Shown piece by piece: positions 1 through 64,000 of a DNA stretch of 64,000 bases. The notes below the pieces were generated by a model. The model saw only the letters and a program-made list of their open reading frames with translations. It was not told the DNA's origin and did not search any database. A program made the translations under genes and the position numbers. The stretch covers positions 124,001-188,000 of the forward strand of contig NZ_JABTYH010000005.1 of NCBI RefSeq assembly GCF_013314975.1. The letters are read 5' to 3'. Within the stretch, counting starts at the first letter, position 1. Each line of letters begins with the position of its first letter. This stretch comes from Pseudarthrobacter oxydans (GTDB taxonomy: Bacteria; Actinomycetota; Actinomycetes; Actinomycetales; Micrococcaceae).

Positions 1-82
1 GGTCGGCAATTTGGTGCCATGTCCCGCTCCGTTCCACCGCGTGCCGGGCGCCCTCTGCTGTCTTGATTCTTGCGATGCGCAT
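1..82 (-). CDS. FAH-family hydrolase, N-terminal fragment (runs off window)
   Basis: A leftward reading frame starts with ATG at 82 and leaves the window at base 1, giving 27 residues that begin MRIARIKTAEGARHAV and continue with GTWHQIAD. This is the usual opening of fumarylacetoacetate-hydrolase-family proteins. An AGGAGA ribosome-binding site lies three bases before the ATG. The gene follows the 2-hydroxyacid dehydrogenase by 26 bases on the same strand, so the catabolic operon continues beyond the window. Within homoprotocatechuate clusters such proteins act as decarboxylase or isomerase (HpaG type). Which one applies here cannot be told from 27 residues. Confidence 0.7.
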   Translation of the reverse strand, partial: MRIARIKTAEGARHAVERSGTWHQIAD

Positions 83-108
83 GGGTCTCCTGATCGTGCC
101 CCCGGGGC

Positions 109-1161
109 TTAGTAGAAGTGGACGGTATCCACGAGGTGGGGAAGGTCGCCGCCGTCGAGGAAGGTCCGGAGGTTGCTGCAGAAGCGCTCGGTAATGAGGC
201 GGTTCTCGGCTGCGCTGAGGGCCGATGTGTGCGGGGAGACCATGACCCTGGGGTGGTCCCAGAGAGGGCTGTCCTGCGGGAGGGGTTCCACGGCGAAGAC
301 GTCCAGGCAGGCGTAGCTGACCTGCCCGTTGTTGAGGGCTTCCAGCAGGGCTTCTTCGTCAACAACGGTGCCGCGTCCCACGTTGATGAACACCGTCCCG
401 GGCTTCATGGCGGCGAAGGTTTCGTGGTTGAAAAGGTTCTCCGTGAAGGCGGTGCCGGGCAACGTGTTCACCACCGCATCAGCCGTGGCCAGCAGGGCCG
501 GAAGGCCGGTGTTGTCCACCACCTCCTCGATGCCGTCGATGTGTTCCACGGACCGCTTGGTCCCGCTGACCTTCATTCCCAGTGCCCTGGCAATCCGTGC
601 AGTCTCCAGCCCGATCTCACCTAGGCCCGTGACCACCAGCGTGGAGCCGTTGACCAGGCGGGTGGGAATCCGGAGTTCAGGCCATGTTTTGGCAGCCTGG
701 TCCTGCGCCAGTTCTGCGCTCCGTTTGAAGCCGTTGAGGATCCCCAGCGCCGCAAACTCGGCGAGGGGGAGGGCGTGGACGCCGGCCGATGTGGTGATCT
801 TGAACTTTTGCAGGATGTCCTGGTCAAGGCCGGAGGCCTTGGCGGCTCCGCCCGCCCCGGCGGCCATTGCATGGATCCACTGCAGGCGGGGATTTTCGCG
901 GGCGATGCGGGCCAGGCCGGCGGGGCTTTCGTTGGGGAATCCATACAGCACCTGTGCGCTGTTGAGCATGGCCCAGTAGCGCTCTTCCTGGGCTGGAGTG
1001 CGCTTGAACGCCGGGTCGCCGGAGTGATCGGCCGGGTAACGCTCGGGCGGCAGGAGTTCGGGCTCGTAGAGGACAGTAACTGACGGATCGACGGCGCGGA
1101 TCTGTTCCACCAGCTCTGCTTCGAGCGGTACAGCGATCGCAAGGGTGATTGTGGAAGTCAT
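109..1161 (-). CDS. D-isomer-specific 2-hydroxyacid dehydrogenase
   Basis: The 350-residue protein is a phosphoglycerate-dehydrogenase-like NAD(P)-dependent 2-hydroxyacid dehydrogenase. The Rossmann motif TGLGEIGLETARIA is in the middle of the chain, and the catalytic region near the C-terminus has NVGRGTVVDE (Arg), the VEPLP segment (Glu) and SPHTSA (His). I place the start at 1161, at MTSTITLAIAV. An upstream in-frame ATG at 1215 would add 18 atypical residues. No Shine-Dalgarno precedes 1161, but a good -10 box does, suggesting a leaderless message. It lies downstream of gabD behind a possible terminator, so it is probably its own unit. The substrate is unknown; reduction of a 2-oxoacid is the likely reaction. 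Confidence 0.85.
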   Translation of the reverse strand: MTSTITLAIAVPLEAELVEQIRAVDPSVTVLYEPELLPPERYPADHSGDPAFKRTPAQEERYWAMLNSAQVLYGFPNESPAGLARIARENPRLQWIHAMAAGAGGAAKASGLDQDILQKFKITTSAGVHALPLAEFAALGILNGFKRSAELAQDQAAKTWPELRIPTRLVNGSTLVVTGLGEIGLETARIARALGMKVSGTKRSVEHIDGIEEVVDNTGLPALLATADAVVNTLPGTAFTENLFNHETFAAMKPGTVFINVGRGTVVDEEALLEALNNGQVSYACLDVFAVEPLPQDSPLWDHPRVMVSPHTSALSAAENRLITERFCSNLRTFLDGGDLPHLVDTVHFY

Positions 1162-1167
1162 TCGTTC

Positions 1168-1197
1168 ACTATACTGGCTGGTGGCTAATATGCTGAA
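1168..1197 (-). promoter_or_regulatory. Candidate promoter for a leaderless 2-hydroxyacid dehydrogenase mRNA
   Basis: Read on the minus strand, TATAGT (1173-1168) ends six bases before the ATG at 1161. TTCAGC (1197-1192) lies 18 bases upstream of it. That spacing would start transcription at or next to the A of the ATG, a common arrangement in actinobacteria. The boxes are visible; their use is inferred. Confidence 0.4.
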
Positions 1198-1226
1198 CAT
1201 TCCTTTATTCTTCACTGCAGGGAGCG

Positions 1227-1250
1227 TCCCGCGAGGCGGGCTTAGCGGGA
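1227..1250 (-). terminator. Candidate hairpin between gabD and the 2-hydroxyacid dehydrogenase gene
   Basis: TCCCGC at 1227-1232 pairs with GCGGGA at 1245-1250. A tighter alternative is CCCGC-GAG-GCGGG at 1228-1240. The hairpin is just after the gabD stop at 1272 and before the candidate promoter of the next gene. There is no T-run, as is common for terminators in high-GC genomes. Confidence 0.35.
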
Positions 1251-1271
1251 TGTCACGCCGGGCGGCTGGTA

Positions 1272-2777
1272 TCAGCCGGCGTAGGGGTCGGCGATGCCGA
1301 TGTATTGGGTGGTGGTGTATTCGGCGATGCCTTCGGTGCCGCCTTCGCGGCCGAGCCCTGATTGCTTGACTCCGCCGAAGGGGGCGGCGGCGTTGGAGAT
1401 GACGCCGGCGTTGAAGCCGACCATACCGAATTCGATTTGTTCTGCCACGCGGAGGAGCCGGTTGAAGTCGCGGCTGTAGAGGTAGGACGCGAGGCCGTAT
1501 TCGCTGGCGTTGGCCAGTTTAATGGCCTCGTCTTCGGTGCTGAACGTGGTGACGGGGGCGACGGGTCCGAAGATTTCCTGGCCGAGGATCGCGGCGTCGT
1601 TGGGCACGTTTGCCAGGACGGTGGGCGGGTAGAAGTAGCCGGGCCCGTCCGCGGGTGCGCCGCCGGTGACGGCTACTGCTCCGGCGTCGACGGCGGCGGT
1701 GACCAGGGCGTGGACGTCGTCCCTTGCTCCGGCGTCGATGAGGGGGCCGACCTGGGTTTTGGGGTCGGTGCCGCGGCCGGTGGCCAGCGCGTCCATGGCG
1801 GCGGCGAACTTTGCGGTGAATTCCTGGGCGATGGATTCGTGGACGAGGAAGCGGTTGGCGGCGGTGCAGGCTTCGCCCATGTTCCGCATTTTGGCCGCCA
1901 TGGCCCCGTCGACTGCTTTGTCGAGGTCGGCGTCTTCAAACACGATGAAGGGGGCGTTGCCGCCGAGTTCCATGGAGGTGCGGAGGACGTTCTGCGCGGC
2001 GTCTGCCATCAGGCGCTTACCGACCGGGGTGGAGCCGGTGAAGGAGACCTTCCGGAGCCGGGAGTCCTTCAGCAGCGGCCCGGAAATCCTGGAGGCGGAT
2101 GAGGAGGACACGACGTTGAGGACTCCGGCGGGGAGGCCGGCGTCGAGCATGGTCTGGGCGAAGTACTGGGCTGTGAGCGGGGTGAGTTTGGCGGGTTTGA
2201 GGACCATGGTGCAGCCGGCGGCGACGGCCGGTGCGACTTTGCGGGTGGCCATGGCGAGGGGGAAGTTCCAGGGGGTGATGAGCAGGCAGGGGCCGACGGG
2301 TTTGTGCTGGACCAGGATCTTGTTCTTGCCCTCGGGGGTGGTGAGGTAGCGGCCGTAGTCGCGGACGGTTTCTTCGGAGAACCAGCGCAGGAACTCGGCG
2401 CCGTAGGTGACTTCGCCGCGGGCTTCGGCCAGCGGTTTGCCCATTTCCATGGTCATCAGCAGGGCGAAGTCCTCGGCCCGTTCGGTCACCAGGTCGAAGG
2501 CGCGGCGGAGGATCTCCGCACGCACCCGGGGTGCGGTCCGTGCCCACGACGCCTGGGCGGCGTCGGCGGCGTCCAGCGCGGCGATGGCGTCGTCGCTGGT
2601 GGCCGAGGCGAGGGTGGCGAGGACCTCCCTGGTGGCGGGATCGTGCACATCGAACGTGCCGCCGTCGGACGCATCCCGCCACTGCCCGCCAATCAGCAGG
2701 CCGGTGGGAACGGAGGCGAGGAGCTCAGCCTCACGCTTCGACGAAACGGCAGGGGGCAGCGCAGGAGTGACTGTCAT
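1272..2777 (-). CDS. gabD: NAD(P)-dependent succinate-semialdehyde dehydrogenase
   Basis: This 501-residue aldehyde dehydrogenase has the catalytic glutamate at about residue 270 (MELGGNAPF) and the nucleophilic cysteine at about 304 in GEACTAANRF. The CTAANR context and the C-terminal GREGGTEGIAEYTTTQYIG are typical of succinate-semialdehyde dehydrogenases. It lies 26 bases downstream of hpaI, whose aldolase releases succinic semialdehyde (or pyruvate plus the semialdehyde) at the end of the homoprotocatechuate pathway. Oxidation to succinate is therefore the natural role. An AAGGAC ribosome-binding site precedes the ATG. The family assignment is firm; the substrate rests on motif and neighbours. 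Confidence 0.88.
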   Translation of the reverse strand: MTVTPALPPAVSSKREAELLASVPTGLLIGGQWRDASDGGTFDVHDPATREVLATLASATSDDAIAALDAADAAQASWARTAPRVRAEILRRAFDLVTERAEDFALLMTMEMGKPLAEARGEVTYGAEFLRWFSEETVRDYGRYLTTPEGKNKILVQHKPVGPCLLITPWNFPLAMATRKVAPAVAAGCTMVLKPAKLTPLTAQYFAQTMLDAGLPAGVLNVVSSSSASRISGPLLKDSRLRKVSFTGSTPVGKRLMADAAQNVLRTSMELGGNAPFIVFEDADLDKAVDGAMAAKMRNMGEACTAANRFLVHESIAQEFTAKFAAAMDALATGRGTDPKTQVGPLIDAGARDDVHALVTAAVDAGAVAVTGGAPADGPGYFYPPTVLANVPNDAAILGQEIFGPVAPVTTFSTEDEAIKLANASEYGLASYLYSRDFNRLLRVAEQIEFGMVGFNAGVISNAAAPFGGVKQSGLGREGGTEGIAEYTTTQYIGIADPYAG

Positions 2778-2803
2778 TGAAATAGTCCTTAAGAGGGGAG
2801 GGA

Positions 2804-3619
2804 TCAGTAGCTGGTGGGGGTGTCGCCGTCACGCGTGGTGACATACTTCGCGGCGAGGGCTTCGGAGCCGCGGGCGAGGAGGGCGACGTCGGCCCCCACC
2901 AGGATGAAGTTGGCGCCGTGGTCCAGGTAGTGGCGGGCCGTGTCCGGCTTGAAGGCGTTGACGCCCGCCGGTTTTCCGGCGGCCTTGGCAGCAGCCAGGC
3001 AGTGTTCGACGGCGGCACTCACCTCAGGGTGTTCCTGCTGTCCCAGCAGGCCCATTGAGGAAGCGAGGTCTGACGGGCCCACGAAAATCGCGTCGACGCC
3101 GTCGACTTTCAGGATGTCCTGGACTGAGTCGACCGCCGCCGTCGACTCAATCTGCACGGTGACGCTGATCGTCTCGTTGGCCCGGGCCAGGTAGTCCGGG
3201 ACCCGGTTCCAGCGGGCGGCCCGGGCCAACGCGGACCCGACGCCGCGGACGCCCTGCGGCGGGTAGCGTGTTGCGGCCACGGCGGCTTCCGCCTCAGCAG
3301 CGGAGTTGACCATGGGGAGGAGCAGGTTCTGCACACCCAGGTCCAGGTACTGCTTAATCAGCACAGTGTCGTTCACTGGCGGCCGGACCAGGGTGTGGAC
3401 CGGGTAGCCGTGGATGGCCTGGAGCTGGGCGAGGATGGATTCGAGGCCGTTGGGACTGTGCTCTGCGTCCACCAGCAGCCAGTCCAGTCCGGATCCAGCA
3501 CAAAGCTCGGCAACCAACGGGCTGCCGGAACATACCCACATCCCTGCCAGCGGGCGGCCGGTTTCCCCCGTTTGGCTGGCGAGGGCGTCGCGGAAGGTGT
3601 CGTCTATTCGAAGCGGCAT
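2804..3619 (-). CDS. hpaI: HpcH/HpaI aldolase (4-hydroxy-2-oxoheptanedioate aldolase)
   Basis: This 271-residue class II metal-dependent aldolase belongs to the HpcH/HpaI family. The family landmarks are WLLVDAEHSPNG near residue 50, LVRPPVND, a VQIES segment (metal-binding Glu), and the IFVGPSDLASSMG segment (metal-binding Asp). In the pathway it splits 4-hydroxy-2-oxoheptane-1,7-dioate into pyruvate and succinic semialdehyde. The start overlaps the end of hpaH by 16 bases and has a GGGGAG ribosome-binding site, so the two are translated as one unit. The next gene downstream, gabD, takes the semialdehyde product. Confidence 0.9.
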   Translation of the reverse strand: MPLRIDDTFRDALASQTGETGRPLAGMWVCSGSPLVAELCAGSGLDWLLVDAEHSPNGLESILAQLQAIHGYPVHTLVRPPVNDTVLIKQYLDLGVQNLLLPMVNSAAEAEAAVAATRYPPQGVRGVGSALARAARWNRVPDYLARANETISVTVQIESTAAVDSVQDILKVDGVDAIFVGPSDLASSMGLLGQQEHPEVSAAVEHCLAAAKAAGKPAGVNAFKPDTARHYLDHGANFILVGADVALLARGSEALAAKYVTTRDGDTPTSY

Positions 3620-4389
3620 GTGACACTCCCCAGGGGTCCGTAGTCTGCATGGACAGTGTCGCCCTTGTAGACCCAGAGGGGCCGGGTGAAGGAGCCGGCC
3701 AGGATGATGTCCCCGGCTTTCAGGGAATCACCGTGGGCGGCGATCTTGTTGGCCAGCCAGTGCACCCCGTTGGCGGGATGGTCCAGGACCCCGGCGGCCA
3801 CGCCGGTTTCCTCCACGGTCTGGTTCTTGTAGAGGATGGCGGAGACCCAGCGCAGGTCTACCGCGTCCGGCTTCACCGGGTTGCCGCCGATCACCATGGC
3901 ACCCATGGCGGCGTTGTCCGAGATGGTGTCCACGATGGTCCGGCCCTCCATCTCAATCCTGGAATCGAGGATTTCGAGGGCCGGAACCACGTAGTCGGTG
4001 GCTTTCAGGACGTCGAAGATGGTGACGCCGGGGCCCTTGAGGCCGTCCTTCAGGACGAACGCCAGCTCCACTTCCACCCGCGGGTGGGTGTACTGGTCCC
4101 ACTCCACCGAGCAGCCGGTCTCGAGCACCATGTCGTCGAAGATGGCGCCGTAGTCCGGCTCGGTGATGCCCGTGGCCGCCTGCATGGCTTTGGACGTAAG
4201 GCCGATCTTGCGGCCCACCAGGGTCCGGCCGGCCTCCTCGTTCCGCCGCCGCCATAACTGCTGCACCGCGTAGGAGTCCTCCACCGTCATTTCCGGGTAC
4301 CGGGCCGTCAGGCGGGGGACGGGCTTCCGGTTCCGGCCGGCTTCCACCAGTTCGTCCGCGATGGCTTCGATGGTCCTGTCATCCAGCAT
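3604..4389 (-). CDS. hpaH: 2-oxo-hept-4-ene-1,7-dioate hydratase
   Basis: This 261-residue protein belongs to the hydratase/decarboxylase branch of the FAH superfamily. Characteristic segments are [31 protein letters not shown] and the acidic metal-binding run [10 protein letters not shown]. It adds water to 2-oxohept-4-ene-1,7-dioate before aldol cleavage by HpaI. MhpD and DmpE hydratases are close relatives, so the exact chain length of the substrate comes from context. It begins two bases after the hpaD stop and overlaps hpaI by 16 bases, fitting an operon with coupled translation. Confidence 0.9.
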
Positions 4390-4391
4390 GG

Positions 4392-5477
4392 CTACAGCTG
4401 CGCTCCCAGCTTGAACCCGGTCCGGTCACCTTCGGGGGAGCCGTCCTTTCGGGTGTAGGAGAAACCGTCGGCACCCACGGTGACCGCCATTTCGCTCTTT
4501 TCCTCGCGCTCGATGACCGGCTGCGGGTTGCCGTCCAGGTCCAGGACCAGGGACGCCTCGGTGTACCAGGACGGGACGACGGGGTTGCCCCACCAGTCGC
4601 GGCGCTGGTTGTCGTGGACGTCCCAGGTGATGGTGGGGTTGTCCGGATCGCCGGTGTAGTAGTCCTGGGTGTAGATCTCGATGCGGTGGCCGTCCGGGTC
4701 CAGGATGTAGAGGTAGAACGCGTTGGACACACCGTGCCGGCCGGGGCCGCGTTCGATCCGGTCACTGATGCGCAGGGCGCCCATCTTGTCGCAGATCTGG
4801 ATGATGTTGTGCTTCTCGTGCGTGGCGAACGCGACGTGGTGCATGCGCGGGCCGTTGCCGCCGGTCAGCGCGGTGTCATGGACCGTCTGCTTGCGGTGCA
4901 TCCACGCGGCGTACGTGACGCCGTCGGAATCCTGGATGTCCTCGGAGACGCGGAAACCCAGGTCCTCGAGGTACTTGCGGCCGCGGGGGACGTCCGGGGT
5001 GACCTGGTTGAAGTGGTCCAGACGGACCAGCTCGCCGGCGGAGTACAGGTCGTAGCGCTGGGTGAGGCGCTCCACGTGCACCACGTCGTAGAAGAACTCG
5101 TAGGGGAAGCCCAGGGGATCCTCCACGCGCACGGAGTCGCCGACGCCCTTGGTGAAGCCGTCTTTGCGGCGCTCAACCCGGCAGCCGAGTTCCTTGTAGT
5201 AGGCCTCGGCGGCGTCCACTTCGGCGGGGGACTTTACCCGGTAGGCGAAGGCTGCGACGGCGGCGAGGGGTCCCTTGCGGAGCACCAGGTTGTGGTGGAT
5301 GAACTCTTCCAGGGTGCGCAGGTAGATGGCGTTCTCATCTTCCTCGGTGACGTGCAGCCCCAGCATGTCCACGTAAAACTCGCGGGATTTGGCGAGGTCG
5401 GTGACCACGATCTCCATGTAGGCGCAGCGGACAATGTCCGGTGCCGGGACAGTGGGGGTGGGAATGAAGTCAGTCAT
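4392..5477 (-). CDS. hpaD: 3,4-dihydroxyphenylacetate 2,3-dioxygenase (extradiol)
   Basis: This 361-residue type I extradiol dioxygenase has two vicinal-oxygen-chelate domains. The metal ligands can be read directly: His155 (RLDHFNQ), His214 (MHHVAFATH) and Glu267 (GHRIEIYTQ). These are the same numbers as in the Brevibacterium fuscum enzyme. His200 (KQTVHDT), the acid-base residue in that enzyme, is also present. It opens homoprotocatechuate between C2 and C3 to give 5-carboxymethyl-2-hydroxymuconate semialdehyde. The Brevibacterium homologue uses Fe(II) and the A. globiformis MndD homologue uses Mn(II), so the metal cannot be decided from sequence. It is in mid-operon between hpaE and hpaH. 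Confidence 0.95.
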   Translation of the reverse strand: MTDFIPTPTVPAPDIVRCAYMEIVVTDLAKSREFYVDMLGLHVTEEDENAIYLRTLEEFIHHNLVLRKGPLAAVAAFAYRVKSPAEVDAAEAYYKELGCRVERRKDGFTKGVGDSVRVEDPLGFPYEFFYDVVHVERLTQRYDLYSAGELVRLDHFNQVTPDVPRGRKYLEDLGFRVSEDIQDSDGVTYAAWMHRKQTVHDTALTGGNGPRMHHVAFATHEKHNIIQICDKMGALRISDRIERGPGRHGVSNAFYLYILDPDGHRIEIYTQDYYTGDPDNPTITWDVHDNQRRDWWGNPVVPSWYTEASLVLDLDGNPQPVIEREEKSEMAVTVGADGFSYTRKDGSPEGDRTGFKLGAQL

Positions 5478-5514
5478 GGTGTTCTCTCTTCTTTGAGGAG
5501 GGACGGGTGGCGGT

Positions 5515-7029
5515 TCAGGCGCCGAATTTGGGGGTGTGGACGGTTCCGAGCGTGATGTGCACGGCCTGCTGGTCGGTGTAGAAATCGATGGAGCGGTAGC
5601 CGCCCTCGTGTCCGAGGCCCGAGGCCTTGACGCCGCCGAACGGAGTGCGCAGGTCGCGGACGTTGTGGCTGTTCAGCCATACCATGCCGGCCTCCACGTT
5701 CTGCGCGAAGTTGTGTGCCCGGGGCAGGTTCTGGGTCCAGATGTAGGCCGCCAGCCCGTACTTGGTGTTGTTCGCCAGGGCGAGGGCTTCGTCGTCATTT
5801 TCGAACGGGGTGATGGCCACGACGGGTCCGAAGATTTCCTCCTGGAAGATCCGCGCATCCGGGGCGACGTCGGCAAACACCGTGGGTGCTATGTAGTTGC
5901 CGTCCGGGAGGCCTTCGGGCCGTCCGCCGCCGGCCAGCAGCCGGCCTTCGGACTTGCCGATCTCCACGTACGAGGCCACCTTTTCGTAGTGCTCCGGGTG
6001 GACCAGGGCGCCCACCTCGGTCCTGGGGTCATGCGGATCGCCCACCACGATGTTCTTCGCGCGGGCGGCGTACTTCTCGCAGAACTCGTCGTAGATGGCG
6101 CGCTCAACGAGGATGCGGGAGCCGGCGGTGCAGCGTTCACCGTTGAGGGAGAAGACGCCGAACAGGGCGGAATCGATGGCGGCGTCCAGGTCGGCGTCGG
6201 CGAACACCACGCAGGGGGACTTGCCGCCGAGTTCCATGGACAGGCCCTTGAGGTTGGCGGCGGCGTTGCGGAAGATCGTCTGGCCGGTGGTGGTCTCGCC
6301 CGTGAAGGAGATCAGCGGGACGTCCGGATGTTTGACCAGGGCGTCACCGGCTTCCTCGCCGAGGCCGTTGACCAGGTTGAACACGCCGTCGGGCAGGCCG
6401 GCGTCTTTGAAGATCGTTGCCCACAGCGAGGCCGAGAGCGGCGTGAACTCGGCTGGTTTGAGCACCACGGTGTTGCCGGTGGCCAGGGCCGGGGCGAGCT
6501 TCCAGGACTCCAGCATGAACGGGGTATTCCAGGGGGTGATGAGGCCCGCAACGCCGATCGGCTTGCGGTTCACGTAGTTGATCTGCGATCCCGGCACCTT
6601 CATGGCGTCATCGAACTGCGCCACGATCAGGTCCGCGAAGAACCGGAAGTTCTCGGCAGCGCGCAGGGCCTGGCCCTTGGCCTGGGTGATGGGCAGGCCG
6701 GTATCAAAGGTCTCGAGTTCGGCGAGCCGGGCCTCCTGGGCTTCGACGGCGTCGGCGATCCTGTTGAGAACGCGGGCGCGTTCGCGGGGCTTCATCTTCG
6801 GCCACGGGCCGTTGGCGAACGCTTCGCGGGCGGCATCGACGGCGAGGTCGATATCCTCTTTCTGGCCTGCCGCGGCGGTGGCGTAGTTCCGGTTGGATAC
6901 CGGGTCCAGGACGTCGAAGGTCGCCCCGCCTACAGAGTCAACGAACTGGCCGTTGATGTAGTGCTGGATATGGGTGGGAAGGTCCTGCGGCACGTAATGG
7001 GTGCCGGTTTCCGGTGCAGTGAACGTCAT
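5515..7029 (-). CDS. hpaE: 5-carboxymethyl-2-hydroxymuconate-semialdehyde dehydrogenase
   Basis: This 504-residue aldehyde dehydrogenase carries Glu266 (SMELGGKSP) and catalytic Cys300 (GERCTAGSR), with TPWNTPFMLESWK around residue 165-177. The last motif is typical of HpaE/HpcC and hydroxymuconic-semialdehyde dehydrogenases. It oxidises the ring-cleavage product of HpaD to 5-carboxymethyl-2-hydroxymuconate using NAD. It lies 37 bases upstream of hpaD and 38 bases downstream of the GntR gene. It is distinct from the gabD-type enzyme in this operon, whose cysteine context is CTAANR. Confidence 0.92.
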   Translation of the reverse strand: MTFTAPETGTHYVPQDLPTHIQHYINGQFVDSVGGATFDVLDPVSNRNYATAAAGQKEDIDLAVDAAREAFANGPWPKMKPRERARVLNRIADAVEAQEARLAELETFDTGLPITQAKGQALRAAENFRFFADLIVAQFDDAMKVPGSQINYVNRKPIGVAGLITPWNTPFMLESWKLAPALATGNTVVLKPAEFTPLSASLWATIFKDAGLPDGVFNLVNGLGEEAGDALVKHPDVPLISFTGETTTGQTIFRNAAANLKGLSMELGGKSPCVVFADADLDAAIDSALFGVFSLNGERCTAGSRILVERAIYDEFCEKYAARAKNIVVGDPHDPRTEVGALVHPEHYEKVASYVEIGKSEGRLLAGGGRPEGLPDGNYIAPTVFADVAPDARIFQEEIFGPVVAITPFENDDEALALANNTKYGLAAYIWTQNLPRAHNFAQNVEAGMVWLNSHNVRDLRTPFGGVKASGLGHEGGYRSIDFYTDQQAVHITLGTVHTPKFGA

Positions 7030-7067
7030 TGTTGTTTCCTTACTGCTTCTGAAGGGATCAGGGGAGT

Positions 7068-7751
7068 TCAGATGGTTTTCGCCTGGGCGAGGTAGGCGTC
7101 CAGGGTGGCCGAGCGGTGGAGCCGGGCGGCTTTCTCGATGTCGTCGGCGTCGGCGCCGGACTCGATGAGCTTCAGGAGTGCCTCGTGTTCGTCCACGGAA
7201 TTGCGGGCGCGGCCGGGGACGAAGCGGAAGGTTGAGGACCGCAGCGACGCCAGCCGGTTCCAGCCGCGGTGCACCAGGTCCAGGATGTGGGGGTTGGGGC
7301 AGTGCTCGAACAGGATGCTGTGGAAGTCCTGGTTAAGCTGCGTGAACCGGACGGGGTCGAAGTGGTCCAGGCATTCGCGCATGTCCTCGTTCACCGCACG
7401 GGCCCGGGCAATTGCCACGGAATCAACCAGTGGGGCGGACAGTGCGGTGGCGGCACCTTCCACAATGCTCAGGGTCTGCATGGTGTAGAGGTATTCGGTG
7501 GGGTCGATTCCGGCCACGGTGGCGCCCACGTTGCGTTCGAAGGTCACCAGGCCCTCGGCTTCGAGCCGGCGGATCGCTTCCCTGACCGGCACCACGCTGA
7601 CCCCCAGGTCCTTGGCGATGCTCCCCAAGACCAGGCGGTAGCCGGGGGAATAGATGCCCTCGACAATGCGTGCCTTGACGGCCCGGTAGGCCTGCTCGGA
7701 CTTGCTCCCCGCAGCAGCCGCAGCAGACGGTTCAGTCACTGTCTCAGTCAT
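7068..7751 (-). CDS. GntR-family regulator with FCD domain
   Basis: This 227-residue protein has an N-terminal winged helix-turn-helix (about residues 20-85; LGSIAKDLGVSVVPVREAIRRLEAEGLV). An all-helical FCD ligand-binding domain follows (about 95-215; the DFHSILFEHCPN segment carries likely metal-binding His and Asp). It starts eight bases inside the end of the FAH-RraA gene, so it is co-transcribed with the pathway it probably controls. FCD regulators usually bind palindromes of the form TnGTATACnA. Exactly such a site occurs just before the first gene of the operon (9245-9256). Repression relieved by a pathway acid is the likely mode. Confidence 0.85.
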   Translation of the reverse strand: MTETVTEPSAAAAAGSKSEQAYRAVKARIVEGIYSPGYRLVLGSIAKDLGVSVVPVREAIRRLEAEGLVTFERNVGATVAGIDPTEYLYTMQTLSIVEGAATALSAPLVDSVAIARARAVNEDMRECLDHFDPVRFTQLNQDFHSILFEHCPNPHILDLVHRGWNRLASLRSSTFRFVPGRARNSVDEHEALLKLIESGADADDIEKAARLHRSATLDAYLAQAKTI

Positions 7752-9234
7752 TCGGGTGGCTCCCCTCCGCAGTGCCCGCTTTCCATTCCTTGTACCGTGC
7801 CTGCCAGGCGGCGTTCATCGGGTAGAGGCCGTCCACGCTGTTGCCCTGCTTGACCATCTCGAAGATGAAGGTTTCCTCCTGCTCCTGGGCGATGCAATCA
7901 TCCACGAGTTCTTCGGCGATGGCGGGCGGGACCACCAGGATGCCGTCGGAATCGGCCACGATGATGTCGCCGGGCTGCACTGTGGCGCCGCCGCAGGCGA
8001 TGGTGATATCCGTGTCCCACGGGATGTGGCGGCGGCCCAGCACGGCAGGATGCGGGTTGGCAAAGTACGTGGGCATCTCCAGCCCGGCCACGGCGGTGTA
8101 GTCGCGGACGCCGCCGTCGGTAATGATTGCTGCGGCGCCGCGCACTTGGGCGCGCAGGGCCAGGATGTCGCCAACGGTTCCGGTGCCCTTCTCGCCCCGA
8201 GCTTCCATGACCAGGATCTCGCCCTCGTTCACGGAATCGATGGCGCGTTTCTGGGCGTTGAAGCCGCCGCCGTGGGCCTTGAAGAGGTCCTCACGGTTGG
8301 GGACGTAGCGCAGGGTCCGGGCCAGGCCCACCACCTTGCGGTCCGGGCGGGTGGCCTGCAGGCCGTCGATACTGACGTTGTTGAGGCCGCGCTTTCGCAT
8401 CTGCGAGGACAGGGTGGCCGTGGCGACGCTTTCGAGCTTGGCCTTCAGTTCCGGGCTAAGCGCGGAGGCGAAGGCCGGCAGCCCCGCCGCTGCCCGCGAA
8501 CCGTACGCTTCCTCCCGCTGCAGGTCATCAACCTTGGGTCCGGCACCAAAGTCCGCGAACGGCGTCGTACCTTCCTCCACCCTGGTGACCAGCCGGCCGG
8601 TGGTGAGGTCGCCGGCGGAAACCTCGACTTCCAGGACGTCCCCCGGCTTGGCGACGGAGGCGCCGGCCGGGGTGCCGGTGAGGATGATGTCCCCCTCTTC
8701 GAGGGTGAGCAGCTGGGACAGGTCCGCCACCAGTCGGGCGAACGGGAAGAGCAGGTCCCCCGTGGTGTCGTCCTGGACCAGCTCCCCGTTGTGCCAGGTG
8801 CGGATCCGCAGTTGGGCGGGGTCGACGGCGTCTGCAGGAATCAGTGCCGGGCCCACCGGCGTGAAGCCGTCCCCGCCCTTGGAACGCAGGTTGGAACCCT
8901 TGTCCGCCCAGCGCAGGTCATAAACGCCCAGGTCATTGCTGGCGGTCACTGCAGCAACATGGCTCCAGGCGTCCTCTATGCCCACCCTGCGGGCAGCCTT
9001 GCCGATAATCAAGGCGATCTCGCCTTCATAGCCGAGCAGTTCACAGCCTGCAGGCCGCTCCACCGTGCTGCCGCTCAGGGCCAGGGAGCTGGAGGGCTTG
9101 AGGAAGTACGACGGCTGGGCGGGAGTCCGGCCGCGCTGGGCTGCACGGCTGGGGTAGTTGATGTGCACCGCGACCACCTTCCGTGCTGCTGCCAAGGTGT
9201 CGCCGTTGACGTGCTCCAAAACTGTCTCCCTCAT
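7744..9234 (-). CDS. FAH hydrolase-RraA-like fusion (HpaG-type decarboxylase/isomerase candidate)
   Basis: This 496-residue protein has two domains. Residues about 1-255 form a fumarylacetoacetate-hydrolase domain (SYFLKPSSSL, YEGEIALIIGKAARRV, ASNDLGVYDLRWADKG, TGTPAG). Residues about 275-480 form an RraA-like domain, the fold of HMG/CHA aldolase and oxaloacetate decarboxylase, with IITDGGVRDYTAV and PGDIIVADSDGILVVP. In enteric bacteria HpaG is instead a tandem of two FAH domains with decarboxylase and isomerase activity. As the first gene of a homoprotocatechuate operon that otherwise lacks HpaG, this protein probably does the decarboxylation/isomerisation step. Which domain does which reaction is unknown. 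It starts close behind the GntR-type palindrome. Confidence 0.8.
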   Translation of the reverse strand: MRETVLEHVNGDTLAAARKVVAVHINYPSRAAQRGRTPAQPSYFLKPSSSLALSGSTVERPAGCELLGYEGEIALIIGKAARRVGIEDAWSHVAAVTASNDLGVYDLRWADKGSNLRSKGGDGFTPVGPALIPADAVDPAQLRIRTWHNGELVQDDTTGDLLFPFARLVADLSQLLTLEEGDIILTGTPAGASVAKPGDVLEVEVSAGDLTTGRLVTRVEEGTTPFADFGAGPKVDDLQREEAYGSRAAAGLPAFASALSPELKAKLESVATATLSSQMRKRGLNNVSIDGLQATRPDRKVVGLARTLRYVPNREDLFKAHGGGFNAQKRAIDSVNEGEILVMEARGEKGTGTVGDILALRAQVRGAAAIITDGGVRDYTAVAGLEMPTYFANPHPAVLGRRHIPWDTDITIACGGATVQPGDIIVADSDGILVVPPAIAEELVDDCIAQEQEETFIFEMVKQGNSVDGLYPMNAAWQARYKEWKAGTAEGSHPND

Positions 9235-9244
9235 CAGGTACGAA

Positions 9245-9256
9245 ATCGTATACGAT
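9245..9256. promoter_or_regulatory. Candidate GntR/FCD operator
   Basis: The perfect 12-bp palindrome ATCGTATACGAT lies 10-22 bases upstream of the first ATG of the leftward operon. It fits the TnGTATACnA pattern recognised by FCD-type GntR regulators, one of which is encoded in this operon. Bound protein would sit on the core promoter or the start of the transcript. Confidence 0.6.
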
Positions 9257-9373
9257 CACTATCGTCCGTCGGAGGCGGATCGTCAACCCCCAATTGCGGC
9301 GTTTGGCTTTCGGGAATATGGCACTTGTCGCCTGAATCACATCCGGCGTACAGTTGAAGCCAAAGCTCCAGTT

Positions 9374-9386
9374 TTCGATTATCGAA
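9374..9386. promoter_or_regulatory. Odd-centred palindrome upstream of the hydroxylase gene
   Basis: TTCGAT-T-ATCGAA is a perfect palindrome around a single central base. It resembles half of the GTTCGATAATCGCAC-type sites bound by IclR-family regulators of aromatic catabolism. TTCGAT could also serve as the -35 box for the downstream TATATA. No IclR gene is in the window. Confidence 0.35.
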
Positions 9387-9389
9387 TGG

Positions 9390-9410
9390 GGTGTTCTTAT
9401 ATAGAACACC
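9390..9410. promoter_or_regulatory. Inverted repeat over the probable -10 region of the hydroxylase promoter
   Basis: GGTGTTC at 9390-9396 and GAACACC at 9404-9410 form a perfect 7-bp inverted repeat around TTATATA, which is the best -10 candidate for the rightward hydroxylase gene. An operator in this position would suit a repressor. It differs from the GntR-type palindrome, so a second regulator is implied. Confidence 0.5.
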
Positions 9411-9475
9411 AATCGACGGGGCAGGTAACTGCTGCGAAGTAGCGATAATCCACCACAACGAAGTGAGGAAATCCC

Positions 9476-11383
9476 GTGCAATTCCACCACCACGGCTACG
9501 TATCCGGAGACCCGCGAGTCCTGCCCGCCGCCGGCGTTGGCCTGAACCGGCCCCAGGAGCTTCCGGAGGAAGTCGACGTGCTGATTGTTGGCACCGGGCC
9601 TGCGGGAATGCTTGCGGCAGCGCAGCTGTCCCGCTTCCCGAACATCACCACCCGGATCATTGAGCGCCGTCCGGGCCGCCTCGCCATCGGCCAGGCTGAC
9701 GGCATCCAGGCGCGCAGCGTCGAGACCTTCCAGGCCTTCGGCTTCGCTGAGCGGATTATTGCCGAGGCTTTCCACATCACCGAGATGGCGTTCTGGAAGC
9801 CGGACCCCGCGAACCGCGCCAACATCGCCCGGGCCGCCCGGGCCGTCGACGACGAGATGGGCATCAGCGAGTTCCCGCACCTTATCGTCAACCAGGCCCG
9901 TGTGCTGGACTACTTCGCCGAGTACATGGCCAACGCACCCACCCGCATGACGCCCGACTACGGCTACGACTTCCAGTCCCTCAACATCACGGAAGGGGAC
10001 GAATATCCCGTCAGCGTAACGCTGCTGCATACCGACGGACCGAACGAGGGCCAGGAGCGCGTAGTCCGGGCGAAGTACGTTATTGGTGCCGACGGCGCCC
10101 GGAGCAAAGTGCGCGCAGCGATTGGCTGCACCCTCGCCGGGGACCAGGCCAACCATGCCTGGGGCGTGATGGACGCGCTCGCCGTGACCGACTTCCCCGA
10201 CATCCGCACCAAGTGCGCCATCCAGGGCGAAAAAGGCAGCATCCTGCTGATCCCGCGCGAGGGCGGGTACTTGTTCCGCATGTATGTGGACCTGGGTGAG
10301 GTGGATCCGGCTACCCATCACGCCGTGAGAAGTACAACCATCGAGCAGATCATCGCCAAAGCCAACGAGATCCTCCATCCCTACACCCTCGACGTGCGCA
10401 ACGTGGCGTGGCACAGCGTCTACGAAGTGGGGCACCGGCTCACGGACAGGTTCGACGACGTCCTGCCGGAGGACCGCGGCACACGGACCCCCCGGGTGTT
10501 CATCACCGGCGACGCGTGCCACACGCACAGTGCCAAAGCCGGCCAGGGCATGAACGTGTCCATGCAGGACGGCTTCAACATTGCCTGGAAGCTGGGGCAT
10601 GTCCTGGAAGGCCGCAGCCCTGAAAGCCTCCTGTCCACCTACTCGGAGGAGCGCCAGGTGGTGGCCAAGAACCTGATCGACTTCGACAAGGAATGGTCCA
10701 CCATGATGGCCAAGAAGCCCGAGGAGTTCGAGAACCCCTCGGACCTTGAGGACTTTTATGTCCGCACTGCCGAGTTCCCGGCCGGTTTCATGACCGAGTA
10801 CGCGCCGTCCATGCTCGTGGCACCGGCAGACCACCAGGCCCTTGCAGCCGGCTTCCCGGTGGGCAAGCGGTTCAAGTCAGCGCCCGTGGTGCGGGTAGGC
10901 GACACAAATCCCATGCATCTGGGCCACCACGCCACGGCAGACGGACGCTGGCGGATCTACGTGTTCGCCGACGCCGCGCTTCCGGGCACCGGCTCTGCCA
11001 CGGACAAGCTGGCCCAGTGGCTGGCGGAGGCGGCCGAATCACCGCTGGCGGCAACGCCGTCGGACGCTGATCCTGACGCGTGGTTCGACGTGAAGGTGAT
11101 CTACCAGCAGCCCCACACGGAGCTTGACATCAACGCGGTGCCGGCGGTTTTCAAGCCGCAGGTGGGCCCATTCAAGCTCACGGACTACGAGAAGGTTTAC
11201 GGCACGGACCCCTCAGCAGACATCTTCGAGCTCCGCGGCCTGGACCGCGGCGGCGTTGTGGTGGTGGTGCGGCCGGACCAGTACGTGGCGAACGTCCTGC
11301 CGCTGACGGCCACCACCGAACTGGCGCAGTTCTTCGGGCCGCTCCTCAAAAGCCGTCCGGCCGGTCAGCCGCTGACTGTCTGA
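9476..11383 (+). CDS. FAD-dependent aromatic hydroxylase (phenol/3-hydroxybenzoate monooxygenase family)
   Basis: This 635-residue group A flavoprotein monooxygenase has the FAD dinucleotide motif at residues 37-44 (IVGTGPAG), the GADGARSK motif, and the second FAD motif ITGDACHTHSAKAGQGMN. A thioredoxin-like C-terminal domain is typical of phenol 2-monooxygenase and MobA-like 3-hydroxybenzoate 4-monooxygenase (both about 640 residues). The start is GTG at 9476, six bases after GTGAGGAA. It is divergent from the homoprotocatechuate operon, which has no HpaBC hydroxylase. Hydroxylation of a hydroxyphenylacetate to homoprotocatechuate is a reasonable inference; 3-hydroxybenzoate is the alternative. 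Its 3' end overlaps pheA by 19 bases, tail to tail. Confidence 0.85.
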   Translation: MQFHHHGYVSGDPRVLPAAGVGLNRPQELPEEVDVLIVGTGPAGMLAAAQLSRFPNITTRIIERRPGRLAIGQADGIQARSVETFQAFGFAERIIAEAFHITEMAFWKPDPANRANIARAARAVDDEMGISEFPHLIVNQARVLDYFAEYMANAPTRMTPDYGYDFQSLNITEGDEYPVSVTLLHTDGPNEGQERVVRAKYVIGADGARSKVRAAIGCTLAGDQANHAWGVMDALAVTDFPDIRTKCAIQGEKGSILLIPREGGYLFRMYVDLGEVDPATHHAVRSTTIEQIIAKANEILHPYTLDVRNVAWHSVYEVGHRLTDRFDDVLPEDRGTRTPRVFITGDACHTHSAKAGQGMNVSMQDGFNIAWKLGHVLEGRSPESLLSTYSEERQVVAKNLIDFDKEWSTMMAKKPEEFENPSDLEDFYVRTAEFPAGFMTEYAPSMLVAPADHQALAAGFPVGKRFKSAPVVRVGDTNPMHLGHHATADGRWRIYVFADAALPGTGSATDKLAQWLAEAAESPLAATPSDADPDAWFDVKVIYQQPHTELDINAVPAVFKPQVGPFKLTDYEKVYGTDPSADIFELRGLDRGGVVVVVRPDQYVANVLPLTATTELAQFFGPLLKSRPAGQPLTV

Positions 11384-12222
11384 CCCGTCCGGTATTCCGC
11401 GGCAGCGTAAACGCCCAGGATCCGCACCTCCGTGGTGAAAAAGTCCAGCTCCTCGAGGGCCAGCTTCAGCGGCAGGTCCTCGGGGTGGCCCTCGACGTCG
11501 GCCATGAACATGGTGGCGGCAAACTCGTTGCCCACCATGTAGCTTTCCAGCCGCGTCATGTTCACCCCGTTCGTCGCGAAGCCGCCCAGTGCCTTGTACA
11601 GCGCTGAGGGGACGTTGCGGACGCGGAACACGAAGCTGGTCACTGCCGGTCCGGAAAGCTCATCCCGGGCCGGCAGTTCCTTTTCCCGGGCCAGGACCAC
11701 GAAGCGGGTGGTGTTGGAAGGGTCATCCTCAACCCGTGAGGCCAGGACGTCCAGGCCGTAGATCTGCGCGGCCAGCGGCGGTGCCAGGGACAGCTTGCGC
11801 GGATCGTTCCACTCGCTGACCTCCCGGGCGGAGCCTGCAGTGTCACCGGCGATGACTGGCTTGAGGCCGTGCTCGCGGATGAGCTTCCGGCACTGGCCCA
11901 GGGCGTGGATGTGGCTGTGGACCTCGGTTGCGTCCTCAATGGTGCTGCCCGGGATGCCCAGCAGGTCGAAGTGGATGGGCAGGAAGAACTCACCCACGAT
12001 CTGCAGGTTGGACTGCGGCAACAGGATGTGGATGTCCGCCACTCGGCCGGCAATGGAGTTCTCGATGGGAATCATGGCCAGCTCCGCCTCGCCGCTGGCC
12101 ACGAGTTCGAACGCATCCTCGAAGCTCGCGCAGGGCACGCTTTCCATGTCCGGGAACATCTGCTTGCACGCGATATTGGAGTTGGCGCCGGGCTCACCCT
12201 GGTACGCAATCTTCTGGGCCAT
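11365..12222 (-). CDS. pheA: Prephenate dehydratase
   Basis: This 285-residue monofunctional enzyme converts prephenate to phenylpyruvate in phenylalanine synthesis. The catalytic domain starts KIAYQGEPGANSN and carries the NTTRFVVLAR motif with the key Thr-Arg-Phe. A C-terminal ACT domain (about residues 195-275, SFVFRVRNVPSALYKAL) should bind phenylalanine for feedback control. I start it at the ATG at 12222; the 24 in-frame residues upstream would read into an inverted repeat and look non-coding. It is a biosynthetic gene placed between a catabolic hydroxylase and amylosucrase, with no visible partner. Confidence 0.9.
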   Translation of the reverse strand: MAQKIAYQGEPGANSNIACKQMFPDMESVPCASFEDAFELVASGEAELAMIPIENSIAGRVADIHILLPQSNLQIVGEFFLPIHFDLLGIPGSTIEDATEVHSHIHALGQCRKLIREHGLKPVIAGDTAGSAREVSEWNDPRKLSLAPPLAAQIYGLDVLASRVEDDPSNTTRFVVLAREKELPARDELSGPAVTSFVFRVRNVPSALYKALGGFATNGVNMTRLESYMVGNEFAATMFMADVEGHPEDLPLKLALEELDFFTTEVRILGVYAAAEYRTGQTVSG

Positions 12223-12255
12223 GATCCGTATGGTTTCACGGACCGAGCCCGCAGG

Positions 12256-12321
12256 CCCAACTGGGTCGCAGCAGATGTCGGTATGGGGGCCCAAAAGGAC
12301 ATCTGCTGCTACCCAGTTGGG
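12256..12321. repeat. 24-bp inverted repeat with 18-base loop (REP-like or terminator)
   Basis: The arms 12256-12279 and 12298-12321 match at 23 of 24 positions when one is reverse-complemented; each contains CCCAACTGGGT and GCAGCAGATGTC. The loop is 12280-12297. The element fills most of the gap between the amylosucrase stop (12333) and the pheA start (12222). It would form a very stable hairpin in either direction. It may be a terminator for the amylosucrase gene or a dispersed extragenic palindrome; I see no second copy in this window. Confidence 0.75.
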
Positions 12322-12332
12322 GAAGGACGGGA

Positions 12333-14252
12333 CTAGACCGGAGTGACGCGCAGCCAGGTGTACTGGCGGGGGAGGAGCGTGACGCCCTCGTCCAGCTGCA
12401 GTGCGGCTTCGGAGAGGAGGTCGACGGCGGTGTCTGAGAAACCGGAGAAGGTTTCGGCGGGCAGGGTCTGGGGCTCGTCGCTGAAGTTGGCGAGCGCCAG
12501 GATTCTCGTCTCCGCGCCGTCGGCCGCACTTGCCGGCCGCTGGTAGGCCAGGACGCCCCTGTTGTGGGTATCGAAATCGAGGAGCGTTGTTCCCGCAAGT
12601 TCAGGAGCAGCGCCGCGGACCTCGATCATGCGCTTCAGGCCCGCATACACCGCGCCTTCCGGCGTGGACGCATCGTGCCGCCGGGCGTACTGTTCCTTCG
12701 GATAGTGGGGCCGGTGCACCCAGCGGCTGTCGGCGTCGTGCCCTTCCTCCTTCGCGTAGCCGTAGTCGTTAAGCTGGCCCACTTCGTCGCCGAGGTACAG
12801 CAGGGGGATGCCGCCGGTGCTGAAGGCAACCGAGTGGGCCAGGAGGATCCGCTCCACCGCCTCAGCGGGGTCCACCTCCATGCCGCACAGCGACGCTGTC
12901 GTACCCGAAATGCGGCAGTCACCGGTCTTGGGGTTGTCCTGGAACGGCACGCCGCGGGCGAAGCTGCCGGGGAAGCGATTGACGTAGAAGGAGTTCAGGA
13001 AACGGCGGTGGTCGAAGCCGTTAATTCCGAGCTCTGCCGCGTCCTCGTCCGCGAACGTCCAGCCGATGTCGTCGTGGCTGCGGACGTAGTTCACCCATGA
13101 GGTGCCGCCCGGGATATTGTGCCTCCGCTCCAGTGCCTGGGCCAGGAGCGAAACGTCCCGGGTGGCCAGGGATTCCCAGATGAGCGCCATCTGCAGCGGA
13201 TTGTAGGAGAGCTGGCATTCGGCGGGGTCGATGTAGAGCGCCACCTCGTCCGGGTGCACGATTGCCTCCGACTTGAACAGCAGCGAGGGGGCGGCCAGCC
13301 GGCACACGGCGTTGAAGGCCTGCAGGAGGATGTGGGCCTCGGGCAGGTTCTCGCAGGGGGTGCCCAGCTGCTTCCAGATGAACGCCACCGCATCCATCCG
13401 CAGGATGTCCACGCCCTGGTTGGCCAGGAACAGCATCTCGCCGGCCATCGCCCGGAACACGTCCGGGTTGGAGTAGTTCAGGTCCCACTGGTACGTGTGG
13501 AAGGTGGCCCACACCCAGCGGCCGTCCTCCATGCGGATGAAGGACCCAGGGTGGTTTTCCGGGAAGATCTCGCGCACGTTCTGCTCGAAGGCGTCCGGCA
13601 TGGTCCGGTCCGGGTAGATCCAGTAGTAGTCGCTGTACTTAGGGTCGCCGGCAGCGGCCCGCCTGGCCCACTCGTGCTCGTCGGAGGTGTGGTTGAAGAT
13701 GAAGTCCACCACCAGGCTGATGCCGTGGCCGCGGAACTCTGCCGCGAGGTCGCGGAGCTGTTCCATGGTGCCCAGCTTCGGGTTGACCTGGCGGTAGCTC
13801 GAAACCGCGTAGCCGCCGTCGGAGTGTGGCTCCGGAGCAAGGAACAGCGGCATGAGGTGCAGGTAGGTCAGTCCCAGTTCCTTGAAGTACGGGATGTGCT
13901 TGCGGAGCCCGTCCAGGTTGTCCGCGTACCGGTCCACGTAGCAGACGCCGCCAAGCATGGTGTTGGAGAGGAACCAACCGCTGTCCGCCTCCCGCTGGGC
14001 GTCGAGTGCCTTCAGGTCAGCGGGCCGCTCCTGCCATGAGCGTGCGCTCTCCACCACCAGGGCGGTCAGCTGGTCCAGCCAGTCCTGCCGGGCTTCGTAC
14101 AGGGACCGGAAGAGCCGGCACAGGTCCGGGAAATGCTGCTCCAGGCGCCGGTCGAATGCCGGATCAGGGGCGAGTCCGAGGCTCCGTTCGCGGGACAGTG
14201 CGTCCAGCACGTGCTCCAGCGCCGTTTCGTCCACCCTGACGGATTCCTGCAT
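12333..14252 (-). CDS. Amylosucrase (GH13)
   Basis: This 639-residue protein matches the length and plan of amylosucrases: a helical N-terminal domain (about 1-90), a (beta/alpha)8 barrel and a C-terminal beta domain. The catalytic triad can be placed at Asp287 (DILRMDAVAF), Glu329 (LLFKSEAIVHP) and Asp394 (VRSHDDIGW). These are one residue off the Neisseria polysaccharea numbers 286/328/393. It makes alpha-1,4-glucan from sucrose or breaks it down with release of fructose. AAGGAG lies eight bases before the ATG at 14252, which I prefer to the GTG two codons upstream. It stands alone. Confidence 0.9.
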   Translation of the reverse strand: MQESVRVDETALEHVLDALSRERSLGLAPDPAFDRRLEQHFPDLCRLFRSLYEARQDWLDQLTALVVESARSWQERPADLKALDAQREADSGWFLSNTMLGGVCYVDRYADNLDGLRKHIPYFKELGLTYLHLMPLFLAPEPHSDGGYAVSSYRQVNPKLGTMEQLRDLAAEFRGHGISLVVDFIFNHTSDEHEWARRAAAGDPKYSDYYWIYPDRTMPDAFEQNVREIFPENHPGSFIRMEDGRWVWATFHTYQWDLNYSNPDVFRAMAGEMLFLANQGVDILRMDAVAFIWKQLGTPCENLPEAHILLQAFNAVCRLAAPSLLFKSEAIVHPDEVALYIDPAECQLSYNPLQMALIWESLATRDVSLLAQALERRHNIPGGTSWVNYVRSHDDIGWTFADEDAAELGINGFDHRRFLNSFYVNRFPGSFARGVPFQDNPKTGDCRISGTTASLCGMEVDPAEAVERILLAHSVAFSTGGIPLLYLGDEVGQLNDYGYAKEEGHDADSRWVHRPHYPKEQYARRHDASTPEGAVYAGLKRMIEVRGAAPELAGTTLLDFDTHNRGVLAYQRPASAADGAETRILALANFSDEPQTLPAETFSGFSDTAVDLLSEAALQLDEGVTLLPRQYTWLRVTPV

Positions 14253-14595
14253 GCCCACGGCTCCTTCCGGCTTCCGCCGGGGTTTCCGGCAGGAAAGATG
14301 TTACGGCAGTATCCCATGTCACACGGCAGGGGAACGCCCGACGGCGGGGTGCGGCTTCCTTAGGTCAGCCCCGGGACGGCGTGTTTCTGTGTACGCACCC
14401 TGCCGCCGGGACCGCGGCACCGCTTCCGGCGCTGCCCGGACGACACTGCGCGCACGGCACTGCGCTGACGGACAAGAACTGATCGCTGACGGACAAAGAC
14501 CTGCAGCCGCCCGCTGCCACGCTGGATTCCACAGCTCTTCCCCACGCTCATGACCAATAATCTTCCCCACGCTCATGACCATTAAGAAGGATCAA
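14253..14595. other. Divergent intergenic region rich in short tandem repeats
   Basis: These 343 bases lie between the divergent amylosucrase and APC permease genes. A 13-base unit CGCTGACGGACAA occurs at 14463-14475 and again at 14484-14496 (21-base step). A 21-base unit starting TCTTCCCCACGCTC occurs at 14536-14556 and 14561-14581 (25-base step). I see no RNA gene or further coding sequence here. Confidence 0.7.
14536..14581. repeat. Tandem 21-bp direct repeat just upstream of the permease start
   Basis: Two exact 21-base copies occupy 14536-14556 and 14561-14581, separated by four bases. Each contains an ATGACC that could mimic a start. The real start is probably 14596, because AAGAAGG lies five bases before it. 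The repeat is in the probable 5' leader and could be two regulator sites or a recent slippage duplication. Confidence 0.7.
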
Positions 14596-16071
14596 ATGAG
14601 TATTTCGAATTTCGGGTCCCGGACTGCCGACGCTCCGGCCAAGGAGCATTCCACAGCCCTCCGCGCAGGAAGCATCGGCGTCCTGGGCATCCTGTTTTTT
14701 GTCCTGTCCGCCCAGGCGCCCCTGACCGGCATCGTGGGAGCTTCGCCGCTCGCCGCAGCCCTTGGCAACGGGGCAGGCGCCCCCGGCGCCTACCTGATTG
14801 TCGGCATTGTCATTGTCATCTTTGCCGTGGGATTCGTGGCCATGAGCCGCAGGATCCAGGCGAACGGCGCTTTTTACGCCTATATCACCGCAGCGTTCGG
14901 CAGGAGGATTGGCGCGGGCGCGGCCTGGCTTGCGCTGCTGGCCTACAACACCATCCAGGCCGCGATGTACGGCCTGTACGGGGCGGCATTCTCCGGCCTG
15001 CTCGCGTCGATGGGCCTCGAGGTGCCCTGGTGGCTTCTGGCCCTGGCAACCATCGCCGGAGTCCAGGTGCTTGGATCCCTCAATATCGAACTCGGAGCCC
15101 GCGTGCTGGCCGTGCTGGTGGGGCTGGAGGTGGCAGTGCTGCTGCTGTTCGGCGTCGCCGTGCTGTTCAGCGGCGGCGGACCGGAAGGCATCAGCCTGGC
15201 GGCATCCTTCTCACCGGAAGCCATCGCCACCGGCGCTCCGGGAGTGGCCATCATGTTCGCTGTGGCGTCCATGTTCGGCTTCGAGTCGACGGCCATCTAT
15301 TCGGCAGAGGCCAAGGACCCGCACCGCACCGTGGCACGGGCAACCTACCTGTCCGTGGGCGTCATCGCCGTCTTCTTCTCCTTCATCTCCTGGATGCTGG
15401 TCAGCTATTACGGCCCGTCCCAGGTCATGGATGCAGCGGGAGCGGCCCTTGAGTCAGGCGATTCCACCTCCTTCGTCCTGGGGCCGATCGTGGAACTGTT
15501 CGGTCCCTGGGCGGGCGTGGTGACAGGCGTCCTGCTGGTGACGTCACTGCTGGCAGGCATCATCGCCTTCCACAACGGCATCAACCGCTACCTGCACTCC
15601 CTGGCCCTGCGCGGTTCCATGCCCGCCGTCGTGGCCCGAACCAACCGGCACTGCGCCCCGGCCTCTGCAGCCTGGATCCAGACCGCCGCCGCCGTCATTC
15701 TCGTGGTTCCGTTCGCCGTCCTGGCGCTGGATCCCGTGCTGACCCTGTTCTCCTGGTTCAGCGGACTGGCTGTAGCGGCGCTCCTGGTGCTGTACATGCT
15801 CTGCTCCGCCGCCGTCGTCGCATTCTTCCGCAGGGACCGCGGTGACGCCGGGCTGTGGCAGACGCTGATCGCACCGGCGCTCGCGGACCTGCTGCTGGGA
15901 TGGATCCTGTTCCTCGTGGTCAGCAACTTCACCGCATTGATCGGCGGCAGCACCGGGACGGCGGCCGCGCTCCTGGTGGTTGTTCCCGTGGTGTTTGCGG
16001 CCGGGGTGCTGGTGGAGGACCGGGTGCAGCGCCGGCACAGGGCGGAGAGCCTCGGCCATACACTCAACTAA
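14596..16071 (+). CDS. APC-superfamily amino acid permease
   Basis: This 491-residue integral membrane protein has about twelve hydrophobic segments and begins with the APC signature GVLGILFFVLSAQAPLTGIVG (TM1). A conserved GFESTAIYSAEAKDPHRT segment follows TM6, as in amino acid/polyamine/organocation secondary transporters. The substrate cannot be told; the nearby glutamate dehydrogenase and AmiS-like channel hint at nitrogen metabolism. The start at 14596 is chosen for its AAGAAGG ribosome-binding site. Its 3' end overlaps the convergent AmiS/UreI-like gene by eight bases. Confidence 0.85.
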   Translation: MSISNFGSRTADAPAKEHSTALRAGSIGVLGILFFVLSAQAPLTGIVGASPLAAALGNGAGAPGAYLIVGIVIVIFAVGFVAMSRRIQANGAFYAYITAAFGRRIGAGAAWLALLAYNTIQAAMYGLYGAAFSGLLASMGLEVPWWLLALATIAGVQVLGSLNIELGARVLAVLVGLEVAVLLLFGVAVLFSGGGPEGISLAASFSPEAIATGAPGVAIMFAVASMFGFESTAIYSAEAKDPHRTVARATYLSVGVIAVFFSFISWMLVSYYGPSQVMDAAGAALESGDSTSFVLGPIVELFGPWAGVVTGVLLVTSLLAGIIAFHNGINRYLHSLALRGSMPAVVARTNRHCAPASAAWIQTAAAVILVVPFAVLALDPVLTLFSWFSGLAVAALLVLYMLCSAAVVAFFRRDRGDAGLWQTLIAPALADLLLGWILFLVVSNFTALIGGSTGTAAALLVVVPVVFAAGVLVEDRVQRRHRAESLGHTLN

Positions 16072-16723
16072 CGGGCGCTTTGGGGCCGGCAGAAACGGCA
16101 ACGTGTCCTGTGCCGGCCCGGCGAGGAGCAACTCTGCGCCGGGCCGGCACGCGTGCCAGGATGCCTGCCAGGACAAAAAGCGCGGCGAGGAAAGCTGCTG
16201 CCAGCCCCGCCACGACAGGCTCACTCGGCCATATCCCCGCCAGGCCGAGGAATGCGGGGAGGGTGGCCGTCACCTGACTCGTCAGCACAAGCGCCCAGCC
16301 GATGAAAGGGTCAAGGTGTCCCAGGCCAGCTGCCATGGACGCAAAGAACAGTCCCCACAGGGCTGACCAGCACAACCAAAGGACCGCCAGCAGGGGATCT
16401 GTTCCCAGCCAGGCCGCGGCAAGCAGCAGGCCACAACCTCCCACCATGCCGCAGAACCATCCCAGTCCCCCCGAACCGAGGCGCAGCAGGACGTCCAGGC
16501 CCACATAGAGGTACGTCAGGCCGAAGAGGAACATTCCCGCGGCAGTCAGCAGCGGCGTTGCACCCGCCCCAGCCGTCGCCACGTAGCCCACGCCGAGCGC
16601 CAACTGGATGGATCCCACCACCAGGCTGAACACTGCTGCGTCCCGGCGGGGCAGGAATCCGAGCATGGCCAGCCCATTGAGGAGCAGGGCCGCCCCGGAC
16701 AGCAGCAGGCAGATGTGCGCCAT
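16064..16723 (-). CDS. AmiS/UreI-family channel
   Basis: This 219-residue membrane protein has six or more hydrophobic segments and the family segments LFGLTYLYVGLDVL and HLDPFIGWALVLTSQV. AmiS/UreI proteins form hexameric channels for urea or short-chain amides. I start it at MAHICLLLSG (16723); a GTG eleven codons upstream (16756) lies inside an inverted repeat and adds unlikely residues. It is divergent from gdhA, which fits a role in nitrogen supply, but no urease or amidase gene is in the window. Confidence 0.8.
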   Translation of the reverse strand: MAHICLLLSGAALLLNGLAMLGFLPRRDAAVFSLVVGSIQLALGVGYVATAGAGATPLLTAAGMFLFGLTYLYVGLDVLLRLGSGGLGWFCGMVGGCGLLLAAAWLGTDPLLAVLWLCWSALWGLFFASMAAGLGHLDPFIGWALVLTSQVTATLPAFLGLAGIWPSEPVVAGLAAAFLAALFVLAGILARVPARRRVAPRRAGTGHVAVSAGPKAPVS

Positions 16724-16744
16724 CAGGCGGCCCCGCGGATGCAG

Positions 16745-16881
16745 TCCCGGACGCACCTAGTTTTCGTTCTACGGAATAAGTCTGTCACAATACGGATAAT
16801 AAGGGATGACGGGCAGGCCGTCTGGGGGCGCGCGGTCATAATCCGATAAAGTTGAAATCTCAACTATAGGTGCGTCCGGGA
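16745..16881. repeat. 14-bp inverted repeat bracketing the amiS-like/gdhA promoter region
   Basis: TCCCGGACGCACCT at 16745-16758 is the exact reverse complement of AGGTGCGTCCGGGA at 16868-16881. The two arms lie at matching places near the starts of the two divergent genes. Between them a smaller palindrome, GTTGA-AATC-TCAAC, lies at 16851-16864. The arms are far apart, so two sites for one DNA-binding protein fits better than a hairpin. Confidence 0.6.
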
Positions 16882-16916
16882 TCGCTTTCGGCCGTCCCAC
16901 GTTCACGCAGAGGTGA

Positions 16917-18263
<1,347 letters not shown>

Positions 18264-18322
18264 CGCAACCCGCCGTCGTCGTTCCTCCAGACGTTGGATG
18301 GCCCGGGACGCAGGGACGGGCG

Positions 18323-19290
18323 CTACCCGCCCCGCCGCCAGTCGCTCGGCGGGACGCCAAAAGCGTCCCGGAAGGTGCGGCTGAAGTGCGCAGCATCCAG
18401 GAATCCCCAGTGCGCCGCGACGGCGCCCACGGACTTCCCGGCATGCAGCGGGTCGCGGAGATCGCGCCTGGCACCTTCCAGGCGCTGGCTCCGGATCCAG
18501 CTGGCCACAGTTGTCCCGGATTCATGGAAAACGTTGTGCAGGTGCCGGGTAGAGATGAAGTGTGCGGCGGCGATGGTGGCGGGCGACAGGAGGGGGTCGG
18601 ACAGGTTGGCGTCGATGTACTCCCGGATCGAAACTGCCAGGAGTGCCTGCGGCTTCATCCGGTCCGGCGCGATGTCCATCTCGGCGTGGAGCATTGTGGA
18701 CACCAGGTCCAGGGCGTTGGCTGCCAGCCGCGAACCGCTGGGCCCGCTGAGGACGTCCAGGTTCTCTGAGAGCTGGCGGATGAACTGCCCCACGATTCCG
18801 CTGAGGCCGGCGCTGCCCGCCATCCGCACGGCTGCCAGCTGGCCCACGTAGTCGGCGGGCAGGGCCAGTGCGTCGCAGGGGAACATCACCACCATCTCCG
18901 CGCCTGCTCCTCGAACGTCAGCGTATAGGGGCGGCTGGTGTCGTAGATGGCCAGGTCGCCGGGCCGGAGCACGGCCTCGCGGTTGTCCTGGACGAGCAGG
19001 CCGGTGCCCTCCAGTTGCAGGTTGAGCTTGAAATAGCGCTCATGGGCCCGGGCAATCAGGGCCGGCGTGCGGTGCACCTCGTGGGACGTGGCGGTGACTT
19101 CAACGATGGACATCCGGTCCAGCACCCGCGAGCGCATCCGCCCACGGAAGCCATCCACGTCCGCTGTCTGGGCGGCGAGCGGCACGAAGGACTCGGCCAC
19201 CAGGTGCTTCCAGTGGTCAAAGGAGGTGGCGACGCTGGACGTGAGGTTTTGGTGTGCGGGGCGGGCCGCAGTATTTGCTGTTGCTGGCAT
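18323..19290 (-). pseudogene. AraC-family regulator split by a frameshift
   Basis: Two overlapping frames together make one AraC-family activator. The N-terminal part (from ATG 19290, AGGAA ribosome-binding site) is a cupin-like ligand-binding domain running to YTLTFEEQAR. The C-terminal part (from about 18895) begins MVVMFPCDAL and ends with the two AraC helix-turn-helices (ISTRHLHNVFHESG and GFLDAAHFSRTFRDAFGVPPSDW). Adding one G where the minus strand reads CGGAG at 18896-18903 restores FEEQAREMVVMFP and a continuous 322-residue protein of normal length. Either the gene is broken or the base was lost in sequencing. The PLP enzyme and amine oxidase nearby are possible targets. Confidence 0.85.
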
Positions 19291-19378
19291 GGATGTTCCT
19301 GACGACGGATGGCCATCTGACGTTCCCCCGGGAGCTGTGTCCTGCAACACAGTCCCTTCAGGTTAGGGCCGTCCGTTT

Positions 19379-19404
19379 CTTTTTTCAACAGTCGGCGAAA
19401 AAAG
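19379..19404. terminator. A/T-rich inverted repeat after the PLP-enzyme gene
   Basis: CTTTTTTC at 19379-19386 pairs with GAAAAAAG at 19397-19404, 15 bases after the stop of the leftward PLP-enzyme gene. The run of T/A is unusual in this GC-rich sequence. A second small inverted repeat, CTGTGT-N6-ACACAG, is at 19335-19352. Either may be a terminator or a regulator site for the AraC gene. Confidence 0.35.
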
Positions 19405-19418
19405 ATTTTCCCCGGGCG

Positions 19419-20528
19419 CTAGGCGTTCTTCCCGCGGGCCGCCACTGTCCAGCGGCCCTTATTTTTTCCGGCGCTGATGACGGCCGCGCTGTCTACGAGG
19501 TTGATGGCCAGGCAGACGTGGTTCGGGACGACGCGCAGGCGGGCGCCCAGCGCGGGCATTCTTCCGGGGCCATGCCATTCGACCGTGGCATGGTGCTCCG
19601 AGAGGGCGGTGATGCGGGCTGCGGGGTAATCCATCAGGCGGCCAAAGCCGCTGGCCCAGGCCGGCCGGTCACTGCCCAGGATCTTGCTGCCGGCGTCGAC
19701 AATGAAGCGTTCCGGCATGCCGGGCCTGGCCTCGTGGTGGCTTACCACCGTTGCCGCCACGGTCAGCGCTATCTCCTCCGGTCCACACCTGCCGAGCTCA
19801 AGCTGCTGGGCGTCACCGAACACGTAGACGCCGGGGCGCACCTCGGTAGCCACGGGGCCGTTGGTCAAGAGCGCTGTTGGCGTGGAGCCTCCGCTCCGTA
19901 CAGTGGTCTCGAACCCGGCTGCGGCGAGCGATTCCGCGGCCGCCCGCAGGGCTTCCTGCTCCTGCGCTGCTGCTTCCGCCGGCATTCCCGGTGCGTAGCT
20001 GTGGCCGGGAAAGGTGAAGATCCCGGCCACCTTCAGGCCGGCGTCGGACGCTGCTTGTGCCACGTCCGCAGCCGCGCTCGGGTGTACACCGCTGCGGTGG
20101 TGGCCGCTGTCGATCTCGACCAGCACGCCCACTCTTGACGCCGCCGGACCCAGGCCTGCCCCGAGCCTCGCCGCGCCATCGGGGGAGTCCACCCCTACGG
20201 CCACCGTTGCCGTGCCTGCCAGGCGCCGCAGCCTTTCGGCCTTCCGGGCTGAAGTCCACAAGGGGTAGGCGATGAAGAGATCCTTCACTCCGGCGGCTGC
20301 GAAGACTTCGGCCTCGCCGATCGTTGCAACCGTGAGTCCCACGGCCCCGGCCTCCAGCTGGAGCGCGGCGATCTCGGGGATCTTGTGCGTCTTGGCGTGC
20401 GGGCGAAGGGTAAGGCCTTTTGCCCGGATGGTTTCCGCCATTCGGGCGATGTTCCGCTCGAGGATGTCGAGGTCGATCAGGATGTCCGGCGTGTCAATCG
20501 CGGCGGGGATGCCAGGCGGTCTGGTCAC
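19419..20528 (-). CDS. D-threonine aldolase / D-serine dehydratase-like PLP enzyme
   Basis: This 369-residue protein has an alanine-racemase-type N-terminal barrel with the PLP-lysine segment LRPHAKTHK. It also has the D-serine-dehydratase/D-threonine-aldolase C-terminal domain with the metal-binding motif PNHVCLAINL (His-x-Cys). It should act on a D-amino acid or beta-hydroxy-D-amino acid; the exact substrate is not set by these motifs. The GTG start at 20528 shares four bases with the TetR stop (GTGA), so translation is coupled to the TetR gene. In-frame sequence upstream of 20528 is antisense-like shadow of the TetR gene and is excluded. Confidence 0.8.
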   Translation of the reverse strand: MTRPPGIPAAIDTPDILIDLDILERNIARMAETIRAKGLTLRPHAKTHKIPEIAALQLEAGAVGLTVATIGEAEVFAAAGVKDLFIAYPLWTSARKAERLRRLAGTATVAVGVDSPDGAARLGAGLGPAASRVGVLVEIDSGHHRSGVHPSAAADVAQAASDAGLKVAGIFTFPGHSYAPGMPAEAAAQEQEALRAAAESLAAAGFETTVRSGGSTPTALLTNGPVATEVRPGVYVFGDAQQLELGRCGPEEIALTVAATVVSHHEARPGMPERFIVDAGSKILGSDRPAWASGFGRLMDYPAARITALSEHHATVEWHGPGRMPALGARLRVVPNHVCLAINLVDSAAVISAGKNKGRWTVAARGKNA

Positions 20529-21109
20529 AGCAGGGCCAGATAGCCTTCGAGCTGTGCGGCATGTCCGAAGTCCCTGCCGCCCTCCGGCGCCAGGGCCGCC
20601 TCGATCTGCGCGCCGAGCAGCATGTTCAGGAGTTGGCCGGCCAGGATGGAATCGTCGACGGCGGCGTGGATGTCGCCGCTGTCCCGCGCCTCGGCCAGGA
20701 AGCGCCGGATGGTGGTTGCCCACTCGTTCATGGACTGCTGGTGAATCGCGGCCTTCTGCGAATCGTTGACCGCCTTCTGCCAGAACGGGATAACGATCCG
20801 CGCTTCGTTGACGCGCTCTTCATCCAGCGGGAGGACCTCACGGCAGAAGGCGCGCAGGGCAGCCAGGCCGGACTTGCCGCGGGTGACCTCGGCGATCCGC
20901 TGGTTGGTGCGGTTGAACACGTGGCCGAAGGCGAATTCCAGGAGTGTGTCCTTGGTGGGGAAGTAGGGTTTGAGTGCTCCGTTGGCGAAGCCCGCCTCCA
21001 TTGCGATCTCGCGCATGGTGGCCCCTTCCAGGCCTTGCCGGGCGATGATGCGCCAGGTGGCATCCACCAGTTCCAGGCGGCGCTCGTCATGGTCAACTAT
21101 CTTCGGCAC
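20525..21109 (-). CDS. TetR-family repressor (BetI-like)
   Basis: This 194-residue regulator has an N-terminal TetR helix-turn-helix (ATWRIIARQGLEGATMREIAMEAGFANGALKPYFPTKDTLL, about residues 17-57) and a helical ligand domain. It is divergent from the copper amine oxidase gene across 120 bases holding a 32-bp imperfect palindrome. It is translationally coupled to the downstream PLP enzyme. Repression of both directions, released by an amine or its product, is the likely role. The family is clear; the ligand is not. Confidence 0.88.
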   Translation of the reverse strand: MPKIVDHDERRLELVDATWRIIARQGLEGATMREIAMEAGFANGALKPYFPTKDTLLEFAFGHVFNRTNQRIAEVTRGKSGLAALRAFCREVLPLDEERVNEARIVIPFWQKAVNDSQKAAIHQQSMNEWATTIRRFLAEARDSGDIHAAVDDSILAGQLLNMLLGAQIEAALAPEGGRDFGHAAQLEGYLALL

Positions 21110-21164
21110 CGCAGGCCACTCCCAGGAAATTTTTTGCTCAGACTCTTGTGAGCCATGTTACGGA

Positions 21165-21196
21165 GGTTTATTCTCTACAACTATAGAAAATAAACC
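21165..21196. promoter_or_regulatory. Candidate TetR operator
   Basis: A 32-bp imperfect palindrome has outer arms GGTTTATT and AATAAACC that match perfectly; 13 of 16 positions pair overall. It lies midway between the TetR gene and the amine oxidase gene and contains TATAGA-like -10 material. Size and place are as expected for a TetR-family operator. Confidence 0.6.
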
Positions 21197-21229
21197 ACCG
21201 ACCCGAAACGGTCCGGACAAAGGTTCACC

Positions 21230-23176
21230 ATGACACTCGCTCCAACTGACATCGCGTCCCCTTTCCGCCTGGCCACCGGCGACGAGATCCTCGAGGTCCG
21301 GTCCGTCCTCTCCTCCGGGGGCCACCTGGGTCCGCAGCACCGCATCGCCTACCTCGGTCTCCTGGAACCGCCGCGGGCTGCAGCCCGCACGGAAGGGCAG
21401 GTTGACCGGCGCTTCCGGGTCTTCATCCACGACGTCTCCGGCGGTGCGCCCCGCGACGTGATCGTCTCCGCCACCCACGGGAAGGTGGTGTCCGACGTCG
21501 AACTCGACACCGCGGTCACCGGTGAGCTCCCGGTGCTGGAGGAGGAGTTTGAGGTGGTGGAGTCCCTGTTGGCCACCGATGAGCGCTGGCTGGCGGCCCT
21601 AGCCGCAAGGGACCTTGACGTCGACAAAGTCCGCGTGGCGCCGCTCTCGGCTGGAGTCTTCGAGTACACCGAGGAGAAGGGCCGGCGCATCCTTCGTGGC
21701 CTGGCGTTCGCCCAGGAGTTCCCGGAGGACAGCGCCTGGGCGCACCCGGTGGACGGGCTGGTGGCGTACGTGGACGTGGTCAACAAGGAAGTCACCCAGG
21801 TCGTCGACCTCGGCGCCATGCCGGTGCCCGCAGAGCATGGCAACTACACGGACCCGGAACTGACCGGACCGCTGCGGACCACCCAGAAGCCCATCAGCAT
21901 CACCCAGCCGGAAGGCCCCAGCTTTACCGTCACCGGCGGCAACCACGTGGAATGGGAAAAATGGAGCGTGGACGTCGGCTTCGATGTCCGTGAGGGCGTG
22001 GTCCTGCACAACCTCTCCTTCCAGGACGGAGAGCGGCTCCGGCCGATCATCAACCGTGCTTCCATTGCCGAGATGGTGGTCCCTTACGGCGATCCGTCAC
22101 CCATCCGGTCCTGGCAGAACTACTTTGACACCGGTGAGTACCTGGTGGGCCAGTACGCCAACTCGCTGGAGCTCGGTTGTGACTGCCTGGGGGACATCAC
22201 TTACCTGAGCCCTGTCATCTCGGACGCCTTCGGCAACCCCCGCGAGATCCGCAATGGCATCTGCATGCACGAGGAGGACTGGGGCATCCTGTCCAAGCAC
22301 TCGGATTTCTGGAGCGGGGTGAACTACACCCGCCGGAACCGCCGCCTGGTGATCTCCTTCTTTACCACCATCGGCAACTACGATTACGGCTTCTACTGGT
22401 ACCTCTACCTGGACGGCACCATCGAATTCGAGGCTAAGGCCACCGGCGTTGTGTTCACCTCCGCGTTCCCGGATGGCGGTTCCGACAACATCTCCCAACT
22501 GGCACCGGGCTTGGGCGCTCCGTTCCACCAGCATCTCTTCAGTGCCCGGCTGGACATGGCCATCGACGGCTTTACCAACCGGGTGGAGGAAGAGGACGTG
22601 GTCCGCCAGGCCATGGGGCCGGGCAATGAGCGCGGCAACGCCTTCTCCCGCAAGCGCACCGTCCTGGCCCGTGAATCGGAGGCCGTCAGGGAGGCCGATG
22701 CACGCGCCGGCCGGACCTGGATCATCTCCAACCCCGAGTCCCGCAACCGGCTGGGCGAACCGGTGGGCTACAAGCTCCACTCGCACAACCAGCCCACGCT
22801 GCTGGCCGATCCGGACTCCTCCATCGCCCGCCGTGCCGCTTTCGCCACCAAGGACCTGTGGGTCACCCGTTACGCGGAGGAGGAGCGCTACCCGACGGGC
22901 GATTTCGTGAACCAGCACTCCGGGGGAGCAGGCCTGCCCGAGTACGTCGCGCAGGACCGGGACATCGATGCCCAGGACATCGTGGTGTGGCACACCTTTG
23001 GGTTGACGCACTTCCCGCGTGTTGAGGACTGGCCCATCATGCCGGTGGACACCGTAGGCTTCAAGCTCCGCCCCGAAGGCTTCTTCGACCGCAGCCCCGT
23101 CCTGGACGTTCCGGCCAACCCGAACCAGCCGGCCTCGGCCTGCCACAGTGATGCAGGCGCTGGTGGCTGCCACTAG
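21230..23176 (+). CDS. Copper-containing primary-amine (phenylethylamine) oxidase
   Basis: This 648-residue protein closely follows the A. globiformis phenylethylamine oxidase (AGAO) as I recall it. The tyrosine converted to topaquinone is Tyr384 in [12 protein letters not shown], the catalytic base is Asp300 ([11 protein letters not shown]), and copper ligands are His433 and His435 (PFHQHLF) with a third His in [10 protein letters not shown]. All are two residues beyond the AGAO numbers. It oxidises an arylalkylamine to the aldehyde with release of ammonia and hydrogen peroxide. It has no signal peptide. The C-terminus ends in a Cys/His-containing tail ([12 protein letters not shown]). AAAGG precedes the ATG. 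It is divergent from TetR. Confidence 0.95.
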
Positions 23177-23663
23177 GACCGGCCACGGGATGAGGGACAT
23201 CACGACGACGCCGGGCAGGGCCCGGGAGGCAGGGCTCGTCCTGCACCGGCGCATGTGTGCCACGGCCACCGCAGGGTCCTGCCTGGTGCACCTGTGGTTG
23301 GCGGCCTCAGGCCACCATGGCCCCTGGCTTGGTGTCCTGATGGTTGCCCTGGCCGCCGTATGCGTGCCATGTGCCTTCCATATCTGGCGGCACAGCCGCG
23401 TGGGCGCACCGCAGCAGGTCGCGACGGCGGCCGTCGCAATGGCCGCGCTGCATGCCGTGTTGCTGCTCGGAGCAGGCGGTGCGGGACATGCCCACGGCGG
23501 AGGGCCGACGTCGCGCATTCCGGACACAACCGGCGCCGCCCAACTGTTGCTGGTCATTGGCCTGGAGCTTACGACGGCGCTGCTCGCCGCGACGCTCGTG
23601 GCCCGGCTCCGGCGGCAGCCGGGCCCGGCATCAGCCGTTTTACAACCGTTCCCTGGCCGGTGA
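23148..23663 (+). CDS. Small integral membrane protein, unknown function
   Basis: Up to 171 residues, with three or four hydrophobic segments and several His and Cys residues near the first segment ([20 protein letters not shown]). I do not recognise the family. The frame begins at GTG 23148 or ATG 23151, inside the last codons of the amine oxidase. ATGs at 23190 and 23253 are also possible, and none has a clear ribosome-binding site. Close coupling to a copper enzyme could suggest a role in copper supply or peroxide handling, but this is a guess. It overlaps the convergent PhoD gene by 24 bases. Confidence 0.55.
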
Positions 23664-25325
23664 CCCGGCCTTGCGGGACGCGACCGTTATTTCAGCCACG
23701 CGTTCGAGGCGCGGGTTGAGGTTGTCGCCTCCCTCCACGACGCCCCGCTGCCACCACAGCTTCAGCCCCTCCGGCACCACTTCAAGGCAGGCCAGGTTGT
23801 TGTCGAACCACGGGCCCTTGATCCCGGACCAGCGGAACGGCGGGTCCGGGACTTTGGCTGACCGTGCGGCCAATGCTCCGATCGGCGTGGCCAGGCCGTA
23901 GGACATCACGGCGCCGAAGGACCGCATTACCCGCGGGAGCGGATTGCGGATGGGCGAGCAGACGGCCTGGATGATGCGGCTGCCCGCAGTCCGCTCCACC
24001 TCGGAGACGTAGGAAAAATGCACGTCCCCGGACAGGAAGGTGACGCTGCCGGGGGCAGGTCCGCGGCCGCCGTCGGCCACGTCCTCGGCCATCGCGGCAA
24101 CCCGCCGGAAGCTCTCCTGGAAGGCGGCCCAGTGCTCCAGGTCCACGGCCTGGCGCAGTTTTTCGCCGAACCGCGCCGGAATTTTCCCCCAGGCGCCTTC
24201 GGAGACTGCCTCGTCCCAGGCCTCAAGGTGGTGCAGGCCCATGGGCAGGAGGAACGGCAGGGACGTTGCCACCAGCAGGTGCCGGAAACCGCCGCGCATC
24301 CGGGCGTCCAGCCAGTCCATCTCGGCATCATCCAGCAGGGCGCGGTGGTCCGGGTCCAGGTTCCGGGCGGCCCGGGAATCAACCACGAGGAGCCGGGTGT
24401 CGCCAAAGTCGCGGCAGAAGCTCCACCGGTAGGTTTCCGGATCCTGGTCGGCCCGTTCGGCGAAACCGTCCAGCTCAGTGCTGATGTCCGGTTCGCCGTC
24501 CCTGCGGTGGGAGGCAATCTTCTGCCAGACCACATCCGCGGCGCGCTCCTGCGGGGACAGGTTCCCCAGGTGCTGGTACACCCAGTAGGACGCAAGGCCC
24601 GCCACGATCCGTCCGTGCCACCAGTCCGTGTCCTCCATGGCCTCCCGCCAGCTCCGCGAGGCATTCCAGTCGTCACGGATGTCATGGTCGTCAAAAATCA
24701 TGGCACTGGGCAGGGTGGACAGCAGCCACCGGTTGGCGGGGTCGGACCAGGCCAGGTTGTAGAGGTGCGCGTATTCCTCGAAATCCTTGAGTTCCTCGCC
24801 GGGAGGCTCCGTGATGTCGCGCCGGGCTTTGATGAATTCCTGCATCTGCCCGCTGGTGGAATCGGCGTAGACCTGGTCCCCGAGGAACGCCACCAGGTCC
24901 GGCCAGGGTTCCTTGCCGCCGGAGCTCATTGCCAGGGCGTAGGCCCGCAAGGCATCCACGCCGTGGCTCCGGTTGCCGGACCCGTCGTGCGGGACGCTGG
25001 TGCGGCAGGAACCGAAGGCCAGGCGCAGCGGCTTGCCGGGTTTGAGGGTGGCGATCACCGGCGGCAGGAACCCCGTCCCGGGTTCAGGCCACACCGGTAC
25101 CCCGTTGACTGCCACCGTGTAGGGAGTCACGGACCCGGGCTCCAGCCCGTCCGCTTCCACCAGCGCATAGTGGTGGCCATGGACGGCGAAGGTCCGGGCT
25201 TCCCACTCCGCGGCCCCGGCGCTGACCGTCACCCGGGCGTTGTCCCGGGTTTCCACCCAGATGCTCGCCGAAGTCTGGTCCACGTACCGCATCATGGGGC
25301 CTAGGACCAGCTCTGGGGTAGTCAT
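23640..25325 (-). CDS. PhoD-like metallophosphatase
   Basis: This 561-residue protein has an N-terminal beta domain (LVLGPMMRYVDQTSASIWVETRD) and a PhoD-type metallophosphatase domain. The metal-binding landmarks include LAFGSCR, VAFLGDQVYAD, MIFDDHDIRDDWN and FLSGDVHFSY. There is no Tat or Sec signal, unlike classical secreted PhoD alkaline phosphatases, so it is probably cytoplasmic. The natural substrate is unknown (phosphodiester or phosphomonoester). It is monocistronic and not obviously tied to its neighbours. Confidence 0.85.
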   Translation of the reverse strand: MTTPELVLGPMMRYVDQTSASIWVETRDNARVTVSAGAAEWEARTFAVHGHHYALVEADGLEPGSVTPYTVAVNGVPVWPEPGTGFLPPVIATLKPGKPLRLAFGSCRTSVPHDGSGNRSHGVDALRAYALAMSSGGKEPWPDLVAFLGDQVYADSTSGQMQEFIKARRDITEPPGEELKDFEEYAHLYNLAWSDPANRWLLSTLPSAMIFDDHDIRDDWNASRSWREAMEDTDWWHGRIVAGLASYWVYQHLGNLSPQERAADVVWQKIASHRRDGEPDISTELDGFAERADQDPETYRWSFCRDFGDTRLLVVDSRAARNLDPDHRALLDDAEMDWLDARMRGGFRHLLVATSLPFLLPMGLHHLEAWDEAVSEGAWGKIPARFGEKLRQAVDLEHWAAFQESFRRVAAMAEDVADGGRGPAPGSVTFLSGDVHFSYVSEVERTAGSRIIQAVCSPIRNPLPRVMRSFGAVMSYGLATPIGALAARSAKVPDPPFRWSGIKGPWFDNNLACLEVVPEGLKLWWQRGVVEGGDNLNPRLERVAEITVASRKAGSPARERL

Positions 25326-25406
25326 CTCTCAGTTGTACCTGCTGGAACCCGCCCCGGCTATGGGGAAAATCCGCAGCTGGGGCAGCGGGGCCGGCGCCAG
25401 GGCAGT

Positions 25407-25469
25407 GGAGTTTTTGTCCAGATAAGCCGATTTAAAGGCCCCGCAACCCTGCATATCCGGACAAACTCC
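25407..25469. terminator. Long inverted repeat directly after the thuA-like stop
   Basis: The left arm (25407-25424) begins GGAGTTTTTGTCC and the right arm (25454-25469) ends GGACAAACTCC. They pair along most of their length with a two-base bulge around a 29-base loop. The right arm abuts the stop codon at 25470. This is a probable terminator for the leftward sugar operon, or a REP-type element. Confidence 0.5.
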
Positions 25470-26219
25470 CTACGGCTCGCCGAACCAGTCCCGGGAAGGG
25501 TTGGTGACTTCCGGAATGGAACGGTGCAGCTGCGGCTGGGCCGCCCACTTCACGCCGTTGGCCAGCACCCGCTGGATCTGCGGGTGGTGGTACACCGGGT
25601 ATTCCTGGTCGCCGGGGCTGAAGTAGAAGATGCGTCCCTTGCCGCGGGTGAAGGTGACGCCGGAGCGGAACACCTCGCCGCCAGCGAACGAGCTGATGAA
25701 GATCAGGTCGTCCGGGTCCGGGATGTCGAACAGTTCCCCGTACATCTCCTGCTCGGGGATGACGATGGGGCTGTCCACGCCTTCGGCAATGGGGTGTGAC
25801 GGCTTCACGGTCCACACCAGCTCGCGCTCGCCGTCGTTCCGCCAGGCCAGCGAGCAGGTGGTGCCCAGCAGCTTGGTGAAGACCTTGGCGAAGTGCCCCG
25901 AGTGGAGCACGATGAGCCCCATGCCGCCGAGCACGTGCCGGTGGACGCGTTCGACGACGGCATCGCTCACCTCGTGGTGGGCCACGTGGCCCCACCAGAG
26001 CAGGACGTCCGTCTCGGCGAGCACCTCCTCATCCAGGCCGTGCTCATCGTCGGTGGCCAGCACCGCCGTCGTGATTTCCGCCTCGGGGTAATAGGAACGG
26101 AGCCCCGCGGCGATGGCGCCGTGGATGCCGTCCGGGTAGATCTCCCCGATGTGTGACGGCTCGTTGTTGGCCTCGTGGACGCCCTCGTTCCAGACGCGGA
26201 TTCTCAGCTTGTCGTTCAT
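25470..26219 (-). CDS. ThuA-domain protein
   Basis: This 249-residue protein has the ThuA glutamine-amidotransferase-like fold ([54 protein letters not shown]). The start codon shares one base with the stop of the preceding Gfo/Idh gene (TAATG). In rhizobia ThuA and the oxidoreductase ThuB act on disaccharides such as trehalose through 3-keto intermediates. The same gene pair behind a sugar ABC importer is seen here, so processing of a 3-keto-disaccharide is the best inference. Confidence 0.85.
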
Positions 26220-27352
26220 TAGAGACGAACCTCCCTTTGTTCGCGTGCGGACAGGTAGCACGCATCGATGATCTGTGCCCGGTAGAGCGCCAGGGAGCCA
26301 TCGTGCCCGCCCCAGGCCTGCTCGCCGCCGCGCACTGCCGTGATGAAGTCTTCCACCACTGCGTCGTGGGCGCGGCCCGGCAGCACGGGCGGCACGTAGT
26401 CGGCGGATTCGCCCTCCTTGTCGGTGAACACCCGCAGCTGCCCGACGGGCGGGAAGGGCGCCCCCTGCACTTTGAGTTCCGCGCCGCCATCGGTGCCGTA
26501 GACGGTGAAGTCCAGCAGGTCGTCCGTTTCCCGGTACGTGGCCCAGCTGGCTTCGATCACCAGAGTTCCGCCGCCCTCCAGCCGGAGGAACGCCGAGGCG
26601 AAGTCCTCAACCTCGAACGCGTGGCTGGTGGCCTGGGCGGAGTACCGGCTTCCGCCGCCCCGCCCCTGGGGACCCAGCTCGGAATGCGTGGCGGCGGAGA
26701 CGGCCACCACTTTGGGTTCACCGAGAAGGTGCAGGGCGTAGTCCAGCGCGTGGACGCCGATGTCCGCCAGCGGTCCGCCGCCGGCAAGCTCCGGGTTGGT
26801 GAACCAGCTGCCCAGCGTGGGGATGCCGGAGCGCCGGAGCCAGGAGGCCTTGGCGTAGTACGGCCGGCCCAGTCCGCCGTCGTCGATGACACCCTTGAGT
26901 GCCTTGATGTCGCCGCGGCGGCGGTGGTTGAAGGCCACATCCAGGACGCGCCCCGCCTTGCGGGCGGCATCCACCATGGCCTGGCCTTCGACGGCGTTGC
27001 GCGCGATGGGCTTCTCGCTCAGCACGTGGATTCCCCGCTCCAGGGCGGCGATGGCAATTGGTGCGTGCAGGAAGGTGGGCACTGCCACGCTGATCGCGTC
27101 CAGCCCGCCGTGCTCCAGCATGTCCTTCCAATCCGCGAACGCGTTGGGAATGGAGTATTCCGCCTGCAGCGAGTCGCGGAGGTCCTGCTCCATCCCGGCC
27201 AGCGCCACGATGCGGACGCCGTCCAGGCCGTTGTAGGCCATGAGGTGCTGCTGTCCGGCCCAGCCGATGCCGACGACGCCCACCCTCAGTTCTTTGGAGC
27301 CTGGTTGTTGCAGGTCAGAAGCCTGCCGGCTGGGGGACTGCTCGTTGCTCAC
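26219..27352 (-). CDS. Gfo/Idh/MocA-family sugar dehydrogenase (ThuB-like)
   Basis: This 377-residue NAD(P)-dependent oxidoreductase has the N-terminal Rossmann motif [14 protein letters not shown], the catalytic-domain EKP segment ([14 protein letters not shown]) and the [17 protein letters not shown] block typical of Gfo/Idh/MocA enzymes. It is in the operon between the ABC permeases and thuA, which matches ThuB of the trehalose-utilisation type. ThuB oxidises the disaccharide at C3. The sugar here may be trehalose or another disaccharide. Confidence 0.85.
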
Positions 27353-27391
27353 GGGGTTTTCCTTTGTGTTGTGGTTGGGGACTTCAGGTTT

Positions 27392-28294
27392 CTAGCCCTT
27401 GACGGCGCCGGCGGTCATGCCGGAGACAATGCGTTTCTGGCACAGGAGCACCAGGACGACGAGCGGGACCGTGATGATCACCGAGGCCGCACTGATGGTG
27501 CCCAGCGGCTGGTCAAACTCGCTGGTCCCGCTGAAGAATGCAATGGCCACCGGGACCGGACGGGCCTCCGGGGAAGTGGTCAGGGTGACGGCAAGCAGGA
27601 ATTCGTTCCATACCGAGATGAACACGAGGATCGCCGTCGTGGCAAGGCCCGGGACAGCCAGCGGCAGGATGACTTTGCGGAAGGCGGTAAAGGGGGTGGC
27701 CCCGTCCATGTAGGCCGATTCCTCCAGCTCCCGCGGGATCTCCCTGAAGAAGGAGGTCAGCGTGTAGATCGCCAGGGGCAGCGCGAAGGTCAGCTTCGGG
27801 ATGATCAGGCCAAGGAGCGTGTCGTACAGGCCGATTTCCCGCCAGATGGAGAACAGGGGTGCCGCGATGGCAATGGCCGGGAAGGTGGTGACCGAGAGGA
27901 TAAGGGTCAGGATCAGCGCTTTGCGGCGCATTTTGAGCCTGGCCAGGGCATAGGCGGCGAAGGAGGCGAACACCAGGGCCACCGTGGTGGTGACGACGGC
28001 GATGATCACCGAGTTGCGCAGGGCAAGGAGGAACTCGGCGTTCTGGAACACAGCCACGTAGTTCTCGAAGGTCGGCTGGCTGGGGAAGAGTTCACCCTGG
28101 GACAGGCTCACGCCCTTTTTGAGGGAGGTGTTGACCAGCCAGTAGAACGGGATGAGCGAGAAGCCCATCACGGCGATAACGAATACCCACACCATCGGAT
28201 GAAGCTCTGCCCTGCCTCGCGGCCTGCGCTTGGGCGTCCTGGCGCCCGGGGTGGCGGTCCCGGCCGCCGTTCGCTGTGCGGTCAGCGTGCTCAT
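27392..28294 (-). CDS. Sugar ABC transporter permease (MalG-type)
   Basis: This 300-residue protein with about six membrane spans carries the EAA loop ELEESAYMDGATPFTAFRKVILPLAVPGL. It is the second permease of a CUT1-type importer. It overlaps the first permease by four bases (ATGA), and a 39-base gap separates it from the Gfo/Idh gene. No ATPase gene is in the cluster, so a shared MsmK/MalK-type ATPase encoded elsewhere must energise it. Confidence 0.9.
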   Translation of the reverse strand: MSTLTAQRTAAGTATPGARTPKRRPRGRAELHPMVWVFVIAVMGFSLIPFYWLVNTSLKKGVSLSQGELFPSQPTFENYVAVFQNAEFLLALRNSVIIAVVTTTVALVFASFAAYALARLKMRRKALILTLILSVTTFPAIAIAAPLFSIWREIGLYDTLLGLIIPKLTFALPLAIYTLTSFFREIPRELEESAYMDGATPFTAFRKVILPLAVPGLATTAILVFISVWNEFLLAVTLTTSPEARPVPVAIAFFSGTSEFDQPLGTISAASVIITVPLVVLVLLCQKRIVSGMTAGAVKG

Positions 28295-29238
28295 TGTTCC
28301 TCCTTGGCAACTTCACGGATGTTGCCGCCCGCGAAGCGGATGTACACCACTGAGACCACCATGACGGTGAGGAAGGTGAGGATGGACAGCGCCGATCCTT
28401 CACCCACCAGGCGGTTCTCGCGCAGCTGGGTGTAGGCCAGCATGGACATGGACTCGGTGCCGTTGGCGCCCCGGGTGAGCACGAACGGCAGGTCGAAGAC
28501 GCGCAGGGCATCCATGGTGCGGAAGATCGCCGCCAGCACAATCGCCGGACGGAGCAGGGGCAGGGTCACATGGACGAAGGCCTGCCACTTGCTGGCGCCA
28601 TCAAGTTCCGCCGCCTCGTAGGTTTCGGCAGGGATGACCTGCAGCCCGGCCAGGATGATGAGGGCTGCGAACGGCGTCGTCTTCCAGACATCGGCCAGGA
28701 CGATCACGGCCATCGCGTAGCCGTGCTCGCCGAGCCAGATGACGTCCCCGCCCGGAAGGCCCAGCGTTGACAGGACATTGGTGACCAGGCCCAGGTTGGG
28801 CTGGAACATCGTTTCCCAGGTGATGGCGCTGACCACCGTCACCACCGCGTATGGCAGCAGCACCACGGTACGCAGCAGTGCGCGGCCCTTGAAGGCAAGA
28901 TTGAGCAGCAGTGCCATGGCCGTGCCCAGCACCAGTTCGAGTGAGACCGAGAGCCCTGCGAAGAGGAACGTCTGGCCGAAGGCTGCCCACCAGTGCGGCC
29001 CGCTGAGGGCCGCGACGTAGTTGTCCAGGCCGACGAAGCGGGACAGGCCGGCAGTGCGGACGCTGTATTGGTTGAGGGAAAGCCAGAGCGCGTAACCGAT
29101 GGGGACTGCCGCCACCAGGGCCATGAGGACCAGGGACGGAGCGGTCATCCGGAACGCGAGGCGCCGCTCCTCCCGGTCGCGGCCGTTCATGCCGCTGCTG
29201 GATCCCCAGCGGCCGGGGGACAGGGACTTGGTTGCCAT
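28291..29238 (-). CDS. Sugar ABC transporter permease (MalF-type)
   Basis: This 315-residue protein with about six membrane spans has the EAA loop ETYEAAELDGASKWQAFVHVTLPLLRPAI. It starts two bases after the stop of the solute-binding protein and overlaps the MalG-type permease by four bases, indicating a tight operon. It is a CUT1-family carbohydrate importer subunit. Confidence 0.9.
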   Translation of the reverse strand: MATKSLSPGRWGSSSGMNGRDREERRLAFRMTAPSLVLMALVAAVPIGYALWLSLNQYSVRTAGLSRFVGLDNYVAALSGPHWWAAFGQTFLFAGLSVSLELVLGTAMALLLNLAFKGRALLRTVVLLPYAVVTVVSAITWETMFQPNLGLVTNVLSTLGLPGGDVIWLGEHGYAMAVIVLADVWKTTPFAALIILAGLQVIPAETYEAAELDGASKWQAFVHVTLPLLRPAIVLAAIFRTMDALRVFDLPFVLTRGANGTESMSMLAYTQLRENRLVGEGSALSILTFLTVMVVSVVYIRFAGGNIREVAKEEQ

Positions 29239-29240
29239 GC

Positions 29241-30608
29241 TCAGAAGCTCGCCTTTGCGGCCGTGATCTCTTCCGCCATGGTCTTGACCGCATCCTCGGT
29301 GGTGGCGGCGCCGGACAGCACGGCGTAGACGTTTTTGTAGATCGCCTGGGAGATCTGCGGGTAGACCGGGGAGATGGGGCGCGGCTTGGCGCCCTTGACG
29401 GAGGCGAGCAGTTCGGTGGCAAAAGGCATTTTCGCCAGGACCTCGGGGTCGGCGTAGGCTGCCTCGTTGACGGGGGCCTGCGAGAAGTCCATGGCCACGT
29501 GCTTCTGCCAGTCCGGGGTGGTGGCGAAGTCGATGAAGGCAACGGCGCCGGCCTGGTTGGTGGAGTGGGCCGAGATGGCCAGGTTCCAGCCGCCCAGGAC
29601 ACCGGAAGCCTTGCCGCCTTCCCAGGCCGGAAGCGGAGCCACGCCGAAGGTGCCCGCCAACGGGGTGGCGTTCAGCAGGCGGTAGACATGCGGCCAGTTG
29701 CGCTGGTAGCCAAAGTTGCCGGACTCGTAGGCCAGGCGCGCCGGGTCCTCGTTGTAGGTCAGCACTGCACGGTCCGCCGAGCCGTCCTCGAGGCCCTTCA
29801 CCATGAAGTCGAGGACCTCACGGGTCTCCGGCGAGTCGATCCTGACCTCGCCGTTCTCGTCCAGCACCTCTCCGCCGGCGCTGTAGAGCATTTCAAGGAA
29901 GTTCACCGTGAGGCCCTCATACTGCTTGCCCTGGTAGACGTAGCTGTTGCCCTCAGCCCCGGCTGCCTCAGCGTAGAGCTGCTGCCAGGTTTCGGGTTTG
30001 GCCACCTTGTCCTTCTGGTAGTAGACGAGTCCGGCGTTGGTGAAGAACGGGGAAGCCCAGTACTTGTCCTCGTACTTCGCCGTCTCCACGGTGGAGGGAA
30101 TGAGGCGGTCCTTGTTGGCCTCGACGAGTTTGGTCTGGTCCAGGAGCCAGCCCTGGGATGCGAACTCGGAGGTCCAGATGACGTCCGTGACGAAGATGTC
30201 GCACTCCGAGGACTTGCCTTCGAGCCGCTGCACGGCCTGCGTGCGGGCCTCATCGGTGGTGGCTCCGATTTCGGTGTATTTCGCGGTGACCTTGCCGTTG
30301 GCCTTGGTGAAGGCCTCAACCGTGCCCTTGTAGATGCCGGAGGCGTCCTTGCCGCCGCAGACGTTGAGGCTGCCGGTGGCATTGGCGGCCGACGCCGGAT
30401 CGGCTGCCGCCGGCTGGTCCGCACCCTGGGTGGCCGCGCCGCCACCGCACGCGGTCAGAAGCAGGCCGGCAGCCATGGCCGCAGCCGCGGCAGCGGTGAT
30501 GCGTGTGCGACGCCGGGACGCGGCGCCCATTCCGCTCCTGCGCGCGCTGGGCACGGATGCGGCGGTGGTCTCCTCGTGCAACGGGAAGGAAGGTCGAATC
30601 AAGTCCAC
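29241..30608 (-). CDS. Sugar ABC transporter solute-binding lipoprotein
   Basis: From GTG 30608 the protein has 455 residues. I choose this start because AAGGAG lies six bases before it; an internal ATG at 30530 (MGAASRRRTR) is an alternative. A basic n-region and hydrophobic stretch lead to the lipobox LLLTACGGG with Cys at about 54, so it should be lipid-anchored outside the membrane. The rest is a type I solute-binding protein (CUT1, MalE/ThuE-like), with motifs such as YEGLTVNFLEMLYSAGG. It is first in the importer operon, behind two LacI operators. Confidence 0.88.
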   Translation of the reverse strand: MDLIRPSFPLHEETTAASVPSARRSGMGAASRRRTRITAAAAAAMAAGLLLTACGGGAATQGADQPAAADPASAANATGSLNVCGGKDASGIYKGTVEAFTKANGKVTAKYTEIGATTDEARTQAVQRLEGKSSECDIFVTDVIWTSEFASQGWLLDQTKLVEANKDRLIPSTVETAKYEDKYWASPFFTNAGLVYYQKDKVAKPETWQQLYAEAAGAEGNSYVYQGKQYEGLTVNFLEMLYSAGGEVLDENGEVRIDSPETREVLDFMVKGLEDGSADRAVLTYNEDPARLAYESGNFGYQRNWPHVYRLLNATPLAGTFGVAPLPAWEGGKASGVLGGWNLAISAHSTNQAGAVAFIDFATTPDWQKHVAMDFSQAPVNEAAYADPEVLAKMPFATELLASVKGAKPRPISPVYPQISQAIYKNVYAVLSGAATTEDAVKTMAEEITAAKASF

Positions 30609-30651
30609 AAGTGGCTCCTTTGCCTGGCTGGCTTCTTTTCGAGGGTCAATT

Positions 30652-30665
30652 TGGAATCGATTCCA
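30652..30665. promoter_or_regulatory. LacI-family operator 1
   Basis: TGGAATCGATTCCA is a perfect 14-bp palindrome with the CG centre typical of LacI-family sites, 44 bases upstream of the solute-binding-protein start. Its centre lies 44 bp from the second operator, about four helical turns, allowing looping or cooperative binding. Confidence 0.8.
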
Positions 30666-30693
30666 CCGATGGTGCAAAAGTGGTGCCAGTAGG

Positions 30694-30711
30694 TTTGGAA
30701 TCGATTCCAAA
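30694..30711. promoter_or_regulatory. LacI-family operator 2
   Basis: TTTGGAATCGATTCCAAA is a perfect 18-bp palindrome with the same core as operator 1. It lies between the LacI gene (stop at 30753) and the importer operon, so it should control the importer. Confidence 0.8.
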
Positions 30712-30752
30712 GAAGTGTGACAGGAGCCACGTTGGGCTGTCAACCCTTGGCG

Positions 30753-31751
30753 TCAACCGTTCGTCGAGTCCCTGACGATGAGTTCATGGGGGAGGAAGGT
30801 CCGGCCGCGGCGGTGCCCTTCCGGTTCGGTCATCCGGGCCAGGAGTGCCTCAAAGGCCAGCTGTCCCATGGCGTAGGCCGGCTGCCGGATGGTGGTCAGT
30901 TCCGGGACGCACATCTCTGCCTGGATGGAGTCGTCAAAACCTGCAACGGCGATGTCCCCGGGCACCCGCAGCCCGGCGTCGGTAATTTCGCGGACGCATC
31001 CGGCGGCCACCGTATCGCTGCCGCAGAAGACGGCATCGGGCAGGGGGCGGGTCCCGAGGAGTTCCCTCGCGAGGCGCCGGCCGGCGTGGAAGTCGAAGTC
31101 CCCGTCCGTGAAAAGCATTTGATCGGGCGACAATCCCGCTTCGGCAACGGCCTTGCGGAAGCCTTCCTCCCGGAGCCGGCCGGAACGGGCCGCCCTGGTG
31201 CCGATCATCGCCAATCGCCGCCCGCCGGTCTCAATGAGGTGCCGCACAATGTCGAATGCCGCCTGCCGGTCGTCGATGGAAACGCCGAAGGCCGCCTCGG
31301 CGTCGGCGATCTCGCAGACCTGGACGACGCTCAACTGCTCCGCCATGTCTCCGACGTCCTCATCCGGCATCGTTGGCGAAAACATGATCAGCCCGTCCAC
31401 CGAGCCGTTGCGCAGCATGTCCACCAACTGCTGTTCCCGCTCCGGATCGCCGGCTGTGGGGGCGATCAGGGTGACGTAGCCGGACCGTGCGGCAGCATCG
31501 CCGGCACCCCGGAAGACTTCGCTGATGACCGGCGAGTACAAGTTCTTGGCCAGGGCAAGAATCCGCATGGTGCGGTCCCGGCGCAGGTCGCGGGCGGAAG
31601 CGAGGGGGCGGTAATTGAGCTGGCGGATGGCCGCCGCCACCTTTGCCTTGCTTGATTCGCTGACGGCCGGACTGCCGTTCAGGACGCGGGATACGGTCCC
31701 CACCGAAACTCCGGCCGTCTTGGCGACGTCCTGGACTGTCGCTCGCGCCAT
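30753..31751 (-). CDS. LacI-family repressor of the Thu-like operon
   Basis: This 332-residue protein has the LacI helix-turn-helix (TVQDVAKTAGVSVGTVSRVLNGSPAVSESSKAKV, residues 4-37) with a following hinge helix (NYRPLASARDLRR). The rest is a periplasmic-binding-type sugar domain. It is on the same strand as the importer operon, 145 bases upstream, with two matching operators in the gap. The effector is probably the imported disaccharide or a keto derivative. Confidence 0.9.
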   Translation of the reverse strand: MARATVQDVAKTAGVSVGTVSRVLNGSPAVSESSKAKVAAAIRQLNYRPLASARDLRRDRTMRILALAKNLYSPVISEVFRGAGDAAARSGYVTLIAPTAGDPEREQQLVDMLRNGSVDGLIMFSPTMPDEDVGDMAEQLSVVQVCEIADAEAAFGVSIDDRQAAFDIVRHLIETGGRRLAMIGTRAARSGRLREEGFRKAVAEAGLSPDQMLFTDGDFDFHAGRRLARELLGTRPLPDAVFCGSDTVAAGCVREITDAGLRVPGDIAVAGFDDSIQAEMCVPELTTIRQPAYAMGQLAFEALLARMTEPEGHRRGRTFLPHELIVRDSTNG

Positions 31752-32132
31752 GACGAATTCCTCCCGCGGCCAGTGATGGAGATCCCCACTGCCGGATCCA
31801 CGCTGTACCCGCGCCGTGCTGCCGGGTTTTCCCTCAGCTTAGCCGCCTGCCGGGGGCCGCCCGGCATCCAGCGGGAGGTGGTGCAGCTCCCCGAACCGCC
31901 CCGGCGTCACGCGCGGCACGCTTTTGACCTGCCGCGCCGCTGCCTCCCCCGTGATTCCGGGAGGCTGTCAGCCTCGATCGTCTCAAAGCGTGCCTGGCGT
32001 GACGGAAGCCCGCAAGGGCCTGCCACGAAACACCAAATTAACCTAGCCGCCGGTCCGCCGAAACATGATTTTGGATACTCTTATGCAACAAGGTTTACTG
32101 ATAGCTAACACCAACCGAACAGGAACGTTTCG
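31752..32132. other. Divergent intergenic region (lacI / glnT-like)
   Basis: These 381 bases contain no gene that I can support. Near the right end, TTGGAT (from about 32074) and TTTACT 17 bases further on are a fair -35/-10 pair for the glnT-like gene. A GlnR-like array of half-sites lies upstream of it (see separate entry). The left part holds only the presumed lacI promoter. Confidence 0.5.
32027..32064 (+). promoter_or_regulatory. Possible GlnR-type half-sites before the glnT-like gene
   Basis: GAAAC (32027-32031), TTAAC (32038-32042) and GAAAC (32060-32064) lie in an exact 11-bp register, with a non-matching unit at 32049. The actinobacterial GlnR pattern is gTnAC-n6-GaAAC repeated. The match is partial, but the same GAAAC-n6-TTAAC order occurs upstream of the ammonium transporter. 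Confidence 0.35.
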
Positions 32133-33548
32133 ATGACCAGTGTCGCAACCCCTGCTGTAACCGCCCTGCCGTTCGCCGAAGAGCGGGAAATTTCCGGGGC
32201 TCCCGCCATTTCCCTGGCAGACATCGCCAGGGCCCACGGCGTCCGCTTCCTGCTGGCCACCTTCGTGGACATGACCGGCAAGCCCTGCGCCAAACTGGTC
32301 CCGGTGGAAGCCGCCGGCGACCTCGAAAAAGGGGCCATGGGCTTCGCCGGATTCGCCGCAGGCCTGATGGGGCAGAAGCCACAGGACCCGGACCTGATCG
32401 CCGTGCCGGACCTGGATTCCTTCACCCCGGTGCCCTTCATCAAGGAGGGCCTGGCCATCATCCACTGCGACCCCCATGTCAACGGCACGCCCTGGCCCTA
32501 CGCCCCGCGCGTGATACTGAAGAACACCCTGGCCCGCCTTGCGGAGAAGGGCATGCAGGCCAAGGTGGGCGCCGAGGTGGAGTACTTCCTGGTGAAAAAG
32601 AACGACGACGGGACGCTGAGTACCGCCGACGCCAGGGACGATTCGCCCCGCCCGTGCTACGACGCCCGCGGGGTCACCCGGATGTATGACCACCTCACTT
32701 CCATCTCCGAGGCCATGAACGGCCTGGGCTGGGGCAACTACGCCAACGACCACGAGGACGCCGCCGGCCAGTTCGAGCAGAACTTCAACTACGCCGATGC
32801 ACTCACCACAGCAGACCGGGTGGTCACCCTCCGCTACATCCTGAACATCCTGGCCGAACAGCGGGGCATGACCGCCACGTTCATGCCCAAGCCCTTCACC
32901 GACCGCACCGGCACCGGCCTCCACTTCCACCTGTCCCTCTGGTCCGGCGCCGAGCCACTGTTCCCGGCCGCGGGCAGCGGGACGGAAGGCAAGGGAAACA
33001 ACGACGACGGCAGGGGCCTTGGGATTTCCGGCCTCGCCTACTCCTTCATCGCCGGCATCCTGGACCATGCTCCGGCACTTCAGGCGTTCCTCGCCCCGAC
33101 AGTGAATTCCTACAAACGGACAGGCGCCACCACCAGCTCATCCGGTGCCACGTGGTCGCCGCGGAAGGCATCCTTTGGCGGCAACGACCGGACCCACATG
33201 ATCCGCGTCCCGGACACCAACCGGATTGAACTGCGTTCCGGCGACGGCTCCGCCAACCCGTACCTGGCCATCGCCACCGCGGTTTCCGCCGGGCTGGACG
33301 GAGTGGAGAAAGCCGCAGACCCGGGTGCCCCATCCGGTCCCGGCGAGTCCAGGCCGGACGCGCACCAGCTGCCGGCCACCCTGCTCCACGCCGTGGAAGC
33401 CCTGCGGCAGGACCCGGTCATCCTGGCCAGCCTCAGCGGCGACCCGGAAATTGGCAAGTACTACGCGGACGCCAAGGAAGAGGAGTTCCTGAGCTGGCAC
33501 AACCAGGTCAGCGACTGGGAAATCCGGACCTACCTCACTTCGATCTAG
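32133..33548 (+). CDS. Glutamine-synthetase-family ligase (GlnT / gamma-glutamylmethylamide synthetase type)
   Basis: This 471-residue protein has the glutamine synthetase catalytic domain: GAEVEYFLV, NDHEDAAGQFEQNF, ATFMPKPFTDRTGTGLHFH and NRIELRSGDGSANPYLA. It lacks the adenylylation tyrosine motif of GSI-beta and resembles the GlnT and GMAS group, which joins glutamate to ammonia or methylamine. It is followed by three GlxBCD/MgsABC-like genes, which is the gene order of N-methylglutamate pathways, so methylamine is a credible substrate. The family is clear; the amine is inferred. Confidence 0.8.
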   Translation: MTSVATPAVTALPFAEEREISGAPAISLADIARAHGVRFLLATFVDMTGKPCAKLVPVEAAGDLEKGAMGFAGFAAGLMGQKPQDPDLIAVPDLDSFTPVPFIKEGLAIIHCDPHVNGTPWPYAPRVILKNTLARLAEKGMQAKVGAEVEYFLVKKNDDGTLSTADARDDSPRPCYDARGVTRMYDHLTSISEAMNGLGWGNYANDHEDAAGQFEQNFNYADALTTADRVVTLRYILNILAEQRGMTATFMPKPFTDRTGTGLHFHLSLWSGAEPLFPAAGSGTEGKGNNDDGRGLGISGLAYSFIAGILDHAPALQAFLAPTVNSYKRTGATTSSSGATWSPRKASFGGNDRTHMIRVPDTNRIELRSGDGSANPYLAIATAVSAGLDGVEKAADPGAPSGPGESRPDAHQLPATLLHAVEALRQDPVILASLSGDPEIGKYYADAKEEEFLSWHNQVSDWEIRTYLTSI

Positions 33549-33590
33549 CCCTCCACCCGAACCACCAAGAACCCAAGCAAAGGACTTTCC

Positions 33591-34499
33591 ATGTGCGGAA
33601 TCGCCGCGCTGCAGCTGCGCAATCCCTCGCTGCATCCCCGGATGGGCAGCCTGCTGTCCTCCATGCTGTGCCAGATCGTGGACCGCGGGCCGGACTCCGC
33701 CGGCCTCGCCGTCTACAACACCCCCGGCCTGGTGTCGGAAGGAACCTCCACGCTGAGCCTGCTCGGCAGGGACCAGGGCATCACGACGGCGGCCATCACC
33801 GCGGGCGTCGCGGCGCTCCTCCCGTCCGACGCACAGGCAGCCGTACAGGTGGTGGGCGACACCACCCTGGTGAGCGCCGCCGTCGGTACTGATCTGCTGG
33901 TGAAGGCCGTCAGCGAAACGCTGCGCGGATCCACCATCATTGGCCGCGGCGAACACGTGGCCGTGATGAAGAGCGTGGGCCACCCCATGGAGATCGCCGC
34001 CGATCACGGACTGGAGGCCATGGCCGGCAGCCAGGGCCTGTCCCACACCCGGATGGCCACGGAATCCGCCGTCACTGCGGGCGGCTCGCACCCCTTCTCC
34101 GTGGCCGACGACCTCTGCCTGGTCCACAACGGCTCCTTCTCCAACCACGCCACGGTCCGCCGCGACCTAAGGCGCGAAGGCGTGGTGTTCGATTCCGACA
34201 ACGACACCGAGGTGGGTGCCCGCTACGTCGCCTCCCGGCTCAAGCAGGGCGACACCCTCGAGGAAGCGCTGGTGAACCTGGGCAAGGTCCTGGACGGCTT
34301 CTACACCCTGGTGGTCACAACGGCGGACAGCATGGCCGTGGTCCGCGACCCCATCGCCTGCAAGCCCGCCATCATCGCCGAAACCGACGACTACGTGGCC
34401 ATGGCCTCCGAATACCGCGCCCTGGCCGGCCTGCCCGGCATCGACAACGCCCGCATCTTTGAACCGGAACCCGGAAAGGTCTACACATGGTCACTCTGA
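33591..34499 (+). CDS. Class II glutamine amidotransferase subunit (GlxB/MgsA-like)
   Basis: This 302-residue protein starts MCGIAALQL, so Cys2 is the N-terminal nucleophile after removal of Met. Further Ntn-amidotransferase blocks are RGPDSAGLAVY, SHTRMATESAVTAGGSHPF and DLCLVHNGSFSNH. It corresponds to the glutaminase domain of large-subunit glutamate synthase made as a separate chain. It overlaps the next gene by 13 bases. In N-methylglutamate synthase this subunit would release the amine from glutamine or gamma-glutamylmethylamide. Confidence 0.85.
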   Translation: MCGIAALQLRNPSLHPRMGSLLSSMLCQIVDRGPDSAGLAVYNTPGLVSEGTSTLSLLGRDQGITTAAITAGVAALLPSDAQAAVQVVGDTTLVSAAVGTDLLVKAVSETLRGSTIIGRGEHVAVMKSVGHPMEIAADHGLEAMAGSQGLSHTRMATESAVTAGGSHPFSVADDLCLVHNGSFSNHATVRRDLRREGVVFDSDNDTEVGARYVASRLKQGDTLEEALVNLGKVLDGFYTLVVTTADSMAVVRDPIACKPAIIAETDDYVAMASEYRALAGLPGIDNARIFEPEPGKVYTWSL

Positions 34500-35224
34500 C
34501 AGCCCCCGAAAGCACGGCAAACACCGCCCCGGAAGCCCGGGTGCCGGAGTCCACCACCGTGGACCTGGCCGTCACCAGCGTCCGGGAACTCAACCAGGCC
34601 ATCCACAACGCCGCGGACGGTCAAGCGTGGACTGTCACCAACCCGGGCGGCAAGCACAGCCTCGCCGTCGGCATCGACGCGGACATCGCGGTGACCATCG
34701 AAGGCCACGCCGGCTACTACGCCGCCGGGATGCACCAAAAAGGCGGCGTCACCATCACCGGCAACGCCGGCGTCGGCCTGGCGGAGAACATCATGTCCGG
34801 CCGCATCCACGTGACGGGCGATGCTTCCCAGTCCGCAGCCGCCACCGGCCACGGCGGCCTGGTGGTCATCGACGGCAACGCCGGTGCCCGGTGCGGGATC
34901 TCCATGAAGGGCGTGGACATCGTGGTCGGCGGCAACATCGGCCACATGTCCGCGTTCATGGCGCAGGCCGGACGCCTGGTGGTCTGCGGCGACGCCGGTG
35001 ACGCCCTGGGCGACTCGATCTACGAGGCGCGGATCTACGTCAAAGGGACGGTGGCCTCCCTCGGTGCGGACTGCGTCGAGAAGCCGCTGCGCGAAGAGCA
35101 CCTTGCCGAACTGGCAGAACTGCTGGCCGCCGCCGGCCGCACCGACAACCCTGCCGATTTCAAGCGCTACGGCTCCGCCCGGAACCTCTACCACTTCCAC
35201 GTCGACAACTCGACTGCCTACTAG
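34487..35224 (+). CDS. GXGXG-domain subunit (GlxC/MgsB-like)
   Basis: This 245-residue protein is mostly a right-handed beta-helix of the type found at the C-terminus of glutamate synthase (GXGXG domain). It has regularly spaced Gly-rich turns such as GHAGYYAAGMHQKGGVTITG, GNAGARCGISMKG and GDAGDALGDSIYEARIYVKG. In glutamate synthase this domain is structural and sits between the amidotransferase and FMN domains. It overlaps glxB by 13 bases, and glxD starts 9 bases later, so the three chains are made together. Confidence 0.85.
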   Translation: MVTLTAPESTANTAPEARVPESTTVDLAVTSVRELNQAIHNAADGQAWTVTNPGGKHSLAVGIDADIAVTIEGHAGYYAAGMHQKGGVTITGNAGVGLAENIMSGRIHVTGDASQSAAATGHGGLVVIDGNAGARCGISMKGVDIVVGGNIGHMSAFMAQAGRLVVCGDAGDALGDSIYEARIYVKGTVASLGADCVEKPLREEHLAELAELLAAAGRTDNPADFKRYGSARNLYHFHVDNSTAY

Positions 35225-35233
35225 GAGGCACCC

Positions 35234-36589
35234 ATGACCATCACCTCCATCCCCGCCCCGGCGCCCACAGACATCGCCGCCCTGGGCCTCCGCGAGTCCG
35301 CCACCTTTGACCGCGCCACCATCGCCGACATCCAGCGCGCCGCCTCCACCGGCGTGTACGACATCCGCGGCTGGGGCGCCAAACGCAAGGTCCCGCACTT
35401 CGACGACCTGCTGTTCCTGGGCGCCTCCATGTCCCGCTACCCGCTGGAGGGCTACCGCGAAAAGTGCGATACCGACGTCGTTCTCGGCGACCGGCACGCC
35501 ACCCGGCCCCTGCACCTGCAGACCCCGGTGACCATCGCCGGCATGAGCTTTGGCGCCCTCTCCGCCAACGCCAAGGAAGCGCTGGGCCGCGGCGCGTCCG
35601 AGGTGGGGACCTCCACCACTACGGGCGACGGCGGCATGACGCCTGAGGAGCGCGGCCAGTCCAAACACCTCGTCTACCAGTACCTGCCGTCCCGGTACGG
35701 CATGAACCCGGACGACCTCCGCAAGGCCGACGCCATCGAAATTGTGCTGGGCCAGGGCGCCAAGCCCGGCGGCGGCGGCATGCTGCTGGGCCAGAAGATC
35801 ACCGAACGCGTGGCCGGAATGCGCACCCTGCCTGTCGGCATCGACCAGCGTTCCGCCAGCCGCCACCCGGACTGGACCGGCCCGGACGACCTGGAAATCA
35901 AGATCGGCGAACTCCGCGAAATCACCGACTGGAAGACCCCCATCTACGTCAAGATCGGCGCCTCCCGGCCGTACTACGACACCGCCCTGGCCGTGAAGTC
36001 CGGGGCCGACGTGGTGGTGGTGGACGGCATGCAGGGCGGCACCGCTGCCACGCAGCAGGTGTTCATCGAAAACGTCGGGATCCCCACCCTCGCTGCCATC
36101 CCGCAGGCAGTGCAGGCCCTGCAGGAACTCGGGGTGCACCGGAAGGTCCAGCTCATCGTCTCCGGCGGTATCCGCACCGGGGCCGACGTCGCCAAGGCCA
36201 TGGCCCTCGGCGCAGACGCCGTGGCGATCGGAACGGCCGCGCTCATTGCCCTGGGCGACAACGATCCCCGCTACGCCGCCGAATATTCCGCCCTCGGTTC
36301 CGCCGCCGGGTTCTACGACGACTTCCAGGACGGCCGCGACCCCGCAGGCATCACCACCCAGGACCCGGAACTCTCCTCCCGCCTGGACCCGGTGGTTGCC
36401 GGCAAGCGCCTGGCCAACTACCTCCGTGTCCTCACCATGGAGGCCCAGACCATCGCCCGGGCGTGCGGCAAGTCGCACCTGCACAATCTGGAGCCCGAGG
36501 ACCTCGTGGCGCTCACCATCGAGGCCTCCGCCATGGCCCGGGTGCCGCTGGCCGGAACCTCGTGGATCCCGGGCCAAGGGAGCTTTTGA
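35234..36589 (+). CDS. FMN-dependent glutamate-synthase-like subunit (GlxD/MgsC-like)
   Basis: This 451-residue protein is the FMN barrel of glutamate synthase as a stand-alone chain: MSFGALSANAKEALGRGA, GQGAKPGGGGMLLGQKI, YVKIGASRPYYDTALAVKSGADVVVVDGMQGGTAA and VSGGIRTGADVAKAMALGADAVAIG. The whole chain has only two cysteines (about residues 78 and 415). The segment that holds the 3Fe-4S cysteines in classical GltB reads DGRDPAGITTQDPEL here, so no iron-sulfur cluster is expected. It should build glutamate or N-methylglutamate on the FMN face. An AGGAGG-like ribosome-binding site precedes it. Confidence 0.85.
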   Translation: MTITSIPAPAPTDIAALGLRESATFDRATIADIQRAASTGVYDIRGWGAKRKVPHFDDLLFLGASMSRYPLEGYREKCDTDVVLGDRHATRPLHLQTPVTIAGMSFGALSANAKEALGRGASEVGTSTTTGDGGMTPEERGQSKHLVYQYLPSRYGMNPDDLRKADAIEIVLGQGAKPGGGGMLLGQKITERVAGMRTLPVGIDQRSASRHPDWTGPDDLEIKIGELREITDWKTPIYVKIGASRPYYDTALAVKSGADVVVVDGMQGGTAATQQVFIENVGIPTLAAIPQAVQALQELGVHRKVQLIVSGGIRTGADVAKAMALGADAVAIGTAALIALGDNDPRYAAEYSALGSAAGFYDDFQDGRDPAGITTQDPELSSRLDPVVAGKRLANYLRVLTMEAQTIARACGKSHLHNLEPEDLVALTIEASAMARVPLAGTSWIPGQGSF

Positions 36590-37785
36590 TGCCCGGCGCT
36601 GGCTCCTCAGACTATGTGGTGGTGGGCGCGGGCCTGGCCGGTGCCGCCACCGCCTGGCAGCTTGCCGCCCGCGGCCACCAGGTGGCCATCCTGGAACGCA
36701 ACATCCCGGCCAGCCACGACGGCAGCTCCCACGGGTCCGCCCGGATCTTCCGCTACGCCTATCCGGACCCCTTCTACACCCGCGCGGTGGTGGAATCGAA
36801 AAGCCTGTGGGACGGACTCTCCGCCGCGTGCGGGACCCCGCTGATCACTCCCTGCGGTGCCGTGGACTACGGGCCGACGCGCAATCCGGGGCTGCTGGCG
36901 TCCGTGCTGGCTGACGAAGGCATCGAGCACCAGTTGCTTTCCGCCGCCGAAGCCCGGCAGCGCTGGCCGCAGTTCGCCTTCGACACGGACGTGCTGTGGC
37001 ACCCCGGCGCCGGGGTGATCGACGCCGAGACTGCCGTTAATGCCATGGTGTCCCTCGCGGTGGAACGCGGCGCCCGGCTGCTGACCGGCTGGGAGCTGGA
37101 GAGCCTGTCACGGCAGGGCGGCGGCTACCGGCTGCACTCCACCACCGGGCAAACGTACGACGCCGGCAACGTGGTGGTCAGCGCGGGCGGCTGGCTGCCG
37201 GCGCTGCTGGGCGGGCTGTCCCTCCCGGCAGGGTTCGTGGCCGGGCTCCCGGAGATCACCGTTCGGCAGGAGCAGGCCTTCCACTTCAGGTACCGGGACA
37301 ACGGTTTTGCGGACCACGCACCTGAATACCACGACGGCGGTGCTGCTTCCGGTGCCGGAGGCTGGCCGACGTTCATCCACAAGGCTGCCGGCATCCAGGC
37401 CTACGGCCTGCCGGGCGGGCGCGACGCAGGCTTCGCCGGCCAGAAGGTGGCGGAGTACAACGGTGGCAGGCTGATCCCTTCCGCGGCGCAGCAGACGGGT
37501 GCGGTGGACCCGGCAAACCGCCGCCGGGTGGTGGAGTATGTGCAGCGCTACCTGCCCGGCCTGGACCCGGAGCCCTACGCCGAAACAACCTGCTTATTCA
37601 CCAACACCCCCAGCGAGGACTTCCTCATCGACCGCGTGGACAACCTGACCGTCCTCTCGCCCTGTTCCGGCCACGGCGCCAAGTTCGCGCCGCTGCTCGG
37701 CCGGTGGGCGGCGGACCTGGCCGACGGCACAGGCGGTGTTCCCGGGCGGTTCCGGACCGCGTCCTCCACAGCTGCGACCACCTAG
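36589..37785 (+). CDS. Monomeric sarcosine oxidase / N-methyl amino acid oxidase-type flavoprotein
   Basis: This 398-residue FAD enzyme starts at ATG 36589, one base shared with the glxD stop, behind AAGGGAG. The Rossmann motif is at residues 9-20 (YVVVGAGLAGAA). Cys335 in ETTCLFTNTPSEDFLID aligns with the cysteine that binds FAD covalently in monomeric sarcosine oxidase (Cys315) and N-methyltryptophan oxidase. The SGHGAKFAPLLG segment near the end is also conserved. It oxidises a secondary amine with oxygen, releasing peroxide. Next to the GlxBCD set the substrate could be N-methylglutamate; sarcosine is the alternative. Confidence 0.85.
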   Translation: MPGAGSSDYVVVGAGLAGAATAWQLAARGHQVAILERNIPASHDGSSHGSARIFRYAYPDPFYTRAVVESKSLWDGLSAACGTPLITPCGAVDYGPTRNPGLLASVLADEGIEHQLLSAAEARQRWPQFAFDTDVLWHPGAGVIDAETAVNAMVSLAVERGARLLTGWELESLSRQGGGYRLHSTTGQTYDAGNVVVSAGGWLPALLGGLSLPAGFVAGLPEITVRQEQAFHFRYRDNGFADHAPEYHDGGAASGAGGWPTFIHKAAGIQAYGLPGGRDAGFAGQKVAEYNGGRLIPSAAQQTGAVDPANRRRVVEYVQRYLPGLDPEPYAETTCLFTNTPSEDFLIDRVDNLTVLSPCSGHGAKFAPLLGRWAADLADGTGGVPGRFRTASSTAATT

Positions 37786-37796
37786 GACGGATACCA

Positions 37797-39095
37797 GTGA
37801 GCCTTCCACAGACAATACCCACGGGAGACCCCGCAGCGGCTGCCCTGCCTTCCGGCAGGACCAGCGACCCCACTGTTGCCAGCCTCCTGCAGGACATCTC
37901 CACCATCGGCACGGACACCTTCCGGGGCGGGTACTCGCGGCCGGTGTTTTCCACCGCGGAAACGGACCTGCGCGGCTGGTTCGTTGAGCAGGCCGGCCGG
38001 CGGTGCCTGGATGTCCACACGGACCAGAACGGCATCATCTGGGCCTGGTGGGACACCGCCGCGCGGACCCGGAAGGACGCCGTCGTGACCGGAAGCCACC
38101 TCGATTCCGTCCCCGGCGGTGGTGGGTACGACGGCCCGCTCGGTGTCGCCTCGGCGTTGATCGCCGTCGACATCCTCAAAGCCCGCGGACTCCGGCCCCG
38201 GCGCCCGCTGGCCATTGCGGTCTTTCCGGAAGAGGAAGGCTCCCGGTTCGGCGTTGCGTGCCTGGGCTCCCGCCTCCTCACCGGATCGCTGGACCCGGAC
38301 AAAGCACGCCGGCTGAAGGACCCGGAGGGCAACACCTACGCGGATGTCGCCGCCGCGAACGGGCAGGACCCGCGGCTCATCGGAGCTGACTACGCAACGC
38401 TCCAGCAGCTGGGCGTCTTTGTGGAACTGCACGTGGAGCAGGGCAGGGGACTGGCTGACCTCGACCAGCCCGTGGCCATCGGTTCCTCGATCCTGGGCCA
38501 CGGCCGTTGGAAGCTCAGCATCAGCGGCCAGGGCAACCACGCCGGCACCACCCTGATGAGGGACCGCAGGGACCCCATGGTGGCCGCCGCGAAAATCATG
38601 GTCAGCATCCGGGACACTGCACGGAAGTACCGGGACGCCAGGGCCACCGTGGGCAGGGTCCAGCCGGTACCCGGGGGCACCAACGTGATCGCCTCACGCG
38701 TGGACCTGTGGATTGATGCCCGGCATCCGGACGACTCCGTCACCGCGGCGCTGGTGGAGGCCATCGGGCTGAATGCGCAGGTGTTCGCCGCGGAGGAAGG
38801 CTGCACCGCGGCCATGACCATGGAATCGCTCAGCCCCACGGTGCATTTCGACGGCGGGCTGCGCAGCCGGCTGCAGGAACTGCTCCCGGCCGCGCCGGTC
38901 CTGGCCACGGGGGCAGGGCACGACGCCGGCGTCCTGGGGCCACACCTGCCCACAGCCATGATCTTTGTCCGCAATCCCACCGGCATCTCCCATTCCCCCG
39001 AGGAACTGGTGGAGGACTGGGACGCCGAGGCCGGCGCACTCGCGCTGGCGGACTCACTCGCGGGGCTGGCAGGCGACGCCCGCGCACCCAGGTAG
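37797..39095 (+). CDS. N-carbamoyl-L-amino acid hydrolase / allantoate amidohydrolase-family enzyme
   Basis: This 432-residue M20-type amidohydrolase has probable zinc ligands visible as His101 (TGSHLDSV), Asp112 (GYDGPLGV), the Glu run 145-147 (FPEEEGSRFG), His212 (ELHVEQGRGL) and the last His in GISHSPEELV. The start GTG 37797 is six bases after AGGACGG and 11 bases after the preceding gene. Family members split N-carbamoyl amino acids, allantoate or ureidoglycine. Beside a sarcosine-oxidase-type gene, a carbamoyl or formyl derivative of an N-methyl amino acid would fit, but this is inference. Confidence 0.8.
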   Translation: MSLPQTIPTGDPAAAALPSGRTSDPTVASLLQDISTIGTDTFRGGYSRPVFSTAETDLRGWFVEQAGRRCLDVHTDQNGIIWAWWDTAARTRKDAVVTGSHLDSVPGGGGYDGPLGVASALIAVDILKARGLRPRRPLAIAVFPEEEGSRFGVACLGSRLLTGSLDPDKARRLKDPEGNTYADVAAANGQDPRLIGADYATLQQLGVFVELHVEQGRGLADLDQPVAIGSSILGHGRWKLSISGQGNHAGTTLMRDRRDPMVAAAKIMVSIRDTARKYRDARATVGRVQPVPGGTNVIASRVDLWIDARHPDDSVTAALVEAIGLNAQVFAAEEGCTAAMTMESLSPTVHFDGGLRSRLQELLPAAPVLATGAGHDAGVLGPHLPTAMIFVRNPTGISHSPEELVEDWDAEAGALALADSLAGLAGDARAPR

Positions 39096-39144
39096 CGCCG
39101 CCGCCGTCGTCCTCCCGCGCGGTTCCGTGCCTAAGATGGCTGCT

Positions 39145-39768
39145 ATGACCGAACACGCAGCCGATCACGCCGGTGACGACGACGGGGCTCAGGCTGACGG
39201 GCAGGCTGCGGGCCGGCTGGAGCAGGTCATCGCACGCCAGGTGCGGCACTACCGTACGGCAGCCGGGCTGTCCTCGGCGGAACTGGCCGCCCGGACCGGC
39301 CTTTCCAAGGCGATGATCTCCCGGGTGGAAACCGCCACCACCTCGTGTTCCCTCACCACGCTGCAGCGGCTTGCGGACGGGCTGGAAGTCCCGGTCACCG
39401 CATTGTTCCGCGGCGCAGACACGGACCGCGACGCCACCTTCACCAAGAGCGGCCAGGGAAGCCTTACGGTCCGGAGCGGCACCCGGCACGGCCACGAATA
39501 CCGCGTCCTGGGCACGCTCAAGGGCAGGACCGACGCCCTGGAACCCACGCTGGTGACGCTCACCGACGCCTCCGACGTGTTCCCGCTGTTCCAGCACCCC
39601 GGCACGGAGTTCATCTACATGCTCGCGGGCAGGATGGTGTACGGCCACGGCTCATACGAGTACGCCATGGAGCCGGGCGATTCCCTGCTGCTGGACGGCG
39701 AAGGGCCGCACGGGCCGCTGGAACTGCTGGACCTCCCCATCACGTTCCTGGCCATCTCCGCCAAGTAG
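39145..39768 (+). CDS. XRE-family regulator with C-terminal cupin
   Basis: This 207-residue protein has an acidic N-terminus, a helix-turn-helix at about residues 40-90 (GLSSAELAARTGLSKAMISRVETATTS) and a small C-terminal cupin (FQHPGTEFIYMLAGRMVYGHG). I start it at 39145. A TAAGAT box ends seven bases before the ATG, with no Shine-Dalgarno, so a leaderless message is likely; the ATG at 39136 lies within that box. Regulators of this build often control amine and amino acid catabolism and sit at the end of the operon they govern, as here. Confidence 0.85.
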   Translation: MTEHAADHAGDDDGAQADGQAAGRLEQVIARQVRHYRTAAGLSSAELAARTGLSKAMISRVETATTSCSLTTLQRLADGLEVPVTALFRGADTDRDATFTKSGQGSLTVRSGTRHGHEYRVLGTLKGRTDALEPTLVTLTDASDVFPLFQHPGTEFIYMLAGRMVYGHGSYEYAMEPGDSLLLDGEGPHGPLELLDLPITFLAISAK

Positions 39769-39834
39769 GATCCAGCCCTTCCCACCCCCACCCCTGCGCT
39801 CTGCGGGACGGCTGAAACTTCCGTGTGGATGACT

Positions 39835-39861
39835 GAAACGATCATTTAACACACCGGAAAC
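39835..39861 (+). promoter_or_regulatory. GlnR-type box upstream of the ammonium transporter
   Basis: GAAAC (39835-39839), TTAAC (39846-39850) and GAAAC (39857-39861) are each separated by exactly six bases. This fits three of the four half-sites of the actinobacterial GlnR box gTnAC-n6-GaAAC-n6-gTnAC-n6-GaAAC. Another GAAAC is at 39814-39818. The place, about 150 bases before amt, is what nitrogen-limitation control would need. Confidence 0.6.
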
Positions 39862-40007
39862 CCAGGCCATTACTGCCGCCATACAGTTGGAACCAGACGG
39901 CAATAGCTGCCCTCCGATGAACGTGGTACTGACTCCGCGTCCCTCCTCCGGAGTGGCTCCAACGGGCGATTTGGCGTTCTCTCCTCGCATCACGAAAGGG
40001 GTTTCCC

Positions 40008-41297
40008 ATGGATTCGGGAAATGTCGCTTGGATTTTGGCCAGCGCAGCGCTGGTCTGCATGATGATCCCCGCCCTTGCCCTGTTTTACGGGGGCATGGTG
40101 GGGTCGCGCCGCATTCTCAACATGATGATGATGTGTTTTGGCGGCGCCAGCCTGGTGGCCGTCCTCTGGGCGCTGTTCGGATACTCGCTGGCCTTTGGCA
40201 ATTCAGTGGGCGGGCTGGGCCTGATCGGTGACATCACCGAGTTCCCCGGCCTGGGGCAGCTGATGGCTGAGGATGGGGAGGCGTCCATTCCGGTGGCCCT
40301 GTTCGCGGCCTTCCAGCTGTTCTTCGCCTGTGTCACCACCGCGCTGGTGGCGGGCGCGGCTGCCGGGCGCATGAAGTTCGGTGCCTGGATGCTGTTTGCC
40401 GGCATCTGGGCCACCATCGTGTACTTCCCGGTGGCGCACTGGGTGTTCGCCTTCTCCTCCGAGGACGGCAGCGTGACCGGTGGCTGGATCGCCAGCGGCA
40501 TCGAGGCCATCGACTTTGCCGGCGGCACCGCCGTGCACATGAACGCAGGCGCAGCCGCCCTGGCCCTGGCGCTGGTCCTGGGCAAGAGCTCGGGCTGGCC
40601 CAAGGTGGAGCACGCGAAGCCGCACAGCCGGCCGCTGGTGCTGGTGGGTGCAGGCCTCCTCTGGGTCGGCTGGTTCGGCTTCAATGCCGGCTCGGCACTG
40701 TCCGCCGGCCACTCGGCGTCGGTGGTGTTCCTCAACACCGCTGTGGCTGCCTCGGCCGGCCTGCTGGCCTGGGCCCTGGTGGAACGGGTCCGCCGCGGCG
40801 CTGCCACCAGCATGGGCGCAGCCTCCGGCCTGATCTCCGCCCTCGTGGCCATCACCCCCGCCTGCGGTGCGGTCAGCCCGCTGGGTGCGGTGGCCATCGG
40901 CGCGATTGCCGGGGCCGTCTGCTCGCTTGCCATTGAACTGAAGTACCGCCTGGGCTACGACGACTCGCTCGACGTCGTGGGCGTCCACCTGGTGGGCGGC
41001 ATCCTGGGCACCCTGCTGATCGGCCTCTTCGCCACCGATGCTGCCCCGAACGGAGTCAGCGGACTCTTCTACGGCGGCGGCGTGGAATTGCTCGGCGTCC
41101 AGTCGCTCGCAACCGTCACGGTGCTGGCCTACTCGTTCGGCATCACCTGGGTCCTCGCCAAGATCCTGGACAAGACGATCGGCCTGCGGATCAACCCGGA
41201 GGACGAGATGCGCGGCATCGACCTCGCGGCACACTCCGAGCTCGCTTACCTTACGGATGAGGATCCGGTGGAGCTGGGCTCCCCGCAGCGCGCGTAG
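40008..41297 (+). CDS. amt: Ammonium transporter
   Basis: This 429-residue Amt/MEP/Rh-family channel has about eleven membrane spans. Family signatures are ALFYGGMVGSRRILNMMM in TM1-2, FAGGTAVHMNAGAAALALAL (with one of the twin pore histidines) and VGVHLVGGILGTLL (the second pore histidine). It takes up ammonium under low nitrogen. Unlike many bacterial loci, no glnK gene follows; the next gene is convergent. A GlnR-like box lies upstream. Confidence 0.95.
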   Translation: MDSGNVAWILASAALVCMMIPALALFYGGMVGSRRILNMMMMCFGGASLVAVLWALFGYSLAFGNSVGGLGLIGDITEFPGLGQLMAEDGEASIPVALFAAFQLFFACVTTALVAGAAAGRMKFGAWMLFAGIWATIVYFPVAHWVFAFSSEDGSVTGGWIASGIEAIDFAGGTAVHMNAGAAALALALVLGKSSGWPKVEHAKPHSRPLVLVGAGLLWVGWFGFNAGSALSAGHSASVVFLNTAVAASAGLLAWALVERVRRGAATSMGAASGLISALVAITPACGAVSPLGAVAIGAIAGAVCSLAIELKYRLGYDDSLDVVGVHLVGGILGTLLIGLFATDAAPNGVSGLFYGGGVELLGVQSLATVTVLAYSFGITWVLAKILDKTIGLRINPEDEMRGIDLAAHSELAYLTDEDPVELGSPQRA

Positions 41298-41352
41298 GTT
41301 TTCGAAGGATTCCGGGTGGGTTCCATCCGGAGGACGAGTCAGGCAGAGGGCC

Positions 41353-41400
41353 AACCTGTGGACCGGTGCCGGCATGAGCCGGCTTATAGTTCCAGGGGTT
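41353..41400. terminator. Candidate bidirectional terminator between amt and the GH43-like gene
   Basis: The core GCCGGC-ATGA-GCCGGC (41368-41383) is extended by outer pairings AACC/GGTT (41353-41356 with 41397-41400) and TGGA/TCCA. It lies between two convergent genes and may serve both. Confidence 0.45.
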
Positions 41401-41440
41401 GGTCCTCTGTCATGGTGTCAAGCGCCTGGTCGGCCGGAAA

Positions 41441-42421
41441 TCAGTGTTCAGTACACACAAGGTTCCCGTCCCGGACTTCCAGGACCGCGCCGCGGAGGTG
41501 GCTCAGGCGGGTTTCGGGGTTCGGGGCCATGGTGTCGATGTCCTCGCCGCCCCAGTACGGATGGGTGAAGTAGGCCAGCAGGGCCCGCTCCTTGCCGTCT
41601 TCCGTGGGGTCGAGCGGCACCACGTCCGCGTGGCGTCCGACGACGGGCCGCCCGTCCACGTGCTCCGGCCGGGTGAGGATCAGCCCGTCCAGGTGCTCCT
41701 GCCGGACCCAGGTGCCGCTGGCGTCCGCCGAGCGGTACACCGCCTGGCCCCGCCACTCATCCACGATCATCCAGTAGGTGCCCTCGAGCCGGAACACCTT
41801 GGGCCCCTCATGCGGGCGGCCGGGAATGGTGATGCCTTCCAGGGTCCAGGACGAGGGGTCCCGCGGCGTATCGCTCACCGCGCTGTACGTGGCGGAGCCG
41901 CGTGCCTCGTCCTTGTACCAGAGCCGGTAGCGGCCGTCCCCGCACGGTGCGACGGCGGCGTCGATCACCCGAGGCGAATCGAGGTCGATGGGGCCCAGGT
42001 ACTCCCAATTCACCAGGTTCCCGCTGGCGAACTGCACGATTGCCGCGTTTCCGTTCCAGTCCTTCCGCACCCCGCCCAAGACGGTCAGGTACATCAGCCA
42101 CTCATCGCCGATGCGTACGACGTCGGGTGCCCAGAGGGTTGCCGGCAGTTCGGTTCCGGGCGGCACCAGTCCGTCCACGGTGCCCTGGTACTGCCAGGTG
42201 GCGCCGCCGTCCGAGGATCGTGCTGAACCGATGGCCGTGCCGTGCACCCACTCCACTCCTTGGAGGCCCGGTGCCGTGGCCCGGCGCTGGGTGTAGAACA
42301 GCACCCACTCACCGGTGAGGTGGTCCGGAACCAGGACCGGATCCGTCGGGCCGTCCCAGACCGGATCGCGGTACGGCGTCCTGAAGGCGTCGGGACGCAG
42401 GGGAGTGAGCGGCTCTTGCAC
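41441..42421 (-). CDS. Five-bladed beta-propeller glycosidase (GH43-like clan)
   Basis: This 326-residue protein has the repeating blades and motifs of GH43/GH32-like glycosidases: DPVWDGPTDPVLVPD near the N-terminus (candidate base Asp), LPATLWAPDVVRIGDEW, and HEGPKVFRLEGTYWMIVDEW (candidate acid Glu). It has no signal peptide, so it would act inside the cell. I cannot assign the exact family or sugar; arabinosides, xylosides and fructosides are all possible. It stands alone, convergent with amt. Confidence 0.7.
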   Translation of the reverse strand: MQEPLTPLRPDAFRTPYRDPVWDGPTDPVLVPDHLTGEWVLFYTQRRATAPGLQGVEWVHGTAIGSARSSDGGATWQYQGTVDGLVPPGTELPATLWAPDVVRIGDEWLMYLTVLGGVRKDWNGNAAIVQFASGNLVNWEYLGPIDLDSPRVIDAAVAPCGDGRYRLWYKDEARGSATYSAVSDTPRDPSSWTLEGITIPGRPHEGPKVFRLEGTYWMIVDEWRGQAVYRSADASGTWVRQEHLDGLILTRPEHVDGRPVVGRHADVVPLDPTEDGKERALLAYFTHPYWGGEDIDTMAPNPETRLSHLRGAVLEVRDGNLVCTEH

Positions 42422-42520
42422 TGGTTCTCCAACGTTGTAGTTCCTTGGAGTACCAGCTTATGCGACGCGTCCGGGCCGTGCCTGATCCTCCCGGTGCCCT
42501 CCGCCTGGCCTTGTCAGGTC

Positions 42521-43195
42521 CTAGCCGTGGGCCTTGCCGTGCCCGCCATGCAGGGCGCGGTAGGCGTACACCAGAAGGGCGACGCCCGCCAGGATCATGA
42601 GGGTGAGCACAAGGATGTCCGCAGCGATGAGCAGTGCCGTTGACTGCAGGGCGAAGATTACGCCCAGCACGCCCAGGACCGCCGCCGGGATCAGGGGCCA
42701 CTTCAGCCGCCCGGTGGGCCCGGCGTCGGGGACGGGCACCAGGGACAGCACGCCGAAGGTGGCCGCCAGGCCGAGGAAGAGGACGGCTGCCACGGGCATG
42801 CCCTGCAGATCCTGCGGGAGGGTAACAATGACGGCGAGGGCCAGCATCACGCCGCTGGGGATCACCGCCCACCAGTTGCCCCGCTGGCGCAGGTAGACGG
42901 CGGCGAATCCGGCGGCCATGAACAGGAACAGGAAGCTCGCGCCGGCGCCGCCGTCCGTAAATTGGGAGGCGGCGACCACGGCTGCCAAACCCAGGAACAC
43001 CGAACCGGGGATCGCGGCCCACCAGTTCTCCGGGCTGCGGATGAAGAGGGACAGGAACACAGCCCCTATGGCGGCGAAGATCAGCATCGGCACATAGGCC
43101 GCGCTCTCGATGACGTTGAGCAGGTCCAGCAACAGCAGCACGCCAGCCGAGATCAGGACGATGCCGGCGATGATGCTCGCGTTGGCCGATTTCAC
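42521..43195 (-). CDS. Multi-span membrane protein of unknown function with internal repeats
   Basis: This 224-residue, very hydrophobic protein has roughly seven or eight spans. A short unit recurs: ENWWAAIPGSVFLGLA, then GNWWAVIPSGVMLALA, then a weaker LKWPLIPAAVLGVLG, suggesting a repeated pair of helices with a Trp-Trp-Ala-Ile-Pro cap. It ends in a His/Gly/Lys tail. I do not recognise a function. Confidence 0.7.
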   Translation of the reverse strand: MKSANASIIAGIVLISAGVLLLLDLLNVIESAAYVPMLIFAAIGAVFLSLFIRSPENWWAAIPGSVFLGLAAVVAASQFTDGGAGASFLFLFMAAGFAAVYLRQRGNWWAVIPSGVMLALAVIVTLPQDLQGMPVAAVLFLGLAATFGVLSLVPVPDAGPTGRLKWPLIPAAVLGVLGVIFALQSTALLIAADILVLTLMILAGVALLVYAYRALHGGHGKAHG

Positions 43196-43299
43196 GGTTT
43201 GCCTCCCGGGATGTGGCAGGCGCCCGCCAGTCGCTCTGCTGATCCCAGATTAAGTCCGGCCATGGTGCAGGCGTAGGGCCCAAAGCCCCGCCTTCACCG

Positions 43300-46200
43300 C
43301 TACTCCTTGAACAGCCCCGCGAGGTCCTCCGCCGTGATGGCGCCCCCGGCCAGGGCATCGCCTTCCATCACATCGGAAAACAGCTGCGACTTCCGGGCCT
43401 TGAGCGCCATGACCTTTTCCTCGATGGTGTCCTTGGCAACCAGCCGGTACACCATCACGTTCCGTGCCTGCCCAATGCGGTGGGTCCGGTCCACAGCCTG
43501 CGCTTCGGAAGCCGGGTTCCACCAGGGGTCCAGCAGGAACACGTAGTCGGCCTCGGTAAGGTTCAGCCCAAACCCGCCGGCCTTCAGCGAAATCAGGAAC
43601 ACCGGAGCGCTGCCGTTCTTGAACTCGTTGACCACGTCCGCGCGGTTGCGGGTGCCGCCGTCGAGGTAGCAGTATTCGATCTTCTCCTCGTCCAGGCGCT
43701 CCCGGACCTTCCCCAGGAAGCCGGTGAACTGGCTGAAGATCAGGGCGCGGTGGCCCTCAGCCACCAGGTCCTCCAGCTGCTCGAACAGCACGTCCAGCTT
43801 GCTTGACCGCACTGCCGAAAGCGCCGGGTCCACCAGGGAGGCGTCCAGGCTGAGCTGCCGCAGCAGGGTCAGCGACTGGAAGATGGTGAACCGGTTCTTG
43901 TTCACGTCCTCGATGAGCCCCAGGATCTTCTGCCGTTCGCGCTGCAGGTGCGTCTGGTAGACCTTCTGGTGGCGGGGGTTGAGCACAACCTCCAGGATCT
44001 GCTCCTGCTTGGGCGGCAGGTCCTTGATCACCTGGTCCTTGGTGCGGCGCATCATCAGCGGACGGACCCGACGGCGGAGCTTGTCCAGCTGCCCCTTGTC
44101 GCCGTTCTTCTCCACCGGCTTCTGGTAATACTCGGCGAAGCGCTTGGGGCTGGAAAACAGTCCGGGTGCAACGATCGAGGTGAGCGCCCAGAACTCCATG
44201 AGGTTGTTCTCCAGCGGCGTGCCCGTGATGGCCAGCTTGAAAGCCGCCGGCAGTTTCCGGGCGCACTGGTACGCCTTGGACTGGTGGTTCTTCACAAACT
44301 GCGCCTCGTCCAGGACCAGGCCGGACCAGATGCGGGAGGCGTAGGCCTCGTAGTCGATCCGGAACAGGGCGTAGGACGTGATCACAATATCGGCCCCGGC
44401 CAGTGCTTCGGCCGGCGCCTGGTTGCTCTTGGCGAAGGTCTCGCTGACGGCCTGGACCTTCAGTCCGGGGGCAAAACGCGCCGCTTCCGCTGCCCAGTTG
44501 CCCACGACGCTGGTGGGGGCAACCACCAAGAAGGGGGCGCCGGCGTCGGGCTGGCCTGCTGACACGCCTGCTGCCGCCAGGGAAAGCTCCTTCGCCGCGC
44601 ACATCAGGGCAAGGGCCTGGACGGTCTTGCCCAGGCCCATATCGTCCGCGAGGATCCCGCCCAGGCTGTGCCGGTACAGGAACGTCAGCCAGTTGAAGCC
44701 CTCCAGCTGGTATGGCCGGAGCTCCGCATTGAGGGTGGCCGGGAGCGGCAGGCCGTCCACGCCGCCTTCAAGCAGGCCGCCCACCGCTGAACGCCACGCG
44801 GCCGCCTGCTCGTCCACGATTCCCAGCTGGGCAAGCTCGTCCCACAGCCCGGCCTGGAAGCGGCTGATCTGCAGGGGCGCGTCCTTGTTGTCCTGCAGGG
44901 AGCGCGCCTCCTCGATCAGTGCGCGCAGCTGGTGCAGCTCGGGCAGGTCCAGGGAGAAGTAGGCGCCGCTGGGCAGCAGCATCTTGGTCTGGCCGGACGC
45001 CAGCGCGGAGAACACCGCCGCGAAGGAGACCGGCTGCCCTTCAAGGGTGATCTGGATGCCGAGGTCGAACCAGTCGCGCTGCTCGGTGGCCTTGGTGGAG
45101 ATGGACACCACCGGCGCTTCCTCGGCCTCACGGTATTCGGCGATTTCACCCACGGTGTCCACCTCGACGTCCGGGGCTTCGCGCAGCCTGGGGAGGACCT
45201 CCTCGGTGAAGGCCAGTGTGTCCAGGCCCTTCAGTTCCGCTGACGCCGCAAGCCGCGGGGTGCCCCAGCCGCCGGTGGCGGACTCACCCAGGGCGGGCAC
45301 CACGTCCCACGGCTGGCCGAGGCCTTCGAGGATTCGGGCTTCCGCGGTGTCGTCGCGGTAGCCGTGGTCGCCGGGGTGCCTCCAGAGGGGCTGCGCCGTG
45401 ACCAGGTTTCCGCTTTTGTAATGCCACTCCCAGTGCAGCCGCACCCTGTGGTCGGCGCCGTAGTTTGCCAGCAGGGACAGGGTGGGGACGGCCAGCGCCG
45501 GGAGTTCCACGGACTCGTCCCGGGCCGTGACCCGGGCCGTCTGCTTCAGCTTCGGGTAGAAGCCCGTCAGGAACCGCGACTCGTCCCTGGCCGGGATGTG
45601 CAGCGTGCTGCCGGCTGTCACGAACGTCAGCAGTTCCTCGCTCAGGCCGCCTTCCAGCGGAGCCAGCGTGATCACGTTCTCGCCCGCCGGTGCCTCGCCA
45701 ACACCGGGCAGCGCGCCGCCGTCGGTGGTGAAGAAGATGCCGTGGGCCGGGCGGCCGATGGTTCCCACGGACGCCGGATCAACCTCCACGCCCTCAATGG
45801 CGATGGTGGGCGCAAGCTCCAGGCCGCCGTCGGACGCCTGGTCCTTGGCGGCCGCCGCGGGTACCGCCCCCTCCGCTGCGGTCGCACCGTCGAGCGGCGA
45901 GCCGTGACGGCTCAGGCTAAGGCCGACGGCGGCGGGGGACCCTGCGAGGCGGACCGGCTCAGTGCCGCGCGAGTGCACCAGCGCAAGGCCGATCTTCCCG
46001 GCGTCTTCCAGCAGGCTCCACAGATTCTTCCCGGCGTACGAGTTCAGCCCCAGCCAGAAGCCGGAGGAGTTGTAGGTCCGGCCGGCTGCCGCGGAATGGG
46101 CGGCCAGGAACTCCTGCATCCACTCCACATGCGCGGGATTGCACTCGCGCCGGAAGTTCAGGTAGTTCAGCGTGGTCCAGGAAACGTCGCCGCGGATCCA

Positions 46201-46770
46201 CTTGCCCTTGGCGCCCATGATGACGGGCCGGGCCTTGAGCTGGCGGACGCTGCGCTGCGGATCGCGCCGGCCGGTGTAGGAAAAGTGCGGCGCGGGTTCT
46301 TCCACCTCGAACTGGAGCGCCAGCGGAACTCCGGCGTTGGAGGGGACGGCTCCCGGCTGGGAGATCAGCGGGCTGAGGGCCTGTTCCCAGTCGGACAGGG
46401 CGGCGCCGGGCGGGGTGCGGGACAGCTGGGTGGAGGTGGACGGCGTGAGCAGCTGGACCCGGATGGCCGGGTTGTCCTCGGCAGCGAAGAGCAGCGCCGC
46501 CACGTGCTTGCAGTCCTTGCGGACCGGGCAGCTGCACACGCCCACGGTGCAGCTCCAGCCGCCGCCCTTGCGGACCAGCTTGGCGGTGGTGGAGTAGGGC
46601 ACGTCCGCGCCGCCGCGGACCTTGCCCAGCATGAGCCCGGTGCCGGCGTCGAACGAGATGCCCGAGACGCGGCTTCCCATGGCATACGCCAGCCCGGCCG
46701 CCAGCGAGCGGTCGTTGATGGCGGGAGTCTGTATTGCCAGTGCCGCACTCTCGTCCGGTTGGGATGGCAT
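43300..46770 (-). CDS. SNF2-family DNA-dependent ATPase with N-terminal SWIM zinc finger
   Basis: This 1156-residue protein carries a SWIM finger near its N-terminus (Cys79, Cys81, Cys87, His89 in VCSCPVRKDCKH). A long linker region follows, then a SNF2 core with Walker A GLGKT at about residue 711 and the motif II LDEAQF at about 819. The C-terminal helicase half (LIFSQFTGFLGKVRERL, LISLKAGGFGLNLTEADYVFLLDPWWNP, DRTHRIGQ) completes motor motifs I-VI. Such bacterial Swi2/Snf2 proteins (RapA/HepA relatives) remodel protein-DNA complexes. It is monocistronic with no nuclease or methylase beside it, so a defence role is not indicated. Confidence 0.93.
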   Translation of the reverse strand: MPSQPDESAALAIQTPAINDRSLAAGLAYAMGSRVSGISFDAGTGLMLGKVRGGADVPYSTTAKLVRKGGGWSCTVGVCSCPVRKDCKHVAALLFAAEDNPAIRVQLLTPSTSTQLSRTPPGAALSDWEQALSPLISQPGAVPSNAGVPLALQFEVEEPAPHFSYTGRRDPQRSVRQLKARPVIMGAKGKWIRGDVSWTTLNYLNFRRECNPAHVEWMQEFLAAHSAAAGRTYNSSGFWLGLNSYAGKNLWSLLEDAGKIGLALVHSRGTEPVRLAGSPAAVGLSLSRHGSPLDGATAAEGAVPAAAAKDQASDGGLELAPTIAIEGVEVDPASVGTIGRPAHGIFFTTDGGALPGVGEAPAGENVITLAPLEGGLSEELLTFVTAGSTLHIPARDESRFLTGFYPKLKQTARVTARDESVELPALAVPTLSLLANYGADHRVRLHWEWHYKSGNLVTAQPLWRHPGDHGYRDDTAEARILEGLGQPWDVVPALGESATGGWGTPRLAASAELKGLDTLAFTEEVLPRLREAPDVEVDTVGEIAEYREAEEAPVVSISTKATEQRDWFDLGIQITLEGQPVSFAAVFSALASGQTKMLLPSGAYFSLDLPELHQLRALIEEARSLQDNKDAPLQISRFQAGLWDELAQLGIVDEQAAAWRSAVGGLLEGGVDGLPLPATLNAELRPYQLEGFNWLTFLYRHSLGGILADDMGLGKTVQALALMCAAKELSLAAAGVSAGQPDAGAPFLVVAPTSVVGNWAAEAARFAPGLKVQAVSETFAKSNQAPAEALAGADIVITSYALFRIDYEAYASRIWSGLVLDEAQFVKNHQSKAYQCARKLPAAFKLAITGTPLENNLMEFWALTSIVAPGLFSSPKRFAEYYQKPVEKNGDKGQLDKLRRRVRPLMMRRTKDQVIKDLPPKQEQILEVVLNPRHQKVYQTHLQRERQKILGLIEDVNKNRFTIFQSLTLLRQLSLDASLVDPALSAVRSSKLDVLFEQLEDLVAEGHRALIFSQFTGFLGKVRERLDEEKIEYCYLDGGTRNRADVVNEFKNGSAPVFLISLKAGGFGLNLTEADYVFLLDPWWNPASEAQAVDRTHRIGQARNVMVYRLVAKDTIEEKVMALKARKSQLFSDVMEGDALAGGAITAEDLAGLFKE

Positions 46771-46944
46771 GGTGCGCGCTACTTTCAGCAGGCCACGGCG
46801 GGGCCGGGCCGGTGGTTGGTCATCTGATCCATCTTAGTTCGCCGACGGGGCGAAGGGCGCCGCCGGCGACTTGAGGGCGGCAGGGTGGGATCACATGGAC
46901 AACCAGGGAGGCAACTGCAGCGGAATGCCGCAGCCGGCCCGGGA

Positions 46945-46971
46945 GGTGGTGGGGCTTCGGCCCGCACCACC
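46945..46971 (-). terminator. UUCG-loop hairpin terminator after the FAD oxidoreductase gene
   Basis: GGTGGTG (46945-46951) and GGGC pair with GCCC and CACCACC (46965-46971) around a TTCG loop at 46956-46959, with one bulged G. Flanking GGCCCGGG/GCCCGG extends the stem. It starts 10 bases after the stop of the leftward gene at 46982, the right place for a terminator. Confidence 0.6.
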
Positions 46972-46981
46972 GCCCGGCCTG

Positions 46982-48163
46982 TCAGCTCTGGTGCACCGGC
47001 GCCCAAGCACCGGTCCCCACGGCCTCGCGGGCGGGGGCGCCGGCGTCGAACCGGTCAAGCCGGAAGGCGGCGAGTACGGGAGAGGGGGTTCCGGTAAGGA
47101 TTTCCTCCGCGAGGAGCTCACCGAGGATCAGCCCCAGCGTGGCGCCCGAATGGGTGAAAACCGTGTGCAGGCCTGGTATCGAAGACACCGGGCCCACCAC
47201 CGGTTCACCGTCGCCGGGAATGGGTTTCAGGCCTGCAGCCACCCGCCGGACGGTCAGCCGGGGATTCCCCGCGAGTACCTTCGAGGCTTCCTCGAGCAGG
47301 CCCTGGACGGACTCCTCGGGAACCGTGAAGGATCCGTCGTCTTCGATGATCACGGACTGCTCTGCCCAGTCCGCGTCAAGTACCAGCCCGCCGTCAGGCG
47401 TGGGCCGCACAGCGACCCGCGGCGTGTTCAGGACGGTCTGCACTTTCACGTCGAGCGGTTCGGTGAACACCACGAAGGCGGCCGGCGTGGCATCAGGAAC
47501 CGTTACGCCCAGGGCTGCGAGCTGGGCCGGGACCTCACCGCCGGTGGCCAATACCACCTGGTCGGCTTCCAGCCGCGTCCCGTCGCCCAGGATGACGCCG
47601 ACCGCGGCGCTGTCCCTCACATCCACCTGGACATCCCCGGCATCCTTGATGATCACCGCCCCGTTGTCCGCCGCCTCGGAAGCCAATGCCGTAATGAAGT
47701 CGGGCATGTTGACCCAGCCTTCACCAGGGTTATAAATGGCACCCTCGTCGGCCACCGCAGCGGCGTCCACATCCGGGGCGATCCGGGCCACGTCCCTGCT
47801 GTCCACCCAGACGGAGTGGTATCCGCCCGAACGCTCGAAAGCGAAGGTATCGCGGAAGGTTTCGTCCGGGCCGGCCCATTTCAGTGCACCATCGAACCTC
47901 AGATAGTCGCGGCTTTCGGGGTGGTGCGCGCTCCAGGTGCGGTAGCGGTCGATGGCGAGCATCCGGAGGTAGTGGTACTCGGCGGATCGGGCGCCGGAGG
48001 AGTTCAGCCATGCGATCGAGCGGCCGGAGGCTCCGCTTGCCAGCGGACCGGACGTGACGAGTGTGACATGCGCGCCTCCCTTTGCCAGGTGGACGGCGGT
48101 GGAAACGCCAAGGATTCCGCCGCCGATGACGGCGACTTTCCTGGCGGGGTTTGCGGAGGACAT
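46982..48163 (-). CDS. FAD-dependent amine/D-amino acid oxidoreductase (DadA-like)
   Basis: From ATG 48163 the protein has 393 residues. The N-terminal FAD motif reads KVAVIGGGILGVSTAVHLAKGG, followed by the SGASGRSIAWLN segment, and GLHTVFTHSGATLGLILGELLAEEI closes the FAD fold near the C-terminus, as in DadA/DAO proteins. It should oxidise an amino acid or secondary amine. It is the last gene of an operon with an amino-acid-type ABC importer and a Gfo/Idh enzyme, a set recalling opine or Amadori-compound catabolism. Sequence upstream of 48163 in this frame lies in the gap or in the neighbour and is excluded. Confidence 0.85.
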   Translation of the reverse strand: MSSANPARKVAVIGGGILGVSTAVHLAKGGAHVTLVTSGPLASGASGRSIAWLNSSGARSAEYHYLRMLAIDRYRTWSAHHPESRDYLRFDGALKWAGPDETFRDTFAFERSGGYHSVWVDSRDVARIAPDVDAAAVADEGAIYNPGEGWVNMPDFITALASEAADNGAVIIKDAGDVQVDVRDSAAVGVILGDGTRLEADQVVLATGGEVPAQLAALGVTVPDATPAAFVVFTEPLDVKVQTVLNTPRVAVRPTPDGGLVLDADWAEQSVIIEDDGSFTVPEESVQGLLEEASKVLAGNPRLTVRRVAAGLKPIPGDGEPVVGPVSSIPGLHTVFTHSGATLGLILGELLAEEILTGTPSPVLAAFRLDRFDAGAPAREAVGTGAWAPVHQS

Positions 48164-48224
48164 GGTGTCTCGCTTTCCTGGTGTGGAAGATTGGTGGTGT
48201 GAAGGTGTGCCGTGGCGACGTACG

Positions 48225-49268
48225 TCAGGCGAGGACATGGACTTCTTCGATGACTTTGAGGACCGCGACGGCGTCCGCCGGGTCAACAGGGACCGGCCCG
48301 CCGTGCAGGAGGGCTCCGGCGAGGAGCCGGTAGAACTGGGGATACGCGCCCCGCTCGGCGGGCACGGCGCGTGTTGCGCCGTCGACTCCCAGGAGCCCCC
48401 AAGACTCCTGGGACTCAACGCCATATGCCGGGTCCGACGGCGGCAGGCCGGCGTCGAGCGCGGGTTCCTGGCCGTCCAGTCCCCACTTTGTGTAGCCGGC
48501 GTGGGAGCCCAGGACGTGGAACCGGGGGCCTGCCTGGGCGGCCATGCCGTTCATCCACAGCCGGGAGCGCACCCCCGAGTCATGCAGCAGGGACACGAAC
48601 GCTTCCGTGTCGGCCGCATCCGGGTTCAGGCCCTGGCGCGCTGTTTCGCCGTAGCTGCGCGCCACGGGGCCGAACAGTTGGACGGCCTGGTCAATGAGGT
48701 GGGCACCCAGGTCGTGGAGGATTCCTCCGCCCTCGGCTGTGGTGGCGGAATCGCGCCAGTTCCCGAATCCCTCGGGGCGCCACCACTCAAACCGGGATTC
48801 GAAGGTCCGGACCTCGCCCAGCGCGCCCTCGTGGAGGAGCTTCCTGAGGGTGAGGAAGTCCGAGTCCCAGCGGCGGTTCTGGAAAACCGTCAGCTGCATG
48901 CCGGTCTCTGACGCCAATGCCAAGAGTTCCTGCCCCTGGGCCGAGGTGGTGACAAACGGCTTGTCCACCACCACGTGCAGCTTGTGGGCGATCGCCGTCG
49001 ATGCCATGCCAAAATGCGTGGCCGGAGGGGTTCCCAGGACCACCAGGTCGAGGTCCGCCGCCAGCGCGAACATGGCCTCCGCCGTCGGCACGACTCGCGC
49101 GTGCGGGTAGCGGGCAGCCGCTGCGGCGGCCCGTTCCGGATCTGCGGTGACAATGACATCGAGTGAATAGGACGGGTCTGCCTCAATGAGGGGTGCATGG
49201 AAGACCCGTCCCGAGATGCCAAAGCCGACGACGGCGGTACGGATGGGTCCTTTGCCTGCGGACCCCAT
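48225..49268 (-). CDS. Gfo/Idh/MocA-family oxidoreductase
   Basis: This 347-residue NAD(P)-dependent enzyme starts with the Rossmann segment IRTAVVGFGISGRVFHAPL. It has the EKP-equivalent segment VVVDKPFVTTSAQG (here Asp-Lys-Pro) and the LHDLGAHLIDQAVQLFG block. Its start shares one base with the ABC ATPase stop. It probably oxidises or reduces a sugar-like part of the compound taken up by the neighbouring importer. Confidence 0.88.
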   Translation of the reverse strand: MGSAGKGPIRTAVVGFGISGRVFHAPLIEADPSYSLDVIVTADPERAAAAAARYPHARVVPTAEAMFALAADLDLVVLGTPPATHFGMASTAIAHKLHVVVDKPFVTTSAQGQELLALASETGMQLTVFQNRRWDSDFLTLRKLLHEGALGEVRTFESRFEWWRPEGFGNWRDSATTAEGGGILHDLGAHLIDQAVQLFGPVARSYGETARQGLNPDAADTEAFVSLLHDSGVRSRLWMNGMAAQAGPRFHVLGSHAGYTKWGLDGQEPALDAGLPPSDPAYGVESQESWGLLGVDGATRAVPAERGAYPQFYRLLAGALLHGGPVPVDPADAVAVLKVIEEVHVLA

Positions 49269-50041
49269 CAGAGGACCTCGGAGAGGAAACGCTGGAGGCG
49301 CTCGCTGCGCGGGTTGTCGAAGATCTCCGCCGGGGTGCCGGCTTCCACGACTTCGCCTTCGTCCATAAAGACCACCTGGTCGGCCACCTTCCGGGCGAAG
49401 CCCATCTCGTGCGTGACCACCACCATGGTCATTCCCCTCTTGGCCAGCGACGCCATCAGGGTCAGGACTCCCTTAACGAGCTCGGGGTCCAGGGCGCTGG
49501 TGGCCTCGTCGAAAAGCATTACTTCCGGTTCCATGGCGAGGGCGCGGGCGATGGCAACGCGCTGCTGCTGCCCGCCGGAAAGGTCCCGGGGGCGGTGGTC
49601 GGCGCGTTCGGCGAGTCCCACTTCGGCCAGGCGGAGGCGCGCGCGTTCCCGTGCCTCCGCCTTGGACATCTTCTTGACGCTCCAGAGGGCGAGGGCCACG
49701 TTTTCCAGCGCGGTGTGGTCCGGGAAGAGGTTGAAGTGCTGGAACACCATGCCGATCCGGCTGCGCAGGATGTCCGGGTTGACGTTTAGCGCACTTTCGC
49801 CGGCGAGTACAACGTCACCGCTCTTGGGCTCATGCAGCCTGTTCACGCCCCGCAGGAGGGTGGACTTGCCTGAGCCGGACGGCCCGATGATGCAGGTGGT
49901 GGTGCCGGGTGCCACGGCCAGGCTGACGTTGCGGAGGACCTCAATATCCCCGTAGGCCATGGTCAGGTTCTTCAGCTCCAGGCTGGAGCCGTGGAAGGTT
50001 TCGATGTCAGCAGTGGTATTTGTGCTGGTGCTGGTGATCAT
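49268..50041 (-). CDS. Amino-acid-type ABC transporter ATP-binding protein
   Basis: This 257-residue ATPase has Walker [10 protein letters not shown], the signature [15 protein letters not shown] and Walker [14 protein letters not shown]. The overall form matches GlnQ/HisP-type polar amino acid importers. It overlaps the permease by four bases and the Gfo/Idh gene by one. Confidence 0.94.
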
Positions 50042-50826
50042 GTGTTGCTCCCGGTGGTGAGCGGTGAGGCCGCGTCCAGTTCCTTGACTTCATTGAGGCC
50101 GCTGGTGGGGGCCGAGGGACGGCGCTTTCCTGTGCGGAAGCGGGTATCGAAGTAGTTGACCAGGTGGGTGAGCGGCACGGTGATGATGAGGTAGAAGATG
50201 CCCGCCATGACCAGGGGGGAGAGGTTCCCGGAGAGCACTGCGGCGTCCTGGCCCACGCGGAAGAGTTCGCGTTCGCTGACCAGCAGTCCGAGGAAGTACA
50301 CCAGCGAGGAGTCCTTCACGATGGCGATGAACTGGTTCACGAGGGCAGGCAGGACGCGGCGGATGCCCTGGGGGATCACCACCAGTGCCATCGATTTGCC
50401 GTAGCTCATGCCCAGGGCGCGGCATGCTTCGCCCTGGCCCTTGTCCACGCTTTGGATGCCGGCGCGAAAGATTTCGCCGATGTAGGCGCTGGCAATCAGG
50501 CTGAGGGCGATGATGCCCAGGGGGTAGGGCGAGGGGCCGAAGATCGACTGGCTGAGGCGGGCAAAGCCCTGGCCGATCAGGAGGATGGTCAGGATGGCCG
50601 GCAGGCCGCGGAAGAGGTCCGTGTAGATGCGGGCCGGGATGCGCAGCCACCTGGACGGTGAGATGCCCATGACGGCCACCACCATGCCCAGGACCACGCC
50701 AATGACGGTGGCGGCGACGGAGATGATGAGGGTGTTGAGGAGGCCTACCGCCAGGAGCTGGGGCAGGACTTCAGCCATGGCGCCGAAGTCGAAGAAGGTG
50801 CGGATGATGGTGTTGAGCCAGTCCAT
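50038..50826 (-). CDS. Amino-acid-type ABC transporter permease
   Basis: This 262-residue permease of the His/Glu/Gln/Arg/opine family has about five spans and the EAA loop [34 protein letters not shown]. Only one permease gene is present, so it probably forms a homodimer. It is separated from the upstream solute-binding-protein gene by a GC-rich hairpin. Confidence 0.92.
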
Positions 50827-50861
50827 TGAATGCTCTCAGGTGTTAGTTGTTCCGGTAGCAG

Positions 50862-50900
50862 CCGGGCGGGCCTTGGCATGGAAGCGTTCGGCCCGCCCGG
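50862..50900 (-). terminator. GC hairpin between solute-binding-protein and permease genes
   Basis: CCGGGCGGGCC (50862-50872) pairs perfectly with GGCCCGCCCGG (50890-50900) around a 17-base loop. Located just after the binding-protein stop and before the permease start, it may protect the upstream mRNA or reduce read-through, giving more binding protein than permease. Confidence 0.55.
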
Positions 50901-50913
50901 ACATGCCCGTGGT

Positions 50914-51783
50914 CTACTTGCTTGCTGTCTGGGCCGGGGTTGCGGTCTGTTCTGACTTCGGGAGGTACTGCTCGGGCATCGGGGAACCCGGGAACCACTT
51001 CTCGTAGAGCTTCTTCCAGGTGCCGTCCTCCATGGCTTCGGCCAGGCCCTTGTTGAGGGCCTCCTTGAGGGCGGTCTTGCCCTTGGCGACGGCGAACCCG
51101 GCCGGTGCGTCGAAGGACGGGATGTCCGCGGCGCTGACCAGTCCGAACTGTTCCTGGTAGGACTTCGCGGCTTCGTAGTCCAGGAAGTGTGCATCCACAG
51201 AACCGCTGTTGACGGCGGAGATTGCCGTGTTGTTGTCCGGGAACCGCACCAGGCTGGCCGAGGTGAAGTTCTTCACTGCATAGGCTTCCTGCAGTGTTCC
51301 TTGCACCACGCCCAGGCGTTTTCCGGAAAGTCCGTCGGCGTTGCTGATGCCGGAGGACTTGGTGGTGATGACGGTGAGGTAGCCGGCCAGGTATCCGTCG
51401 GAGAAATCGACAGTTTCCTTGCGCTTGTCCGTGATGCCGATGGCCGCCACGCCGGCGTCAAACTGCCCGTTGGCTACGGCGGCCAGCAGGCCGGAGAAGT
51501 CCTGTCCGGTGAAGACCACATCGTCTACGCCGGCGCGGGAGGCAACGTCCGTAAAGAGTTCCACGTCGAAGCCGGTGAACTTGCCCTGGGCATCCGTGAA
51601 CGTATAGGGCTTCGAATCGCCCAGGCTTGCAACCCGGATGGAGCCCGGCTCAATGAGGCCGTAGGGGTTTTCGGCCGGCGAGGACGAGGCTGATGAGGAG
51701 CCGCCGCAGCCGGAGAGTGCCAGGACAGCGGCAACGGCCGCGGCAATGAGCGCCGCGGGGCGCACAGTGGTTCGAGTAATCAC
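50914..51783 (-). CDS. Amino-acid-type ABC solute-binding lipoprotein
   Basis: This 289-residue protein has a signal peptide ending in the lipobox LALSGCGG (Cys26), so it is a lipoprotein. The mature part is a polar-amino-acid-type binding protein ([60 protein letters not shown]). The start appears to be GTG at 51783 without a strong ribosome-binding site. It is the first gene of a leftward operon controlled by the divergent LacI regulator. Confidence 0.9.
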
Positions 51784-51861
51784 AGCGAGTTTTCCAATCG
51801 TGAGGAAGCGGGAGATGGAGGATCAAGATCCGCCGTGGCGGGGTTTGCCGGAAACCCTTGC

Positions 51862-51900
51862 TGAGTCCGGTCTCAATGCCTACGATTGAGACCGGACTCA
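51862..51900. promoter_or_regulatory. Double LacI-type operator forming a perfect 16-bp inverted repeat
   Basis: The arms TGAGTCCGGTCTCAAT (51862-51877) and ATTGAGACCGGACTCA (51885-51900) are exact reverse complements around a 7-base spacer. Each arm also contains a near-palindrome TGAGnCCGGnCTCA with a CG centre, so the element holds two LacI-type sites with centres 25 bp apart. It sits in the divergent promoter region of the importer operon and its LacI gene. Confidence 0.8.
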
Positions 51901-51965
51901 CATCGATGGATAGAAATGTAATCGACGCCACTAAGGGCGTCAAGGGTCCATTACGAAAGGCCGAC

Positions 51966-53135
51966 ATGAGTACTGATGCTTCCCGTCGACGCGACGTCAC
52001 CGTTGCCGACGTCGCCAAGGCCGCGCAGGTGTCCAAGGCCCAGGCGGCCCGTGCCCTGGGAAATTACGGCGCAGTGAGCGAGGACGTCCGGGAGCGGGTG
52101 CAGGCCGCCGCGGAGGAGCTGAACTACCGGCCCAACGAGCTCGCCCGCAGCATGAACACGGGGAAGTCCAACACCATCGGCGTGGTGGTGGGCGACATCG
52201 AAAACCCGCACTTCGGCCTGGCCACCCGGGGAATAACTGACACCGCCAAGAGGAGCGGCTTCAACGTCATCCTGGTCAACACGGATGAGGACAGGGCTGC
52301 GGAAGTGGACGCCGTCAGGGTGCTGCTGGACAAGCGGGTTGACGGCCTGATCGTGGCACCCGCCTCTTCCGTGGAGACCCAGCACCTCCAGGAAGTCCAC
52401 AGCTCGGGAAGGCCGCTGGTCCTGCTGGACCGTACGGCGCAGGGGCTGGATGTGGACACGGTGGCCGTGGACATGGAAGGCATTTCCCATGAGTCAACCC
52501 GCTATTTGATTGAGGCCGGACACAGCCGGATCGCCTTCATCTCCACGCTTCGGACGAATGACTCCTACGCCACGGGCCTGTCGCTGGGCTCTTCCCAGAT
52601 CTCGGACCGGCGGGACGGAATCATGCGGGCGTTCCGGGAAGCGGGTCTCAAGGAACCCGACGATCTGGTGCGCTTCAACGCCGACGGACCGGAAACCATC
52701 AAGAAGATCACCCGTGAACTGCTGCAGCAGCCGGACCCTGCAACGGCCATCATCGCCTCTGACGGCCTGATCGGGCTCAGCGTTGTGGAGGCCATCCAGG
52801 ACCTCGGCCTCGCTATTCCGGATGATGTCTCGTTCCTCATGTACGACGATTTCGCCTGGACCCGCCTCACCAGGCCTCCTTTGACGGTGATCGCCCAGCC
52901 TGTGTACGAGATGGGCGTGGCAGCAGCCGAGGCCCTCATCCGGCAGATCCAGGGCAGGAAAGCGCCGGCGGCCAAACCCGAATTCGCCGCGACCCTCGTG
53001 AAGCGCGGCTCGGTGGGCGGGCCGTCCGGCGGCAAGGGCGGCCACGACGGCCGGCGGAAGGAAAACCTGCCTACGACGAAAACTTCGCCGGACGTTCATT
53101 TCCCCCTCAACGGCGCACCGGCCCAGTCCACGTAG
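51966..53135 (+). CDS. LacI-family regulator of the opine/amino-acid-type importer operon
   Basis: From ATG 51966 (GAAAGG five bases before it) the protein has 389 residues. It has the LacI helix-turn-helix (TVADVAKAAQVSKAQAARALGNYGAVSEDVRERV), hinge helix (RPNELARSMNTG) and a sugar-binding-type effector domain. About 45 residues extend past the usual end (after TLVKRGSV), rich in Gly, Lys and Pro. It is divergent from the importer operon with the double operator in between. A LacI regulator for an amino-acid-type transporter suggests that the substrate has a sugar part. Confidence 0.88.
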   Translation: MSTDASRRRDVTVADVAKAAQVSKAQAARALGNYGAVSEDVRERVQAAAEELNYRPNELARSMNTGKSNTIGVVVGDIENPHFGLATRGITDTAKRSGFNVILVNTDEDRAAEVDAVRVLLDKRVDGLIVAPASSVETQHLQEVHSSGRPLVLLDRTAQGLDVDTVAVDMEGISHESTRYLIEAGHSRIAFISTLRTNDSYATGLSLGSSQISDRRDGIMRAFREAGLKEPDDLVRFNADGPETIKKITRELLQQPDPATAIIASDGLIGLSVVEAIQDLGLAIPDDVSFLMYDDFAWTRLTRPPLTVIAQPVYEMGVAAAEALIRQIQGRKAPAAKPEFAATLVKRGSVGGPSGGKGGHDGRRKENLPTTKTSPDVHFPLNGAPAQST

Positions 53136-53182
53136 CGTGAAAAACGTTCCGAGCACCACCCGTACCAGCCGTGAGGATTGCC

Positions 53183-53788
53183 ATGATCACCAGCCAGCAG
53201 CCCGTCGTCCTGACCAGCAGCAGCATCGACTCCAGCGACGAGGACGTCGTGGAGGCGAACGTCAGCGTTGTGGATGCCATGCACAGCGCCCTGTTGCGGG
53301 CCGAAGAGATGTCGCCCGTGGCCGTGCGCAGCTATTGCGTGGACTTCTATCTGACCCAGGCGTTGGAGGGAGGCTTCGCGCAGTACGTGTTCACCGCCGT
53401 CGACCGCTCCGAAACGGACACCCTGGTCCGCGAAGGCATGGCGGGCATGGGTGCCCCTGCCCATCTTGACCTCTTCAACCGGGCTGTCGAGGCATTTGAT
53501 GACTTGTCCGAAGAAGACGAGGAGCGCTACCTGGACGGTGGCCTGGATGAGGACTCCGAGGAAGTTCCCGACGGCGTCCTCCGGATGGAGGAGCTTGACG
53601 GCGAGTTTGAGGATCTGCTGGAGAGGGAGAACATCACGGCGCTCAACGCCGCCTGGCTCCGCGGCCAGGCCGAGCTGCTGGTGCTGGACGACGAGGAGGT
53701 CGGCGCCTACATTGAGCGGCGTGCGTCAATGATTCCCGACCTGCCGGAGCGCCAGGCGCAGGCGGACGCCGAAATGATCGGCGCCTGA
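53183..53788 (+). CDS. DUF4375/DMP19-like protein
   Basis: This 201-residue acidic protein has a helical core with VRSYCVDFYLTQALEGGFAQYVFTA, which resembles the Gly-Gly-Phe-x-Gln-Tyr/Phe motif of the DUF4375 (DMP19-like) family. The region after it is very rich in Asp and Glu. I start it at ATG 53183, seven bases after GAGG, rather than the GTG at 53171. Function is unknown. Confidence 0.65.
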   Translation: MITSQQPVVLTSSSIDSSDEDVVEANVSVVDAMHSALLRAEEMSPVAVRSYCVDFYLTQALEGGFAQYVFTAVDRSETDTLVREGMAGMGAPAHLDLFNRAVEAFDDLSEEDEERYLDGGLDEDSEEVPDGVLRMEELDGEFEDLLERENITALNAAWLRGQAELLVLDDEEVGAYIERRASMIPDLPERQAQADAEMIGA

Positions 53789-53875
53789 ACAGACGCTCCC
53801 GACCAGACGCGCCAGACCAAAAACGCCTGATCACGCGCGCCTGACCGCTTCGTACCGGGTGGCTGCCGGCCGCGG

Positions 53876-54748
53876 CTACGCCAGCTGCACCCGGGTGACT
53901 TTTACGGCGCCTTCCAGCACCAGCCGGAAGGCGCCGCCGCGCACGCGGAATGTTGTGCCGGGGCGAAGCTGAATCACAAGCTCACCACTGAAGCCCGCGG
54001 CAACCCTGGCGCTGCCCGCGGTGTTCCAGGTGTCCGCAGGGCCGGGTACCTGGATGCGGACCAGGCCGGCAGGCCCCGCCGGTTCGCCGGAAACCAGGTC
54101 AAGCATCACCTCATGACCGCCGTCGGCAGGGGCCAGCTCCCAGCCGCGGTAGAGCGCCCAGCCGGGCCGGGTAGTGTCCGCCGGTGCGATCGCCGTGCCG
54201 GCCAGCGGCGTTTCGGGCACCAGCGCCAGATGGTGGCAGGAGTCGAAGTTCTCAGCCCGGAACCACCGGCCGGCCCGGCGCCCGGATCCGGCGCTCCCCG
54301 CCACACTGAATGGGACTGCCAGCGGAAGATCCTCCGCGGACGCGCCCACCAGAAGCTGGTACGTACCGGGTTCCACCAGCATCCGTTCCTCCACCACGCT
54401 GTAGGTGGCAAGCCTCTCGAGCGGCACCCGGATCCTTGCGGTGGCCGTGCCTCCGGCCGGGACCTTCACCCGCTGGTGGCCCACCAGGAGCCGGCGGGGG
54501 AAATCGAAGCGGTGGTCCGGGGCGGACGCGTACACCTGCACCAGTTCCCACGCCGGGCGGGCGCCGGCGTTGCGCAGTTCCACCACGAGTTCCACCTGGT
54601 CCGCACCCTGGGGGCCTTCGCCCGGCAGTTCGCGCTGGGCCACAGATTCGTAGTGCACCTCGCCGTACGTCAGTCCGTGCCCCAGCGCGTACAGGGGTTC
54701 CGCGCGGCTGTACAGGTACGTGGAGCGGGAAGTGATGATGTCGTGATC
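53876..54748 (-). pseudogene. GH3 beta-glycosidase, C-terminal remnant
   Basis: The leftward frame from about 54748 to 53876 encodes only the last 290 or so residues of a GH3 enzyme. The segment TYLYSRAEPLYALGHGLTYGEVHYE is the classic end of the GH3 second domain. It is followed by a fibronectin-III-like domain (VELVVELRNAGARPAWELVQVYASAP) and a beta-rich, carbohydrate-binding-like tail. The catalytic barrel and nucleophile are missing. Upstream of about 54748 the same frame reads through the antisense of a solute-binding protein, so the 5' two-thirds has been lost at a junction. Confidence 0.85.
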
Positions 54749-55720
54749 TCGGACGCCATCTTCTACCGCGCGGACCTCTTCGAGGAACTCGGCGCCAAGC
54801 CGCCCACCTCCGCCGACGAATACCGCACTCTGGCCAAGGAACTCACGGACGAATCGAAGAATCGCTGGGGTTCGGAAGACGTCTGGACCGGCGCGCAGAT
54901 CATGCACGGCGTGGTCCCCAAGTGGAAGCAGGTGGACGGCACGCTGCAGAACAAGGTGGAAACCGAAGAGTACCGGGCTGCCCTTGAGTGGACGGCGAAA
55001 CTGTTTGCCGACGGCTCGGTCCACCCGGACGCCGTGGCCGGCAACGCGCAGCAGTCCAAGCAGCGCTTCGAATCCGGCGCCTCGCTGATGGCCTCCGACG
55101 GCATGGGCTCCTGGCACGAGGCCCTGGCCCGCGTCCTTCCGTCCAATCCGAAGTTCAACATGCAGCCCATGGACTACTTCGCCCCGGACGGCGGGAAGCC
55201 CACCCTGTTCCGGGCCCAGCCGGCAGCGATCTTCAGCTTCATCAAGAAGACGGAGCCCGCCAAGGTGGAGGAGATGCTGGCGCTGGCCAACTTCATGGCG
55301 GCCCCGTTTGGCACCGAGGAGAACGTGCTGATCAACAACGGTGTGGAGGGCGTCCACTTCACCAGGGACGCCCAGGGCATCCCGAAGGCCACGGCCAAGG
55401 GCACCGAGGAAGTCACCAGCACCTACGCGTTCCTGGTGAACGCCCCGATCGTGAACTCCATGGTCCAGTACCCGGGGCTGGTCCAGTCCCAGTCCGAGTG
55501 GGAGGCGCGCCAGGCACCCAACGTTGTGGAGGACGCCTTCTTCGGCATGCAGATCCAGGAGCCAGCCAAGTTCGGCTCACTGTCCAAGCCCTTTGACGAC
55601 CTTGCCAAGGACATCATCCGCGGCCGCAAGAGCATGAAGGACCTCGATGCCGAACTCGCCACCTGGAAGAGCAAGGGCGGCGACGAACTCCGGGACTTCT
55701 ACGCCGGATTCCTGGCCTAG
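54737..55720 (+). pseudogene. Sugar ABC solute-binding protein (LplA-type), lacking its 5' part
   Basis: The rightward frame from about 54737 to 55720 encodes about 327 residues beginning DVVISDAIFYRADLFEELG and ending LRDFYAGFLA. This is the C-terminal part of an LplA-type binding protein, which is normally above 500 residues. The signal peptide, lipobox and first lobe are absent. Upstream in-frame sequence is only the antisense of the GH3 remnant. The two permease genes follow directly, so the operon has lost both its binding protein and its promoter. Confidence 0.85.
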
Positions 55721-55723
55721 GAG

Positions 55724-56683
55724 ATGGCAAGGATGAGCACCGGAACAGAGCGCAAGGCCCCCGCCCTGAGGCCGAAGGCCAACCTCAGACTGCGGTTCAA
55801 CCGGGACCGCTCCCTGGTGTTCATGGCACTGCCCGCCGTGATCCTGCTGGCCGTCTTTGCCTACCTTCCCATGCTGGGCAACGTGGTGGCCTTCCAGGAC
55901 TACTCCCCGTATGTGGGGATTCCGGACAGCCCCTGGGTGGGGATGGACAACTTCGCGCGGGTGCTGGCGGACCCGGACTTCTGGCTGGCCGTCAAGAACA
56001 CCCTGGTGATCACGGCGTTCCAGCTGGTGTTCTTCTTTCCCATCCCCATCGCCCTGGCCATGCTGCTCAACTCCCTGGTCAACCCGCGGCTCCGGGCCGC
56101 CATCCAGGCCGTGGTGTACCTGCCGCACTTCTTTTCCTGGGTGCTGGTGGTCTCCGTGTTCCAGCAGATCTTCGGCGGCGCCGGGTTGCTGAACCAGTCG
56201 CTGCGCGCCAACGGCTGGCAGGCCGTGGACATCATGACCAACCCGGACACGTTCCTGTTCCTGCTCACCTCCCAGGCCGTCTGGAAGGACGCAGGCTGGG
56301 GCATCATCGTGTTCCTCGCAGCCCTCAGTGCCATCGACCCCGCGCAGTATGAAGCAGCGGCCGTGGACGGGGCCGGCCGGTGGAAGCGCATGTGGCACGT
56401 CACCCTTCCCGGGCTCCGCAGCGTCATCGTTCTGCTGCTCATCCTCCGGCTGGGCGACTCGCTGACCGTGGGCTTCGAGCAGATGATCCTGCAGCGGGAC
56501 GCCGTGGGGGCCGAGGCCTCCGAGGTCCTGGACACCTTCGTGTACTACACCGGCGTGCAGAACGGCGACTGGAGCTACGCTGCCGCCGCAGGCCTGATCA
56601 AGGGCCTGGTGAGCCTGGCGCTGATCCTGACCGCCAACAAAGTTGCCCACATCTTCGGTGAGAGCGGTGTCTATTCCAAATGA
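55724..56683 (+). CDS. Sugar ABC transporter permease (LplB-type)
   Basis: This 319-residue protein with about six spans has the EAA loop QYEAAAVDGAGRWKRMWHVTLPGLRSVI and the FYLPMLG-like start (VFAYLPMLGNVVAFQDYSP) typical of LplB permeases. It starts three bases after the truncated binding-protein gene and overlaps the next permease by four bases. The gene is intact, but its promoter was probably lost with the upstream deletion. Confidence 0.9.
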   Translation: MARMSTGTERKAPALRPKANLRLRFNRDRSLVFMALPAVILLAVFAYLPMLGNVVAFQDYSPYVGIPDSPWVGMDNFARVLADPDFWLAVKNTLVITAFQLVFFFPIPIALAMLLNSLVNPRLRAAIQAVVYLPHFFSWVLVVSVFQQIFGGAGLLNQSLRANGWQAVDIMTNPDTFLFLLTSQAVWKDAGWGIIVFLAALSAIDPAQYEAAAVDGAGRWKRMWHVTLPGLRSVIVLLLILRLGDSLTVGFEQMILQRDAVGAEASEVLDTFVYYTGVQNGDWSYAAAAGLIKGLVSLALILTANKVAHIFGESGVYSK

Positions 56684-57633
56684 GCACACTAACCAATAAG
56701 GCGCCCACTCGAGCCAGTGCCGCCAAACCTCCCAGGCAGCCGCGCACCAAACCGGAACGCCCTATCTGGGACGAAGAACCCGGAGCAGCGGCGAAGGCCG
56801 GCAAGATCGTGGTGCTCGCCGTCGTCGTCCTGGCAGTCCTGGGACCGCTGTACACGATCGTCCTCACCAGCATCTCCTCCCAGGCCACCATCACGCAGGC
56901 CGGCGGACTGGTCCTGGTCCCCGGGGAAATCTCCTTCGCCGCCTACCAGCAGATCCTCAGCGGCGGGGTGGTCACCAGGGCGGTGCTGGTCAGCGTGGGC
57001 GTCACGGCCACCGGAACGGCCCTGAGCATGGTGGTGTCCATCCTCTGCGCGTACGGCCTGTCCCGGCCGGGGTCCTTCGCCCACACGCCTATCCTGTTCA
57101 CCCTGCTGATCACCATGTTCTTTAGCGCAGGCATCATCCCGGCGTACCTGCTGGTGTCCGGCCTGGGCCTGATCAACACCTACTGGGCGCTGATCCTGCC
57201 CAGCTGCATCTCGGTGTTCAACATCATCATCCTGCGCGGCTTCTTCATGGGCATCGACCGGGGGATCCTGGACAGCGCCAGGATTGACGGCGCCAGCGAG
57301 TGGCGCACCCTCACCCAGATCGTGCTGCCCATGTCCAAGGCCGTCACCGCCGTCATCGCCCTGTTTTACGGGGTGGGCTACTGGAACGCGTTCTTCAACG
57401 CCATCCTTTACATCAACGACAGCTCCATGAACCCGCTGCAGGTGGTGCTCCGGTCCTACGTGCTCCAGGGTGTTTCTGTTCCCGGCCAAGTGGATGTTGG
57501 CACCGGGGCGGCGGCAGGCCCGGCGCTGCAGATGGCCGTGATCGTGCTCGCCATGATCCCCATCCTGATCGTCTACCCCTTCGTGCAGAAGCACTTCACC
57601 AAAGGCGTGATGATCGGCGCGGTCAAGGGATGA
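56680..57633 (+). CDS. Sugar ABC transporter permease (LplC-type)
   Basis: This 317-residue permease with six spans has the EAA loop ILDSARIDGASEWRTLTQIVLPMSKAV and the YPFVQKHFTKGVMIGAVKG ending common to LplC proteins. It is translationally coupled to the LplB-type permease. No ATPase gene is present, as usual for this class, which shares an MsmX-type ATPase. Confidence 0.92.
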   Translation: MSTLTNKAPTRASAAKPPRQPRTKPERPIWDEEPGAAAKAGKIVVLAVVVLAVLGPLYTIVLTSISSQATITQAGGLVLVPGEISFAAYQQILSGGVVTRAVLVSVGVTATGTALSMVVSILCAYGLSRPGSFAHTPILFTLLITMFFSAGIIPAYLLVSGLGLINTYWALILPSCISVFNIIILRGFFMGIDRGILDSARIDGASEWRTLTQIVLPMSKAVTAVIALFYGVGYWNAFFNAILYINDSSMNPLQVVLRSYVLQGVSVPGQVDVGTGAAAGPALQMAVIVLAMIPILIVYPFVQKHFTKGVMIGAVKG

Positions 57634-57659
57634 GCGTTCCCGTGTCCCTGCGGCAGCTG

Positions 57660-58694
57660 TCAGCGGACCGCCGCGGTGCTTGCCCCCTCGGAGAGGGTGG
57701 GGGCGATGAGCCGCAGCTCGGCGGGCTTGGCCAGGCTCAGCCGGTCCATCACCATCTCCACGGCGGCGCGGCCGATGTCCATGGCGGGGATGGACACCGC
57801 CGTCCAGGGCAGGAAGGCGGACGTGGCCACATCGGCGGGGGCTATGACCACCACCGAGATGTCTTCCGGGACGGAGAGGCTGTGCGCGGCGAGGTTCTCG
57901 CGCAGGATGGGCAGCAGTCCCTCGTTGTGCACCAGGAGGGCGGTGATGGCCTCCGGACCGGCGAAGACCTTGTCCAGCGCGCGGGCCAGGTCCTTGGAGT
58001 TCGCCTCGCAGGCCACCGAAACATGCGTGACCTCAAGTTCCCGGCATGCCTCCTCAAAACCGCGCAGGGCCCGGTCCGCATAGGTGGCGTGCCGGCGCAG
58101 CGAGGCGGGCGGGGAACCGATGAAGGCGATGCCGCGGTGGCCCAGCTCCACCAGATGGCGGACCGCGGTGCGGGAGGCGCCGGCGAAGTCGAAGTCAACG
58201 CAGCTGAGGCCACGCGGATCGTCCGGCATGCCGATCAGCACTGCGGGCTTGTCCAGCTTGGCCAGCACGGGGATGCGCGGATCGCGGGCCTCGATGTCCA
58301 TCATCACCAGGCCGTCCACCATGGACTGGGACGTCACCCGCTCAATGCTGCCGGCGTCGTCCTGGGTCAGGAGCAGGACGTCCTGGTTGAACGTCCGGGC
58401 CGTAGTCACCACGGCGGTGACGAACTGCATCACCACTCCCACGTTGACGTCCGCGCGGAGGGGCACCACCAGCCCCAGGACGTTGGAGCGGCTGGAGGCC
58501 AGAGCGCGGGCACTGGACCGGGGACTGTACTTCAGCCGCCGCATGGCCGCTTCGACGATTTCGCGGGTTTCTTTCGATATGGGACGGTTCCCGCTCATCA
58601 CGTAGGACACGGTGCTCGTGGAAACCCCTGCCTCTTTGGCCACGTCACTGATGGTCGCCGCCGTTGAAGCCTTTCGATTACTCATATCCATCAT
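57660..58694 (-). CDS. LacI-family regulator of the oligosaccharide locus
   Basis: This 344-residue protein has the LacI helix-turn-helix TISDVAKEAGVSTSTVSYVMSGNRPISKETREIV and hinge helix (SPRSSARALASSRS). The effector domain is sugar-binding-like. Starts at 58694, 58691 or 58685 are all possible. Its 5' end is only about 16 bases from the divergent GH42 gene, so the GH42 promoter must lie inside or against its coding region. It is convergent with the LplC-type gene. Confidence 0.9.
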   Translation of the reverse strand: MMDMSNRKASTAATISDVAKEAGVSTSTVSYVMSGNRPISKETREIVEAAMRRLKYSPRSSARALASSRSNVLGLVVPLRADVNVGVVMQFVTAVVTTARTFNQDVLLLTQDDAGSIERVTSQSMVDGLVMMDIEARDPRIPVLAKLDKPAVLIGMPDDPRGLSCVDFDFAGASRTAVRHLVELGHRGIAFIGSPPASLRRHATYADRALRGFEEACRELEVTHVSVACEANSKDLARALDKVFAGPEAITALLVHNEGLLPILRENLAAHSLSVPEDISVVVIAPADVATSAFLPWTAVSIPAMDIGRAAVEMVMDRLSLAKPAELRLIAPTLSEGASTAAVR

Positions 58695-58710
58695 TTAACC
58701 AAGGAATTCC

Positions 58711-60771
58711 ATGCATCCTCGAAGCCACGGCCTGAGCGCCGTGACAGAGCGGGCCGGGCTGCTCTTCGGCGCCGATTACAACCCCGAGCAGTGGCCGGAG
58801 GAAAGCTGGCCGGAGGACATCCGGCTGATGCAGCAGGCCGGCATCAACCTGGTCACCCTCGGCGTCTTCAGCTGGGCACGCCTGCAGCCAACCGAGGGCA
58901 CCTGGGACTTCGGCTGGCTTGACCGGATCCTTGCCCTCCTCGACGAGGGAAACATCAAGGTCTGCCTGGCCACGCCCACCGCATCGCCGCCGCCCTGGCT
59001 GGGGCACCGCTACCCCAGCACGCTGCCCACGGACGCCGCCGGGACGACGCTCTGGTACGGCTCCCGCAACCAGTTCTCGCCGTCGTCGGCCGTGTACCGC
59101 AGCGCCGCACGGCAGGTCACCGCAGCGCTCGCCGAGCGGTACGGCCAGCACCCCGCCGTGGTGATGTGGCACGTGGGGAACGAGCTGGGACAGATCAGTT
59201 ACGACGACGAAACGGCCGCCGCGTTCCGCACCTGGCTGCTGCGCCGCTACGGCTCCCTGGAACACCTGAACTCGGCCTGGGGGACCACTTTCTGGAGCCA
59301 GGGCTACAGCACCTGGGAGGAAATCCTGCCGCCGCGCACGGCGCCGTACCTCCACAACCCCACGCAGGTCCTGGATTTCAAGCGCTTCACCTCGGAGTCG
59401 CTGCTCAGACTTTTCACCGCTGAACGGGACATCATCCGCCAGTACTCCCCGGATGTACCGGTCACCACCAACCTGATGGGGTTCTTCCGCGGCGCGGACT
59501 ACTTCAGCTTCGCGGGGGAAACGGACCTGGTGGGCAACAACTGGTACACCGATCCCGGGCAGCCGCAGACCTGGGAACTGGGCGCCCTCACCCACGACCT
59601 GTGCCGCGGACTGGCCGGAGGAACACCCTGGCTACTGATGGAATCGGCAGCCTCCGCGGTGAACTGGCGGCCCCACAACAGCGCCAAGGAACCCGGGGCC
59701 CTCCGCGTGGACTCGTTCTCCGCCCTGGCCCGCGGTTCCGACGGCATCTGCTTCTTCCAGTTCCGCCAGTCCGCCTTCGGCGCCGAACGCTTCCACTCTG
59801 CCGTGGTGCCGCTGGCAGGGGAGGACACCCGCGTGTTCCGCGAAGTCGCGGAGCTCGGCTCCCAGTTGCAGGACCTGCGGCTCCTCGCCGGGACCCCGGC
59901 GCCGTCCCGGATCGCTGTCCTCTTCGACTGGAACAGCTGGTGGGCGGCGGAGGCCCCGGACTGCCCCACGGACAGGCTCGGCGTCCTGGACCAGCTGCAG
60001 GCCTACTACCGGCCGCTGCTGCGGCGCGGCCTGTCCGTGGAGGTGGTGCACCCCTCAACGCCGCTGGACCGGTTCGACCTGGTGCTCGTCCCCAGCCTCT
60101 TCCTCCTCACCGAGGACAACGCCGGGGCGCTGGCGTCCTGGGTGCACCGGGGCGGGACGGCCGTCGTCGGGCCCTTCACCGGGGTGGCGGACAGCAACGG
60201 CCACCTCCGGCAGGGGCGGTTCCCCTCTGTCCTGGCGTCCATGCTCGGCGTCAGCGGCGAGGAATGGCGGCCCCTGGCGGAAGGAATCGGCCTCGACTTC
60301 GCGGCGCCCCAGGACGGCGTCACTGCAGATGTGCCGGCCGGGCTCCAGGCCACTGTCTGGTCCGAGGACCTCCGCCTGGACGGCCCCGGCGCTGCGGCGG
60401 CGGCCACGTTTGCCTCCGGCTCCCTGGCTGGAAAACCGGCGGTAGTCCGGAACAGCCACGGCAGCGGCACCGCCTGGTACGCGGGGTGCGACCTGCCCGG
60501 TCCTGCGCTGGGGCACATCGTGGGGGAGGCCCTGGCAGCAGCCCGCATCTCCTTGCCGGTGGCAGGAACGCTGCCGGACGACGTCGAACTCGCCACCCGC
60601 GGCGGCCACCACTTCCTGCTGAACCACGGCGCGGAACCACGCACCGTGACGCTCACCGGGCAGTCTGTGGACGTGCTCACCGGGGACGCCTGCGGGCCCC
60701 GCCTGGCCCTGGAACCGTACGGCGCCCTGGTCCTCAAAGACAGCCCAGACCCTCTTGAGAACGGAAACTGA
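58711..60771 (+). CDS. GH42 beta-galactosidase
   Basis: This 686-residue enzyme has the GH42 three-domain plan. The acid/base is Glu158 (MWHVGNELG) and the nucleophile is Glu311 (PWLLMESAASAVNW). The N-terminal FGADYNPEQWPEESWPEDI is the family signature. The last third is the trimerisation (flavodoxin-like) domain and a beta domain. There is no signal peptide, so it acts on imported oligosaccharides. AAGGAA precedes the ATG at 58711; GTG 58741 is a second candidate. It is coupled to GH31 downstream (6 bases between them). Confidence 0.93.
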   Translation: MHPRSHGLSAVTERAGLLFGADYNPEQWPEESWPEDIRLMQQAGINLVTLGVFSWARLQPTEGTWDFGWLDRILALLDEGNIKVCLATPTASPPPWLGHRYPSTLPTDAAGTTLWYGSRNQFSPSSAVYRSAARQVTAALAERYGQHPAVVMWHVGNELGQISYDDETAAAFRTWLLRRYGSLEHLNSAWGTTFWSQGYSTWEEILPPRTAPYLHNPTQVLDFKRFTSESLLRLFTAERDIIRQYSPDVPVTTNLMGFFRGADYFSFAGETDLVGNNWYTDPGQPQTWELGALTHDLCRGLAGGTPWLLMESAASAVNWRPHNSAKEPGALRVDSFSALARGSDGICFFQFRQSAFGAERFHSAVVPLAGEDTRVFREVAELGSQLQDLRLLAGTPAPSRIAVLFDWNSWWAAEAPDCPTDRLGVLDQLQAYYRPLLRRGLSVEVVHPSTPLDRFDLVLVPSLFLLTEDNAGALASWVHRGGTAVVGPFTGVADSNGHLRQGRFPSVLASMLGVSGEEWRPLAEGIGLDFAAPQDGVTADVPAGLQATVWSEDLRLDGPGAAAAATFASGSLAGKPAVVRNSHGSGTAWYAGCDLPGPALGHIVGEALAAARISLPVAGTLPDDVELATRGGHHFLLNHGAEPRTVTLTGQSVDVLTGDACGPRLALEPYGALVLKDSPDPLENGN

Positions 60772-60777
60772 CATCCC

Positions 60778-62952
60778 ATGAAATTTACCGACGGCTACTG
60801 GCTGTACCGCAAAGGCTTCTCGGCGCTGCACCCGCGCGACGTTTCCGACGTTGTGGAGGACGAGCGGAGCCTGACGGTCTACGCACCCACCAAGCGCATC
60901 ACCTCCCGCGGCGATGCCCTGAACCTTCCACAGCTGACGGTCACCTTCGACGCGCCCCTGCCGGACGTCATCGGCGTGACCATCGAGCACTTCCAGGGCG
61001 GGCTGGACAACGGCCCGCACTTTGACGTGAACCGCACGGGACCGGCGCCGCAGTTCAGCCGGGACGCGGACACGGCCAGCATCACCTCCGGCGGGCTCAC
61101 GGCACGGATCAGCACGGCCGGGGACTGGGGCGTCGATTTCCTGGGGAACGGCAGGCTGCTGACCACCTCCACGCCGCGCAGCGTCGGCGTCATCACGGAC
61201 GACGGCGGGCGGACCTTTGTGCACGAACAGCTCAGCCTGGGCGTGGGCACCAACGTGTACGGCCTGGGCGAGCGCTTCGGCGCGTTCGTCAAGAACGGCC
61301 AGTCGGTAGACATCTGGAACGAGGACGGCGGCACCTCCAGCGACCTCGCCTACAAGAACGTGCCGTTCTTCATCACCAACGACGGCTACGGGGTGTTCGT
61401 GAACCACCCGGAGAAGGTGTCCTTCGAGGTGGGGTCGGAGGTGGTGTCCCGAACCCAGTTCAGCGTGGAGGGCCAGAGGCTCCAGTACTTCATCGTCCAC
61501 GGGCCCTCGCCCAAGGACATCATCCGCCGGTACACCGAACTGACCGGGCGGCCATCGCGGATCCCGGCCTGGTCATACGGCCTGTGGCTCTCCACCTCCT
61601 TCACCACGGACTACGACGAAAAGACCGTGAACTCGTTCATTGACGGCATGGAGGAGCGGAAGCTGCCCCTGTCCGTCTTCCACTTCGACTGCCACTGGAT
61701 GAGGTCCTTCCACTGGAGCGACTTCGTCTGGGACCCCGCCACGTTCCCGGACCCGGAAGGCATGCTGGCCCGGCTCCACGACCGGGGGCTGAAGGTCTGC
61801 GTCTGGATCAACCCGTACATCGCCCAGCGCTCGCACCTGTTCCGGGAGGGGCTGGAGCGGGGCTTCCTGGTCAAGCGGCCGGACGGGTCGGTGTGGCAGT
61901 GGGACATGTGGCAGGCCGGCATGGGGCTGGTGGACTTCACCAACCCTGACGCCGTGCTCTGGTACCAGGACAAACTCCGCGGCCTGCTGGGCCAGGGTGT
62001 GGACTCGTTCAAGACGGACTTCGGCGAGCGCATCCCCACCGATGTGGTGTGGCACGACGGGTCCGATCCGGACAGGATGCACAACTACTACGCGCAGCTG
62101 TACAACAGGACGGTTTTCGACCTGCTGTCCAAGGAGCTGGGCGAAGGCGAAGCCGTGGTGTTTGCGCGATCCGCCACGGCCGGCGGCCAGACCATGCCGG
62201 TGCACTGGGGCGGGGACTGCGAATCCACGTTCGCTGCCATGGCTGAATCGCTGCGCGGCGGGCTGTCCCTGGCGGCGTCGGGCTTCTCCTTCTGGAGCCA
62301 CGACATCGGCGGCTTTGAGGGCACGCCCGAGCCGGAAATCTTCAAGCGGTGGATCGCGTTCGGGCTGCTGTCCTCGCACTCGAGGCTGCACGGGTCCAAC
62401 TCCTACCGTGTGCCGTGGCTGGTGGATGAGGAATCCGTGGACGTGCTCCGGCACTTCACGGAGCAGAAGATGCGGCTGATGCCCTACCTGCAGATGGCGG
62501 CGGAGCAGGCGTACGCGGAGGGGATTCCCCTGATGCGTCCGCTTTTTATGGAGTTCCCCCAGGACCCGGGCTGCGCGCACCTGGACCGGCAGTACATGCT
62601 GGGGCCGGACATCCTGGTGGCACCGGTCATGGACCCGTCCGGCACCGTGTCCTTCTACCTGCCCGAGGGCACCTGGACGCACCTGGAAACAGGGGAGCAG
62701 CTGGCGGGCCCGCGCTGGCACCGCAAGGAGTATTCGGTGATGCAGGCTGCCACGTGGGTCAGGGAAGGGGCTGTGCTGCCCATCGGTACAGTGTCGGACC
62801 GGCCGGACTACGACTGGGCACGGGACATGCAGTTCCGGGCGTTCGCGGCGGCGGACGGGACACGGCGCATCGACGTGCCGTCGCCGGACGGTTCCACCAC
62901 GGACTTTGAGGTGACCGTCAGCGGCGGCGACGTGTCCGCCGTCGTAGCCTGA
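60778..62952 (+). CDS. GH31 alpha-xylosidase (YicI-type)
   Basis: This 724-residue enzyme follows E. coli YicI. The nucleophile Asp414 is in FKTDFGERIPTDVVW (YicI Asp416) and the acid/base Asp480 is in HWGGDCEST (YicI Asp482). KTDFGERIPTDV distinguishes alpha-xylosidases from alpha-glucosidases. It removes alpha-xylose from xyloglucan oligosaccharides or isoprimeverose. It lies between GH42 and the aldo/keto reductase, sharing one base with the latter. It has no signal peptide. Confidence 0.92.
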   Translation: MKFTDGYWLYRKGFSALHPRDVSDVVEDERSLTVYAPTKRITSRGDALNLPQLTVTFDAPLPDVIGVTIEHFQGGLDNGPHFDVNRTGPAPQFSRDADTASITSGGLTARISTAGDWGVDFLGNGRLLTTSTPRSVGVITDDGGRTFVHEQLSLGVGTNVYGLGERFGAFVKNGQSVDIWNEDGGTSSDLAYKNVPFFITNDGYGVFVNHPEKVSFEVGSEVVSRTQFSVEGQRLQYFIVHGPSPKDIIRRYTELTGRPSRIPAWSYGLWLSTSFTTDYDEKTVNSFIDGMEERKLPLSVFHFDCHWMRSFHWSDFVWDPATFPDPEGMLARLHDRGLKVCVWINPYIAQRSHLFREGLERGFLVKRPDGSVWQWDMWQAGMGLVDFTNPDAVLWYQDKLRGLLGQGVDSFKTDFGERIPTDVVWHDGSDPDRMHNYYAQLYNRTVFDLLSKELGEGEAVVFARSATAGGQTMPVHWGGDCESTFAAMAESLRGGLSLAASGFSFWSHDIGGFEGTPEPEIFKRWIAFGLLSSHSRLHGSNSYRVPWLVDEESVDVLRHFTEQKMRLMPYLQMAAEQAYAEGIPLMRPLFMEFPQDPGCAHLDRQYMLGPDILVAPVMDPSGTVSFYLPEGTWTHLETGEQLAGPRWHRKEYSVMQAATWVREGAVLPIGTVSDRPDYDWARDMQFRAFAAADGTRRIDVPSPDGSTTDFEVTVSGGDVSAVVA

Positions 62953-63981
62953 TGGAATCTGTCACCGAGGCGAGGATACCCACAGCCATGAAGACCCTGG
63001 GCCGCACTGGCCTCCCTGTCAACGATGTGTGCGTCGGCACGAGTTCGCTGGGAAACCACCCGCGGAACGGCACCGCGGCGGAGCGGAAGGCAACGGCAGT
63101 GGCGGCCGTCCGCGCCGCCGCGGAACGGCACCGCGGCGGAGCGGAAGGCAACGGCAGTGGCGGCCGTCCGCGCCGCCCTGGCCGGGCCTTTCAACTTCCT
63201 GGACACCTCCAACGAATACGGTCACGACGGCGGCAGCGAGCGCTGGATCGGGCAGGTCATCCGGGAAGCGGGCGGGCTGCCGGAAGGCTTTGTCCTGTCC
63301 ACGAAAGTGGATCCCATCCTGGGGACGGCGGACTACTCCGGGGACCGTGTCCGGCGCAGCGTGGAGGAAAGCCTTGAGCGGCTGGGGCTGGACAGGCTGC
63401 CGCTGGTCCACTTCCACGATCCGGAGAAGATCAGCTTCGGGGAGGGTGTTGCGGCGGGCGGGCCGTTGGAGGCGCTCGTTGATCTGAGGGACCAGGGGGT
63501 GATTGGGCACCTCGGCGTGGCCGGCGGACCCATCGACCTGGAACTGAAGTACCTGGCCCTGGATGTGTTCGACGTGGTGATCAGCCACAACCGGTACACG
63601 CTGGTCGACCAGACGGCGGAGCCGCTCATCGAGGACGCACGACGGCGGGGCGTCGCCTTCATCAATGCCGCGCCTTTTGGCGGCGGCCTGCTGGTGAAGG
63701 GGCCCGATGCCACCACCAACTACTGTTACCGGCCGGCCAGCCCGGAACTGCTGGGCCGTGTCCGGAAGATGCAGGAGCTCTGCCGCGAGTATTCGGTGCC
63801 GCTCGCCGCCGCGGCCCTGCAGTTCTCCACCCGCGATCCCCGCATCACCTCAACCATCGTGGGGATGGCGGAGCCAGAGCGGGTGGCCGAGGCGGCACGC
63901 CTGGCGCAGTGGAGCATCCCGGAGGACTTCTGGGGACGCATGCTGCCGTTGGCTTCGGCCGGGAATGCGGATTTGGGTTAG
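62952..63981 (+). pseudogene. Aldo/keto reductase disrupted by a 58-bp tandem duplication
   Basis: The reading frame opens at ATG 62952 (one base shared with the GH31 stop) with MKTLGRTGLPVNDVCVG from 62988. It is thrown out of frame by an exact 58-bp duplication at 63060-63177. Taking out one copy joins VAAVRAALAGPFNFLDTSNEYGHDGGSERWIG and gives a normal 323-residue aldo/keto reductase of the sugar dehydrogenase type (STKVD lysine, LVHFHDPE histidine). As sequenced, no full-length product can be made. Either the duplication is real and inactivating or it is an assembly error. Confidence 0.88.
63060..63177. repeat. Exact 58-bp tandem duplication
   Basis: Bases 63060-63119 match 63118-63177 at every position, a period of 58 bp with two copies. 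Since 58 is not a multiple of three, it shifts the frame of the aldo/keto reductase. Perfect identity means that the event, or the artefact, is recent. Confidence 0.92.
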
Positions 63982-64000
63982 GGGTCTGACTGGAAATTAC

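Follow-up and report, generated by a model that had tools for sequence, protein, structure and literature searches.

The 64,000-nucleotide stretch of Pseudarthrobacter oxydans DNA analyzed here (the window) contains two gene remnants arranged head to head, which are very probably the product of a single recent chromosomal deletion of ~2.9–3.0 kb that also left an importer without its binding protein (Table 1). DNA present in relatives is missing at a defined breakpoint, both pseudogene remnants keep open frames, and the junction is unique among the matched genomes. In the lineage leading to this Arthrobacter/Pseudarthrobacter genome, the event would have truncated a GH3 glycosidase gene and a solute-binding-protein (SBP) gene, each from its 5' end, and removed the divergent intergenic region that separated them. 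The lost intergenic region presumably held the promoters and operator.

Table 1. Features at and around the junction, in window coordinates.
Feature	Coordinates	Strand	Remarks
DMP19-like gene	53171..53788	+	205 aa, compared to 288 aa in OY3WO11
GH3 glycosidase remnant	53876..54744	-	last ~288 of ~985 residues
Deletion crossover	54744..54744	.	1-bp overlap (T) between flanks
Solute-binding-protein (SBP_bac_1) remnant	54744..55720	+	~325 C-terminal residues of ~566 kept; N-terminal part, export signal included, gone
First ABC permease	55724..56683	+	frame open, N-terminal linker shortened
Second ABC permease	56680..57633	+	intact
LacI-type regulator	57660..58694	-	intact; belongs to the conserved locus
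GH42 beta-galactosidase-type enzyme	58711..60771	+	intact; adjoins the locus also in aligned relatives

The original prediction, of a GH3 C-terminus on the minus strand meeting a solute-binding-protein C-terminus on the plus strand, is borne out by Pfam matches to an Fn3-like domain (E 2.8e-17, minus strand of 53876–54744) and to SBP_bac_1 (E 1.4e-9, plus strand from 54744), the latter covering profile positions 112–301 of 307. The GH3 remnant retains the end of GH3_C, the Fn3-like domain, and the C-terminal tail, whereas its native start and catalytic domain are gone. Both 5' parts are indeed missing, but to call them halves was rough: the GH3 gene has lost ~71% of its length, including the complete catalytic domain and almost the entire GH3_C domain, and the SBP gene ~43%, everything before approximately residue 240. 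Likewise, the frames had been described as nonsense beyond the junction. Nothing recognizable is encoded there, as neither extension gives a Pfam hit at E <= 0.001, but the frames do not close; in this GC-rich DNA, the plus frame stays open back at least to 54113 and the minus frame at least to 55357.

At base level, the junction was inspected in nine relatives out of 14 loci. In all nine of these named relatives the crossover is one base, T54744, with the GH3 flank matching up to this T and the SBP flank from it onward. The sequence GATGTCGTGATC, which had been read as a 12-base stretch shared by the two frames, is thus the seam of two unrelated flanks, composed of GATGTCGT on the GH3 side and TGATC on the SBP side, with T alone common to both in 9/9 relatives inspected. 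Relative to these genomes, 2912–3010 bp are missing. Among the direct repeats of at least 14 nt listed for positions 53000–56500, none includes 54744.

A search of 206 genus genomes, including the strain's own, with a 1.9-kb query (E <= 1e-20; two candidates scored per genome) returned 19 with a match, the strain itself and 18 others. Within the best two candidates each, both arms are found in 12 of the 18 with order and orientation conserved, at distances of 2.91–3.01 kb obtained by subtracting the listed places. In these 12 genomes the arms separate at, or no more than 13 bases away from, query position 895 (window 54744), and in any of the 18 a match continues beyond the junction for at most 13 bases (best two candidates each). 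The remaining six (G061, G079, G099, G107, G151, and G169) show SBP-side matches only, short in G079, again within the best two candidates. Because only two candidates were scored per genome, the absence of an arm in these six and of any match in the other 187 genomes is weak evidence. The relatives at the 14 loci are named Arthrobacter and Pseudarthrobacter, with one Cellulomonas included.

In Arthrobacter sp. OY3WO11 (G021, L028), both genes are whole and divergent, encoding proteins of 985 aa (GH3) and 566 aa (SBP), and the listed start codons are separated by 193 bp. A relative of exactly this kind, in which complete genes diverge from the region between them, had been set as the test of a deletion. 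Its GH3 enzyme contains the catalytic (PF00933), C-terminal (PF01915), and Fn3-like (PF14310) domains, and in NCBIfam the relative's full protein scores best with models for xylosidases and glucosidases, though far short of the model cut-offs. OY3WO11 (L028, L062) and P. polychromogenes (L063) share with the window the order and orientation of GH3, SBP–permease–permease, LacI, and GH42 genes, and DNA identity with the window is ~96% over the SBP remnant and 86–87% over the GH3 remnant. The window, in contrast, lacks the 2960–3010 bp that both have between the regions corresponding to the remnants. The flanks in relatives are collinear around intervening DNA, with the intact genes themselves read in OY3WO11 alone. 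The deletion of both 5' ends and the intergenic region is confirmed by the 12 of 18 relatives that keep the arms ~3 kb apart and by the intact genes of OY3WO11; what the original prediction did not foresee is that two smaller private deletions flank it.

Two further differences between the window and these relatives were observed. Over 56000–63974, identity with P. polychromogenes is 97–100% per kb, compared to 89–96% across the preceding six kb (50–55 kb), which is consistent with a recent recombination tract. OY3WO11 lacks a 7.8-kb segment that the window has at 32004–39793 and that is aligned in P. polychromogenes as well.

The loss looks recent relative to the divergence of the compared species, since there is no stop inside the GH3 or the SBP remnant and the SBP remnant has a dN/dS of 0.04 against OY3WO11 and against P. 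polychromogenes, which equals the value between those two. For the GH3 remnant, dN/dS is 0.19 against each of these relatives, compared to 0.18 between them, and 0.29 against AK04, compared to 0.25 and 0.23 for OY3WO11 and P. polychromogenes, respectively, against AK04. Private changes in the GH3 remnant of the window comprise 6 nonsynonymous and 7 synonymous substitutions, compared to 4 and 18 summed over OY3WO11, P. polychromogenes, and AK04 (outgroup AFG7.2). With such small numbers, this ratio is possibly a first sign of relaxed selection.

The main alternative named in the original prediction was misassembly, in which ~3 kb were dropped when the assembler joined the flanks. The assembly is a draft, with a 4.69-Mb genome in 90 contigs. 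However, short-read assemblers join sequences at shared k-mers, so that a collapse would call for a breakpoint repeat longer than the assembler k-mer, and the flanks share 1 bp in 9/9 relatives inspected; moreover, the window is without any N. The lost 3 kb were not found on other contigs among the best 40 of 209 candidates; that search was without a positive control, and a like search of relatives did recover window DNA at 67–96% identity. Since the breakpoints offer no repeat that could collapse and the missing DNA did not turn up among the scored candidates, an artefact is very unlikely. It is exceedingly improbable that the short genes are functional, with the SBP remnant or the GH3 tail expressed and active. 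Both remnants are open and the dN/dS of the SBP remnant is low, but a low value would be expected simply from selection before the deletion, and both genes are without their native starts, the export signal and the catalytic domain having gone too. The GH3 remnant matches only the Fn3-like domain, without the N-terminal catalytic domain (PF00933) of a functional enzyme, and the SBP remnant lacks the complete pair of SBP_bac_1 lobes and the export signal, which in the relative's protein is a putative Tat-like lipoprotein signal read by eye. In addition, no sigma-70-like promoter was found at 53750–55800, a weak test given that 0.1 would be expected.

The two smaller deletions, within ~1 kb on each side, are unexplained by a single 3-kb event. 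The DMP19-like gene is shorter by 249 bp (83 codons) than in OY3WO11, an in-frame loss flanked by copies of GCGGACGC(C/T)GA, an 11-base near-exact direct repeat. In the first permease gene, the low-complexity N-terminal linker (window 55740–55775) is shortened in frame by 135 bp compared to P. polychromogenes and by 153 bp compared to OY3WO11. A scan restricted to collinear alignments longer than 150 bp identified only three losses of at least 100 bp in the window relative to OY3WO11, at 53772, 54744, and ~55754–55758; the same three are seen relative to P. polychromogenes, plus an 11-kb difference at 25382.

These three losses may have arisen together, by complex repair or recombination, or have been imported together from another lineage, a reading that is compatible with the 3-kb deletion being real. 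Their clustering within 1,986 bp is suggestive: by a post hoc hand estimate, random placement of three events so close in the ~56.2 kb of shared window sequence has a probability of ~0.004, and across the 11 loci aligned the longer form is kept by all relatives with flanking alignments at the outer sites (6/6 at the first, 10/10 at the third). On the other hand, the outer two deletions keep the frame and sit in repeat-rich coding stretches, as independent slippage would leave, whereas the middle deletion is without such a repeat. The outer two are adequately accounted for by repeat-rich sequence, and a joint origin or import is judged unlikely; the narrower proposal that all three private deletions within 2 kb stem from one clustered multi-break or template-switching event is quite improbable. 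If it were true, an ordinary-looking gene loss would record local chromosome breakage and rejoining in a Ku/LigD-bearing soil actinobacterium.

For the single 3-kb deletion, the simplest way in which the ends would have been rejoined, with 1 bp shared between them, is Ku/LigD end joining or some other illegitimate process. In bacteria, Ku/LigD end joining can produce illegitimate deletions whose junctions show little or no homology. In the strain's own genome, a Ku gene adjoins a frame that encodes the polymerase and phosphoesterase domains of LigD; this frame runs off the examined stretch, so that the ligase domain lies outside what was seen. The presence of Ku and LigD genes makes end joining plausible, and the pathway is probably available in this genome. 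The locus resembles known Ku/LigD illegitimate deletions both in its 1-bp overlap (9/9 relatives inspected) and in the accompanying Ku and LigD genes, and the junction at 54744 is compatible with this pathway, which may have acted here.

The importer that remains would consist of two permeases without a binding protein or native promoter region. A search of the strain's own genome with the relative's 566-aa SBP yielded the remnant, with the match starting at residue 240 and covering the C-terminal part only, and one distant paralogue. This single paralogue was considered as a substitute binding protein and rejected, being only 27% identical, and the two permeases are therefore probably without a partner. 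The predicted lack of a promoter for the operon follows from the loss of the intergenic region, and both transcription and cognate oligosaccharide uptake through the importer would presumably have been lost.

Across its own genome, the strain is without a PF01915 match and has a single match each to PF14310, which is the remnant at 53876–54744, and to PF00933. Four relatives (G021, G102, G104, and G134) each have 4–5 matches to PF01915, 3–5 to PF14310, and 5–7 to PF00933, and PF00933 searches in seven relatives gave 3–11 matches each. Absence of PF01915 is not rare, since 43 of 206 genus genomes, the strain's own included, have no match at E <= 0.001. At the one other GH3 site examined, the flanks on contig C34 enclose ~6.6 kb without a listed match to the relative (best 40 of 310 candidates). 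The idea that GH3 genes were lost systematically, each leaving a comparable scar, was rejected, given that PF01915 absence is not rare in the genus and that this other site does not show such a scar among the candidates scored.

No account of the GH3/SBP remnant locus appears among the titles and abstract openings surveyed. The junction is an ordinary, recent, and well-resolved gene loss, caught early, in a soil actinobacterium. For annotation, 53876–54744 and 54744–55720 should not be called normal genes. Of the strain's multi-domain GH3 enzymes, only a remnant was found, and one oligosaccharide importer has probably been lost. The loss event is recent and resolved to the base, and undeleted relatives are known for it.
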